Part shown: positions 1 through 64,000 of the stretch, piece after piece
Position numbering within the stretch: position 1 is the stretch's first letter
Layout of the letters: each line of letters begins with the position of its first letter
The notes under the pieces: generated by a model
Told to the model about the DNA's origin: nothing
Database searches by the model: none
Seen by the model: only the letters and a program-made list of their open reading frames with translations
Program-made: the position numbers and the translations under genes
Origin: Nitzschia sp. DOCU1
Taxonomy: Eukaryota > Bacillariophyta > Bacillariophyceae > Bacillariales > Bacillariaceae
DNA length: 64,000 nucleotides
Assembly: GCA_951394045.1 (NCBI GenBank)
Contig: OX595985.1
Coordinates: forward strand, 5,270,001-5,334,000
Direction: 5' to 3'

Positions 1-708
1 GGGTGGGGTGCTTATCGTCACGGGCACACAAATAAGAAAGCCAACGCTGATAGTGCCCGAAAACAAAATCAGGGATCCAACTAACGCGGCATTCAAAGAT
101 GAGGAACTGAAGAACCTCCGAAGGGGGACACTCATTCAGCTTGTCAAAAAGGAAGACATAGCGGTAGAAGGCATACCAATCGTCGTCCTCATCAGGAATA
201 TCAAAAGCTTCGCAGCAAGCAAGTGGAGAAGCCAACAAAAAATATTCTGAGTCAAGTGCTTCAGTAGTAAGCCCCAACGAGGGGCCAGCAGGGGAGATGA
301 CAGCAGAAGGACTGTCAGCAGCAGAGGAGGTGGTTGGTGGAAGCAAGAAGGAAGGTTCAGCGCCGCCACCGCAAGAGATGTTGACCAAGCGCGGCATTCT
401 CAAAAAAAGCCACGTAGAAACAATACCAGCGTGTACGTAGAAATAAAAAAGATGCGTTCGTTGTTGTTGTTGTTGTTGTTGTTGTTGAGGTCGGTGGGCA
501 ATGCCGCTTCCGTAGGACGAGTGGCAGTGCTCGAACGACCTTCTACGACTATTATGGGACTCGACAAACGCAAAGAGAGCGTTATACGGGCTGCATAACC
601 TGTCAGACAACCTAATTTTGTAGTGAAAAAGGGTGTCTATTAGAAAAGTGAGGGCCATGGTCGGACGACCTGGTACCCCGTTACAGTAGGACTATCTAAG
701 TACTTACG
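1..708. other. No supported gene; sequence left of Gypsy copy A
   Basis: Open frames here are short (80 codons at 8-250 on the plus strand, 77 on the minus strand at 136-369) and I recognise no domain in either. A (TTG)n microsatellite lies at 461-487. The Gypsy homology of copy A begins near 709, so this is the flank of a 5'-truncated element or an unrelated remnant. Confidence 0.5.
461..487. repeat. (TTG)9 microsatellite
   Basis: Nine uninterrupted TTG units are read directly from the sequence. They lie outside any recognised coding region. Confidence 0.95.
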
Positions 709-3700
709 CCAACAGCAGGCAGACAATAGCAGTAACGAAAGTAGCGATTCTGATAGCGACTACATGGACTGCAATAGCGAAAATGAACATAGTTTTGCTA
801 TTCGAACGTCACGCCCTGGAATATAGCCGAATAGGAAAATTGCCAGGCGGCTAACTACAGAAATAGTCGTCGAAGCTTTAAATCCTAGAGGTGAAACCTA
901 CGTCCTTAGAACTCTTCTAGATACGGGTACTAGTCGTTCCATCGTTCTTAAGAACTTTGTGACGCTTAGCCAGCTCGTTCCTACTGGAAAACGAGTTACT
1001 ACTTGGACGACTATGGGCGGCAAATTCAAGACGGACAAAGTCGCAAAGATCCGCTTCAGAATCCCCGAACTCTCGACTAGCAAGGAAATTCATTGGCCAT
1101 GTCACGTCGACGAGCATACAGATCGCGAAGACTCACCCTACGACCTGATTCTAGGACTCGACCTATTAGCCGAATTGAAGATTGTACTCGACTTCGAGAA
1201 ACGAACGGTTCGATGGGGCGATAGCGAAGTCGAGATGAAGGAACGTGGTGTTGTGACGGATCCAGAGGCCTTACAGCTTCTGTACGAGATGACTCAAGAC
1301 GCCCCCGTTATCCAAGCGGCGGAAGAACGACAAGCTAAGATCCTTGACGCCGACTACTCCAAGGTCGAGATGGAAGAGTTCGTTGACTCACTCGACTACT
1401 TAACTAAGGAGCAACGAGCGGAGCTACTAGCTGAACTGAAGCAGCACCCTACACTATTCGGTGGCGGATTAGGTAAACTAAAAATAGATCCAATTCGTCT
1501 AGAGTTAAAAGAAGGAGCAAAGCCGTATCATGCAAAGCCATTCGGCATTCCCCATGCGTACGAACAAACGACGCGAAAAGAGATCGAACGATTCGAAAAA
1601 CTTGGAATCTGGAAGCGTGTCAACCAATCCACATGGACGGCCGGCACGTTCATTCAACCGAAGAAAATGGGCGATGTGCGCGTACTTACGGATTTTCGGA
1701 AACTCAACGAATATCTTGTGCGCAAGCCGCACCCACTGCCAAAGATCAATGAGTTATTGCAAAAACTCCAGGGCTTTAAATGGGCAACGGCTATTGACCT
1801 CAGCATGGGCTATTACCACATTCCAATGGATAAGTACAGCCAAGGCCTCCTTGGTACTGTAATGCCGTGGGGCTTATATCAGTACCAGGTGCTGCCGATG
1901 GGTATATCCAATGCCCCTGATATTTTCCAAAGTATCATGATGCGTCTCCTTGGTGACCTGGAGTACGTACAAGTGTACATGGACGATATCTTGATAACGA
2001 GCAAAGGCACATTTAGTGACCACGTCGCCAAGCTCAAAGAGGTCCTCGCACGACTCGAACAAGCCGGGTTCCGCGCTAACGTCCGCAAATGCAAATTTGC
2101 TGCCGACCGCGTTGAGTACCTAGGCTACGAGATCTCCCGTGACGGTATCCATCCCCAACCTAAGAAAGTGGAAGCGATACTAAAGATGCAGCCGCCGCAA
2201 ACGAAGTGACAACTGAGACGTTTCTTAGGCATGGTAAATTACTACCGTGATATGTGGCGGAAGCGATCGCACATACTAGCGCCGCTGACGGCGTTATGTT
2301 CCAAGTCAGTCCCGTGGAAATGGACTCCCGAATGCAATGAATCATTCGAATCGATTAAGCGAGCAGTAGCGCGAGAGACGCTGTTGAACTTCCCCGACTT
2401 CAATAAAGAATTCCACATATATACGGACGCTAGCGATTATCAATTGGGCGCCGTAATTATGCAAGATGGCAAACCACTGGCATTATATAGTCGGAAGTTG
2501 AACTCCGCCCAGAAGAATTATACGACAGGCGAACAGGAACTGCTAAGTATAGTTGAAACGCTTAAGGAATTTAGGAATATTCTCCTTGGTCAAAAGCTGG
2601 TTGTGCACACGGACCACCTAAATATTCTGTACAACAAGATGCCGAGTTCCCGCGTGGTTCGCTGGCGTCTTCTGTTGGAAGAGTACGGTGCTAAGTTCGT
2701 CCATGTCCAAGGCGAAGACAACGTAGTCACGCACACACTGTCGCGACACCCGAATAGTGACCCAGACGAAGAGTCGACAGAGGATGTTCCCATTGGGAAA
2801 CACATGTCTTATTGTATGGCGCATCACCCAGTTGATGACGACGACTACGAGATCTCCTATGCCGACCTCGTGACCGCGGAAGATATCGCAGCGGAAGAAG
2901 GATTCGCACTGAGTCCAAAGGTAGTAGCATATACAAAAACAAAGACCTCGATCTAATGCGAAAAGCCAGACGAGCTCCCTCTAAATACACTAAGATCCAC
3001 CTAGAAGGTGTAGAGGTTCTAGCTAAGTACGGTAAAGTAGTAGTACCGGCTGCACTACAAGATAGAATAGTTTAAAGCTACCACGACTTGCTACAACACC
3101 CAGGCATGACACGAATGGAAGCGACAATACACCACGTATTCGATTGGCGAGGATTGCGAGAGAAAGTAGAGCAACACTGTCGCACATGCAAAATATGTCA
3201 GTTAACGAAGAAGCAACGGAAAGAGTATGGCCATCTGCCGCCGAAAGAAGCGGAGACAATACCATGGAAGCGCGTGAACGTAGACATGGTAGGACCATAT
3301 ACCGTGCGAACTCCAAAAGGAGTGCGCGAGCTCTTAGCGATGACCATGATCAACCCAGTCACGGGTTGGTTTGAAATAGCACCACTGCCTAAACCTGATA
3401 GCTACGAGTGCCAGAAGGCATTCGACGCTTATTGGCTGGCGAGGTACCCGAGACCTCAACAAGTGGGCGTAGATAATGGTTCAACATTCAAACGCTACTT
3501 CAACGACTTATGTAAGAACTATGGCCTGGAGAGGAAGCCCTCCACAGAATACAATCCCCAAAGTAATGGCGTAATAGAGCGTGTACACCAAGTATTAGGA
3601 AACGCCTTACATAACTTCGAATTAGAGGAACGTGAGCTCGACGAATCAAATCCATGGGATGAGTTCCTCACTGCCGCCGCCTTCGCGATTAGGAGTACAC

Positions 3701-4048
3701 ACCACACTACCCTACAGGCATCCCCAGCGCAGTTAGTGTTTGGCAGGGATATGTTTCTCCCAGTACAGTTTGTGGCAGACTGGGCGCGGGGCGCGTATTA
3801 GGCTACGCAAGCAGAAGATCATTGATGCTTCTAACAAACGAGAGAATTCAAAGAGAATCCATCATCAGTACAATGTCGGCGATCGCGTGCTGCTCACTAC
3901 ACCCGGAAAATTACCGAAAGTACGGAGTCCGCGTACGGGACCCTACGACGTAGTGAATGTACATGACAATGGAACCGTGACCATTCAAAATGGCCCCGTA
4001 CAGCAACGAGTTAACATCAGACGGATTACACCGTACTGGACAAAGTAA
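709..4048 (+). pseudogene. Ty3/Gypsy copy A: broken gag(C-term)-protease-RT-RNase H-integrase
   Basis: Homologous to the Gypsy copies at 10284-16148 and 57155-60354. It starts inside the acidic C-terminus of Gag, so the 5' LTR and most of gag are absent. Visible domains are protease (LLDTGTSRSIV, active D-T-G), reverse transcriptase (YMDD), RNase H (TDASDYQLGAV) and integrase with an HHCC zinc domain and a DDE core (VDMVGPY, VDNGSTF, GVIERVHQ). Damage seen: TAG at 824-826 in late gag, TGA at 2207-2209 between RT and RNase H, an indel near 2930, TAA near 3073 at the start of the integrase domain, and a tandem 7-bp duplication (GGGCGCG) near 3787. It ends in the conserved RRITPYWT tail. It cannot encode a complete polyprotein. 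Confidence 0.93.
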
Positions 4049-4049
4049 C

Positions 4050-4085
4050 CATAGGGAAGCGGGTGCCATACCCCACAGAGACGCA
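4050..4085 (+). other. Polypurine tract and first bases of a lost 3' LTR (copy A)
   Basis: The purine run AGGGAAGCGGG precedes TGCCATACC at about 4064, the same order seen before the complete LTRs at 9015 and 16174. Only about 22 bases of the LTR remain before the sequence switches to an inverted gag/protease fragment. Confidence 0.8.
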
Positions 4086-5013
4086 TACAAACTTCAATTC
4101 GGCCAATAGGTCACAATGGAACGACTAGTACCCGTATCGAGAAGAGTTCTAAGGACGTAGGATTCACCTCTAGGATTCAAAGCTTCGACGACTATTTCTG
4201 TAGTTAGCCGCCTGGCAATTTTCCTATTCGGCTCTATTCCAGGGCGTGACGATCGAATAGCAAAACTATGTTCATTTTCGCTATTGCAGTCCATGTAGTC
4301 GCTATCAGAATCGCTACTTTCATTACTTCTACTGTCTGACTGATTGTTCAGCTGGAAACTGACCTGCCTTTTGGCTTTGGTCTTTCCTTTTTCTTTCTTA
4401 CTTTGTTTCTTAGCGAGGGCTTCAACGACAGTCTCCATTTGGAGTGCCGAGTACATGTTCTCTCTGGCTCCGCGCGGACGCTTGTTTGGGTGATCCTTGG
4501 CATTGCCAGGAAGGCTCCAACACTTGTCGTTGGGGGCTGGATGGAACTTGCCGCAGTGCTCGCAGGGTTTCTTTCTGTCCCCTTTTTTGGCTTTCTTGCG
4601 GTCTTTGCCTCTCTTTCTTTTCTTACCGCCGTCTTTGCTTTCGCTTTCGGATCGGTCGGTGTTTTTCTTTTCTTTATTCTTTTTGTCTGCTCGGACCGCA
4701 TTATCAAAGACGTGCTTGGCCTCGAGCTTTTCCAAGTATTTGTAGTACTCGTCCAGCATCATTGAGAAGGGATCGATGTTCGAGGTGAGCAGATCTCGCT
4801 GCCACTCGATTCTTTTTGCTCGGTCGAGGATCTCCACAAGCTCATCGTCGTCAAAGATCTCACAGCTCGCTTTGTCTTCGGGGATCGGGAAGTACGTTAG
4901 CATGTTGTTTTGACGAAGTAGCTTGGCCTTGAAGTCGGCCAAAGACATCTCCATCATGAACACATGGTAGCGTAGGTAGTTTCGTTGGCGGCGGTAGGCG
5001 TGTTCGGTTCCAA
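4086..5013 (-). pseudogene. Inverted, divergent Ty3/Gypsy gag-protease fragment
   Basis: An open minus-strand frame of about 309 codons encodes Gag from FGTEHAYRRQ through the zinc knuckle (CEHCGKFHPAPNDKC) to the protease DTG. It is truncated at both ends and has lost about 230 bp internally: after LLDTGTSRSIV it jumps to the bases encoding the LLAELKF stretch of the next domain. The protein differs from the other copies (KAKLLRQNNMLTYF instead of RAELLRQNRMLAHF), so it comes from another subfamily. Its 5' edge meets the plus-strand copy B head to head at an A-run near 5013. Confidence 0.85.
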
Positions 5014-9632
<4,619 letters not shown>

Positions 9633-9733
9633 AGCACCTGGTACTGATATAAGCCCCACGGCACTACAGTACCAAGGAGGCCTTGGCTGTACTTATCCAT
9701 TGGAATGTGGTAATAGCCCATGCTGAGGTCTTA
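9633..9733 (-). pseudogene. 101-bp antisense Gypsy RT fragment
   Basis: This stretch matches, on the same strand, the antisense RT sequence at about 58051-58146 (encoding the DLSMGYYHIPMD to LYQYQVL part of RT). It is wedged between the LTR of copy B and the truncated 5' LTR of copy E, so it is a leftover of a third element. Confidence 0.9.
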
Positions 9734-10258
9734 GTAGTCATAGACGAACAGAGTCGTCCGTTGAACGGATGACGTACAGACGGCTAACGGACGCGGACGC
9801 GGACGCGAACGATCGATGACGTCGTCGCTGACGGCGCACCGACGTAGCGATCCATGGAGTCGCAGCGTTACACATGGAAGCGCTCTGTAGTATATTGCAT
9901 AGTAACATTCGACTAACTCATAGAGTCCCTTGCCAACGGCATGCCTACAATCTAAGTAGTAAATATTCATCGCCCAATAGAGGAGATGTATTTAGGGCAA
10001 GGAAATAATTCAGACCATGGGTATCGAGGAGTCGTAGCTAGCCAAGACTTGGGACGCCTAGTTGCAGGCGACGCTATCGGCGAATCGACATATTCGAATA
10101 AATAAATATATGCGCGTTATTTACGCGCGGGGAAATTCGTTCACGAAAATCTTTCCTCTCGTCAATCTTGTTGTTGGAAGTCAAGCTAATAGAACATAAC
10201 ATAGGTCTCACAATTATCATCGTCTTTATTTCTTTATCGTCACCCCCGGGATAGGGCA
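9734..10258 (+). repeat. 5' LTR of Gypsy copy E (5'-truncated)
   Basis: Begins at internal LTR position about 62 (TTAGTAGTCATAG) and ends ATAGGGCA at 10258. Relative to the 3' LTR it lacks 34 bp around the site where the DDE transposon later inserted in the 3' LTR. One substitution is seen near the end (CACAATTATC here, CAAAATTATC in the 3' LTR). Confidence 0.92.
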
Positions 10259-10283
10259 CAGTTTTAAAACTCCCGTCTAGGTT
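10259..10283 (+). other. Primer-binding/leader region of the Gypsy family, unusual
   Basis: Only 25 bases separate the LTR end from the gag ATG. The sequence starts CAGTTTTAAAACTCCC, includes the perfect palindrome AGTTTTAAAACT, and has no TGG directly after the LTR as expected for a site complementary to a tRNA CCA end. The same leader is present in copies C and D (56512-56536 and 60355-60379). Priming by an internal tRNA fragment or by self-pairing are possibilities I cannot test. Confidence 0.5.
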
Positions 10284-11699
10284 ATGAAGACGGCCTACAA
10301 CAACCACGAGTACGCCAAGAAGGTTGCGTTTTTGTTGACGCAAGCGGCGCATGTTAACCCTCCGCCGATTCCGTTCCGTCGTGAGAAACCGAAGGAGGAC
10401 GACGAGATCGTTGGAGAAGACGAGAAGGTCAAGAAGATCAAGATCAAGCTCGACCCCAAGGACAAGGACTCGGAAGACTTCGAAAGCCGCTGCTTTATCT
10501 TCGAGAACGGCGATGCGGAGCGATGGGCCAAGTGGAGGATTCAGTTCGAAGAACTCATTCGCAACGTCCCCCTGGACACCGGCGAGAAGAAGATCAAATA
10601 CGCCCAGATGTTGTTGGGTGGAACGGCAAGGGAGAAGTTCACGAACAAGGTGGTGGACCTGCGATTCAAGGACGCAGAGATGGAGCCTGAAGACACGTTC
10701 AACGAGACGATTCAAGCGCTGTCGCGAGACTACTTTGGATCCGAACACGCCTATCGCAGGCAAAAACAATATCTACGCTACCATGTTTTCATGATGGAGA
10801 TGTCCCTAGCCGACTTCCGCGCAGAGCTCCTACGACAAAACAGGATGTTGGCCCACTTTCCGATCCCTGAAGACAAGACAACATGTGAGCCGTTCGACGA
10901 CGACGAGCTCGTGGAAATACTCGATCGGGCGAAGAGGATTGAGTGGCAGAGAGACCTACTCACCTCTAACATTGACCCTTTCAGTATGAGACTCGATGAG
11001 TACTACAAGTATCTCGAGAAGCTCGAAGCCAAGCACGTCTTTGACAATGCGATGCGGCAAGAGAAAAAGAATAAAGAAAAGAAAAAAGAAGCCGGCAAGT
11101 CCGAAAGCGAAAGCAAGGACGGCGGCAAGAAACGAAAGCGAGGAAAAGACCGCAAGAAGGGCGAGAAGGGGGACCGAAAGGAACCCTGTAAGCATTGCGG
11201 CAGGTTCCATCCGGCCCCTGACGACAAGTGTTGGAGTCTCCCTGGCAATGCCAAAGACCGTCCAAACAAGCGTCCGAGAGGCAACGGTGAGAACATGTTT
11301 TCGGCGCTCCAAATGGAGACGGTCGTCAAAGCCCTCGCCAAGAAACAGTCTAAGAAAGACAAAGGTAAAGCCAAAACAAAAAGGCAGGTAAGCTTCCAGC
11401 TGAACAATAAGTCAGACAGTAGCAGTAACGAAAGTAGCGATTCTGATAGCGACTACATGGACTGCAATAGCGAAAACGAACATAGTTTTGCTATTCGAAC
11501 ATCACGCCCTGGAATAGAGCTGAATAGGAAAATTGCCAGGCGGCTAACTACAGAAATAGTCGTCGAAGCTTTAAATCCTAGAGGTGAAACCTACGTCCTT
11601 AGAACTCTTCTAGATACGGGTACTAGTCGTTCCATCGTTCTTAAGAACTTTGTGACGCTTAGCCAGCTCGTTCCTACTGGAAAACGAGTTACTACTTGA
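10284..11699 (+). CDS. Gag with start of protease, Gypsy copy E
   Basis: A 471-residue open frame beginning MKTAYNNHEYAKK, the same start as in copies C and D. Features in order: a charged K/E/D-rich N-terminus (about 30-65), a predicted helical capsid-like region (about 70-260), a very basic linker (KKRKRGKDRKK, about 280-295), a zinc knuckle C-x2-C-x3-H-x7-C (about 302-316), an acidic serine-rich stretch (SSNESSDSDSD) and the protease motif LLDTGTSRSIV (about 442-452). The frame closes at TGA 11697-11699, where copies A, C and D read TGG. In intact relatives Gag and Pol are therefore one frame and this stop is a mutation shared with copy B. Product: virus-like-particle structural protein of the retrotransposon. 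Confidence 0.88.
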   Translation: MKTAYNNHEYAKKVAFLLTQAAHVNPPPIPFRREKPKEDDEIVGEDEKVKKIKIKLDPKDKDSEDFESRCFIFENGDAERWAKWRIQFEELIRNVPLDTGEKKIKYAQMLLGGTAREKFTNKVVDLRFKDAEMEPEDTFNETIQALSRDYFGSEHAYRRQKQYLRYHVFMMEMSLADFRAELLRQNRMLAHFPIPEDKTTCEPFDDDELVEILDRAKRIEWQRDLLTSNIDPFSMRLDEYYKYLEKLEAKHVFDNAMRQEKKNKEKKKEAGKSESESKDGGKKRKRGKDRKKGEKGDRKEPCKHCGRFHPAPDDKCWSLPGNAKDRPNKRPRGNGENMFSALQMETVVKALAKKQSKKDKGKAKTKRQVSFQLNNKSDSSSNESSDSDSDYMDCNSENEHSFAIRTSRPGIELNRKIARRLTTEIVVEALNPRGETYVLRTLLDTGTSRSIVLKNFVTLSQLVPTGKRVTT

Positions 11700-11705
11700 A
11701 CGACT

Positions 11706-12184
11706 ATGGGCGGCAAATTCAAGACGGACAAAGTCGCAAAGATCCGCTTCAGGATCCCCGAACTCTCGACTAGTAAGGAAATTCATTGGCCATGTCACGT
11801 CGACGAGCATACAGATCGCGAAGACTCACCCTACGACCTGATTCTAGGACTCGACCTTTTAGCCGAATTGAAGTTTGTACTCGACTTCGAGAAACGAACG
11901 GTTCGATGGGGCGATAGCGAAGTCGAGATGAAGGAACGTGGTGTTGTGACGGATCCAGAGGCACTACAGCTTCTGTACGAGATGACTCAAGATGCCCCCG
12001 TTATCCAAGCGGCGGAAGAACGACAAGCTAAGATCCTTGACGCCGACTACTCCAAGGTCGAGATGGAAGAGTTCGTTGACTCACTCGACTACTTAACTAA
12101 GGAGCAACGAGCGGAGCTACTAGCTGAACTGAAGCAGCACCCTACACTATTCGGTGGCGGATTAGGTAAACTTAAAATAGATCC
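11706..12184 (+). pseudogene. Protease to RT linker, Gypsy copy E (interrupted)
   Basis: The frame reopens after the TGA (MGGKFKTDKVAKIRF) and contains the second half of the retropepsin-like domain ([15 protein letters not shown]). It runs until the sequence encoding LGKLKIDP, where a 1387-bp insertion begins. The matching downstream sequence (PIRLELKEGAKPYH) resumes at 13572. Confidence 0.9.
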
Positions 12185-13571
12185 TAACATCTGGCGAATT
12201 TTCCGGTCATCTTTGGCCGACAATTACACTACGACCCCCCTGGTAGAAAGTCTACGCACGGGTTAAGGATAATGGACTTAATCGACAACTTTGAAACAAG
12301 TCAAGCAAGTCACTGCATGCCATTTCGACTGTAGACTACTGCTTGTCGACGACGAGATGACGGTCTTATACACAAATATTTTGGATACTCATTACTACTG
12401 CTACTACTCATTACTACTCTAGTAACCTGCTTTTAGTCATGGTGGAAATTGTGCAACAGCGGCCACAACTGCCTTGCAAATTTCTCACTACTCCACAGCT
12501 TTGCAGAATTATCCGCGTCATGTTTCGGTTCCATCGTCGCAATGATCGAACAGAATTGACTCTAGCCTGATTTCATAGCCATCTTAAACGCACGAAACAC
12601 CAAACCAGGCCCAACTAGCATTTCGCATTCGAGCCTTGGTAGCAAATCTTGAAATTAAGCAACCAACCAGAAGATTCCACCAGTAGCAAACTGATCAGCA
12701 AATCACCCCATGGGGACCAACATTATCTGATTCACAGTCGATGACAACGACATTTGTTGATTGTTGCTGCTAATATCCATTGCAATTTGCCCCCTGCCCC
12801 CTGCTTGATCACGAGACCTTCCGCCAGCCACCGCCTCCTTATGCCCAGATGAATGAATGAGGACACCACCCTTTCGAAAAATAAAAATCCAGATTCGAAT
12901 ATAAAAAAGAAAGTCTCGCTCTTAGCATTGTCACAGAATGGCAACACGGATTTCATTTCATCCATTCCGCCTTCCATGCCAAAAGGTCTTGTTCCACTTC
13001 AAAGTAGTCGTTTTCGACCCTTGGAAGACCGGGTGAATTATTGGGTACAAGTGCATGGCTCTTGCCAAAATGATGGTGAAGCCATTTTTGTTCTGCCCGT
13101 GAGACTGGGGGGATCGCCATGCCGGAATGGCAGCAGTGCCATGGACAGCCTGTTTGTGGATCGACGACTTGGGCGACGATGTGGGGGCAAGAGACCTGAA
13201 CTGCCGGTAGTCCGAATCAAATCTGACTTGCCACGTGCCTTTTGTGTTGCCTCCATGCATTTTCCTTGCTGCCGTGGTGGTCATGATCCGGCATTGTGAC
13301 GGGGAGGCTCGAATGCTTTGTCATTGTCGGCTGTCTCGGAGGATACTTTTTTCAGGAAATGGTAAGTGGCCGATACTACGGCGAAAGAAGCGCGCGGGAT
13401 TTTATCGTCCCGGATGGCCGACAAAACTGAAAGATCTTTGGCTGAAAAATAATCCCACACGATTTTCCTGGAAAAAGGCGAGCTTGGGGGCCAAGTCTCT
13501 TTTGACTTTTTCCGGCCAAACTGGACGACAAATACCACGTAGAATATCGCGCGGTGACCGGAAAAAGGCGA
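12185..13571. mobile_element. 1.39 kb non-autonomous DNA element with TIR-like ends
   Basis: Inserted in Gypsy copy E with a 6-bp direct repeat AGATCC on both sides (12179-12184 and 13572-13577); uninterrupted copies have the site once. The ends are imperfect inverted repeats sharing the core TTTTCCGGTCA: the left end reads GGCGAATTTTCCGGTCATC and the reverse complement of the right end reads TCGCCTTTTTCCGGTCACC. Open frames inside are 148 codons or fewer and resemble nothing I recognise. It lacks TG...CA ends, so it is not a solo LTR. It is best read as a MITE-like or deletion derivative moved in trans; the superfamily is undetermined. Confidence 0.75.
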
Positions 13572-16148
13572 AGATCCAATTCGTCTAGAGTTAAAAGAAG
13601 GAGCAAAGCCGTATCATGCAAAGCCATTCGGCATTCCTCATGCGTACGAACAAACGACGCGAAAAGAGATCGAACGATTCGAAAAACTTGGAATCTGGAA
13701 GCGTGTCAACCAATCCACATGGACGGCCGGCACGTTCATTCAACCGAAGAAAACGGGCGATGTGCGCGTACTTACAGATTTTCGGAAACTCAACGAATAT
13801 CTTGTGCGCAAGCCGCACCGCACCCACTGCCAAAAATCAACGAGTTATTGCAAAAACTCCAGGGCTTTAAATGGGCAACGGCTATTGACCTCAGCATGGG
13901 CTATTATCACATTCCAATGGATAAGTACAGCCAAGGCCTCCTTGGTACTGTAATGCCGTGGGGCTTATATCAGTACCAGGTGCTGCCGATGGGTATATCC
14001 AATGCCCCTGATATTTTCCAAAGTATCATGATGCGTCTCCTTGGTGACCTGGAGTACGCACAAGTGTACATGGATGATATTTTGATAACGAGCAAAGGCA
14101 CATTTAGCGACCACGTCGCCAAGCTCAAAGAGGTCCTCGCACGACTCGAACAAGCCGGTTTCCGCGCTAACGTACGCAAATGCAAATTTGCTGCCGACCG
14201 CGTTGAGTACCTCGGCTACGAGATCTCCCGTGACGGTATCCATCCCCAACCTAAGAAAGTGGAAGCGATACTAAAGATGCAGCCGCCGCAAACGAAGCGA
14301 CAACTGAGACGTTTCTTAGGCATGGTAAATTACTACCGTGATATGTGGCGGAAGCGATCGCACATACTAGCGCCGCTAACGGCGTTGTGTTCCAAGTCAG
14401 TCCCGTGGAAATGGACTCCCGAATGCAATGAATCATTCGAATCGATTAAGCGAGCAGTAGCGCGAGAGACGCTGTTGAACTTCCCCGACTTCAATAAAGA
14501 ATTCCACATATATACGGACGCTAGCGATTATCAATTGGGCGCCGTAATTATGCAAGATGGCAAACCATTGGCGTTCTATAGTCGGAAGTTGAACTCCGCC
14601 CAAAAGAATTATACGACAGGCGAACAGGAACTGCTAAGTATAGTTGAAACGCTTAAGGAATTTAGGAATATTCTCCTTGGTCAAAAGCTGGTAGTACACA
14701 CGGACCACCTAAACATCCTGTACAACAAGATGCCGAGTTCCCGAGTGGTTTGCTGGCGTATTCTATTGGAAGAGTACGGTGCTAAGTTCGTGCATGTCAA
14801 AGGCGAAGACAACGTAGTTGCGGACACGCTGTCGCGCTGTCGCGGCACCCGAATAGTGACCCAGACGACGAGTCAGCAGAGGATGTTCCCATTGGGAAAC
14901 AAATGTCGTATTGTATGGCGCATCACCCAGTTGATGACGACGACTACGAGATCTCCTATGCCGACCTCGTGACCGCGGAAGATATCGCGGCCGAAGAAGG
15001 ATTCGCACTGAGTCCAAAGGTAGTAGCATACTACCAGAACAAAGACCTCAATCTAATGCGAAAAGCCAGACGAGCTCCCTCTAAATACACTAAGATCCAC
15101 CTAGAAGGTGTAGAGGTTCTAGCTAAGTACGGTAAAGTAGTAGTACCGGCTGCACTACAAGATAGAATAGTTGAAAGCTACCACGACTTGCTACAACACC
15201 CAGGCATGACACGAATGGAAGCGACAATACGCCACGTATTCGATTGGCGAGGGTTGCGAGAGAAAGTCGAGCAACACTGTCGCACGTGCAAAATATGTCA
15301 GTTGACGAAGAAGCAACGGAAAGAGTATGGCCATCTGCCGCCGAAAGAAGCGGAGACAATACCATGGAAGCGCGTGAACGTAGACATGGTAGGACCGTAT
15401 ACCGTGCGAACTCCGAAAGGAGTGCGCGAGCTCTTAGCGATGACCATGATCGACCCAGTCACGGGTTGGTTCGAAATAGCACCACTGCCTAAACCTGATA
15501 GCTACGAGTGCCAGAAGGCATTCGACGCTTATTGGCTGGCGAGGTACCCGAGACCTCAACAAGTGGGCGTAGATAATGGTTCAACATTCAAACGCTACTT
15601 CAACGACTTATGTAAGAACTATGGCCTGGAGAGGAAGCCCTCCACAGAATACAATCCCCAAAGTAATGGCGTAATAGAGCGTGTACACCAAGTATTAGGA
15701 AACGCCTTACGTAATTTCGAACTAGAGGAACGTGAGCTCGACGAATCAAATCCATGGGATGAGTTCCTCACTGCCGCCGCCTTCGCGATTAGGAGTACAC
15801 ACCACACTACCCTACAGGCATCCCCAGCGCAGTTAGTGTTCGGCAGGGATATGTTTCTCCCAGTACAGTTTGTGGCAGACTGGGCGCGGGGCGCGTATTA
15901 GGCTACGCAAGCAGAAGATCATTGATGCTTCTAACAAACGAGAGAATTCAAAGAGAATCCATCATCAGTACAATGTCGGCGATCGCGTGCTGCTCACTAC
16001 ACCCGGAAAATTACCGAAAGTACGGAGTCCGCGTACGGGACCCTACGACGTAGTGAATGTACATGACAATGGAACCGTGACCATTCAAAATGGCCCCGTA
16101 CAGCAACGAGTTAACATCAGACGGATTACACCGTACTGGACAAAGTAA
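13572..16148 (+). pseudogene. RT-RNase H-integrase, Gypsy copy E (three frameshifts)
   Basis: Continues the pol of copy E. RT has YMDD (near 14065), RNase H has TDASDYQLGAV and the HTDHLNILY and ADTLSR motifs, and integrase (open frame 14903-15901) has HHCC (HPGM..H, CRTCKIC) and the DDE core. Three tandem duplications shift the frame: GCACC twice near 13815, GCTGTCGC twice near 14835 and GGGCGCG twice near 15887. The last is shared with copy A. Unlike copies A and B, copy E has an intact GAA codon at the integrase start (about 15173). The C-terminal tail RRITPYWTK ends at 16148. Confidence 0.93.
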
Positions 16149-16173
16149 CCGAACTGTTCCATAGGGAAGCGGG

Positions 16174-16665
16174 TGCCATACCCCACAGAGACGCATAAAT
16201 AGTTTAGTCCTTTTAGTCACATACGTTGATAGTCTTAGTAGTCATAGACGAACAGAGTCGTCCGTTGAACGGATGACGTACAGACGGCTAACGGACGCGG
16301 ACGCGGACGCGAACGATCGATGACGTCGTCGCTGACGGCGCACCGACGTAGCGATCCATGGAGTCGCAGCGTTACACATGGAAGCGCTCTGTAGTATATT
16401 GCATAGTAACATTCGACTAACTCATAGAGTCCCTTGCCAACGGCATGCCTACAATCTAAGTAGTAAATATTCATCGCCCAATAGAGGAGATGTATTTAGG
16501 GCAAGGAAATAATTCAGACCATGGGTATCGAGGAGTCGTAGCTAGCCAAGACTTGGGACGCCTAGTTGCAGGCGACGCTATCGGCGAATCGACATATTCG
16601 AATAAATAAATATATGCGCGTTATTTACGCGCGGGGAAATTCGTTCACAAAATGAACGACCGGTT
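16174..16665 (+). repeat. 3' LTR of Gypsy copy E, first part
   Basis: Starts TGCCATACC after the purine tract and continues identically to the 5' LTR up to AACGACCGGTT, where the DDE transposon begins. The remaining LTR is at 21707-21846. Confidence 0.93.
16657..16665. repeat. Left target-site duplication CGACCGGTT
   Basis: CGACCGGTT at 16657-16665 is repeated at 21707-21715. Other LTR copies contain this site once (CGACCGGTC or variants), so it is an 8- or 9-bp target duplication flanking the 5.0 kb element. Confidence 0.88.
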
Positions 16666-17064
16666 GGCATACTACACGTAGCTAGCTCAAATTTTATGAA
16701 GAAAAAAGGGGAAAAAAGAAGGAAAAGAATTCGAAACCAAATGACCGCCTTTAAATGAACATAATTGCTACCAAACTGCATATTTTAACAAACATAATCC
16801 CGAAGCAAAAAAGAGCGTGCCAACGTGCGCGCCTTCCTGCCATTACTTAGCTATACCCTGGAAAATGCGCGCGCGTGCAAGCCGACGTGTAATATTTGGA
16901 CACACCGGTCTCACTTCCGCGCCGACGTTATTGGTCTCGACAACAGCGATAGTTTTCATTGACGATGACAATGCTAACAACGAAATCATATGGTAGACAA
17001 CAACAGTAAGTGTATTTGAACGGCGCCAGGACTATTTCATCTTTACTGCTACTTACACACATTT

Positions 17065-19685
17065 CTACCAATTCGGGAATTTCGGATCAACAGGTAGCGA
17101 ATTGGCAGTGCGGATTGCGACCCAGCTTTTCTTCATCACCTTACTCTGGATCCTTGCCTTTGGCAATTCATCTCCTGCATTGTAACCCTCCGGTACTTCC
17201 CAATAGGTATATCTCTGATCGTCAGGAACGCGACAATAATTTCGAGAGTTGCTAGGTGCCTTCATACAATGCAGATTCCCACTTCTCTCCCAGCCACATC
17301 GATAGCAACGCTGCACGGACCGCCTTACTGCTGGTTCAGTTTCGTTGCCGTCAATTTTTGTCGGATGACTTGTGGCTGCTGGCATTCGGATGTGTGATGG
17401 TCCGTCTCCAGTTACTACCGGCTGAGCAAGTTGAAGTTCAGGCGGAGTCACGAAAAGGAGTTGCCGTTCGGATGGATCTTGAATAGCGGTTGCCATTGGT
17501 TGCTGAGGTTCAGGTGGTGCTTGCAAGGGCTCCCGAAAGGTCAATGATCTTGCAGTTGAATTTAATCCATTCCGGATCACCCTGGTTCCACCCCGAACTG
17601 TCGTTGCTGCTGTCACCCCAGTGGTTGAATCTGAAATCTCTACGACCTGCCGTCCAGTCCGTCGCTGGTTCTCCTTCTTTTGAAGTGTTTTATGATATTC
17701 TTTCAAAAGTTCCGCTGTCTTTGCAAAGATTTTTTTCCGTTGTTCCATTGGCTTCAAGCGCTCATCCATTGCACGTGCATTGTGCGCAATGCACATGGCC
17801 GGGTAGTCAACTGAAGTGAATTGATTTTCATGTCGTCGCCCAGAATATAATGGGAGGAGCTCAATGAACAGGTAACAGTCATCGGCGGTCATTTTGGTAA
17901 CAGGTACTCCAAGAATGTTGTCGCGCTGTTCCATAAACGTAGTACTTTCCATTGTCGTGGTAAGTTGCGAATCCATATTGCCAGCAGTCGTTGTCAATAC
18001 TCTAATTGCTCTGTTCACCATTCCATTTGGCGTGTCACAGTCATCATCAATGGCGGCCTCCACAAGCTGCAAAGCATGTCGAACTACCGGCGTATAATGC
18101 ATCTCCCCAGTACTTTCAAAATCATTCGGATTGACCAAATCTCCAAAGTATTGCTCCTGCCCATGGATATCTGCCGCCAATTGCATATTGTGTATTGTCT
18201 CATGCTGGTAGAACCCCTTGTACTCTGTTGAAGCAAGCCCCCTTTGGACCGCCCTATCGTGGTTCCAGCGATGAACGAATACTGCCAAAAGACAGACCGC
18301 TAAGAGTGGAGAACAATGACTTGCTCTCATTATATCTCGAAGATGTTTGTGGAAACCTTCGAGCTGTGACGTGCCCCGTATGCAGTGGAGGATCTGTCGA
18401 CCGCTGGGCTCCGTCTCAATGTAGTAGTAGTCTACATCTGGATCGTCCGACATGCAACCCTTTTGAATATGCCGGAGGATACTTTTGGCCTCCTTCCATG
18501 ATTGCTTGGAGAAGAGCGGATCGCCAGTTTTGTGGTCTTTTATGTTAGCTATGAACTTCACAGTATCCATGAATCGCTTCTCAAGAAGTTTGGGTTCGGG
18601 GCATGTTCGAGGGATTCCCTGGAGTGCCTTTGCACTAGGGCAAGCCATGCGGCGCTTTGCCTCTTTGGCTGCTTCATGTGGATCACCCGACCATTTTTGA
18701 CCGGACGATGCGGCAAGCTCCGATGCTAGTTGTTCGGTGGCCTCGTCGAGCCTTGTTGGATCAGCTACCATCAATGCGTCTCTCAAAAGTCCACGGCCCT
18801 CGTCACTGAACCCATGTGTTTTCGGCCATGTTTTGGTGAGTCGTGTCATGACATGGAAGGGATCCCCCTTGACACCATTACACTCAAAAACCTCACGACC
18901 ACCAACTTCCATTCGCAAGGTGCCATTGTTGTTTCGCGATATCAGGACATATCCAACATTATGATCAACTCCATTTCCATCATCCTCTAAAGGCCGGTCA
19001 GGGTAGTCTTCTATGGTAGTCCCATCAGGCATCGCGGCGTCAATGTCATTCTCCTCATTTCGCTCGCCTGCCGGCTGTACTTCCTGTCCAGCAACATCAG
19101 GCAAAGATTCCTCCGTTGCTTCCGTAGCCCCTACTACAGCAGTACTAGGCGCGGCGACAGCAGTAGGCCATGGATTGACTTGTACCCGGTTTCGCGCTTT
19201 TGCTAATTCCAAGTCCTCTAAAGTAGAGGTACGCATTCGTCGGCGATTCCATGCCACGGAGGTCTGACTTGCTGCAACTGCAGTTACGGTCCTTCTAGCA
19301 GCGGCTGAACCATCAGCTGCATGCAACGGATCCGCAACCAAAGCTTGTCCATTTTCAACATGGACTACTTTGACCATGATCCGATCATAGCGGCGCTTCC
19401 TATTTTCTGGTCCCATAGTTTCAGTCAAACCCCGCTCGATCGACTGTATCTTTCCAAATGCACAAACCGGTCCCGAAGTTGGTGGCAACAATCGAACAAC
19501 GTCGCCAACTGATAAATCTTCAACCTTTGGTTCATGGTGTAGTTCATGTAGGCTTTCAAGTTTCTTGTACAGCTGGAGCCCAACCCATGCGTCAATCGCC
19601 GCATAATTTATACATGCCTCCGACAGAACCTTTGCACTCCAAACGGACCGAGCAAGACTCTTGTAGAAAGCCCAGCGCCGCTTCT
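17065..19685 (-). CDS. DDE transposase, C-terminal part with exonuclease remnant
   Basis: The frame opens after a stop near 19688. Its first 40 codons hold the C-terminal signature of DEDDy 3'-5' exonucleases (SARSVW-type segment followed by NYAAIDAWVGLQLYKKL; conserved Y-A-A-x-D), as in RNase D/WRN-like domains. The Exo I and Exo II motifs are absent. Later it has GDPFHVMTRL and, near codon 375 counted from 19491, GTSQLEGFHKHLR, whose E is the likely third acidic residue of the DDE triad. The C-terminus carries a Cys/His cluster (CYRCGWERSGNLHC, then NYC). The frame differs from the upstream N-terminal frame at 19592-21394, so the intact protein was one chain now broken by a deletion and frameshift. 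Likely start codons are unclear (an internal TTG lies at 19491). Confidence 0.75.
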
Positions 19686-21394
19686 ACAAATGATTCCCGA
19701 CTCGTAATGTAGATAGGACGGACGGGCAGTTGAGCAAGTGGCAGCTGCTCTTCGTCTTGCTCACGAGGCCTGGACGGGTCTCGTGACCCAAGCGATGGCA
19801 TTGCCCTTAGTAACATTTTATATTCATGACAGCATGAATCAGAATAAAAAAGACGAACCTCCTCGTAGCCATGTACTCTATACCGATGCTGGATACCAGC
19901 AAGAATATGTTCCATTTCTTCGTAATCTCCAGCTCGAACAAAATTGATGGCGACAATCTGGTTGTACTCGTTCATAACAGAATAAACAGAATCAAATGCC
20001 CGGACAGTTGAGTTGTCAGCTCCACGAGAGAAAATGAATCGAATAACTTTATACGACTTGTCGGCGCAGAGTACTCGCCCAGAAACCAGCTGCAAACATC
20101 GCTCATAATACGGAAGCAGCTTCAGGGCACGAAGAATGAAATGTTTCTGGAGATATTTTTCAGATGGTACAGCTCCAACAACATCGGATAGCTTCAGCAC
20201 CATTGCCTTTCTATGCTCGCTAGCTGCAAGAGCGGTAAAGGATCCTCGTGCCATTGGATTCTTGTAGAATCCATCAATCTTCTCCTGTAGTTGGACCAGC
20301 ACATTCCGTCTTAGAATAGCAATCTTTTTTTGAATGGCACTGAAAGGAACGCTGGAAGCCACATGTTCAAAAATTTGATCACTGAACGAACGAGTAATGG
20401 CTCGACGCTTGGTAAGAACAAGCCCCAATGTGTTCCGTATGTCCGGTGTAAGGTACTTGAGCACCTCAGGATCGTGCCCAGTAAAATAGTAAGGATGGCG
20501 CATGATTGCATCCTCATCCAGCTTGGTGCCCTTGTTGCGGTTATCATCGTCGCCCTTGTCATTATCATCGTCGCCATTGTCGTCATCGCCCCTGTCATCG
20601 TCGCCCTTTTTACCCTTGTCAGCCTTGTTTTCTCGCAGGCGTAGGATGCATTTGTAGCGGCTGCTGAAGAAAAATCCGGCAGTTCCATCGGCATCATCAA
20701 ATGGCCGTACAAAATTGTTGTAGAACAAGTCCCGGCTTGTACAAGGCTGCCCGTTTTGCATAATATTAAAACCATGCCACTTGCATGGCATCTGACCAGT
20801 CGTCAGCAAATGGGGGCACGTTTTGTCAGGGGCGAAGAATTTAGCCTTGCAAAAACTTGATGCCAGGAAATCAGCAACATTTGGTGGGCGACCCAAGAAG
20901 AGAGGTTCCTTCCACACGTAGTCGTTTGTAAGCCAGGGAAAATGCATCGAACCAGTTGTATGGCGGATGTGATGATTAGATCCCTTGCTGGCGCCTTTCA
21001 TCACTGTCCGCAGGTCATGCATGACACATCCAAGCAAAGCCCGAAAGAGTGGTGGGACATTGTCCATGTTTACACCAGGGAGAGGATCCTCGTCGGTTGG
21101 TTCATTCATAATTGTAGAAGCCGTGGAAGGAATATTTTTAATCGGCTCCGAATCCAATTGGGTTACCTGCAACATCTCGACGTTAGTCGGCGAAGGCGTT
21201 GGCTGCCGTGGTCGATGCGGCGCAAAAAAAGAAGCTTTTCGCTGTTCACATTCTTTCTTTTCGCGATTTTTATCGTGCGCAATTTCAGCATTCGTCCGAC
21301 GGGAATAAGTGGTGCCCTTCTTTCGACCTTTTCCTGGCCCCTTGTTAGTGTCGTCGGTAGTCGACATGGTTGAAAGAATGGGCTCGTCCGCCAT
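19592..21394 (-). CDS. DDE transposase, N-terminal part
   Basis: A 600-residue frame from an ATG at 21394. A basic, disordered N-terminus (KGPGKGRKKGTTYSRRTNAE) is followed by a region with spaced cysteines (CPHLL, PCKWHGF, then YKC) that resembles the zinc-associated N-terminal domain seen in large DDE transposases. A D/K/G-rich low-complexity insert lies near residues 255-290. The first catalytic aspartate is probably in CADKSYKV (about residue 446) and the second in FYSDSCCHE (about 520). The last part (PIYITSRESFVEAALGFLQ) looks like the start of a 3'-5' exonuclease domain. It ends where the frame is broken. Product: DNA transposase, probably no longer functional as a two-piece protein. 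Confidence 0.75.
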   Translation of the reverse strand: MADEPILSTMSTTDDTNKGPGKGRKKGTTYSRRTNAEIAHDKNREKKECEQRKASFFAPHRPRQPTPSPTNVEMLQVTQLDSEPIKNIPSTASTIMNEPTDEDPLPGVNMDNVPPLFRALLGCVMHDLRTVMKGASKGSNHHIRHTTGSMHFPWLTNDYVWKEPLFLGRPPNVADFLASSFCKAKFFAPDKTCPHLLTTGQMPCKWHGFNIMQNGQPCTSRDLFYNNFVRPFDDADGTAGFFFSSRYKCILRLRENKADKGKKGDDDRGDDDNGDDDNDKGDDDNRNKGTKLDEDAIMRHPYYFTGHDPEVLKYLTPDIRNTLGLVLTKRRAITRSFSDQIFEHVASSVPFSAIQKKIAILRRNVLVQLQEKIDGFYKNPMARGSFTALAASEHRKAMVLKLSDVVGAVPSEKYLQKHFILRALKLLPYYERCLQLVSGRVLCADKSYKVIRFIFSRGADNSTVRAFDSVYSVMNEYNQIVAINFVRAGDYEEMEHILAGIQHRYRVHGYEEVRLFYSDSCCHEYKMLLRAMPSLGSRDPSRPREQDEEQLPLAQLPVRPIYITSRESFVEAALGFLQESCSVRLECKGSVGGMYKLCGD

Positions 21395-21706
21395 GTATCA
21401 CAACATGATGTGATTGTCATTGGTGTGGCGGTAATCTGTGCGATAGAGGGTGGGCTGGCGTCGGAAGCAGTGCGTGCCATCCGAGATTTGGATTTGTGGG
21501 ATTTTTTATGACGAAACGAGGCGGGTTTTGACAACTTATTTCTTCATTTCGCATTTCCGGCGCCTTTGTGTCAAGACCCTAGCAGTTTATTCCGGAACCC
21601 TAGCAGCTTATTACGAAAAAAACTTGAAAAGAGGGCTCTTTTGGACGGAAACAGCGTAGTTCTGTCAAGACCCTACCAAGTACTACCTACGTGGCCGACG
21701 GTTGGC

Positions 21707-21846
21707 CGACCGGTTGCAAATATTTGAAAGACGAAAATCTTTCCTCTCGTCAATCTTGTTGTTGGAAGTCAAGCTAATAGAACATAACATAGGTCTCAAA
21801 ATTATCATCGTCTTTATTTCTTTATCGTCACCCCCGGGATAGGGCA
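21707..21846 (+). repeat. 3' LTR of Gypsy copy E, remaining part
   Basis: Begins with the duplicated CGACCGGTT and continues GCAAATATTTGAAAGACG to the LTR end ATAGGGCA. The first 9 bases are the right target-site duplication. Confidence 0.93.
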
Positions 21847-22521
21847 GGCATGCGCATGTCGGGCGGCGAGAGACGCTGGTAGTCCTCGTAGCGAGCGTGC
21901 CAATACAGGACGAACGTGTGCGTGGTGTCCGGCCAATCAGCAGTCAGTCTGGTGGCTGATAACCATTTCATCAGGGCATTGGCCTGTTGGCGTGCCGCAA
22001 CAGACGTGGTCGCTTCCTTCTTCAAGTCTAGGTACAGATGGCGGGCGGAGGAACGTTCGCCATACTTAGTAATTAGGGTTCTACCAAACAAACAAACCCT
22101 TAATATTTTAACATAATTAGTAAGTACACAGTTATTCAGAACAGCCATGACGTAGACCTCTTGTTCCTTGAAGAGAGCACGGTCTTTGTCAGTGACAGGG
22201 CGGATATGGTCACGGTCATCCGCGATGACGTTGTAAACGCCTTGGGCCCGGGCGGTCCCAGTCTTGGAAGTTCTCTACTAGCTTCAACTTAGGGTACACA
22301 TTCATGTCACGCTTCATGCCACGCTGAAAGTTAACTAGGGAAGCATAATATGCGCGGGCAGGTGCCTTCGGGTCATTTGGAGGGTGCATTGCCCTCTGTG
22401 CCATCTCGATAATGGTCCGTGGTCCGCCCGAGAGGGTGACCCGCAAGACTGTGCGAACACTGGGGTAGGGGCCCTGGTGTGAGCCAAAGCACTCCGCAAG
22501 GAGAAAACTAAATAGTACCAA
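21847..22521 (-). pseudogene. Copia-type gag remnant, frameshifted
   Basis: Two overlapping minus-strand frames carry consecutive pieces of a Copia-like Gag. The first has MKRDMNVYPKLKLVENFQDW and the second has AVLNNCVLTNYVKIL, GERSSARHLYLDL and TADWPDTTHTFVLYW, which match the pattern of Gag capsid regions in Copia elements (YP.LK..ENF..W, then T...FVL.W). A frame change near 22240 and a missing pol show it is dead. It directly abuts the 3' LTR of Gypsy copy E, which probably inserted into it. Assignment rests on pattern recognition only. Confidence 0.6.
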
Positions 22522-23157
22522 AAAGGGGGTGGTATGTGCAGGCGCGAAAAAATTTCTAGACAGACGTTAAAAAACATAGCGGCGCAGAGCTTGACCTTTG
22601 GTGATTGTATTGTGGTTGCGAAGGGTAATGCAGTAACGGTAAAATCATGTTTTTGGTGATAGATTGATGAATTGTGTTGATTCCGGAGATATGGCCATGG
22701 CGTTCAGTTGTTGTCGTATGGAAGAATTGATGGTGTGAGGCTTTGTGGGAAGGGTTGTGTCTATGGGACGGTAGGAGGTGGAGAAAATGAGTAAAAGTAG
22801 GGTAATAACGTATGCGTTAATGTTTTTGTTTCGCTGGTGTGGTGGTGGGTGACGAGTGCGTGGTAGGAAGGCATGGTGAGGAGGAAGGGTCATGTGATGA
22901 AATGTTGCCCGGCGATAGGGTTCGGGATGTATGAAGGTAAGATGACGAAATGGCGTTAAAACAAGGTGTTTGTTAGGTAGAGGCAAAGAACATGCACGTG
23001 CTGGCACGAGGGGAGAAAGATTTAAAAATATTATCTATATGCAAGCTTAAAAGGTGGCTTTGGTGGCAGTTGAGAAATGGCGGGAAGGTGTCTTGACGCA
23101 GAACACGCTGAGAGGCACAAAATGTTCGACACACCGATGGGGAATGTCCGTGTTCAT

Positions 23158-23410
23158 TATGGAGAGTCGTTTGCATGGAATGAATTTATTGCGTGTGTTG
23201 TTATCGTTTTTGTTGGAAATTTGTAGATGAAGGAGTCTGCTTGTATGTTGTAGTTTGGGAGTCTCAGAACGCTTGTGTGGATGACTTTGATGTTGTCGCT
23301 GTGTTTGACGAAGAGTCGTAAACATGGAACGAATTTATTGTGAGTGGTGTTTGCCGTCATTTCTGTCGGAAGTCCGTAGGTAAAGCATATTGTTGGCGTG
23401 TTGTAGGAGG
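23158..23410. repeat. Pair of diverged direct repeats, about 105 bp each
   Basis: The first unit begins GGAGAGTCGTTTGCATGGAA near 23160; the second begins GAAGAGTCGTAAACATGGAA near 23309. Both continue with TGAATTTATTG-like or CGAATTTATTG-like sequence and a GTTGTAG stretch. Similarity is obvious but imperfect, so this is an old duplication. Confidence 0.7.
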
Positions 23411-23614
23411 AGAGAGTGTGATGAGACATATAAGGATTGCGTTCTCGGATTTGGATTGCACTTTGGGAGGCGGAAGAATGGTTGATTGAGATGTTCATTG
23501 TCGATGTCGATCGCCTTGTGATTTTCGTGGAGGTTGAATCAGGTTGGTAATATCATACATTACTGACATGCATATGGGTTAGCAGAGAAGTGGGTGACCG
23601 TGTTATTTCACCCG

Positions 23615-23906
23615 ATAAATAAGTCATGTATTTTGCCCAGTGAACCGAAAATTCTTTGGAAACACTACTGTTTTTTTGAACGTGTTGTCTACGGCAATTT
23701 GAAAGAATCTGATTGGACAGGTAAAAGTTGATATGGTAAGAGTTTCGCGACGAGGGTATGATCGTGGGTATGTTGGCGAAGGTAGTGATTTTACCGCGAT
23801 AAATAACTCATGTGTTTTGCCCAGTTGCCCGAAAATTCTCTGGAAACCCTACTGTTATTTTGAACGTGTGTTCTACAGGATTTTGAAAGAATCTCATTGG
23901 CTACTC
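23615..23906. repeat. Pair of direct repeats, about 107 bp each, about 184 bp apart
   Basis: Unit 1 (about 23615-23720) and unit 2 (about 23799-23906) share GATAAATAA, TTTTGCCCAGT, CGAAAATTCT, TGGAAAC, CTACTGTT, TTTGAACGTG and TTTGAAAGAATCT in the same order and spacing. Function unknown. Confidence 0.8.
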
Positions 23907-24461
23907 GAGGGTTGGAAGCTTGCCACGTTGTTCACAACCGTAGGATCGTAAGCATTCGAAAACTCTATTGTATTTTTTATATGGGTTCTATGAGGACATG
24001 ACGATGGTACCAGTAGTTAACATCTGGCAATCAACCAGAGGTAGTTAAAAACGTTTGAGTGGGCGTTGTAATTTGTGAATTTTGACTTCTTTCAAAATGT
24101 CTTAGGGAACAGATGCCTTCTCCAGAGGTCATAAGCCCTTATTTCAGCAACCGGAATCAATAATTAGCTTTGTTTAATCATTTTTCCTAAGGAATAGGCT
24201 CCCGTATAAATACGTTGAACAATTATTGTGGTCTGGCATCGGGGCTTAAAGAATTTTATGACCGAAGCAAGGTCCGTATAAAGACTGGGAACCGCCGTTC
24301 GGTGGGTGGTTTTGTGATGGAAAAGACAGTGTCAGATTTCAAGTGTTGTTATTGGTTGAGTTTGTGAAGAAGTGTGTTCTTCATATTTGGCCTAATAGCC
24401 TGCTTTTAGCTTACCCAGCTATTTTGCCAGCGATGATGCTGAGTACACTTTCCCTTTGACA

Positions 24462-27400
24462 ATGTCTTCAAGTTGGGACGGTGCAAGCCTGTCAAGCTGT
24501 GACAGCACTAGTGGTGTGTGGAGGAACTTAGACTTAGGAAAGCTAGATGAGTGGGATCTGGAACTGGCAGCATGTCTGCAATCTATTGCAATTTTCGACA
24601 AGTCAATTTTAGTGGGAATGATTGTAGAGATGAACGATGAGGATATGAATGGGGGAAACGAAGAAAATAATGAGGAAAAGCGCAGGAAGGGAGAAGTAGA
24701 AAGAGGAACGGAGAAGGTGACTACCGGGGAGAAAGGAGGAAAGATGATTGAACGAGGAAAAGAAGGTGTCGATACACCAAACCATACTGTGGATGGGTCG
24801 AGAGGAGACGCTATCGATAACTGTGACAATACCATAGATGAAGCAGGCACTGGCATCGACGATGGTGTTTCACATGAAGCAGAAGCATTTAGCGATCCAA
24901 ATAGGACAATGGATGATGCAGATGACAATGTCGACGAAGCAACGGCAGCTTTGGCCGGAGAGAAAGACCGACAAATTTTGCTCACATTGAAAGAGGGTGA
25001 AGCAAAGAGGAACAAAGTTCGTACGGAGGAAGGAGCAGCAAAGGCATTAGGGTCAGAGGAAGACAGTGTCTCAGAAGGTGCTATATCAAGTAGGGAGGAA
25101 AATGATTCGGAGGACAACGACGAAAGTGAATTCGATCCAGAAGAAGAGACGACTCCACCAAGAAAAAAGAGGAGATCCTGTATGTTGAAGAAAGTCGTTA
25201 CGCCCAATGTATTTGAAGACACGGGGAAGCAATCTAATCATAAGAAGCGACCTTACATACTTCGTCATGACAGGAACGAAAAAGATAAGAAGAATCTTGT
25301 TGTTGAAAAGAAGAAAAGAGAGTTGAAGCGTACGGCAGCCGCGCAAGGGTTGTTTGCGAACAGAGATGTGACAGATTTAACAAGTATGATGTGTACTTCT
25401 CCTCGGTTGAAGCAAGTATTAGATGTCAACCTAGAAAGTTGGCAACCAAGTTTTCCGTTATTGGTAAGTTTACCTCATGGTGCTATTTAAGTTTCTTGGT
25501 GGAGTAACGTGCTGACTTTGCTCCAGTATTCTATCATCAAATCTTCGACAGCAGATCAGCAAAATTTGGTGGAGGAAGCTTTTCGGTATTGCAATATAAT
25601 GTGTGCCGAAGCTAATATTAGTTTGCAAGAACATTTTGAACACATGGCACTGACATTGTCGTTCATCGGCAAGCAGAGAAGTATCAGATTGAGTTTTCAA
25701 CGAGTTTGGACACGGAAGAAGAAAGACAAAGTCGACGCCAATATCATTGATCTGAGGTTTGATCGGACTAGGCGCAAACTCATGACTGTTCTTGCTGCTG
25801 CTTGGTCAGACAAATTGGCATCTTTCGAAAATGAACGTGGGAAGAAAGTTAAAGTCCCCAATTACGTGCTACACATGGAAAAGTTTGCTGCTCGTGGAAA
25901 GAAATTATGCGAGATTTTGATTGCGTCAGTTGTCATCACAGAGTATTGTTTGAGTTACACTAGTGGAAACCATGGAACAGTGGAGGAACTGTTTCAAGTC
26001 GTGATGAAATTATTTCGGCACCAGGCAAACTTCCTTGGTTGTTGGCGGTTGATGGAGTGGCTGCTTAGGTTGAAAGTTGGTCGTGATGAAGAGACCCTCC
26101 GGAAAATTCGAATGAAGCCAAGCAACGGAGAGACCTACGTAATGGATGCGATTCACGGAAGAGGATCAAAGATCCCGAAGACGTCCGAGATTGGGCGATC
26201 GGCATCATACTTGGATTCAGGTCTCGGAAAGGGGAGATTTTTTATAATGGGAATGTGACAGAGAAGGATGCTGCTCTCTGGACCATTCAAGCGTTAATTC
26301 ATGTGTACAAATTTCCCCAATTCTCAACAGACGAGGAAGGAAAGTACACTGTTCTGAGCCTACGAATGCCAACCAAAGCAGAAGTTGGATATGAAACAGT
26401 TCGTCACAACCGTCTAGTGGCAGGGAAAAAGTATTATTTGCAGATCCCTGAACAAAGTGGTGTCAATGAGGAGGAGGAAGCAGAGGAGGGGGACGGTGAC
26501 GATGAAATTGTGGACATCGATGCCGCCGTGAACGAAGTGACGAAGCTTAATTTTGAATTTGAATCGGATGAAGAGGTAGACAAAGAAGAGGATAAACAAG
26601 TAGAAGCCGAAGAAGATAAGGAAGATGAAGAGAACGACGACAACGACGATGATGAAGACGACGACGACAACAACCAAGAAGAAGAAGAAGAAGAAGAAGA
26701 AGAAGAAGAAGCCGATGGAGATGACAATGGTCAATCGAAGCAAATGAACAATGGTGGAGATGTCGAAGGGATTGCGGAGGAGATAGAAGAAGAGGTCACG
26801 AATGGAAGAGTAGAAAGACAATCAGATAAGGACGATGTCGATTCTGTGGGAGAGCGTCAGAACAAAACTACAAACAAAGCAGCCGGCGAAGTGAACAAGA
26901 TAACTGTCGACGGGGATGACACAAACGAATCAGAAGAGGATGTGGATCAGCCCCAAGAGCACGTTGATGAGGCGGGTGAAACTATCTTGCTAAGGGACAC
27001 CACATTGAAACCCATGGTGAAATGGAACAGGTTTGCGACAAGCAAAGACTTGGAAGGGAAGTCATTTGTACTGGATTATTTGGCTCCCGATCGAGTCAAA
27101 TGTTCTTTCGAACTGGGCAAATTGGATCACATACATTTCACTCGACTCGAGGAAACTCCTCATCTGCTCAGCTCAAGACCCAAAGGCGGCAAGAAACAAA
27201 AGGTCGAAACAAGCGGAAGTCGGTTATTTGTTGAACGCAAAGACACTCATTTTCTGTATGATTATGGAGTGGTAAGATGTGATGATGCGATCATGAAGAA
27301 GCACCGTGCTTCATTGGTGGATATCGACTTTGACTTGATTCTTTGTTTCCTATGTGCACATGGGTTCAAAGATAAAAAGCGGGACAACATGGCTACGCAA

Positions 27401-29146
27401 ACTTTACGAGTGTCTGTCGGTAGTGCGAACCATAATTACGAGCACAGGCCAGCAGAAAAGGAGAAGAAGGGAAGGAAATGGCATTTGTTACGAGATCTTC
27501 CTCGCAATGATTGCAATTACAAACTAATTGCAAATTTCAACCCAGATTTGCCCAAAGAAATAGGGAAACTGTTGGATTTTGGAGCAGTGGTTTTTGACGA
27601 AACGATGAAAGCAATACGAACGCCTATCCGAGGTTATTTGGATGACCAGTTCATTTATTCTGTGTTCACAGAGCCTTTCGTGAGCTTATTTTCCTGCAAA
27701 CATTGCCGATACCCAAGTTTTGATTTGGTTTGCATGGATGCTGAAGAGCCGGACCCAGAAGAAGAAGGAATGTATCACACTGATGGGAACAATGGTACCA
27801 ACCCAGGGAACGACATTAGTTCTACCCTTTCTATTTTCTTTCGGAGCAAGAAGATTGCGCAGATACTTGAAGAAGAGGGATTGAGAAAGGAGGAAGCACA
27901 ACAACAGGCAGCTTTATTGTTGAAAGGTAAAAAGGACATCGCCAGACTGAAACGCCTGTATATCATATGCTACACTCGCAGTGCCCATGAATATTTCCGT
28001 GACAACGAGACCCTAGCAGAAGGTCTCAAATCTCAGCTGAAGGCTTACAAAACACGGCTGGATGATGCTTACCAAGTTTTTGGTGGGTCCTTTGAATCTC
28101 CTCAGGACATGGTTTTTCCAGACGAGGTGTCCGGGCAAAACAATACAGCCAAACAATTGATGGGAGAAGAAACTGTTGATGAGATCCGTATGCTTTGCTA
28201 CAAGCTTCCTCCATGTTATGCTGGGGAAATGTATTGTTCTGGCGGAATGACGATCCTTTATAGAGCCAACCAAATTCTTGCAGGTGCAGGACAAAGTCGG
28301 AAGAAAATGTTGGAGTTGTATATTGTTGCTTTATCTATGGGCAGCTGGTTCTTGTTTTATCATGCTGGGTTGGATTTATTGGAGGAACTTGCTTGTAATG
28401 CAAACAAAAACTTGACAGTGCTAATGTTGGAGACGATGGTTGCGAAATTTGGGACTTGGAAAGGTGGACCTGGACACCGAGGACGTCCACCGAGTGTTGA
28501 CTTAGTTGAATACTATTCCAATGAGGAACATTTGAAGAGTGCAGTTGATGCCATGGATATTTTCCTATCCCAACTTGAAACTCGTCGAACAATGAGTATT
28601 GAAATGTGGCGGAAATATCTCAGAACGATGATACAATCTCTTCACGGAGTAGGAGAGCATTACGGGATGCGATTTGGTTTCTATGCCGGCCTCACTGGGT
28701 TGGTTTCTACCAACTTACAAAATTGCCTCTTTGCTTATGCAATCCAGGAACAAGGATCTGCTAAGACGATTGAAGCGGAAGACGAAAGGTGGCAAAGTGA
28801 ATTAGACGACCAGCTGACTATTGGTTCCATGGGGGATTCTTGGAAGGAAACATACCAGCGCCTAAAAGACATGGGTTTAAGAGGAGACCCAGAAGGCTTT
28901 CATCAGACGGTACGATTGGTGAGCAGTTTTTGCGGCCTTGAAGGGCGACCTAATTGGATCGAGAATCTTTTCTGTGACGGAATTGGCCCAAACAAGAACA
29001 AGTTTGATTACATTTTCCCAGGCCAGTCTTTGTTTTGGTTTAACTGCTTATCCACCGGTCGGCATAAGCTTGGTGAAATGGTGTTTGTGGTGAAGACAAA
29101 AGCTTGGGGAAGTCAACTATGGTCGGAAGTGAAAACATTTTTTTGA
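24462..29146 (+). CDS. Large acidic protein of unknown function, spliced
   Basis: I do not recognise this gene. Exon 1 (24462-25463, about 334 codons) is E/D/K-rich with a basic patch (PPRKKRRSC) resembling a nuclear localisation signal. A 63-bp GT-AG intron in phase 0 joins it to exon 2, which opens YSIIKSSTADQQ. Near 26130-26190 the reading passes from one frame to another (…YVMDAIHGR to DPEDVRDWAIGI). That is either a 1-bp indel or an unrecognised very short intron. The last frame continues to TGA at 29146 and holds a long D/E tract, a CKHC motif (near 27695) and a helical C-terminal half without a known domain. A poly(A) signal follows at 29158. Total about 1500 residues. It lies next to the RING and Helitron genes and may travel with them. 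Confidence 0.6.
25464..25526 (+). other. Spliceosomal intron, 63 bp
   Basis: Donor GTAAGT after TTATTG, acceptor TTTGCTCCAG before TATTCTATC. It lies between two open frames, keeps phase 0, and the retained-intron reading hits a stop (GCTATTTAA). Confidence 0.85.
26675..26711 (+). repeat. GAA/GAC-rich acidic-codon tract
   Basis: A run of GAA codons (about eleven E in a row) inside a longer D/E region of the acidic protein. It creates long F-rich shadow frames on the minus strand. Confidence 0.85.
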
Positions 29147-29157
29147 AAGTGGTTTAA

Positions 29158-29163
29158 TAAAAG
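29158..29163 (+). promoter_or_regulatory. Poly(A) signal AATAAA
   Basis: AATAAA 12 bases after the stop codon of the acidic protein gene. Confidence 0.6.
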
Positions 29164-29239
29164 TTATAATTGAAACGTTTACATGTACCATCACCAAGAG
29201 TTGTCGTTGCATTGAAGTGTTTCGATATGTTGTCTTGAG

Positions 29240-29449
29240 TCATTCCAATACAAAACAAATGTAGTTGAATTCTCTGCGGCAGACTGGGCAAGTCCAACTT
29301 CTAGTCGTCCAAGAAGTCAAGCAAGGTCCATGGAAATTGTGATTGCACTTGTTTGGTTGGACAACGTCCGAGTTCATGATATGGCGGCAAATTGGACATT
29401 GTTCCTCCGGCAGAGTGAGATCGATGAACTGGCCTCTCCGAGCAGACAT
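29240..29449 (-). CDS. Small RING-H2 finger protein, putative E3 ubiquitin ligase
   Basis: A 69-residue minus-strand frame starting MSARRGQFIDLTLPEEQ. It contains one complete RING-H2 pattern: CPIC, then CNHNFHGPC (Cys-x-His-x2-His-x2-Cys), a W in place, and CPVCRREF at the end. RING-H2 domains recruit ubiquitin-conjugating enzymes. There is room for almost nothing besides the RING. It is divergent to the zinc-ligand ORF starting at 29592, with 142 bp between the starts, so the two may share a promoter. Whether it is a captured host gene or part of the adjacent Helitron is not known. Confidence 0.8.
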   Translation of the reverse strand: MSARRGQFIDLTLPEEQCPICRHIMNSDVVQPNKCNHNFHGPCLTSWTTRSWTCPVCRREFNYICFVLE

Positions 29450-29591
29450 GTTTCAGTTTTATGGGCTGAATATCATCAACCGAATCCAAATATGATACCA
29501 GATTTTGGACTCACAACATTCTCCCCCTAGATATCATAATTTTTCAATAAGATATCCTGCCATAAGGTCAGTGCTGTCTCATTTAGTCACT

Positions 29592-30521
29592 ATGGACAGC
29601 GACTCGGAAGAAAGCACTGCAACGCAGGATGAAGCACCTACATGCTCAAACTGTCATCGGAAAATACCCATTGTGGACTCAAAGCAATGGGAGGACGTGT
29701 ACCGACTAAGCAGAAAAACTTATTTTGGAATTATTGGCCGACCTCTGGAAGTATTTCTATGCACGGAATGCAATGCATATCTTATTCCTGGATCCAACAA
29801 AGGAGCTTGGGCACCGATGCTGTGGAAGTTTCTGTCAGAAGCTAATGAGAACAATGTTATGTCATTGACCATGGAAGAAAAGTGGAAGTATATCCCGGTT
29901 CAATGGAGAGAATGGTGGCTTCCAAGTGTGGAGAATGCAGGTTTGACTTTACACTGCCCGGCCCCGGAGGTTTTTGACATGTCAGAGGCAAAATTGGAAT
30001 TAGGTCGAGCATTGAGTACACTGAGATGGAGAACAATGGCACCAGCCATGGACAAATACCTTGCTTATCCGTCCGTGAGATGTCCTTGGGGGTGTGGCGC
30101 GTATCTTCATGAAACCAATGAGGTACCATATGAAGATCTTCTTCTAGTGAAAAGCAACTATGCATTCCGTTCTACATCAACAGTCAATAGAAACAAGGGT
30201 CGCCGGGCATGGGTTGATTCTTGTCGTCCAGACTTTCCTTCCTCCACTATCATACTGGAGAATGATGACTTCGTATGCCGACCCTGTGTCATTTTAACAG
30301 AGGAAGGACCTAAGATGCTGTGTTGCAAAAAACATGATGCCAAAACAGTCCAACGGATGCTACATGTTCCGGTCAACCCCACCGGGTCATTATTCACCGA
30401 TTGTTCCAACCAATATGCTCCACTTGTGCTGAAGTCGAGGACTATCCGTACAACAAAACTTAATGTGGCCAATTATCCCAGGTTGTCGCAACCTGTCATA
30501 TATGCAAAATCAATGGAATGA
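29592..30521 (+). CDS. Zinc-ligand protein overlapping RepHel, possibly its N-terminus
   Basis: I chose the ATG at 29592 (MDSDSEESTATQDEA) because it follows a stop-free but featureless stretch and begins the conserved-looking part. The 309-residue frame has CSNC near residue 18, FLCTEC near residue 57, PWGCG and CRPC-type cysteines further on, suggesting zinc-binding modules. No named family is recognised. The frame ends in TGA at 30519-30521, 58 bp inside the next ORF, which is in the +1 frame. Helitron RepHel proteins often begin with zinc-finger-like regions, so this may be the true N-terminus, split by a 1-bp indel, programmed frameshift or unrecognised splice. A separate cistron is the alternative. 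Confidence 0.6.
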   Translation: MDSDSEESTATQDEAPTCSNCHRKIPIVDSKQWEDVYRLSRKTYFGIIGRPLEVFLCTECNAYLIPGSNKGAWAPMLWKFLSEANENNVMSLTMEEKWKYIPVQWREWWLPSVENAGLTLHCPAPEVFDMSEAKLELGRALSTLRWRTMAPAMDKYLAYPSVRCPWGCGAYLHETNEVPYEDLLLVKSNYAFRSTSTVNRNKGRRAWVDSCRPDFPSSTIILENDDFVCRPCVILTEEGPKMLCCKKHDAKTVQRMLHVPVNPTGSLFTDCSNQYAPLVLKSRTIRTTKLNVANYPRLSQPVIYAKSME

Positions 30522-33500
30522 GTCAGATGTCGATGAAGGCACGGAGTATGTCATACTAACCTTTTCGGATTTCCAAAGTGTGACATATGAAGAAAATCCT
30601 ATGGGGTTCAATGGATTAGCATACGAAGGCATTGCGAGGTTGGAGATTAGCAACGAAGTCTGGGAACCAGTTCTGATAATTTCCGCTCAGAAAGTTCCAT
30701 CGACTTGTAAAGCTACGGTATGGGATGCTTCGGTATACTCGAAACATGGGCAACCCATTCATGTAGGTTGGTGGATGCAAGAACATGCAAACGAAGGATT
30801 CAAAAAATGCAATGTTGGATCCTCATTTCGTACCAAAGGAAATGTTCGTTTGGTTATTTACAAGAGACGATGCGGTACACGCGCAAGTCAAATGCGAGAT
30901 CGCTACCTGAGATTTTTGGGTGGCCAAACTGCGGTCTTTTGTGCCCGCCACAAACATCCTTTAACACTTGCATACAAGGAGGAACGAAAATGTTGTTGTG
31001 ATGGCAATGATATTGCCACAACAGGAAAGGAATGGGATAGCATAGAAACTACAACCTGCAAGAAGAACGCAAGTTATGTTTGCCCCAACTACGATTGTGA
31101 AGTTGCCATCTGCGGAGCTGATTTCAGCACTTTATGTGATTGCATTGGGACAAATTCTTATCTTCTATCAGAGAATTCTTGTCGAAGAACGTGTTACCAA
31201 CAAGCGAGTAGTGTCTCCCACATGATCCCCGAGCCCGTAGAGCAAGACGACGAGACAATGATCTTTCGTCACTCCATCGACAGAAATGATTCATATCAGG
31301 AAGAAGAAAATATGGGCAATGATTCCGTCCATGAGGAGGATGATGACAATGCCGACGAAGAGAATGCTAATGATGAAGACAGTGATGAAGAACTTCATTA
31401 TGGACCATCCAGTGGGTTCGAGAGTATTTACGATTTGGTTGATGTCGACGCACCCCAGGAATACAGCTCGGATTCGGACGATAACGCAGATATGGCCAAT
31501 GTAGGACCCTTACACCCAATGACCGTGGCCCAGAGAGAAGAAAACTTAACTTTTGAAATGGATGTCCCAACGGAACAGAATCAAGAAATTTTGTCCATTC
31601 CTTTGCATGTATTTTTGAATCGTCAAGGACATTGTCTGGTTCGTCGAAATGCCAAACTGAGGCCCAGTCAACGTCACAAGGCCTTCTTACAAAGGATGGT
31701 GGCCAGATCAAAAGGGAAGTGTGTTCCCTTATTATATGGGGAAGGAAGCTTATTTCCCGACATTTTTTATGCCGCCTCGCCCGAAGGCGCCGTTCTTGGT
31801 GCTCTACCTACTGCATTATGGACAGATCACCACACGATGTCCCGTCATGGTGTTGCTTCCATGAGAAGTCATGCATGTGTTAGAATCACTGATCCAGCAC
31901 TACTTACTTGTACAGACAGCAGGTACCATTTCCTGACCATGGACACATTGGTTAATCTAGGTTTGAGGGGCAATGACTCACGATTGTTATTGCATCGGGG
32001 ATTTGCCGAAAGTCAAGGGAAAAACGAGGGGATTGCATTTCGAGTTGAGGACGGAACTGAAGAGCTATATGACGACAATGTGGACAATCATTCTAATGTT
32101 CACAAATTATCACGTTTATGTGAAGAGGACCCAGGCCATTTTTTTTATACACAGAGCTGTAACAGCGACACCGCCAAAGCCCTTGGAATTTTGCGTAAAT
32201 GGATCACCAGTACACGAGCTACAGAAAAAGTAATGAAAAAGTACAATCTGACCAAGGACGAAGCCCAGGATATTCTCAGGACTTCTGCTGCTCCTTTTGT
32301 CCAATCTGCCTGGAACGTTTTCATTGATATCTGGATGAACTATATCATTCACAGCCCTGAAGAACCTCTTGGTCGTGTTGACTGGGCATGGATTAGAAAG
32401 GAATTCCAGGACAAGACCGGGAACGTGAGCCACATTCATTCTATCATCAAAACTTGTTATGATGCCTCAACCGAAGAGGGTAGGAACATGATCCAGGATA
32501 AGATTCGTGGATGTCTAGCTGATCTTGTGCGACAGGAAGAGATCCCAAGCATGGTAGAAAAGGGAATTCTGCCTTCGGCAGAACCGATGGAATGTTTGAT
32601 CAATATCCTGAACCAAGCAAAGAAATTTTTGCCACACCATTGCGGCCCACGTTGCCAGGTGGTAAAAAAGGATGAGAATGGTCATGACGTGTTCATTTGC
32701 AAGCGCCCATACAATTGGTTGTTAACCTCGAATCCAGGGGTTCACAGCATGGAAGAAGTACAGGTGTCTCATACTTCCACCAGTTTGGATATTCTACGTG
32801 AGCTAGGTTTTGCATCCCGACAATTTGAAGGTCAAGAAATTTCTATCACAAATCCATTATTGCAAATGAGCAGACACATTCCAAAATGTTCCAAAGGCGA
32901 CGGCAGATTTTCTCCTACCAATGGTCAATTGTTTGCTATGTATCCTTCAGCATCGAATTTGCAGTATGTCAGTGGGCATTGTTTGTCAGCGTATCTGAGC
33001 TCGTACATCGCAGAAGTGGATCGGGTTGCAATTGTTCATATACAACCTCCAACTTCACATGCACCAAACATTCTCCGCGGGAAATATGAGTCCTTGAACA
33101 ATACAAAGATTAAGGGAGTCAAACGGCACCATGAAACGCGTTTAATAAAGCGCAGGGTAAAAGTTCCAATGGGGCGTCCAGTAACCCAAATGGAGGCTCT
33201 GACTGTGATTAAAGGAGAGCCCTTGGTGAGATCCACTCGATTCTTTATCCATCTCCCCACTTCACCTCGAGAGTTTCGAGCAGCTGCAGATGCTCCCTAC
33301 GTGAAAACTTCGTGCAGACCCCAAGATCTACAAGCTGTGTTGGCAGTTACCGGTCAAACGAGTCGGCTTAGGAAAAACTTTTCTTCCTCAAGATGCTTTA
33401 CAGATCATCAATTAATGGTGATACGGGACGAATTAAGAGCCCCTCTGCAGACAGACCTTATGACTCATTTCTCTATGCGTCCCCCAGAATTGATTTTTGT

Positions 33501-36378
33501 TGACAGTTGTGTGGACTATGTTCGCTGGTTCAAGAGAAAAGGGGTATGTCCTCTCTTCGATCCAGCGAAAGCATTAGCTTATCTGGGTTCAGTACTTGAT
33601 TTGAGAGAAGACAAAAGTCCTTGGTTGGATGGTTTCAATTATCAAGTCAAATTGCGTTATGCTGCCATACAGCCCTTATACAATTTTGCGAAGGCCCGTA
33701 TGGCAGATACGTCCCACTTTCGGAAACCCACCCAAGCTACTATGCGGTTGCTTGGTAAACTGGCATGGATGTCAGCAGGTTATCCAGCTGATGAAATATA
33801 TGTATACACAAGGAGGACGAAGAAAGAGATGGAATCTCTGTGTACAATGTTTCTTGTTGATCGGACTGTAAAGAAATTACCAGTTGTGTGGTGGACACCG
33901 ATTAACCCCAGACGGAAAACAGCTTTCTTGGTGCATTTGTTGTTGTGTATGGGCCGTTTTACAACGGAATATGAACTCATGCTGCAAGGAAACATGAGAG
34001 CCTCTTTTGTTGAATCTGGTTTGCTTGATCCCAACAATCCTTCCCAATCCTTGGTAAATATCTTGCGCAAATACGTGCTCCATCAACTTCGGGTTCAGCC
34101 AGGAAATGTTTACCAATTTGACCGGAATCTAGCGGAAGCATACGACTTGCTGAAGAATACCTTTCCCCCCAGGGAACGACTACATGAAGGAAATTTTTGT
34201 CTAGGAACACCGCCAGTTCTGTACTCAGCCATTATCAGAGATACCAGCCAAAAGGTGACTACTTACCTTCGAACAAGGAGAGAAGAATTCATCACTGCCA
34301 TCTATGGTGAGCTAAGGAACTGTGGCCTACTACATTTGGTGCCCGAGCGAGAAGCTATTATGAATTCAAGGACAGTTCCAATCCCACAAGAAGAAATAGA
34401 CCAGTTTTTCCCTCCACCATTGAACGAAAATCAATCAGAAGCATCGCATGTCGAACAAACTGCAATTATGGTTGAATTCAAGAAGAGCGTGCAGGCTTAC
34501 AAGTCAGGGTGCCAACCACACAAAAATTTCATTGTCGTTGGTGGACCTGGTGTTGGGAAAACTACAGTGACTACATTTTGTTGCTTGTTTTGTCTGGCGG
34601 TGGGATTGTATGGTATTGCGACTAGTCTGGTTGCTGACAGGTCGAAAGCGTTAGGTGGTGTTCATTTTCATAGACTTATTGGAATGAGAGGACAGTCCGA
34701 ATCGGTTTCGCCAGGAAGGGCCGCTGAATTGGCACTTCAGTACATATTTCGCCATCCTGAAATGTTGGAATTCATACGGCGTCAGGATTTTATGAACTTG
34801 GATGAGTTTGGTCTGTTTCCTGCAGAGTATGTTGCTATCATGGACATTGTGTACCGGTACATTCGAGGATGCTCTTTGTTTATGGGAGGTTTGCTGTTGT
34901 TCGGAACTATGGATCATCTGCAGTTATTGCCCTTTCATGGTACTCCTGTGCTTCTGTCTTTATACATCGTAACCGATTTCACTTTCTTTCGTTTGAAGGA
35001 ATCTGTCCGGGCTTGGAAAGACACGGCGCTACAAGAGATAATAAACCTCACTCGCACCATCCATTGGACAAGGGAGAAAAAGGAACGATTCAAACAGCTG
35101 CTCAGAGACAACGTCAACTTTGTCGACAGTTTTGATCACACGTCAATCCCTTCTGATGCAATATTCATATTTGGACGAAAAGAGCCTTGCCGAGTGGCTG
35201 AGAATATCTTGTTGGAGAAAATGAAAGCAACACATGCTGGTGCGTACACTACTTCCATGTGTCACGACGAAGAATCCACCACAGGCGGGAATTGGCACCT
35301 TGCTAGCGAGGGAACCAGTCGCCATCTGGACAAAAGGTTGAAACAAAGAAGAAGTCTAGTCTTTTACCCGTGTGCCAAATTTGAGTTTACCCAAGTGCTG
35401 AAAGGAAAATTCAACCAAGGACAGTTAGCATTGTTGTTGGAGATTCCATCTTCCGATACTTTGCAACAACAAAATCCTATAACTCTTCTTGCTGCCCCAA
35501 GTGGAATCAAACATTATCCAGACGTCCAAGATTGCAACCGTACCTGGTTGCTTGAGCATGGTTGGTATGATGTGAAAGTTCCTTTCACCACTTCACCCAA
35601 CCAGCAGATCATGAAAGGAGTCCAGGCACGTCGAACTCAATATCCTCTCAAGCCGAGAGTGTCCAGCACGATTCATGCCTGCATGGGATCAACTCTTTCC
35701 GCTATTGTCTCTTCGGTCGTTTCTCTGGCAGGAATGCCATACAACTTTTCCTTATGGGAAGCTGCCCAAGTAGTCGTGTTGCTGAGTCGAACACGCACTG
35801 CAAAAGCTATCTATTTTATTGGAGACAGAGAAAGTACCATTCAACATCTTCTTGATGTTCTTTCTGGCCAGCAGTATCGATATTTGAGATTCATAACGTC
35901 TCTTTTACTGAAACTGTGTTCTGAAGAATCCGAAGGAGTTGCAAATCCAATACACGTCTTGCCCCAACCAACTCAATTCAGGCCCCAAGATGCTGAACTT
36001 CCTCGAGGACCAGCTGTGTACTTAATAGTCAGCACAAAAAATCCTGCTTTCGAATATATTGGAGAAACATCTCATTTGGTGAAACGCCTGGAGGATCACA
36101 ACAGCCTACGTGGACCGCCCACTACTGCTCATGCTGATCTCCTTCCTTACGCGGTTCACGCTTATGTAATTGGATTCGTTGATAAAAGCGAACGTCTTCA
36201 GTTTGAGGCAGAATGGAAGATTCGTAATATGCGCACTCCACAAATTTCTTTGAATAACAATGGCAAGGTCGACATTGCCTTGCAAATGATAGCAACGAGA
36301 AACGCCGACATTCGTCGTGCTGGGATGCCGAACTTACGTGTGGTTTGTTGTGGTTATATAGAGACCGTAACAAGATAA
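30463..36378 (+). CDS. Helitron-type RepHel (HUH nuclease + Pif1-like helicase) with C-terminal GIY-YIG nuclease
   Basis: A 1971-residue uninterrupted frame. A cysteine-rich N-terminal part and an acidic linker (about 260-340) precede the Rep region: FFYTQSCNS (about 563), a K/RxEFQ-type segment followed by the HUH motif SHIHSII (about 655), a C/H cluster (HHCGPRCQV, FICKRPYN) and the tyrosine motif AYLSSYI (about 840). The helicase has Walker A GGPGVGKTT (about 1360), Walker B NLDEFG (about 1446), motif III GTMDHLQLLPF (about 1486), motif V STIHACMGSTL (about 1733) and motif VI SRTRTAKAIYFIG (about 1772). A separate domain at about 1850-1940 has AVYLIVS, FEYIGET, VKRLEDHN (R and H) and FEAEW (E): the GIY-YIG nuclease signature. 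Rep would nick and join single strands and the helicase would unwind; the role of the GIY-YIG domain is unknown. An AATAAA lies at 36406. Confidence 0.85.
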   Translation: MWPIIPGCRNLSYMQNQWNESDVDEGTEYVILTFSDFQSVTYEENPMGFNGLAYEGIARLEISNEVWEPVLIISAQKVPSTCKATVWDASVYSKHGQPIHVGWWMQEHANEGFKKCNVGSSFRTKGNVRLVIYKRRCGTRASQMRDRYLRFLGGQTAVFCARHKHPLTLAYKEERKCCCDGNDIATTGKEWDSIETTTCKKNASYVCPNYDCEVAICGADFSTLCDCIGTNSYLLSENSCRRTCYQQASSVSHMIPEPVEQDDETMIFRHSIDRNDSYQEEENMGNDSVHEEDDDNADEENANDEDSDEELHYGPSSGFESIYDLVDVDAPQEYSSDSDDNADMANVGPLHPMTVAQREENLTFEMDVPTEQNQEILSIPLHVFLNRQGHCLVRRNAKLRPSQRHKAFLQRMVARSKGKCVPLLYGEGSLFPDIFYAASPEGAVLGALPTALWTDHHTMSRHGVASMRSHACVRITDPALLTCTDSRYHFLTMDTLVNLGLRGNDSRLLLHRGFAESQGKNEGIAFRVEDGTEELYDDNVDNHSNVHKLSRLCEEDPGHFFYTQSCNSDTAKALGILRKWITSTRATEKVMKKYNLTKDEAQDILRTSAAPFVQSAWNVFIDIWMNYIIHSPEEPLGRVDWAWIRKEFQDKTGNVSHIHSIIKTCYDASTEEGRNMIQDKIRGCLADLVRQEEIPSMVEKGILPSAEPMECLINILNQAKKFLPHHCGPRCQVVKKDENGHDVFICKRPYNWLLTSNPGVHSMEEVQVSHTSTSLDILRELGFASRQFEGQEISITNPLLQMSRHIPKCSKGDGRFSPTNGQLFAMYPSASNLQYVSGHCLSAYLSSYIAEVDRVAIVHIQPPTSHAPNILRGKYESLNNTKIKGVKRHHETRLIKRRVKVPMGRPVTQMEALTVIKGEPLVRSTRFFIHLPTSPREFRAAADAPYVKTSCRPQDLQAVLAVTGQTSRLRKNFSSSRCFTDHQLMVIRDELRAPLQTDLMTHFSMRPPELIFVDSCVDYVRWFKRKGVCPLFDPAKALAYLGSVLDLREDKSPWLDGFNYQVKLRYAAIQPLYNFAKARMADTSHFRKPTQATMRLLGKLAWMSAGYPADEIYVYTRRTKKEMESLCTMFLVDRTVKKLPVVWWTPINPRRKTAFLVHLLLCMGRFTTEYELMLQGNMRASFVESGLLDPNNPSQSLVNILRKYVLHQLRVQPGNVYQFDRNLAEAYDLLKNTFPPRERLHEGNFCLGTPPVLYSAIIRDTSQKVTTYLRTRREEFITAIYGELRNCGLLHLVPEREAIMNSRTVPIPQEEIDQFFPPPLNENQSEASHVEQTAIMVEFKKSVQAYKSGCQPHKNFIVVGGPGVGKTTVTTFCCLFCLAVGLYGIATSLVADRSKALGGVHFHRLIGMRGQSESVSPGRAAELALQYIFRHPEMLEFIRRQDFMNLDEFGLFPAEYVAIMDIVYRYIRGCSLFMGGLLLFGTMDHLQLLPFHGTPVLLSLYIVTDFTFFRLKESVRAWKDTALQEIINLTRTIHWTREKKERFKQLLRDNVNFVDSFDHTSIPSDAIFIFGRKEPCRVAENILLEKMKATHAGAYTTSMCHDEESTTGGNWHLASEGTSRHLDKRLKQRRSLVFYPCAKFEFTQVLKGKFNQGQLALLLEIPSSDTLQQQNPITLLAAPSGIKHYPDVQDCNRTWLLEHGWYDVKVPFTTSPNQQIMKGVQARRTQYPLKPRVSSTIHACMGSTLSAIVSSVVSLAGMPYNFSLWEAAQVVVLLSRTRTAKAIYFIGDRESTIQHLLDVLSGQQYRYLRFITSLLLKLCSEESEGVANPIHVLPQPTQFRPQDAELPRGPAVYLIVSTKNPAFEYIGETSHLVKRLEDHNSLRGPPTTAHADLLPYAVHAYVIGFVDKSERLQFEAEWKIRNMRTPQISLNNNGKVDIALQMIATRNADIRRAGMPNLRVVCCGYIETVTR

Positions 36379-36405
36379 TCAGTTAGTACGATACAAAAGA
36401 ATTGC

Positions 36406-36411
36406 AATAAA
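36406..36411 (+). promoter_or_regulatory. Poly(A) signal AATAAA
   Basis: AATAAA 28 bases after the RepHel stop codon. Confidence 0.6.
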
Positions 36412-36497
36412 GTTTGAGAGTTGGAGAGTTTAAGAGTCGAACGGTACTAGTAATTTTTGTCCCCCTGCTTGCATCCACTTGTGGTTTTTTTCTTCAG

Positions 36498-36712
36498 CAT
36501 GTTCGTATGTACAGTGCCAACGTTGGTACAATAACAATATCCTTAAGGACTTCACTAGTTCCTGTTTCTTCGTCGGCATGTTCGTATGTACAGTGTCAAT
36601 GTCTGTACAATTACAACATCCTTAAGGACTTTATTAGACCCTATTTCTTTGTCGACACGTTCGTATGTACAATGCCAGCTTTTGTACAATAGCAACGTTC
36701 TTAAGTACTAAG
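36498..36712. repeat. 79-bp tandem repeat, about 2.7 units
   Basis: Units start at 36498, 36577 and 36656 with CATGTTCGTATGTACA or CACGTTCGTATGTACA, each continuing with TGTACAAT or GGTACAAT, ACAA, CTTAAGGAC. The period is exactly 79 bp for the first two steps. It is located just downstream of the RepHel gene, where Helitron 3' ends often carry minisatellites. Confidence 0.88.
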
Positions 36713-36882
36713 TCATTGGTCATTGACGAGTCATAGAATCTTTATCTTCTCGTTTCGAGTCGGTGGGAAATCTGTATTCAACTTTCCACCATGCCACGTT
36801 GGTGCTACGCAGCACTCTTGCTACCGTCCGTTGAAAATATATTTTCAGACCTATCATTACCTTTGGAAATTAACTTGGAAAA

Positions 36883-38010
36883 ATGTTGCCTCCTGACACG
36901 TTCGAATTGATCAAAGAATTCTGTGGTGGAAACATCATTCCTGAAGCGGATCATATTTTACATAACGGACAACTTCAATCGTTGCAAATTGATGTAAACG
37001 AGTGGCGGAGGAAACTTCTCAGATGGTATTTTTTGTTGGACCGTTATCCCGAATACGGATTAGCTGTGGAATGGATCCATTTTTCCAATCATGACGGTGG
37101 ATCTTATGGATATCTGTCACCCCAACTGCATGAATTGATGAGATATTTCCCGAACGTCAGGAATGTTGCGTTTGATAGTGTCTACCTTGTCTGTGAAAAC
37201 TCTTTATCCTGTGGAGATGTCTTGTTCACATTGCAGAGAACTCTTGAAGGCTTGCGGCTCACCGCTCCGCTTACCCCTCCTTGGTCGTCCTACGTCCGAC
37301 CTTTGGATGCATGCAAACGTCTTCTGTATTTCGAGATGAACGGTATGACCTTTGAGAACCAAAGTTCTACATGGCATTTGGATGATGTGTTTTCAAATTT
37401 ACGCAATCTACGAGTATTTATAATGCAGAACTGCAGTATCCGACAATCTTGCGATGAGGGTGTTGGGAACGCCATTTCTCGAGTTGCTAACGGACACACT
37501 CTCAAAGAATTGAATTTTCGAGACAACCTTTTCGAAGGACAACAGACGCTGGCGGGGCTTGCCGATCTTATTGCTTTTCAATCGACAACTTTGACATCTT
37601 TCATTTTGACCGGCGTGCAAACTTTCTCCACTGAAACCCTCAATCATCTTTGGAATTCAATGGGCCAGTGTGGGAGGTTTAGACCCTCCCACGATGATTT
37701 CCAGCAATTGATTTTTTCAAACAACAACTTGCAAGATAGAGATTTGGAATTGATGTACTCGGCCGGATTTGAAGACGAGGAGGACCTTGACCTTTTCTTC
37801 ACTAATCCTTTGTATGTGGTTCATGAACTGGATCTGAGCCGCAATCATTTGACGGCCACCAGTGTGGCGGAACTCCTGCGAACATTGAATCACGATGATT
37901 GCAAGCTGACGAAACTAAATCTGAGCCACCATGCATTCTCTCTCGGCGAAAGGATGCAATTGCAGTCTTTGGCCCAAGAGCAATGTTCTTGGATTCACAT
38001 TTGTTGGTAG
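36883..38010 (+). CDS. Leucine-rich-repeat protein, ribonuclease-inhibitor-like pattern
   Basis: A 375-residue intronless frame. From about residue 160 it has spaced LRR-like segments (NLRNLRVFIMQNCSI, TLKELNFRDNLF, TLTSFILTGVQTF, DFQQLIFSNNNLQD, VVHELDLSRNHLTATS, KLTKLNLSHHAF), with the LxLxxN/CxL pattern of long repeats. No signal peptide or membrane segment is evident, so it is likely intracellular. The N-terminal 150 residues match nothing I know. LRR proteins bind other proteins; the partner is unknown. It lies between two tandem-repeat arrays, and may be a passenger or a host gene. Confidence 0.7.
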   Translation: MLPPDTFELIKEFCGGNIIPEADHILHNGQLQSLQIDVNEWRRKLLRWYFLLDRYPEYGLAVEWIHFSNHDGGSYGYLSPQLHELMRYFPNVRNVAFDSVYLVCENSLSCGDVLFTLQRTLEGLRLTAPLTPPWSSYVRPLDACKRLLYFEMNGMTFENQSSTWHLDDVFSNLRNLRVFIMQNCSIRQSCDEGVGNAISRVANGHTLKELNFRDNLFEGQQTLAGLADLIAFQSTTLTSFILTGVQTFSTETLNHLWNSMGQCGRFRPSHDDFQQLIFSNNNLQDRDLELMYSAGFEDEEDLDLFFTNPLYVVHELDLSRNHLTATSVAELLRTLNHDDCKLTKLNLSHHAFSLGERMQLQSLAQEQCSWIHICW

Positions 38011-38024
38011 AACGAAATATATAT

Positions 38025-38408
38025 AAAATAGTACTAGAACTTCAATTGCTTTATATCGTCAATGCTACACTCTCTCAACCTAAATATAAAGTTATAGTAC
38101 CGTCGCTATCCGACTGTACTGCTCCCCTGTCCGATGCTGTCCGCCAATGTTTCAATACCATGGCCCTTGCCAGAAAGAGGTCTCTTCTTGGACAGTGTCC
38201 GGAGACGTCCATGTCTAAAATAGTACTAGAACTTCAATTGTTTTATATCGTCAATGCTACAGTCTCTCAACCTAAATATAAAGTTATAGTACCGTCGCTA
38301 TCCAACCGTACTGCTCCCCTGTCCGATGCTGTCCGCCAATGTTTCAATACAATGGCCCTTGCCAGGAAAGGTCTCTTCTTGGACAGTGTCCGGAGACGTT
38401 CGTGTCTG
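38025..38408. repeat. 192-bp tandem duplication
   Basis: Two consecutive copies, starting at 38025 and 38217 with AAAATAGTACTAGAACTTC and ending in GGACAGTGTCCGGAGACGT. They differ at a few bases (for example TTGCTT/TTGTTT and CCGACTG/CCAACCG). The unit begins with an A/T-rich TATAAAATA-like element. Confidence 0.9.
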
Positions 38409-38511
38409 ACCTAGCCTGTATGGTTAAATCCAACCCTTTGAGACCAGACGATTAAACAGACCTGAAAAAGATTCAAATGTCGTATTTGACATATTACATG
38501 CTTCTCACAAA

Positions 38512-38519
38512 TATAAAAT
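38512..38519 (+). promoter_or_regulatory. TATA-like element upstream of histone H3-like gene
   Basis: TATAAAAT lies 43 bases before the ATG at 38562 in an A/T-rich stretch. Confidence 0.45.
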
Positions 38520-38561
38520 AGACATCATACAAAAGCTGTGCTCACTTTGTTTTCTTGCATC

Positions 38562-38999
38562 ATGGCTCGTACAAAACAATGTGCTCCTAAACGGTGGCTC
38601 TCGAATTCAAAACCGAACCAAACAAAAGAACAAAGTGTCAAAACACGCCGGGCGACTACTACTACAGAAGATACTCATTCGACGACAGAACCACTGATGA
38701 AACATCGATATCGGCCTGGCACTATAGCTCTTCGGCAAATTCGACAATACCAAAGGCCAACTGAGTGTCTAATTAACCCAAGAGACTTTCAAAATCTAGT
38801 ACGTCAAATAGCCCAGAGATCCTTAGGGCTTACACTACTTTTTCAAGAATCTGCCATCGCGGCCCTTCAACAAGCGTCGGAAGCTCATCTGATCGTAATC
38901 TTTGAGGAGGCAAAGATGTGTGCTATGCATGCTAAGCGAGTAACGATCCAACCAAAAGATATGCAACTAGCAAAGCGTATCCGTGGCAAACGAGAATGA
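38562..38999 (+). CDS. Divergent histone H3-like protein
   Basis: A 145-residue intronless frame starting MARTKQ as in canonical H3; the in-frame TTG-type start upstream is rejected. The tail diverges quickly (lysines at positions 4 and 9 kept, then S/T/K-rich). The histone fold is clear: [17 protein letters not shown] (alpha N), LVRQIAQ, a loop 1 of [10 protein letters not shown] that is about one residue longer than in canonical H3, [21 protein letters not shown] (alpha 2, only part quoted), [21 protein letters not shown] (alpha 3). It would pair with H4 in a nucleosome. The lengthened loop 1 recalls centromeric H3, but other CENP-A hallmarks are not evident. It may be a variant H3 or a captured, fast-evolving copy in a mobile region. 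Confidence 0.88.
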
Positions 39000-40168
39000 A
39001 TATCACCTGATATAATATACAACTCCTTATTTCCCTGACAAGACCCAGAATGGCAAAGGATGATGCTAGCTGTACATTTTCATTTATGCCGGGGACAGAA
39101 ACGAAAGTGCGCCGGTGTGTTCTTCCCACAGGGAGAACCATCCGGCGCCACCATGATGCGTCTGCGAGTCGTTTCTCATTCCACCTTGATAATCCATGAC
39201 TGGGAAAAACATATTGAATCAAATGGACATTGGACGGTGAACGATTGTACCATAATCAAGTTGAAGAAACCCAAAAGGGAAGACAAGTCCTTAACAAGGT
39301 TTTCTTCTCTTAAACCTCCAAAATGAGACGCCGGGAGCCTATCATTGTATAGCCATACAACGCCTCTATGTTTTTTGTACTACCTACAGTAATGCACAAA
39401 AATTACACTGTGGTTGCTCAAAAGATATGGATTAATCAGCAGCAGCGTCGTGGGTCAATAATGATTCCCAGCGTTTTGGCTATCTTGCTCCACAACTTCC
39501 CCTTGAGGTTGGCGTTCAATCACCATTTCCCGGGTGCAAACCTGTCCCTTGATGACGATCCACCCCAGGAATGCAGCTCCGATGGAAAAAAGTACTTGCA
39601 ACTGTCGTTCAATGCGATACAATAAGCATCAAGCAGCTGCAAGAAGGCAACAACAAAAACTTGTGAAACACAATAAGCATCAGGCACCAGCAGCTGCAAG
39701 ACAACAACACAAAGCTGCTGTGATACTGACAAAAGATGACGACATAAGATATGACACTATCAGTGGATAACATAAGAACCGACAGCCTACGATGGAGATT
39801 ACACCCGAGACAGTATATCAAATGGTGATACACGGTGGGATAATACAAGAAGATGCCTATCTACTAATAACACTGCATGGCACCATACCCTACATAGTAC
39901 TACTACTCGAGTAGTATCCCCATTGTCGGTGCAAACATTACGAAGCAGCAAGGGAGACATTGTGAAAGAAGAGCCAGCAATGAGAATGTACACGCTTCTA
40001 ATTCACAGTTTTGCTGACTTTCAATAGGAAACACTGCTATACAAGAACAAGTCTGCCGCTTTGTTGGCTCTTACACAATTGTTTCTTTAAACTTCTTCAA
40101 CTCACACTTTCTTATACTACATCCACCACTCTTTCTTCCTCAGCCCATCATCTTCTTTTCTTCTCACG
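39000..40168. other. No supported gene; includes a Q/A-coding repeat
   Basis: Frames of 78-88 codons occur on the plus strand (39060-39326, 39368-39625, 39534-39770) without recognisable domains. Two imperfect about 50-bp repeats lie at 39621-39721. The last part (39990-40168) is pyrimidine-rich and is probably the 3' flank of the minus-strand gene ending at 40169. Confidence 0.5.
39621..39721. repeat. Two about 50-bp direct repeats
   Basis: Both units start ACAATAAGCATCA and continue with GCAGCTGCAAGA and CAACAACA. The second contains a 3-6 bp insertion (CACCAG). Confidence 0.7.
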
Positions 40169-41214
40169 CTAACGGCTGGAAGCAGCCCTACCATCCTGGC
40201 CATCACCACCACCACTACCACTACCGGTCCCTCCACCACCATAACCAAACTCTTCCTTCGCAATCTTACAATAAGGGGGCGAATAGTGTGCTTTCACCGT
40301 GTTGCAACCACTTTGAGCAAAGTTTTTGTCAGGGCTTGGAACATATAGCAACCGCATAATTCTTGCTACATCTTCATCCAACAAACGTTCATCCCAACAT
40401 GCCAACCCACCCATCGGGGTTCGATTGAAATCGGCAGGAACTTGAAATACGGCACTGCTATTTCCGTACAATCCCTCTTTGTTCTTGTTATACGCATTCA
40501 GAAACTGACATAAGACATGGGGAGATCATGATGTATTAGATACTCCAACACAATAACCAGCCATAGTAATGTCCTCTTCTCCTACTTCCATTGATCCCTT
40601 CTTACCTCAGCAATATATTCGAGACACTGACGACGATCGTTGTCTCTTGCACTTGCGCTCTTGTTTGAATCAGTCTGTCGAATCAAATAAGTTAACTTAT
40701 ACATCACCCCGTTGTTCCCTTGTTTCATTTGAACCTGATTATCCTTTCGGCTGACTCTACGACCAGCCGCGGCAAATATACCTGTTTTCTTCTTCGCTTC
40801 TTCCATCACCTTTACTGCCTTGGGATCTTTTCGGTCATAGGAGAAGATGGCCTTCATGAAAGGATCGATGAAACCTTCTTTGTTGCCATCGTTGCACCAA
40901 ACGATGTCAATGTCACCCTGTAAATTTTCAACAAACAACTCGGGATGTGCCCCTCTCAAGTTAACAGGAGGGGTTCCATCGGGGAGGATTTCGGCTCGCA
41001 TGGAATAACCACCTCCGACATCGATAGTAGGTATAACTCCTTTGAATCTTTTGAGGTTGTCCTGGGTGTAGGAAGTTTCTGCATCTCCTGCTGCCACATC
41101 CTTACTTACTTGACGAGAATCACGTTTGGTTGCGTGAGAGTCCGGAGAAATAACTCGAATGCTCTGACCATCGCCATTCTTCTCAAGTGCTGTAGTCTTC
41201 CTAGCTGGTGCCAT
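40169..41214 (-). CDS. Two-exon protein of unknown function (about 314 aa)
   Basis: Exon 1 (41214-40606) is 609 bp, exactly 203 codons. The intron (40605-40505, 101 bp) has GTAAGA...CAG, and exon 2 (40504-40169) opens FLNAYNKNKEGLYG and ends after a glycine-rich tail (GGGGTGSGSGGGDG). The protein starts MAPARKTTALEK and has KRFKGVIPTIDVGGGY, GDIDIVWCNDGNKEGF and CLEYIAE; I recognise no family. Compositional features are a basic, Ser/Thr-rich N-terminus and a disordered C-terminus. It is divergent to the gene at 41315, with about 100 bp between starts. Confidence 0.7.
40505..40605 (-). other. Spliceosomal intron, 101 bp
   Basis: Minus strand donor GTAAGAAG after GCTGAG, acceptor TTATGTCAG before TTTCTGAATG. 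Phase 0; reading through it hits TAG within 12 codons. Confidence 0.85.
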
Positions 41215-41314
41215 CTTTCTTCGTTTTTATGGCATCAATGTAAAACTATGAACAGCTGCAGTAAAGATTCTTTATTAAGAACAAATTTTTTTCTTGTACC
41301 CTCTGTTATCTCAA

Positions 41315-42588
41315 ATGGAAAGTCCACTTCTCTCCCAGAAAATTCTCGATGAGATAACTTTCCATTCTTTCAATCTCAATTCGGCTTTTCTGCCCGCACA
41401 AACATTGCAAACTACACTTCTAACTTTTAGATCTGACTCATACTATCTAAACCCTTTGCTTGTTGACACCGTGTTGCATCATGCTTTTCTCGAAGGAACT
41501 GTTCTCCCCAATGGTAGATACTACTATGTACAAAGACCATTGTCGCTTTGTTAACATAGCATATTTGAGAGATCCAAAGAACATGAACAAAAGAGATAAT
41601 ACCATGATTCGGTTCTTTGTTCTAGCTTGCACTATGGGTACCCTTAATAATAACACTGGCAGGGTCATGTCGAATGGCAACTTTGGGCCCAACAAGAGAG
41701 CTAAGACTGCAACGACAACTACCTACAACCGATACTTTCTGGTAGCCGATCTTGAAACCCCCCCCCCATTGTGCCGCCATCCTCCCAAGATCCGCTGAAG
41801 AAGCCTCCCGACTACTACACATGACAAACGGCGGCCCTTTTGTTGGTACTGCCTTTGTTTGCTCTGAACCCTACCCAATCCAGTCTACCCTTGGTGACTA
41901 TTTACCCATTCTTCAATTGACCCGTTCTCCTTTCTTGCCACTGCAATCCATGCAGGAGCATTTACACAGCACGGAAGCCACAATGTCCATGCCCCGTCAT
42001 ATTGGTGAAACCAATTACTTCATTCTCACAAACAAGGAAATAACTCTGCATTGCATCAATGTTTGCCCCGAACAAACCTGCCTTGGAATACAATGCGACC
42101 GCCAAAAGGGTAAAGGTGGTTGTTCTTGTCAACATTCAACCAATCATACTTCTTCAGTGTATGAAATCGACCTGGAATTCCCAGTTCCTGCTAAGATCAA
42201 TCCCAGCGAATATCACAATGTCGATGTCCCTGAGGATGGCCCATACAGAAACAATGTCACAGTGCTCGGATTTCGATCCCTGAGGACTACCAAACTATTC
42301 TTTCGCAACTATGAAAACTATTGCACCCAACACACCACTAATGACCAGGAACGTAATCGACTCTACCTACGTCAAAAAATTGATACGATGGTCCAACACA
42401 TCAATGTCAATGGTGGATGGACAATTGTGGGATGGTTTATGATGGGTTCTGTCATGGATGCTGCTTCCTCTTCATCTAGTGAAAAAATCCAGAACAGGGA
42501 AATCACTATTCATATCTCGTATTTGTACCCGACTGACGCAGACCACATCTTAAACACTGATGCATATTCTGAACGTCTCATCAACTGA
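41315..42588 (+). pseudogene. Protein of unknown function, reading frame broken twice
   Basis: Three overlapping plus frames appear to be one gene of about 420 codons. The first begins MESPLLSQKILDEITF at 41315. It shifts near 41540 to the frame with VNIAYLRDPKNMNKRD and RYFLVADLE, then at a run of ten C (41758-41767) to the frame with PHCAAILPRSAEEASRLL, ending ERLIN at 42588. The C10 run is a typical site for sequencing or assembly indels. The last part holds a cysteine cluster (CPEQTCLGIQCDRQK, CSC). No family is recognised. If the indels are artefacts, the gene is intact. Confidence 0.55.
41758..41767 (+). repeat. C10 homopolymer at a frame break
   Basis: Ten consecutive C bases exactly where the frame changes in the surrounding gene. 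A one-base error would restore continuity. Confidence 0.9.
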
Positions 42589-42665
42589 AACATCTCAATC
42601 TTCTTATCATCTCTATGATTACTTTCATATAACTTAACTTCTTTTTCACGTTTGTTCTGGTCCTC

Positions 42666-43406
42666 CTACCCTATCATATCATTTATCTTAGCTCTTTTTA
42701 GGGCCCTCTTCCCATTGTCCACCCGGGTATCTTCCACCAATAGCGCCTTCACCATGCCTTCTGACATCTTTACCTTCAATCTCTTTTCTTGATAGTAAAC
42801 AACGAAACCATTATAACTATCTCCGGATATGACCTTTCCAATATTACTTAATCCATGCCAGCTCTTCGGGCCCCTTTGAATGTCTGCTTCATCGAAGACA
42901 ATACTATCCAAATACTCTGCACCACCAGTAGACCCTGAATCTGCATCCTCAAGTACTATCTCGGCACCTGCGAGGATCCTATTCTTTGCACGCACTAGAT
43001 TATTTTCCTTCACATACACAGCGTTGCTTTTACAATCGTCCCCTCTCTTTCTTGCAATCCATTGCCATCCGAATTGTAGATTATCAATCTGTGGTTCTTC
43101 GGTACCGTTGTCTTTATATTCTTGCCCTTCAACTCTCGCAGTTATAATGTCTCCTTTTTCGAACCGCACCGTAGCAAACACTCCAAAACCCTTTTTTACG
43201 GTGGACGGTCTCACTTCCAACCACTTCTTCAAACTGTCTCCGCACCAGACGAACATTTCATACGCCACACGCTTTCCAACTCCTCCGTCCATCTCATATG
43301 AATGACGCCACCTTACACCATTTGCTCCGTTTTGCTCGTAGCCTGGCACACCATCGTTCCAGCGACGTAGCCACTCCAAATCAATATCATATAACAATTC
43401 AACCAT
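42666..43406 (-). CDS. SET-domain-like protein
   Basis: A 246-residue intronless minus frame from MVELLYDIDLEW. Residues about 62-95 (LEVRPSTVKKGFGVFATVRF, then KGDIITARVEG) match the N-terminal strand region of SET domains (S..KG.GVFA...F.KGD.I). NLVRAKNRILAGAEIVLED (about 135-155) matches the I..GEE segment before the substrate tyrosine. The classical NHS and ELxFDY core motifs are not evident, so methyltransferase activity is uncertain. SET proteins usually methylate lysines, including on histone tails. It sits 4 kb from a histone H3-like gene and is convergent with the gene ending at 42588. Confidence 0.6.
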   Translation of the reverse strand: MVELLYDIDLEWLRRWNDGVPGYEQNGANGVRWRHSYEMDGGVGKRVAYEMFVWCGDSLKKWLEVRPSTVKKGFGVFATVRFEKGDIITARVEGQEYKDNGTEEPQIDNLQFGWQWIARKRGDDCKSNAVYVKENNLVRAKNRILAGAEIVLEDADSGSTGGAEYLDSIVFDEADIQRGPKSWHGLSNIGKVISGDSYNGFVVYYQEKRLKVKMSEGMVKALLVEDTRVDNGKRALKRAKINDMIG

Positions 43407-44262
43407 AGTGAAATGGTACCTTCACAAACTCTCTTCATGTACATGACATTGTTTCCTCATATTACCACCCCTCCGACATTCTTCATTTTTAAGAAACAAT
43501 TGGAAATCTTCGCCATTTACCACGTGGAACCTCTATTCCCTACCCTTATCAGCATTGTGGTTTCCTAGCGTGGCGCGCGTTCACGCACGCAACTACGCCG
43601 TGTCTCCCAATCATACAAACATCACCGTGCAGTCCCCTACAATTTTCCCCGCCACCCAGTCGACCGGTGGCTCTTCCTATCTTTCTCCTTTATAACTGGC
43701 CATTTGATCAATATCCCCTTTTATTCCGATCCCTATAATATTTTTTACGCAATACTATGTAGTTGATATCATTTCCCCCGTGTACCTCTTGTTTCCCTCC
43801 TTTTTTACGAACATTTCCTTCTTAAACACAGTCTCATGTTTCTTCCGCCTAAGGCCCCGCCCCCTTCCGCCCGACCCCCCCCCAAGTGCCCTCTCAAGCC
43901 CCACGCTACTTGTGTGCATGATTACAGGCTGGCTTATTCCCCACTTTCGCTCCTCAGGACCCCCACTGCAGATTGGAACAAAATTAGCGTCGATCACTCT
44001 TCGTAGGACAAGAGACAGAAATAAACTGACACCTGGTACATACACGTATTGAAGGAATAGTGCGGCGAAGTTACAGTGGTCAAGATACAAAAGGATATTC
44101 CCAATTCAATGAAAGTCGTTCACCGCAAATTCCAGAACAAATTGATATCCAAAAGCTTCCAGATGGCACGGAAATACAGAGGGGTCGAATTGTAATGTAT
44201 GCAAACAGGATGACGCAACAAAAAATCTATTCGGTTCGTTAGACAAACAACAATGGGGAGAT
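43407..44262. other. No supported gene
   Basis: G+C content rises near 43560-43650. TATAACT at 43691 and C-rich runs near 43850-43900 are seen. A 111-codon minus frame (43755-44090) and a 60-codon plus frame (44060-44242) have no recognisable domain, though the latter (LPDGTEIQRGRIVMYANR) could be an exon of an unidentified gene. Confidence 0.5.
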
Positions 44263-45256
44263 TTACAAAGTTTCTATAGTATTGGCATCCTCCTTCTTCA
44301 TTTGCAAGAGCTGCGGAAGATTCCTCGTAAATATCAAATCAATGGTAGTTTTCAGTGGTGGGTCCACTGCCAATTCCTCAAGGAGTTTATACCCAAAACT
44401 TTCTAGATGAGCTTTGATAGCTTCTTTCCTTCCCTGTTGCGACGGAAAAACTTCGGCCACGAGCTGCTCGATCTGGACTACTCGAACATCGAAGTCATTC
44501 CAGGGAAAATCTTTGATAATATCTAACTCTGAACCTTCGGTATCAATTGTCATGTAATCGATATGACGCATCTTTCGTGATTCCAGCTCCTTGGCCAAGT
44601 GATAACATTTAAAGGTCTGAATATTCCTAGTACTGTTTTGGCTTGAGCGAGATGGTTCTTCGGAATCGATTGTGGTAAGTTATGGGCGCTAACATGCAGG
44701 AGTACAAGCGTCTTACGGTCTTACCATAACTTTCTGTCGCCCCAGTGTGGCCTGGGATCGTTGACAACAGGATGGTCACATTATCCAAGTAGGAAGGACA
44801 TACAGGGCCTAACACAACATTCGAGTTGGGCCGATTCCGGGACAGCTGATTCTTCTCCATCATTGAATCAACCTCGAACAGCAAGCCCTTCCACCCAAGG
44901 AACCTTTCAAACAAGTAAGTGTTCGAGTCCGAAATGCCGTTTCGAGCCCCAAACTCAACAAAGACTCCTTCACAGCAAAGACCTCCTTGTGGAAGGAAAA
45001 TTGTATCAAACACGTAGAAATCTTGTCCAGCTTGCGCCGAGGAGTCCTCTCTCCGTGGACGATAGCAAGGACAGTCGGTCACTCCGATTGTTTCTGGGGA
45101 CCCAGGCGCTGTGAAACTTGGTTCAACAGCAAACTTGTTATTATGGCTGGTTCCAGTAAGTTGCTCGGTATCATATTGTCGCATAAGGTTAGAGTAGTGG
45201 TTACTCAACGGTAGCAAAAGGAGAAGGACGGTAGGAAAAATGAATTTTAATCTCAT
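44263..45256 (-). CDS. FkbM-type methyltransferase, two exons, membrane-anchored
   Basis: I place the start at 45256 (MRLKFIFPTVLLLLLPLS), a type II signal anchor; an upstream in-frame ATG at 45400 is less likely. Exon 1 runs to 44725, a 67-bp GTAAGA...GAAG intron (44724-44658) follows, and exon 2 ends at 44263. The spliced length is 927 bp, about 308 residues. Domain signs are SAQAGQDFYVFDTIFLP, FVEFGARNGISDSNTYLFE, GWKGLLFEVD (SAM-binding region) and HIDYMTIDTEGSELDIIKDF (conserved D.EG.E). These are typical of FkbM family methyltransferases, many of which modify sugars. With the anchor it probably acts in the Golgi/ER lumen. It is the most ordinary-looking host gene in the window. Confidence 0.8.
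44658..44724 (-). other. Probable spliceosomal intron, 67 bp
   Basis: Donor GTAAGACC after AGTTATG on the minus strand; acceptor CGATTCCGAAG. Splicing here (phase 1) restores a continuous FkbM frame (SYEPSRSSQNST). The acceptor choice is inferred from frame, so confidence is moderate. Confidence 0.65.
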
Positions 45257-46075
45257 TGTAACACCACCAGACTCACCACCAGACTTGCAGCAGCGAGTAG
45301 TTTCCACATGCTGCTTTGCTCGGGCTCTTGATATCATTGTACTCTTATCGGGTACAATGTATAGGATCAGTAGAGGCAGTAATGTTTCCTGTAGTATCAA
45401 TAGAGGGAGTCGGAGGAATGTGTGAGATTTAGCTCAAATTATCAATATTTCAATGCGATAGTGTCACCTCCAGGCAAAACAGGCAAGAAATCCAAGCATA
45501 CCATCAAAATAGTATTAACTCAATAAGCCTATTCACACTAAACAATCAGCCGAAGCAATCAAAAAAGCGGTGAATACAGCAAAAGTGGCAGGGACTACCT
45601 TGTTTGCACACGATAATAAAGCAACATGACCGTTTCACTTACTTTCTTTTAGACAACAGAGATTTCCTTGACGCTTTGCGACAAGCTACTCCCGTCGACT
45701 ACTACCGGTAGACGGTTGCTGAAGATAAAAAAGGAATTATGACCTTACGATTGAGGGAGGAGCCCCAAGGGAGGGAGGGAGGGTTCGCGCTAGTGCTGGG
45801 ACACCAACGTTAATACCGCATGTTGCTAATTTTGGCGATACGGAGCGACAGACAGATCTCACCGCGGTAGGGCCAAGGGGAAAGGGGGCATGCAGGCGCG
45901 CAAGACGAATTTTCGAGTACCGCAACGGATACAGGAACAGTTTTGGTTGGTCAGTTTGAATGTGTAACGACATCATTTACTTATAGGAAATAATCAATTT
46001 AATACATGCCTTTTGAATTCAGCGAGCACGTCGGTCATTCAACGAATCTCCAGATCACCCCTTAACGCCAATCAG

Positions 46076-46135
46076 AAGAGGTGCCGTCCCAAATTTTTGG
46101 ATGCCGCTATAGCGGCACCCAAATTTTGGCGCCTC
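46076..46135. repeat. Imperfect palindrome around TGCCGCTATAGCGGCA
   Basis: The 16-bp centre 46102-46117 is a perfect palindrome. The arms extend it: AGAGGTGCC and AAATTTTTGG on the left pair with CCAAAATTT and GGCGCCTCT-type sequence on the right, with a 5-base bulge. It could extrude as a cruciform or be a transposon terminal structure. Confidence 0.8.
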
Positions 46136-46156
46136 TAATCATCGTTCTAACATGCT

Positions 46157-46184
46157 CCAACGGTGAAAATGCCAGCACCGTTGG
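46157..46184. repeat. Perfect inverted repeat CCAACGGTG...CACCGTTGG
   Basis: A 9-bp stem with a 10-base loop (AAAATGCCAG), immediately upstream of the piggyBac-like coding region. Confidence 0.85.
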
Positions 46185-46312
46185 AATCTGCAGGCGATTT
46201 TACCTAGGGTAGAGTATGTCGTCCAATTTCACATTTCCGCTTCCCGCCCGTGTTTGAGGCACCAAAATCGAGCCGGTCGGAAGCAAGTTTTTCAAAAAGC
46301 CATAACACCACC

Positions 46313-48121
46313 ATGCCACCCTCTCCCTTGCCTCCCACGGACGTCGAGGATTCCTTTGAGCCGATCGTGGCGGCTCCTAGGCGTGTCAGGTCTCCAGATG
46401 ACTGGTCTAGGGTCAGCGATGACCACATCAACGAACCTCGTCAATGCCGATTCCGTTTCGTGTCAAATGCCGACAATTCGCAAGAAATGGCCCCCCCTCC
46501 GCCAATACGACTCTTTCATGACACCGAACCCTCTCCCCGTATCGACTCTCCTACTGCAAACGACGCTGATCATGCTTCTGCCATCGACGATGTTCTTGCT
46601 GGGGTCATGGCGCTTGCCGGGAGTCGCCAGCCTCGTCCTTCTTCACGTGCTGCGTCGACCCGTCAACAAAAATTTTCCTACAGAAGGCGAAAATTGCTTG
46701 GCGACGCCCGCCTTTATTCCACTACTGGCTTTCCAATCCCTGGAATCAACGGGCCTATTGTCGGTTTGATTGTCGAATGCCCGAATAAAGCGAAGAACAA
46801 CGGCCAGTTTCGGGTTGATTGGACGAAGTTTTCCCCTGGGTTGCCCGCCAACGTCGACCGTTCACTGCTGCGCGAATGGTATCCTTCTGTCGATTACGTC
46901 CGGGAATATTTCCAGCAGGCCGCTCACGACTACGAACAAGCAGGGCCTACTGGTGTCAGAGAACAGCTTCGGTTGTCTTTCAGTGTCGAACAACCCGTTC
47001 CAAATGCACCCGCCCCGTTTCTGCCTGAACCTGCACCGCCCCAAGCGACTATCATCCTCACAACGCCGGTGAGATACGCCGCCCGTGCCGCAATGATGAC
47101 GGCAGCCGATTCCGTCTCGACTTTGACGCAGAGTGCTAGGGAGAGTGCTAGAGCTGCTTCAACTGGTGGTAGATCTAGCCGCAGTAATGCTAGTTCTACT
47201 TATGCTGACTCTGACTCTCAGGATGGCGACGAATTAGATGAAGACGACGACGCATGGCTGAATATTCCTGGCGAAATAGAGGTTGAAGTCGAGGATGTAT
47301 CCGACGAAGAACAAGAAGAAGAAATCGAGCAGCCAGGGGACGGCGACCTAAAGTTTACTTTCGAGCTACTGGAGGAGACTACGGAGTTGCCTGCAAGCCC
47401 ACCGTTATATCATGGTCCGACGGGACTCAAGGTGGGCATCGCAAAAAGCTTCCAAGATCCCACAGAGTGCCTACAGAAATGTGGGGGGCTGACCTACCGA
47501 TTCGTTTCGAATCTGGCGGCACAAACTAACCTCTACTTCGAAAACAAGATCAAGCCTAACTTGAACAAGAACTTGATGTACTGCGGCAAAAAATGGGAAA
47601 ACGTGACGGTGACGGAAATGCACCGGTTCCTGGGAATTATGCTTCGGATCTCGATGCAAGAGCGAGACGCAGGTGGCTACTGTGCGTATTTTTCTTCAGA
47701 GGACAGGACGTTGACTACTGGACTTGGAAAATGCATGAGGAAGAAAATTCTACGCAACACGAAAGGTTGGGCGCAGCAGTACATGTCGTTGACCCGGTTC
47801 AAACAAATCCGGGGCGCCTTCCATCCCATGGACAAGGCAGCTGGGCGGGGAGGGGACAAATGCTACCAGTTACGCGAAGCACTCAACAATCTGAATCATG
47901 CTGCAGCAAATACCTTCCATCCTGGTGGCGACCTGGCGTTCGACGAAGGCGGTGTGTCATGTCGGAGTCGTTTATGCCCCGTACGACAGTACAACAAGGC
48001 CAAACCGCAGCCGTATCGTGTCGACTTTTTTGTTTTGGCGGACTCTAAGACCTACGCGATTTTGCACATGGACGTCTACCAAGGGAAGAATGAGACCAAC
48101 GCATTCATTGAACCTGACATC
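46313..48121 (+). pseudogene. piggyBac-like transposase, N-terminal half
   Basis: Start chosen at ATG 46313 (accaccATG context; MPPSPLPPTDVEDSF) rather than the upstream GTG. About 603 codons run up to the N gap. The first about 330 residues are disordered and acidic. Then comes the conserved region of DDE_Tnp_1_7/piggyBac transposases: HRFLGIMLRISMQ, LTRFKQIRGAFHP, the first catalytic D in DLAFDEGG, RQYNKAKPQPYRVDFFVLAD, and the second D in HMDVYQGKNETN. The frame is open throughout. It is broken by the gap and the inserted retrotransposons; the rest is at 60996. Confidence 0.88.
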
Positions 48122-48321
48122 NNNNNNNNNNNNNNNNNNNNNNNNNNNNNNNNNNNNNNNNNNNNNNNNNNNNNNNNNNNNNNNNNNNNNNNNNNNNNNN
48201 NNNNNNNNNNNNNNNNNNNNNNNNNNNNNNNNNNNNNNNNNNNNNNNNNNNNNNNNNNNNNNNNNNNNNNNNNNNNNNNNNNNNNNNNNNNNNNNNNNNN
48301 NNNNNNNNNNNNNNNNNNNNN
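48122..48321. other. Assembly gap (200 N)
   Basis: Exactly 200 N, a conventional gap size. The true length is unknown and by the nested-insertion model may exceed several kilobases (missing 3' parts of Copia, copy C and copy D). Confidence 0.98.
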
Positions 48322-51300
48322 TCGATCGTCTTGATTGCGGCATTAATGTATTCTGCACTCGTCATCGTCCAGATTGCTGTACCGTCGAGGTTCCTTGACA
48401 TTAACTTTGCACCCAAGTAGTTGCTGGGTGGTTCGACCTTATCGTTCTTAAACGTGAAACGGGTCTTGATCTCGTCCATGATCTCAGATGGCTTGCAACT
48501 GATGGCAAGGATGTCGTCGACGTAGGCTAGGACATATTCATAATACTCTTCTCCATCAGACTTCACGGCCGGTCGCAGCCAAACGTCGGGATCTGCAACC
48601 GAAGATTTGAATCCCATGGATTCTAGCTTGTTGGCCATATACGACCTAAAAGCCGCACTTGCTGATTTGAGGCCGTACAGTGCCCGTCGGACTATAAAAA
48701 TCTTCCCTTCTTCTGATCCAAATTCGGGCCCGGCCTTCAACCATACTTTCTCAAGGTTCGGTGCGGAAAGAAATGCGTTCTGTATATCAGCACCTAGTAT
48801 GTCAAGCTCATTCAGTGCTGCTGTCATCAATAATATGCGAACAGAATCTCTCGCTACCACCGTACTGTAAGTCACGGCAGCAGGGGCTTGGATCTTGTGG
48901 CCGTCAGCACAATAACGTGCTTTACGACGGAAATTCTCGCCCAACTTGACGTCAAAAACAAGGTGACCCGTGATCTCCTGATATCCGACCAGCGAGTTGA
49001 TGTCACCATGGTGTTCATCGAAGGCAATGCGGACGTTGGTCATTTCGAGTCGTATTGCGTCCATCCATGCCGTGTTGCCATTCTCATCATCAATTTCCTT
49101 TGCCTCTTTGACGCTTTTTGGAATACGGATCCCATACTTGTGAGACCGCTCCCAGTATTTGGATTTCACCTTTGCAATTATGCGGTCGCGTTTCTTGAGT
49201 GAATGCCTTGCCCACCACGCAAATACTGGTTCCTCCATTAATTTGTGATCGCGAGCATATTCCGCCAACTCAACGGGATATGAATCTTTTAGGTCTTTCA
49301 TTGCGACCCAATCTTGGGAGCCGTCCTTCCACCTTACATAAAACTCCCAGCCCCTGGTCGTCCTGACCAGCCGCTCGGTCCCCGTTCGAGTCTTATAATG
49401 GGTAGACTTGACGGCATCGTCAAGGACTCGGTGTTCGCATATTTCTTCCAGCATTAATTGTCGATATCCATCGTCATCAACTTGAGCAAGAATGTTTTCG
49501 GCCAATATGTTTGCCGCGAGTACTTCCTTATGGCCATCCATGTATTCGACCTCATACAATCTCGTGTCGACCAAAGGATTATTATTGGCGGTGCCAAGTG
49601 GCGTCCCCTCTTCGTCAAGGGCTCTGCGCTTGACAATAGCGCGCTGGAGTTCTCCCTCGGCTCCTCTCCGCATTCCGACTTCCATATTAATGTATGGATC
49701 GGTGCCCACTTCGGCAGTAATGTCGTCATAAGATTCTTCATCGATGTTTGGTAGTTGAGCGTCGTTGATAACTCTCGTGAATCCATCGATGAATTCCTCA
49801 TCTTCCGTGTCCAAGTCGAAGAGCTTCCCTGAAGGGAGATTGTCGATACCAGCCTGGATCACACTTGACTTGGCATCCAATACTGAGGCCGTCTTTTGGT
49901 CCCATTCTTTCATCCTTGCTTGCGTAGCGTCCGTTTGTTTTTCGGCATTAGTGACGCGTTGCACAGTGTCACACGATATTGGGATTCCACTAGCAGGCAG
50001 GATCCAATACGTCATTAATGGTCCAGTACGATGTGACACGCCGAGCCATCTTCCAATCTCGGTAGGACCAAGTCCAGCGTTGGTTCGAAACCAAACCCAT
50101 TCGTATATATGGAAATCCAAGTACTCGCTAATGTCAGGTGTGATTCCCGTTATGATCTCGAGGGGCACCCTGCCATTCGAGTACCTTGAGCCATTGGAGG
50201 TGACGTTCATGGTCTCCACAACATAATCCAATACGTAGTCCCAGAGACGCATGGGGATCGAATGTTTTTGTATTAAGCGGTAGAACCTTCGTTTGATCTC
50301 GCGTATACCTCCTTCGGCTGGGTTCTGATCAGGACGGTAGGCATGAGACACATGGTAGTCTATGGCATGCCGCTTCACTGTCTTCATGAATTCAGTGTGC
50401 CGTCCCACCTGTACTGCTGCCCCATCCATTGTTAGCTTCTCAGGCACCCCATATTCGGAGATGAATTGTCCAAGTGTCGGACCAACGTTGTTGTCGTCAG
50501 CTTTTGTTAGGTGGTAGCACTTAGCGAACCCACTCTTGTGGAAATAAACCTGAGACGCAACGTGTCCCCGGAGCGACTTGGATTTAAACCATGCCGTGTC
50601 GGTTGAGATTTTAGCATGCAGTCGCTTAGTGGTGAATACCCGGTCGGCTCGGTATCTTCTTTCCAAGGGCAGTATCGCCGAGCGCATTCCTCTCTGCAGG
50701 GTGGCTTGCAGTGTAGCCCGCGCCCTGGTAACTCCAATGCCCAGCCTTTCAGATAGTTCCTCCGCCGTCACTTTCATATGTCTATCTGTCGAGACATAAG
50801 ATCGTCGCACCGGGACGTCAAGACTGTCCGGATCATAAACGATCGTTTCTGGGATCATGCGTCCTTGGTTCATACATACTAGCACTGGGTCGATGGCATC
50901 AAGCAGTGCATCATCCGACCGCGGGTCCAGGTATTCTCGTGTGTCGCTGAATATTCCTTGGACGGACCTCTTCCACGGTATAGGTCTTTCAAGTTGGACC
51001 ATGGTCTCGGACAGCTGAACCTGAGACGGTTCCCACGGTTGGAGACTCGTCAGGTTGATGTGGGGGCAGTTGTCAAGTTCTTGGGCAGTGGGTGCACGGC
51101 TAGAGAAGAATACTTTCGTGCCATGCATCTGCAATGGTACTGTTAATTCATCATTGACCTCGATCTTCAGTCCTCGCAACTTGTCGAATGGGTTGTCCCA
51201 AAAATCAACTCCATAGGCTCGTAGCTGGTTGGGGTTGATCAAGGAGTGGTCAAGTTTCATCCCGTAGTACAGAGCCTCGTTGATTACGAGGATGTAAGTA

Positions 51301-51590
51301 GCCCCCGTTATAGGGCAATCATAAGCAGTTGCCCCAGAAACGATGGGGACATTCTCGATGGGGGCTATGGACTTGTCATAGGCATAGACGTCGGCGGTAC
51401 GCCTAGTATAACTTATCACAATAAAATTTGGTCCAAGACAGCATGTGTCAGCATTATTATCCGCCTCATTCTTTGCCACTGTCCCCGCTTCCGGTTCAAC
51501 AACTTCGTTCGATTTCATAGCTGCCGCAACTCGTCGTACTGATTTCACTACGGCAATCCTTATTGCTTGGGGGGTTGTGGCACCGAACAT
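48322..51590 (-). CDS. Copia-type Pol (protease, integrase, chromodomain-like, RT), truncated by gap
   Basis: About 1090 codons open from 51590 (MFGATTPQAIRI) to the gap. In order: a protease-like region (ATAYDCPITGATYIL), integrase core with D in STDTAWFK, D in LTMDGAAVQV and E in PAEGGIREIKRR, a chromodomain-like segment (GWEFYVRWKDGSQDWVAMKD, then L), and reverse transcriptase with YVDDILAIS. RT after integrase is the Copia order. RNase H and the 3' LTR are not present; they would lie in the N gap. The frame is the same as gag, separated by one TGA. The absence of stops over more than 1000 codons suggests a young element. Confidence 0.9.
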
Positions 51591-51614
51591 TACCCCGGCG
51601 CCAAAAAGGCATCA
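51579..51614 (-). promoter_or_regulatory. Possible stop-codon readthrough signal between gag and pol
   Basis: Gag ends CTGCCC TGA (51614-51612). Pol continues in the same frame. Nine bases after the TGA (TGCCTTTTT) a 7-bp stem GGCGCCG/CGGTGCC (one G-U pair) closes a 10-base loop. This spacing recalls readthrough signals of retroviral gag-pol junctions. It may also be a chance nonsense mutation. Confidence 0.45.
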
Positions 51615-53153
51615 GGGCAGGCCACGTCTAGCAGCTTGATCATTTCGGCCGCCCATCATTGTGGAGCCACTGGTGCCAACAGTCACTTGGCTGACGTGGC
51701 TTTGATTGCTTGTTCCGGGGGCAGTCACTACCGAAGGGGGATTCGAGGATTGACGCATCAATTGTAGTTCAGCACGCAATTCCTGGATTTCCCTATTAGT
51801 GTTGTTCCCGGCCGCTTTATTCCTCTTGTATTCTTCACGTTCACGCTTCATGCGGTCCATTAGCTCTCGGGGGAACAGGCGCACCTTGTCAGCAGGAAAT
51901 CTAAAGGATGGATGATACTCGATCCTTGATCCGTCGGTCAAGGTGACAATCTCGCTATCAGAGCGAGTGCGGTAGGGATCTTGGCTTCTCTTCCCACCCC
52001 TGCCGCTATTATTGCCACGGCCTCCTCTTCCTCCACGTCCACGTCCACCTCGACCACTACCTCCACGGTTACTCTCCTGTACTTGGCGCCTGACGCCACG
52101 AGTAGCAGTAGTAGTGCCCGTAACGGAAGTCGGGAACTTCTTCCTGACCGCATTTCTAAATGTCGTCATAGCTGCTTCAAACGTGAGGGTCATTGGCGTC
52201 TGATCCATCATAATCTCAAATGCGGTTTTGGCAGACTGCAGGAAGTCGGCATTCACTTTCTCCATAAGTGTGCGGAGGCGCATTTCATTGGAGTGGACGA
52301 CTCTCTTCTCCCGCCTGTCGTAAGCGGCATAAGCTGCTCTCAATTGGCGTTCAAAGTCGGTCCAAGTCATGTATGGTGGTTTCTCCCCAGAGTAGTGGAG
52401 CTTGGCAAGGATCTTGTCGGCGTTGATAATATCAACTGCATTCAATCCAGTCCCCTCGTAATGATCCTTGAGTGTCATAAAAGCGCTGCGCCCGTCTCGT
52501 TGATTGTTTAGTGCCTGGATCTTAGATTCGGCAGTTTGGTTACCGATAATCAAGTTCACTAGGTACGCATAGACCTCGGCATTGTCCGAATTATATGCTG
52601 GTCCAACTAGCGGCGCATTATTAATGTACTCCTCCAAGAAATCGTCGGGTACTGGAGTAGGATCTGGAGCGTCATTCTCGCGACATACGTACTTCAATGG
52701 CGTGCCTTCTCTTCCTGGGAGTGCCCTAAGGAAGTTGAGGAAAGTTGGAGCCCAATCTTCCCATCGTAGGTCTTCAGTAAAGGTCTTGGGCTTAGCTGCG
52801 TCGGAAATAGTTGAAGCGTTCTTCACAAAGCGTTCATGGGTTTTATACCTCTGAATGAGGTTGGCCCAGCTTGTAACCGGGAATTCCGTGTTGCTAGGGT
52901 CACGGCCCATCCGATATTCATCCCTCACCCATTGGATAAATGCCCTAATCTTATTCTTGACTGATGGGGCCAAACGGATCTGCCCTTGGGCCTGAGTCAG
53001 ATCGGAATAGCCTTTAAAGTCGATGTTCAATTCTTCGAACGTTTTATCCATGCATGTTTTAAAGTCATCGGCAAACAAGCCGCCAGCAAGCTCTGCTGCA
53101 TCAAAGTCTTGAACGCCACAACGGACAAGGGCATCTTCAACAGTAAAAGTCAT
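51612..53153 (-). CDS. Copia-type Gag with RGG box
   Basis: A 513-residue frame starting MTFTVEDALVRCGVQDF. A capsid-like helical region (about 150-340, with YLVNLIIGNQTAESKI, GRSAFMTLKDHYEG, KLHYSGEKPPYMTWTDF) is followed by a nucleic-acid-binding RGG-rich stretch (about 360-390: GGSGRGGRGRGGRGGRG) in place of a CCHC zinc knuckle, and a C-terminal coiled segment (REIQELRAELQLMRQ). It ends at TGA, with pol in the same frame. Structural protein of the retrotransposon particle. Confidence 0.87.
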   Translation of the reverse strand: MTFTVEDALVRCGVQDFDAAELAGGLFADDFKTCMDKTFEELNIDFKGYSDLTQAQGQIRLAPSVKNKIRAFIQWVRDEYRMGRDPSNTEFPVTSWANLIQRYKTHERFVKNASTISDAAKPKTFTEDLRWEDWAPTFLNFLRALPGREGTPLKYVCRENDAPDPTPVPDDFLEEYINNAPLVGPAYNSDNAEVYAYLVNLIIGNQTAESKIQALNNQRDGRSAFMTLKDHYEGTGLNAVDIINADKILAKLHYSGEKPPYMTWTDFERQLRAAYAAYDRREKRVVHSNEMRLRTLMEKVNADFLQSAKTAFEIMMDQTPMTLTFEAAMTTFRNAVRKKFPTSVTGTTTATRGVRRQVQESNRGGSGRGGRGRGGRGGRGNNSGRGGKRSQDPYRTRSDSEIVTLTDGSRIEYHPSFRFPADKVRLFPRELMDRMKREREEYKRNKAAGNNTNREIQELRAELQLMRQSSNPPSVVTAPGTSNQSHVSQVTVGTSGSTMMGGRNDQAARRGLP

Positions 53154-53679
53154 CTCCGCCTAAAGCGAGAGAAAATATTCATTCAGTATATCATTTCATT
53201 TTTCATTACATTTCATCCATTTCATTGACAGTTTTTCATGGCCGAAGCCGGCGATGTCCGCCCATAAAAAGCCAGAGGCTGTTCGTTTCATCATTAGTCG
53301 CATCGACCGGTCATTCATTATTTCTGGTGCCCATCCACCCGGTTCTTTCCTGACACACCGGTAGGATTCTATTGGATGGCACCAGCATCACTTCTAGTAG
53401 AGCAGGTATCTGATAAACCATACGAATTACATTGTCATCTACTTACGCGATAAAAACCAACTAGATAGTCCAAAGCAGTAACAAAAGTAAAGATGCAAAG
53501 ATTGTGATTACTTTAATAAAGCAGTAGTGGTTGTCATCACGCCGCCGAATATGAAAAGGGCGACGTCAGTGAGGATTACGGTTGAAATTGATAACGGCAG
53601 AAAATGCCAGCATGGGCATCCTGATTGGTTGTAGTAATCCAACTAATCAGATCATAATATTACGGGTGTACTTTCTCGT
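53154..53679 (-). repeat. Probable leader and 5' LTR of the Copia element
   Basis: Between the Copia gag start and the broken edge of Gypsy copy C. No long frame. The outer part reads on the minus strand GGATTACTACAACCAATCAG. Exact LTR ends could not be set because the matching 3' LTR is lost in the gap. The Gypsy homology breaks at about 53679. Confidence 0.55.
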
Positions 53680-56511
53680 ATATATGTGGAATTCTTTATT
53701 GAAGTCGGGGAAGTTCAACAGCGTCTCTCGCGCTACTGCTCGCTTAATTGATTCGAATGATTCATTGCATTCGGGAGTCCATTTCCACGGGACTGACTTG
53801 GAACACAACGCCGTTAGCGGCGCTAGTATGTGCGATCGCTTCCGCCACATATCACGGTAGTAATTTACCATGCCTAAGAAACGTCTCAGTTGTCGCTTCG
53901 TTTGCGGCGTCTGCATCTTTAGTATCGCTTCCACTTTCTTAGGTTGGGGATGGATACCGTCACGGGAGATCTCGTAGCCGAGGTACTCAACGCGGTCGGC
54001 AGCAAATTTGCATTTGCGTACGTTAGCGCGGAAACCGGCTTGTTCGAGTCGTGCGAGGACCTCTTTGAGCTTGGCGACGTGGTCGCTAAATGTGCCTTTG
54101 CTCGTTATCAAAATATCATCCATGTACACTTGTACGTACTCCAGGTCACCAAGGAGACGCATCATGATACTCTGGAAAATATCAGGGGCATTGGATATAC
54201 CCATCGGCAGCACCTGGTACTGATATAAGCCCCATGGCATTACAGTACCAAGGAGGCCTTGGCTGTACTTATCCATTGGGATGTGATAATAGCCCATACT
54301 GAGGTCAATAGCCGTTGCCCATTTAAAGCCCTGGAGTTTTTGCAATAACTCATTGATCTTTGGCAGTGGGTGCGGCTTGCGCACAAGATATTCGTTGAGT
54401 TTCCGAAAATCCGTAAGTACGCGCACATCGCCCGTTTTCTTCGGTTGAATGAACGTGCCGGCCGTCCATGTGGATTGGTTGACACGCTTCCAGATTCCAA
54501 GTTTTTCGAATCGTTCGATCTCTTTTCGCGTCGTTTGTTCGTACGCATGAGGGATGCCGAATGGCTTAGCATGATACGGCTTTGCTCCTTCTTTTAACTC
54601 AAGACGAATTGGATCTATTTTAAGTTTACCTAATCCGCCACCGAATAGTGTAGGGTGCTGCTTCAGTTCAGCTAGTAGCTCCGCTCGTTGCTCCTTAGTT
54701 AAGTAGTCGAGTGAGTCAACGAACTCTTCCATCTCGACCTTGGAGTAGTCGGCGTCAAGGATCTTAGCTTGTCGTTCTTCCGCCGCTTGGATAACGGGGG
54801 CGTCTTGAGACATCTCGTACAGAAGCTGTAGGGCCTCTGGATCCGTCACAACACCACGTTCCTTCATCTCGACTTCGCTATCGCCCCATCGAACAGTTCG
54901 TTTCTCGAAATCGAGTACAAACTTCAATTCGGCTAATAGGTCAAGTCCTAGAATCAGGTCGTAGGGTGAATCTTCGCGATCTGTATGCTCGTCGACGTGA
55001 CATGGCCAATGAATTTCCTTGCTAGTCGAGAGTTCGGGGATTCTGAAGCGGATCTTTGCGACTTTGTCCGTCTTGAATTTGCCGCCCATAGTCGTCCAAG
55101 TAGTAACTCGTTTTCCAGTAGGAACGAGCTGGCTAAGCGTCACAAAGTTCTTAAGAACGATGGAACGACTAGTACCCGTATCTAGCAGAGTTCTAAGGAC
55201 GTAGGATTCACCTCTAGGATTTAAAGCTTCGACGACTATTTCTGTAGTTAGCCGCCTGGCAATTTTCCTATTCAGCTCTATTCCAGGGCGTGACGGTCGA
55301 ATAGCAAAACTATGTTCATTTTCGCTATTGCAGTCCATGTAGTCGCTATCCGAATCGCTACTTTCGTTACTGCTACTGTCTGACTTATTGTTCAGCTGGA
55401 AGCTTACTTGCCTTTTTGTTTTGGCTTTACCTTTGTCTTTCTTAGACTGTTTCTTGGCGAGGGCTTTGACGACCGTCTCCATTTGGAGCGCCGAAAACAT
55501 GTTCTCACCGCTGCCTCTCGGACGCTTGTTCGGACGGTCTTTGGCATTGCCAGGGAGACTCCAACACTTGTCGTCAGGGGCCGGATGGAACCTGCCGCAA
55601 TGCTTACAGGGTTCCTTTCGGTCCCCCTTCTCGCCCTTCTTGCGGTCTTTTCCTCGCTTTCGTTTCTTGCCGCCGTCCTTGCTTTCGCTTTCGGACTTGC
55701 CGGCTTCTTTTTTCTTTTCTTTATTCTTTTTCTCTTGCCGCATCGCATCGTCGAAGACGTGCTTGGCTTCGAGCTTCTCGAGGTACTTGTAGTACTCATC
55801 GAGTCTCATACTGAAAGGGTCGATGTTAGAGGTGAGTAGGTCTCTTTGCCACTCAATCCTCTTCGCCCGATCAAGTATTTCCACGAGCTCGTCGTCGTCG
55901 AACGGCTCACATGTGGTCTTGTCTTCAGGGATCGGAAAGTGGGCCAACATCCTGTTCTGTCGTAGGAGCTCAGCGCGGAAGTCGGCTAGGGACATCTCCA
56001 TCATAAAGACATGGTAGCGTAGATACTGTTTTTGCCTGCGATAGGCGTGTTCAGATCCAAAGTAGTCTCGCGACATCGTTTGAATCGTCTCGTTGAACGT
56101 GTCTTCAGGTGCCATTTCTTCGTTCTTGAATCGCAGGTCCGCCACCTTGTTCGTGAACTTCTCCCTTGCCGTTCCACCCAACAACATCTGGGCGTACTTA
56201 ATCTTCTTGTCGCCGGTGTCTAGGGGGACATCGCGAATCAATTCCTCGAACTGAATCCTCCACTTGGCCCATCGTTCCGCATCGCCGTTCTCGAAGATAA
56301 AACAGCGGCTTTCGAACTCTTCCGAGTCCTTGTCCTTGGGGTCGAGCTTGATCTTGATCTTCTTGACCTTCTCGTCCTCTCCAACGATCTCGTCGTCCTC
56401 CTTCGGTTTCTCACGGCGGAACGGAATCGGCGGAGGGTTAACATGCGCCGCTTGCGTCAACAAAAACGCAACCTTCTTGGCGTACTCGTGGTTGTTGTAG
56501 GCCGTCTTCAT
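53680..56511 (-). pseudogene. Ty3/Gypsy copy C: gag-protease-RT, truncated in RNase H
   Basis: One uninterrupted frame of about 950 codons from MKTAYNNHEYAKK, through the zinc knuckle (CKHCGRFHPAPDDKC), protease DTG and RT YMDD, to the start of RNase H (EFHIYT), where homology stops at about 53679. The Gag-Pol junction reads TGG rather than TGA, showing that the family normally makes a single Gag-Pol frame. Integrase and 3' LTR are absent. Its 5' LTR is 56537-57154. Confidence 0.92.
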
Positions 56512-56536
56512 AACCTAGACGGGAGTTTTAAAACTG

Positions 56537-57154
56537 TGCCCTATCCCGGGGGTGACGATAAAGAAATAAAGACGATGATAATTGTGAGACCTAGATTACA
56601 TCTATTTGACTTCCTTCCAACAACAAGATTGACGAGACGAAAGATTTTTGTCTTTCAAATATTTGCGACCGATCGTTCATTTTGTGAACGTCTTTCCCCG
56701 CGCGTAATTAACGCGCATACATTTTATTCATTCGGATATGTCGATTCCTCGTATCGTCGCCTTCTAACTAGGCGTCCCTAGTCTTGGCTAGCTACGACTC
56801 CTCGTCACCCATGGTCTGAATTATTTCCTTGTCCTAAATACATCTCCTCTATCGGGCGATGAATATTTACTACTTAGATTGTAGGCATGCCGTTGGCAAG
56901 GGACTCTATGGGTTAGTCGAATGTTACTATGCAATATACTACAGAGCGCTTCCATGTGTAACGCTGCGACTCCTTTGATCGCTGCGTCGGTGCGCCGTCA
57001 GCGACGACGTCATCGTTCGTTCGCGTCCGTTGTCCGTTAGCCGTCTGTACGTCATCCGTCCAGCGGACGACTCCGTTCGTCTACGACTACTAAGACTACC
57101 AGCGTATATGACTAAAAGGACTAAACTATTTATGCGTCTCTGTGGGGTATGGCA
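56537..57154 (-). repeat. 5' LTR of Gypsy copy C (618 bp)
   Basis: Minus orientation: TGCCATACC at 57154 to ATAGGGCA at 56537. Its outer end abuts the pol of copy D directly, without a polypurine tract, which fits insertion of copy C into copy D. Confidence 0.92.
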
Positions 57155-60100
57155 GGAACGTCCTCTGTCGACTCGTCGTCTGGGTCACTATTCGGGTGTC
57201 GCGATAGCGTGTCCGCTACGACATTGTCTTCGCCTTTGACATGCACGAACGTAGCACCGTACTCTTCCAACAAGAGACGCCAGCGAACCACTCGGGAACT
57301 CGGCATCTTGTTGTACAGAATATTTAGGTGGTCCGTGTGTACTACCAGCTTTTGACCAAGGAGAATATTCCTAAATTCCTTAAGCGTTTCAACTATACTT
57401 AGCAGTTCCTGTTCGCCTGTCGTATAATTCTTCTGGGCGGAGTTCAACTTCCGGCTATAGAACGCCAATGGCTTACCATCTTGCATAATTACGGCGCCCA
57501 ATTGATAATCGCTGGCATCCGTATATATGTGGAATTCTTTATTGAAGTCGGGAAAGTTCAACAGTGTCTCTCGCGCTACTGCTCGCTTAATCGATTCGAA
57601 TGATTCATTGCATTCGGGAGTCCATTTCCACGGGACTGACTTGGAACACAATGCCGTTAGCGGCGCAAGTATGTGCGATCGCTTCCGCCACATATCACGG
57701 TAGTAATTTACCATGCCTAAGAAATGTCTCAGTTGGCGCTTCGTTTGCGGCGGCTGCATTTTTAGTATCGCTTCCACTTTCTTAGGTTGGGGATGGATAC
57801 CGTCACGGGAGATCTCGTAGCCGAGGTACTCAACGCGGTCGGCAGCAAATTTGCATTTGCGCACGTTAGCGCGGAATCCCGCTTGTTCGAGTCGTGCGAG
57901 GACCTCTTTGAGCTTTGCGACGTGGTCGCTGAATGTGCCTTTGCTCGTTATCAAGATATCGTCCATGTACACTTGTACGTACTCCAGGTCACCAAGGAGA
58001 CGCATCATGATACTTTGGAAAATATCAGGGGCATTGGATATACCCATCGGCAGCACCTGGTACTGATATAAGCCCCACGGCATTACAGTACCAAGGAGGC
58101 CTTGGCTGTACTTATCCATTGGAATGTGGTAATAGCCCATGCTGAGGTCAATAGCCGTTGCCCATTTAAAGCCCTGGAGTTTTTGCAATAACTCATTGAT
58201 CTTTGGCAGTGGGTGCGGCTTGCGCACAAGATATTCGTTGAGTTTCCGAAAATCCGTAAGTACGCGCACATCGCCCGTTTTCTTCGGTTGAATGAACGTG
58301 CCGGCCGTCCATGTGGATTGGTTGACACGCTTCCAGATTCCAAGTTTTTCGAATCGTTCGATCTCTTTTCGCGTCGTTTGTTCGTACGCATGGGGAATGC
58401 CGAATGGCTTTGCATGATACGGCTTTGCTCCTTCTTTTAACTCTAGACGAATTGGATCTATTTTTAGTTTACCTAATCCGCCACCGAATAGTGTGGGGTG
58501 CTGCTTCAGTTCAGCTAGTAGCTCCGCTCGTTGCTCCTTAGTTAAGTAGTCGAGTGAGTCAACGAACTCTTCCATCTCGACTTTGGAGTAGTCGGCGTCA
58601 AGGATCTTAGCTTGTCGTTCTTCCGCCGCTTGGATAACGGGGGCGTCTTGAGTCATCTCGTACAGAAGCTGTAGGGCCTCTGGATCCGTCACAACACCAC
58701 GTTCCTTCATCTCGACTTCGCTATCGCCCCATCGAACCGTTCGTTTCTCGAAATCGAGTACAAACTTCAATTCGGCTAATAGGTCGAGTCCTAGAATCAG
58801 GTCGTAGGGTGAGTCTTCGCGATCTGTATGCTCGTCGACGTGACATGGCCAATGAATTTCCTTGCTAGTCGAGAGTTCGGGGATTCTGAAGCGGATCTTT
58901 GCGACTTTGTCCGTCTTGAATTTGCCGCCCATAGTCGTCCAAGTAGTAACTCGTTTTCCAGTAGGAACGAGCTGGCTAAGCGTCACAAAGTTCTTAAGAA
59001 CGATGGAACGACTAGTACCCGTATCTAGAAGAGTTCTGAGGACGTAGGATTCACCTCTAGGATTTAAAGCTTCGACGACTATTTCTGTAGTTAGCCGCCT
59101 GGCAATTTTCCTATTCGGCTCTATTCCAGGGCGTGACGTTCGAATAGCAAAACTATGTTCATTTTCGCTATTGCAGTCCATGTAGTCGCTATCAGAATCG
59201 CTACTTTCATTACTGCTACTATCTGCCTGTTTGTGCAGCTGGAAGCTTACTTGCCTTTTGGTTCTTTCTTTACCTTTGTCTTTCTTAGACTGTTTCTTGG
59301 CGAGGGCTTTGACGACCGTCTCCATTTGGAGCGCCGAAAACATGTTCTCACCGTTGCCTCTCGGACGCTTGTTCGGACGGTCTTTGGCATTGCCAGGGAG
59401 ACTCCAACACTTGTCGTCAGGGGCCGGATGGAACCTGCCGCAATGCTTACAGGGTTCCTTTCGGTCCCCCTTCTCGCCCTTTTTGCGGTCTTTGCCTCGC
59501 TTTCGTTTCTTGCCGCCGTCCTTGCTTTCGCCTTCGGACTTGCCGGCTTCTTTTTTCTTTTCTTTATTCTTTTTCTCTTGCCGCATCGCATCGTCAAAGA
59601 CGTGCTTGGCTTCGAGCTTCTCGAGGTACTTGTAGTACTCATCGAGCCTCATACTGAAAGGGTCGATGTTAGAGGTGAGTAGGTCTCTCTGCCACTCAAT
59701 CCTCTTCGCCCGATCAAGTATTTCCACGAGCTCGTCGTCGTCGAACGGCTCACATGAGGTCTTGTCTTCAGGGATCGGAAAGTGGGCCAACATCCTGTTT
59801 TGTCGTAGGAGCTCGGCGCGGAAGTCAGCTAGGGACATCTCCATCATGAAAACGTGGTAGCGTAGATATTGTTTTTGCCTGCGATAGGCGTGTTCAGATC
59901 CAAAGTAGTCTCGTGACATCGTTTGAATCGTCTCGTTGAACGTGTCTTCAGGTGCCATTGCCTCGTTCTTGAATCGCAGGTCCGCTACCTTGTTCGTGAA
60001 CTGCTCCCTTGCCGTTCCACCCAACAACATCTGGGCGTACTTGATCTTCTTGTCGCCGGTGTCTAGGGGGACATCGCGAATCAATTCCTCGAACTGAATC

Positions 60101-60354
60101 CTCCACTTGGCCCATCGCTCCGCATCGCCGCTCTTGAAGATAAAGCAGCGGGTTTCGAACTCTTCCGAGTCCTTGTCCTTGGGGTCGAGCTTGATCTTGA
60201 CCTTTTTGACCTTCTCGTCCTCTCCAACGATCTCGTCGTCCTCCTTCGGTTTCTCACGACGGAACGGAATCGGCGGAGGGTTAACATGCGCCGCTTGCGT
60301 CAACAAAAACGCAACCTTCTTGGCGTACTCGTGGTTGTTGTAGGCCGTCTTCAT
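57155..60354 (-). pseudogene. Ty3/Gypsy copy D: intact gag-protease-RT-RNase H frame, no integrase
   Basis: The longest Gypsy frame in the window (1074 codons including a few read into the adjacent LTR). Zinc knuckle at residues 302-316, protease LLDTGTSRSIV near 442, RT YMDD near 796, RNase H TDASDYQLGAV near 945, then HTDHLNILY and VADTLSRH. It stops being copy D at ESTEDVP, just after RNase H, exactly where the LTR of copy C begins. The integrase and 3' LTR must lie on the far side of copy C (in the gap) or are lost. No stop or frameshift is seen in what remains. Confidence 0.92.
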
Positions 60355-60379
60355 AACCTAGACGGGAGTTTTAAAACTG

Positions 60380-60995
60380 TGCCCTATCCCGGGGGTGACG
60401 ATAAAGAAATAAAGACAATTGTAATTGTGAGACCTATGTTATGTTCTATAGCTTGACTTCCAACAACAAGATTGACGAGAGGAAAGATTTTTGTCTTTCA
60501 AATATTTGCGACCGGTCGTTCATTTTGTGAACGACTTTCCCTGGGCGTAAGTAACGCGCATATATTTATTTATTCGAATATGTCGATTCGCCGATAGCGT
60601 CGCCTGTAACTAGGCGTCCCAAGTCTTGGCTAGCTACGACTCCTCGTCACCCATGGTCTGAATTATTTCCTTGCCCTAAATACATCTCCTCTATTGGGCG
60701 ATGAATATTTACTACTTAGATTGTAGGCATGCCGTTGGCAAGGGACTCTATGAGTTAGTTGAATGTTACTATGCAATAGACTACAGAGCGCTTCCATGTG
60801 TAACGCTGCGACTCCTTTGATCGCTGCGTCGGTGCGCCGTCAGCGACGACGTCATCGTTCGTTCGCGTTCGTGTCCGTTAGCCGTCTGTACGTCATCCGT
60901 CCAGCGGACGACTCCTTTCGTCTATGACTACTAAGACTACCAGCATATGTGACTAAAAGGACTAAACTATTTATGCGTCTCTGTGGGGTATGGCA
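60380..60995 (-). repeat. 5' LTR of Gypsy copy D (616 bp)
   Basis: Minus orientation: TGCCATACC at 60995 to ATAGGGCA at 60380. The outer end joins the piggyBac-like coding sequence at 60996 without intervening bases, marking the insertion point. Confidence 0.93.
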
Positions 60996-62085
60996 GGCGG
61001 TTGTCAACGCAGTCATGAAGACAGGTCTACATCAACAAGGCCTACAGCATGGCTACAGAACAATCAGCATGGATAACCGGTACCAATGCCCCGAACTGGC
61101 GGTACGACTTCGCGATCGTTGTCACGTCTTGTCGACGGGTACAACAAAGCAGGGAAGGAAAGGCTGGCCGAAAGAATTGATGGACATGGAGAAGAAAGGA
61201 GAACGTGGCGAGTCAAAGATAGCATACGACAAAGTGAACGACGTTATCTGCCTCCAGTGGCGGGACAACAAGGTCGTCAATTGTTGTTCGACCATCACGA
61301 ACGTGACGCAAGAGGACACGACAAGACGAGTTGGAAGTACGCTGCGCATGCTCAAGGTACCAAGCCCCCTACTCCATTACCACCGCTACATGTTCGGGGT
61401 GGACAAGGGCGATCAAATGCGCATGCATGGTGGGGGGTTCGCCCGAAAGGCCCACTTCCAAAAGTGGTACAAGAAAGCATTCATGGCTGTGCTCGATTGC
61501 ATGCTCTTGAACGCCTTGATTGCATGGAATCTCTCTGCAGACGAGCCGGGATCCGATCGCAGCCACTTCAGCCGGCATGACTTTTATGCTTGGATTGCTG
61601 ACGATTTGCTAGAATTTCGAGATCCGAACGAAGGTACCGTTACATCCATTTCCAACGCGCCCATCGGAGACGTCACTCGAGCAACGGTGCAAGCAACAAC
61701 CACAGTCGATGATGCAGACAACGATGGGAACAAATGTGTCGTCGACGGACCGAATGCAGACGACAAGGAACGGCGCTGTCTGGTCTGTCTCTTCGATTCC
61801 AGGTACACCGGGATAAAAAAGGGGACGAGAGCATGCGTTTCTTCGTGCCGAACCTGTGGGTCATGCCACATGCATGTCGAAGCGAATGGACAAGAGATAC
61901 ACAAGTTGTTTCCAGAGGGGTTGTCTTGCCACGAAATACTGAACACCGAACTAGGTGGGGAAATTTGGAAACGAAACGAGCAAGGGCTGGCGCGGATACA
62001 AAACACCCACCCGGCCCTTCTAGCGTTGAAAGAGCGCTTGGGTAAAACCAGAAAGAGGAAACAGCCTCTCTCTGTAACTGTATAG
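60996..62085 (+). pseudogene. piggyBac-like transposase, C-terminal half
   Basis: Open frame continuing the transposase interrupted at 48121: AVVNAVMKTGLHQQG, then the third catalytic D in SMDNRYQCPELA, GRKGWPKELMDM, DVICLQWRDNKVV, the conserved VPSPLLHYHRYMFGVDKGDQ and KWYKKAFMAVLDCMLLNA. The C-terminus carries a cysteine-rich domain (RRCLVCLFDSRYTG, SSCRTCGSCHMHV) as in piggyBac transposases, where it recognises terminal repeats. It ends at TAG 62083-62085. Only a few residues appear to be missing between the two halves. Confidence 0.88.
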
Positions 62086-62177
62086 TAGTAGCATATGCAT
62101 CTATTATTATAATAGCTAAAATTGATTTCATTCATGCGACTATTATCGTTGTTACAACTAGGAATAGGAGAGTAGTC

Positions 62178-62903
62178 CTACTTATCTTCCGCCAAGAAGC
62201 CCTTCTTGAAGCCAACGTAGTTGCCGCCTTCGGCAGGGTAAGAGTCGCGAATCTCGCGAACGACGCAATCAGGCAATTCCTTTCGATTGCCTTTTCCTAG
62301 GTAGCCACTAATAAAAGTAGTGGCGTCCCTGTAAAGGGCATAACGAATCTCGCGATTCGAAATGCCCTGGTTGTAGAGTTCATCGCCCTTCCCACCAAAA
62401 AGGAACTCCTTCATTGTCTTTCCACTAGTATCATCGCCAGTCTGATCCAAGAAACAGGGGGTTTCGCCGCAGTAGGCGCACTCCTTGATGGTACCTTCGG
62501 CGACGGCAGAGGGTGGAACGAACTTAGGTGGCTTCGCAAGAGTGAACACCTTACAATTGTCGATGTGAGTCTTGAATGCCTTTACATCCTCTTCGGAAAT
62601 CCCGTCAGGAAAATCGAAGGTCATGAACCTGGGGTCTGGCCCAGGTTCGGCGAACATACGCACACCGCCACCGATGTCCGACACGACAATCTTCCGAAGT
62701 GGGACATTCTTACCAGTGCGACGGTTGTTTTCCTCGTTCGCCAAGAAGAGAGAGGCGGCAATCCGTTTGTCCTCTGGGTCGGGAACAGCACCGCGTTCGT
62801 ACTCCAGCACCCCCAAGGACGAATCGTATTCAATGCCGCCAAGGAAGTCCATGCCGTAGGGGTTGTAGGACAAATCCTTCTTCTTCTGATTGTTAGAAGT
62901 CAT
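62178..62903 (-). CDS. Protein of unknown function with CxxC...C motif
   Basis: ATG at 62903 (MTSNNQKKKDLSYNPYG) is preferred; an in-frame ATG at 63080 would overlap the upstream gag-like frame. About 241 residues with KIVVSDIGGGVRMFAE, CAYCGETPC (likely zinc ligands) and a C-terminal block NREIRYALYRDATTF…LPDCVVREIRDSYP…NYVGFKKG. I do not recognise a named family. It follows the gag-like gene on the same strand and may belong to the same element or be an independent gene. Confidence 0.55.
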   Translation of the reverse strand: MTSNNQKKKDLSYNPYGMDFLGGIEYDSSLGVLEYERGAVPDPEDKRIAASLFLANEENNRRTGKNVPLRKIVVSDIGGGVRMFAEPGPDPRFMTFDFPDGISEEDVKAFKTHIDNCKVFTLAKPPKFVPPSAVAEGTIKECAYCGETPCFLDQTGDDTSGKTMKEFLFGGKGDELYNQGISNREIRYALYRDATTFISGYLGKGNRKELPDCVVREIRDSYPAEGGNYVGFKKGFLAEDK

Positions 62904-63043
62904 GGTAACAAGATGAAATAAAACAATGCATTGCGACTGTTTGGTGTCGGATGCAGTAGGTTGATTGTTGGATGCAGGTCGTTGCGCATTGTTTCTATGA
63001 TCAAGATAGAGACGGCAGAAGTCGGGTTTACGCAAGGATTTGT

Positions 63044-63799
63044 TCAAAGTCCGCAGGATCGGCACCCAAATTTTATCCACGTATCCCTGTCATTGGCATC
63101 CTTGTCATTCCATTTGTCAATGGCAGTTTCAAGGACGCCTGTCTGGGCTAACGCTGCCAAGCCAGCACTGATGAGGCTTTTGTCATCAATGGGTACGCCG
63201 CCATCGGCTGCATAAGCAGTGACCGTGCGGAATCGGTCCACTAGGACTTGGAATGGTTCCGAGGCGGAGTACGGGAGATGGAGTTTCGCTCGGTTGGCTT
63301 CCACTTCGATAGGGAGGATGGCCCCGTAGGATTCAATGAGCTGGGTAACCAAGTTTTTGGCGGTGACACCCGCCAGACCCGTGTTGGAGTCTTCAAACGG
63401 ACGCATGAAAAGTGGTTCCATTGAGTCGCTGATGAATCGAAGGAGGGCACCATTGAGGTTGTTGAATTCCTTGTGTTCTCTGAGTGCCTCGGCATATTGA
63501 CGATGTGCTTCTGCGATTTGTGCTCCCGTGCCGTCGCCGTCGGGAATGTCGGGTCGTTCGGGGTCGACCCACGCAGTCTCACTGAGGGTTGCGTAGACGG
63601 CAGCTGGCATGACCATTCCAAGGTGTCCGCGGGCGGCACCACCGCGGGTGGAGTGAAACTTGGCTGCATTGCGGTAGACGCCCTGGCGGAGTAGGCGCAG
63701 ATCTTCGTATGTGGGTTGGCCCTCGATTCTGGTGGGGCGGACGGGAAAGGAATTGAAGAACTCCTCTTCGCTATTAGCCTTGAGATACACGGATGTCAT
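63044..63799 (-). CDS. Retrotransposon Gag-like protein
   Basis: 251-residue frame from MTSVYLKANSEEEFF. It has YEDLRLLRQGVYRNAAKF, GAARGHLGMVM, ALREHKEFNNLNGALLRFI, AKNLVTQLIESYG and DKWNDKDANDRDTWIKF, the pattern of capsid-type Gag regions found in LTR retrotransposons (helical, W..F near the end). No zinc knuckle or pol follows in frame: the frame ends shortly after DTWIKF, and another frame begins. It is either a 3'-truncated gag or a domesticated one. Confidence 0.55.
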   Translation of the reverse strand: MTSVYLKANSEEEFFNSFPVRPTRIEGQPTYEDLRLLRQGVYRNAAKFHSTRGGAARGHLGMVMPAAVYATLSETAWVDPERPDIPDGDGTGAQIAEAHRQYAEALREHKEFNNLNGALLRFISDSMEPLFMRPFEDSNTGLAGVTAKNLVTQLIESYGAILPIEVEANRAKLHLPYSASEPFQVLVDRFRTVTAYAADGGVPIDDKSLISAGLAALAQTGVLETAIDKWNDKDANDRDTWIKFGCRSCGL

Positions 63800-64000
63800 G
63801 GTGAGTTGTTACCTTGCAACGGAGAGTGGATCTCGGGACGTTTAGAACAAGGGATCTTTAGTAATCTCTGCTAATATCACGTAATTGACGTAGTGACGAG
63901 AAACGGGAGATTACTAAATAATGAGGTTATTGGTAAGTGAGGGTTTCGAGTGGCGCGCCGGGCCATCCTTGAATGGCGCGCAAACGGAAGATAACGGTCT
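63800..64000. other. No feature seen
   Basis: 201 bases upstream of the gag-like frame. Contains GGCGCGC-type motifs near 63950 but no recognised promoter or repeat. Confidence 0.6.

Follow-up and report, generated by a model that had tools for sequence, protein, structure and literature searches.

A Helitron-like transposon of the diatom Nitzschia sp. DOCU1 whose Rep-helicase carries a C-terminal GIY-YIG nuclease domain

Introduction

To our knowledge, how Helitrons complete their movement, by cutting the second strand and resolving branched DNA, is an open question, and these steps are usually left to the host. The IS91 family is a bacterial group that is not known to have a helicase or a GIY-YIG domain; IS91 inserts beside a tetranucleotide, CTTG or GTTC, a detail that a literature search did not confirm. 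SLX1, a structure-selective endonuclease that acts with SLX4 and carries a RING domain, is of the kind with which cells trim branched DNA, and it has a like GIY-YIG fold and active site. In the element described here the GIY-YIG domain is instead fused to a Rep-helicase (RepHel) protein, and no RING domain was matched in the window ORF at E values up to 10, for which reason we rejected an SLX1 orthologue. The IS91 transposase is, like the one described here, of the HUH two-tyrosine type (PMC4778049, in the portion available).

On the features examined (HUH two-tyrosine Rep, Pif1-type helicase, no target duplication), the element is a member of the broad Helitron superfamily. Helitron1/Helraiser has a Rep of the same fold, a Pif1-like helicase and apparently no target-site duplication, but differs in that the element here has a GIY-YIG domain at its C-terminus. 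The accessible text of PMC4778049 gives the Helitron1 ends as TC...CTRR and the target as A^T, whereas here the ends are ATARTGG...CTACTTG (ATAATGG in the window) and the target is CTYG^N. Helentrons also have a third nuclease at the RepHel C-terminus, and the OTU domain in some relatives of our element (P0074, P0087) is a further likeness. Their nuclease, however, is an AP endonuclease related to CR1 elements (as described in the available part of PMC4067079), and they insert at TT (PMC5148889, likewise available in part) rather than at the CTYG^ found at 13 of 13 left ends here. No AP endonuclease was matched in the window ORF, P0001, P0074 or P0087, and with neither that enzyme nor a TT target we rejected membership of the Helentrons. 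Helitron2 is similar in combining a RepHel with non-canonical ends, described as asymmetric terminal inverted repeats with hairpins at both ends (PMC3627910, in its accessible sections); it differs in its target, TTTT^T/C as against CTYG^ (excerpts of PMC5148889), and in having no nuclease domain in the account given by the part of PMC4067079 available.

Among eukaryotic mobile elements with a GIY-YIG domain are Penelope-like elements and Terminons, the latter also with Rep proteins (accessible text of PMC6431247), but these are retroelements with a reverse transcriptase, and the window ORF has no RVT match. In literature that also names Helitrons, GIY-YIG domains appear in these two groups (PMC6431247), in homing endonucleases and in a viral mariner element, as far as the available text goes. 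We found no description of a Helitron–GIY-YIG fusion in the open-access literature, including the accessible parts of PMC12910113, PMC5753468, PMC5718144 and PMC6213432; Repbase and most subscription papers lie outside that search.

Three enzymatic domains in one open frame of the window

The window, by which we mean the whole 64,000-nucleotide stretch of contig OX595985.1 that was analysed, contains an open reading frame of 1971 aa at 30463..36378 (+) that encodes Rep, helicase and GIY-YIG regions in that order. Pfam recognised neither Rep nor helicase in this ORF. The Rep region (31585..33402, +) was placed by its predicted structure, whose fold matches Helraiser 7lcc in Foldseek and VIA comparisons, and by conservation; within it lie the HUH histidines (32431-32439) and the Rep tyrosines (32992-33006), both on the + strand. 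The Pif1-like SF1 helicase region that follows (34360..35832, +) matches, by profile, Pif1 helicases of known structure and the helicase part of Helraiser 7lcc. The nuclease domain at 35989..36237 (+; residues 1843-1925) has a predicted SLX1-like fold and the active-site residues Y1853, Y1865, G1867, R1875, H1879, N1880 and E1915. A sequence-only reading of this DNA had called the ORF a Helitron-type RepHel with a C-terminal GIY-YIG domain and had pointed to profile search and structure prediction among the ways to check it; profile match, fold and active-site residues all agree with that call.

The same reading took the frame, intact over 1971 codons, as a sign of recent function, and here we differ. 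Residues 549-2513 of the homologue P0001 (2520 aa) align to 30460-36369, while its residues 1-290 align at 60% identity to 29592..30464 (+), the N-terminal part of the RepHel gene, which is in a different frame. The window gene is thus damaged: about 258 codons, corresponding to P0001 residues between 290 and 549, are absent and the frame changes at that place, so the long open frame alone is no proof of recent function.

Viral contigs scanned with a single protein gave zero pattern matches, and scanned with alignment A1 gave 74 pattern matches of which 0 were confirmed; a Foldseek comparison of the Rep model with viral structure models returned none at E <= 0.001.

Distribution and inheritance of the nuclease domain

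Searches over about 5.8 billion proteins gave overlapping lists that together contain 123 proteins. The first returned 57 matches, 49 of them with PF01541, after scoring the 7,986 candidates that shared most words; searches from P0057 and P0087 returned 46 and 23 matches, with PF01541 in 10 and 13, respectively. Against the element's own GIY profile, 94 of the 123 scored at least 5 bits and 76 at least 50 bits. The 29 below 5 bits are the four outgroup Helitron proteins (P0120-P0123), in which no GIY-YIG domain was found, 20 whose sequence stops short of the helicase or within it, and five (P0075-P0079) that reach the helicase end and terminate within about 20 residues after it; in these five the domain may be absent, or the gene models may be cut. 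The same Rep–helicase–GIY-YIG order, which the earlier reading had proposed to look for elsewhere, is present in tens of contigs and at about 20 loci of the Nitzschia genome.

For a 71-row alignment we took the proteins of at least 1,900 aa from 102, added the window ORF and omitted 12 long proteins without a GIY match (nine end before or inside the helicase, and P0077, P0078 and P0079 end at its close). The HUH histidines (H657/H659) and tyrosines (Y844/Y848) are kept in 71 of 71 rows, as are the Walker A lysine, the Walker B glutamate and the glutamine of motif III. The arginine and histidine of the GIY-YIG active site are kept jointly in 51 of the 71. Its catalytic glutamate is found in 46 of 71 at its alignment column, a count that is probably a lower bound because the rows of one branch appear shifted there by eye.

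In the 51 rows with both arginine and histidine, GIY-YIG distances track those of Rep (r 0.79) and helicase (r 0.77), and 0 of 2000 permutations reached values as high. In a tree built from 55 selected rows, with P0120-P0123 as the rooting outgroup (four proteins only, of which P0122 is flagged for a long branch), the remaining 51 rows fall on one side (SH-aLRT 100); P0050, which is cut inside the GIY domain, was excluded from trees. At the level of sequence, then, Rep, helicase and GIY-YIG are inherited jointly in one protein. Since the fusion is common to many related elements, it is probably a working part of their movement.

Copies in the same genome and selection on the nuclease

The genome searched comprises 52.08 Mb in 63 contigs. 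The window RepHel matches 35 stretches of it, several in stop-free open frames of 2,421-2,577 aa. Copies of the same RepHel family are only four, with L002, L003 and L004 at 67% protein identity. L003 has a stop-free open frame of 2517 aa and is 99.9% identical over 8,188 bp to L004, whose frame has one stop. In another family, L006 and L007 are 99.96% identical over 19,975 bp and lie on different contigs with different flanks. Recent spread is shown by these other copies, through the identity of L006 and L007 and the open frame of L003, and not by the window copy.

PF01541 scores above cut-off at 24 places in the genome, 21 of which were assigned by position or sequence to RepHels or their relics whereas the remaining three were attributed to different genes, of which one resembles SLX1, one resembles UvrC and one has no assignment. 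The element's GIY profile scores 45.9 bits on the SLX1-like gene and 7.4 bits on the UvrC-like gene, and the window domain is 32% identical over 73 aa to the SLX1-like locus L091.

Within the GIY domain, the pairs L006/L010 and L006/L009 differ by 6 synonymous changes and by 0 non-synonymous ones, and L002/L003 and L018/L020 show 1 of each kind. RepHel dN/dS is below 1 in all four pairs (0.17 for L006/L010, 0.16 for L006/L009, 0.30 for L002/L003, where part of the gene is covered, and 0.23 for L018/L020); synonymous sites in the other eight pairs are saturated or nearly so. As judged by codon changes, the nuclease domain of recent copies is under purifying selection.

Element ends and target site

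The whole Helitron-like element spans 22409..43912 (+; 21,504 bp), and both of its ends recur in the genome. Its 5' terminal sequence, ATAATGGTCCGTGG... (22409..22582, +), is common to sister and non-autonomous copies and is preceded, directly outside the element, by the target tetranucleotide CTCG (22405..22408, +); its 3' terminal motif is CCACGCTACTTG (43901..43912, +). The left ~180 bases recur at 12 other places, with match starts that agree to within one base. Similarity ends after CTACTTG / CCACGCTACTTG in the window and in five of six paired copies; in the sixth, L052, the right-end motif is absent from the stretch compared. The motif CCACGCTACTTG has 41 matches in the genome as against 5 for a reversed control. 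It lies 6.8-13.7 kb downstream in sense at 10 of 21 RepHel loci (the 35 matching stretches merged by hand) and upstream at one, where 0.008 per locus would be expected, and, seen from the left ends, it follows 3.9-23.1 kb downstream in 11 of 13. It also occurs in antisense near the 3' end of L009 and L008 (G000 C12:1460333 and C8:1746080).

At 13 of 13 aligned left ends ATARTGG is preceded by CTYG, with the bases further out free, and right ends carrying the motif read CTTG. The left flank in the window lies inside a repeat with 11 other copies, and four empty-site paralogues were compared: two read CCATCTCG^TGTGCAT (L057, L058), with CTCG at the junction, and two read CCATCTCA^TGTGC (L059, L060), with CTCA. 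The filled site reads CCATCTCG-element-TGTGCAT, and only these 7 right-flank bases match before another repeat begins. For the repeat that surrounds a second element (L044/L051), three paralogues continue across the junction for ~7 bases (AAAGGTA) and show CTGG, CACG and CTCA, none of them CTYG, as against CTCG in the filled site. A comparison for a third pair recovered that pair's own flanks only, and no empty site. Our reading of the two empty-site comparisons, both with diverged paralogues, is that the element inserts 3' of CTYG and duplicates no target bases, and that the tetranucleotide on its left is supplied by the target.

Canonical Helitrons have a stable hairpin near the 3' end. In the window copy the last 60 bases fold at -3.6 kcal/mol (z -0.90, with 41 of 200 shuffles as stable) and the 5' end has z 0.05, so that no strong hairpin, and none better than in shuffles, was found at either end. 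The L006/L007 family has the same 3' end, and its shared sequence begins without CTYG; its 5' side is possibly truncated or repeat-rich. Over 22501-44000, GC skew is +0.56 at the left end of the element and -0.41 at the right end, and this hinted at the borders before they were mapped; GC content is lower in the element than in most of the flanks.

A proposed transposition mechanism

We think it probable that the window element is one copy of a large Helitron-like transposon that moves by a rolling circle, and that its transposase combines a Rep of the HUH/two-tyrosine type, which cuts at CTYG/CTTG, with a Pif1-type helicase and with a GIY-YIG endonuclease of SLX1-like fold, which nicks branched DNA. 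The domains, their joint inheritance, the selection on the nuclease, the ends and the insertion 3' of CTYG are the findings above; the order of events is taken by analogy from the Helraiser and IS91 schemes. A first Rep nick would fall at the left border, on the 3' side of CTYG. One strand would be peeled off by the helicase and cut by Rep again after the terminal CTTG, and once freed it would be joined to the target behind a CTYG, again on the 3' side. Joined and cut in this way, the element would take its left CTYG from the target and bring its right CTTG itself. The GIY-YIG domain, going by its SLX1-like fold, would nick the other strand at the flap, fork or junction left by strand peeling or joining, and so would provide in cis a step that other Helitrons are assumed to leave to replication and repair by the host. 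Conservation and the modelled fold make such a nicking role plausible. A group of elements with a nuclease of the structure-selective type inside the transposase would offer a testable handle on the completion step of Helitrons, and the near-identical open-frame copies in the genome, the mapped ends and the CTYG rule allow assays to be designed.

Alternatively, the domain could serve in targeting, by cutting open the insertion site in the way proposed for Penelope-like elements, and could determine the preference for CTYG. There is such a preference (13 of 13 left ends), and GIY-YIG enzymes include site-specific homing nucleases, but the CTTG with which the element itself ends matches the tetranucleotide of the target, as expected if Rep alone recognises both, and the fold is nearer to structure-selective SLX1 than to I-TevI; we regard this as unlikely.

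We give slightly less credence to the domain having been kept for a structural or DNA-binding role alone, with no use made of catalysis, although one branch speaks for it. This branch, P0057-P0071, is represented in the alignment by 14 rows, several of them with an OTU domain and on contigs reaching 1.1 Mb. All 14, and a few rows elsewhere, have lost the catalytic residues, but the branch keeps a GIY-YIG-like stretch at the C-terminus. All 16 C-termini of the branch and of P0090 and P0091 beat all 200 of their own shuffles (10.2-32.4 bits, as against a shuffle maximum of 8.3). The fold can thus outlive catalysis, and GIY-YIG activity is dispensable in that branch; with the domain also not found in the four outgroup Helitrons, it is dispensable for rolling-circle transposition in general. 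Against a purely non-catalytic module elsewhere, arginine and histidine are kept together in 51 of 71 rows over deep divergence, and recent copies are under purifying selection. P0074 and P0087 have an OTU domain together with an intact GIY-YIG, and the degenerate state (17 rows, labelled by eye) needs 4 changes on an unrooted 70-row tree, which points to, but does not prove, an ancestral nuclease whose enzymatic function was lost more than once.

That the gene is an immobile host gene domesticated from a Helitron is very improbable: the window copy is broken and its family has only four RepHel copies in the genome, but the near-identical dispersed copies (L003/L004 at 99.9%; L006/L007 at 99.96% with different flanks) and ends common to non-autonomous copies largely refute it. 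That the fusion is a single accident, a chance match or a product of faulty gene models, as the failure of Pfam to see Rep and helicase in the window ORF might suggest, has next to no probability and is ruled out by the many protein homologues and same-genome copies with the same domain order; with a real GIY-YIG match and fold and so many other copies, neither of the outcomes that the sequence-only reading named as fatal to itself was observed.

Accessory genes and neighbourhood

Upstream of the RepHel gene the element has an accessory gene at 24456..29146 (+), made up of ORFs 24456-25490, 25509-26258 and 26255-29146. The last of these has 59% identity to ORFs at the matching place in the elements L002, L003 and L004; in Pfam, the upstream ORFs gave matches for 25509-26258 only, all below cut-off. 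Downstream lie a leucine-rich-repeat-like ORF of 375 aa (36883..38010, +; Pfam LRR_1 1.8e-4) and a histone H3 variant of 145 aa (38562..38999, +; Pfam Histone 2.6e-29). The H3 variant starts with ARTKQ, has a loop 1 one residue longer than in the canonical-looking genomic H3 genes L080-L082, and corresponds in position to homologues of 45-48% in the three sister elements (L002, L003, L004). It is unusual in its own right for a transposon to contain a conserved histone H3 gene. Some of the other RepHel loci also have diverged H3 genes nearby.

On the opposite strand are an accessory ORF of 210 aa (40582..41214, -) and a SET-like ORF of 246 aa (42666..43406, -), whose counterparts in the same position of the three sister elements are 64-65% and 39-40% identical, respectively. 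The SET assignment is weak: the Pfam SET score (0.034) is below cut-off, and of four among 11 relatives searched, one gave 0.14 and three gave none. SET fragments are reported in Helentrons (PMC4067079, in the part available). Weaker relatives of the SET-like ORF lie near other RepHel families, and ORFs similar to accessory genes near some more distant RepHel loci.

We propose, tentatively and with less confidence than the mechanism itself, that these elements form a distinct deep group of giant Helitrons of about 22 kb. A junction nuclease derived from SLX1 would be built into their transposase, so that nicking, unwinding and resolution of the branched intermediate would all fall to a single protein; insertion would be directed by CTYG; and a fixed accessory set, including the element's own H3 variant and the SET-like protein, would perhaps shape chromatin on its own DNA. 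The OTU-bearing elements on long contigs would descend from the same three-enzyme ancestor, with the nuclease active site lost.

Downstream of the RepHel gene are tandem repeats at 36486-36709 (79 bp, 2.8 copies) and 38024-38407 (192 bp, 2 copies). Just outside the element, at 44263-45400 (-), two ORFs resemble an FkbM-type methyltransferase by the impression their sequence gives; one of them, 44627-45400, has no Pfam match. The flanks (1-22404 and 46250-64000) contain LTR-retrotransposon-like pieces (RVT_1/RNaseH, RVT_2) and DDE_Tnp_1_7 ORFs, which we take to be piggyBac-like, and some of the flanking transposon pieces are inverted copies that are 97% alike.
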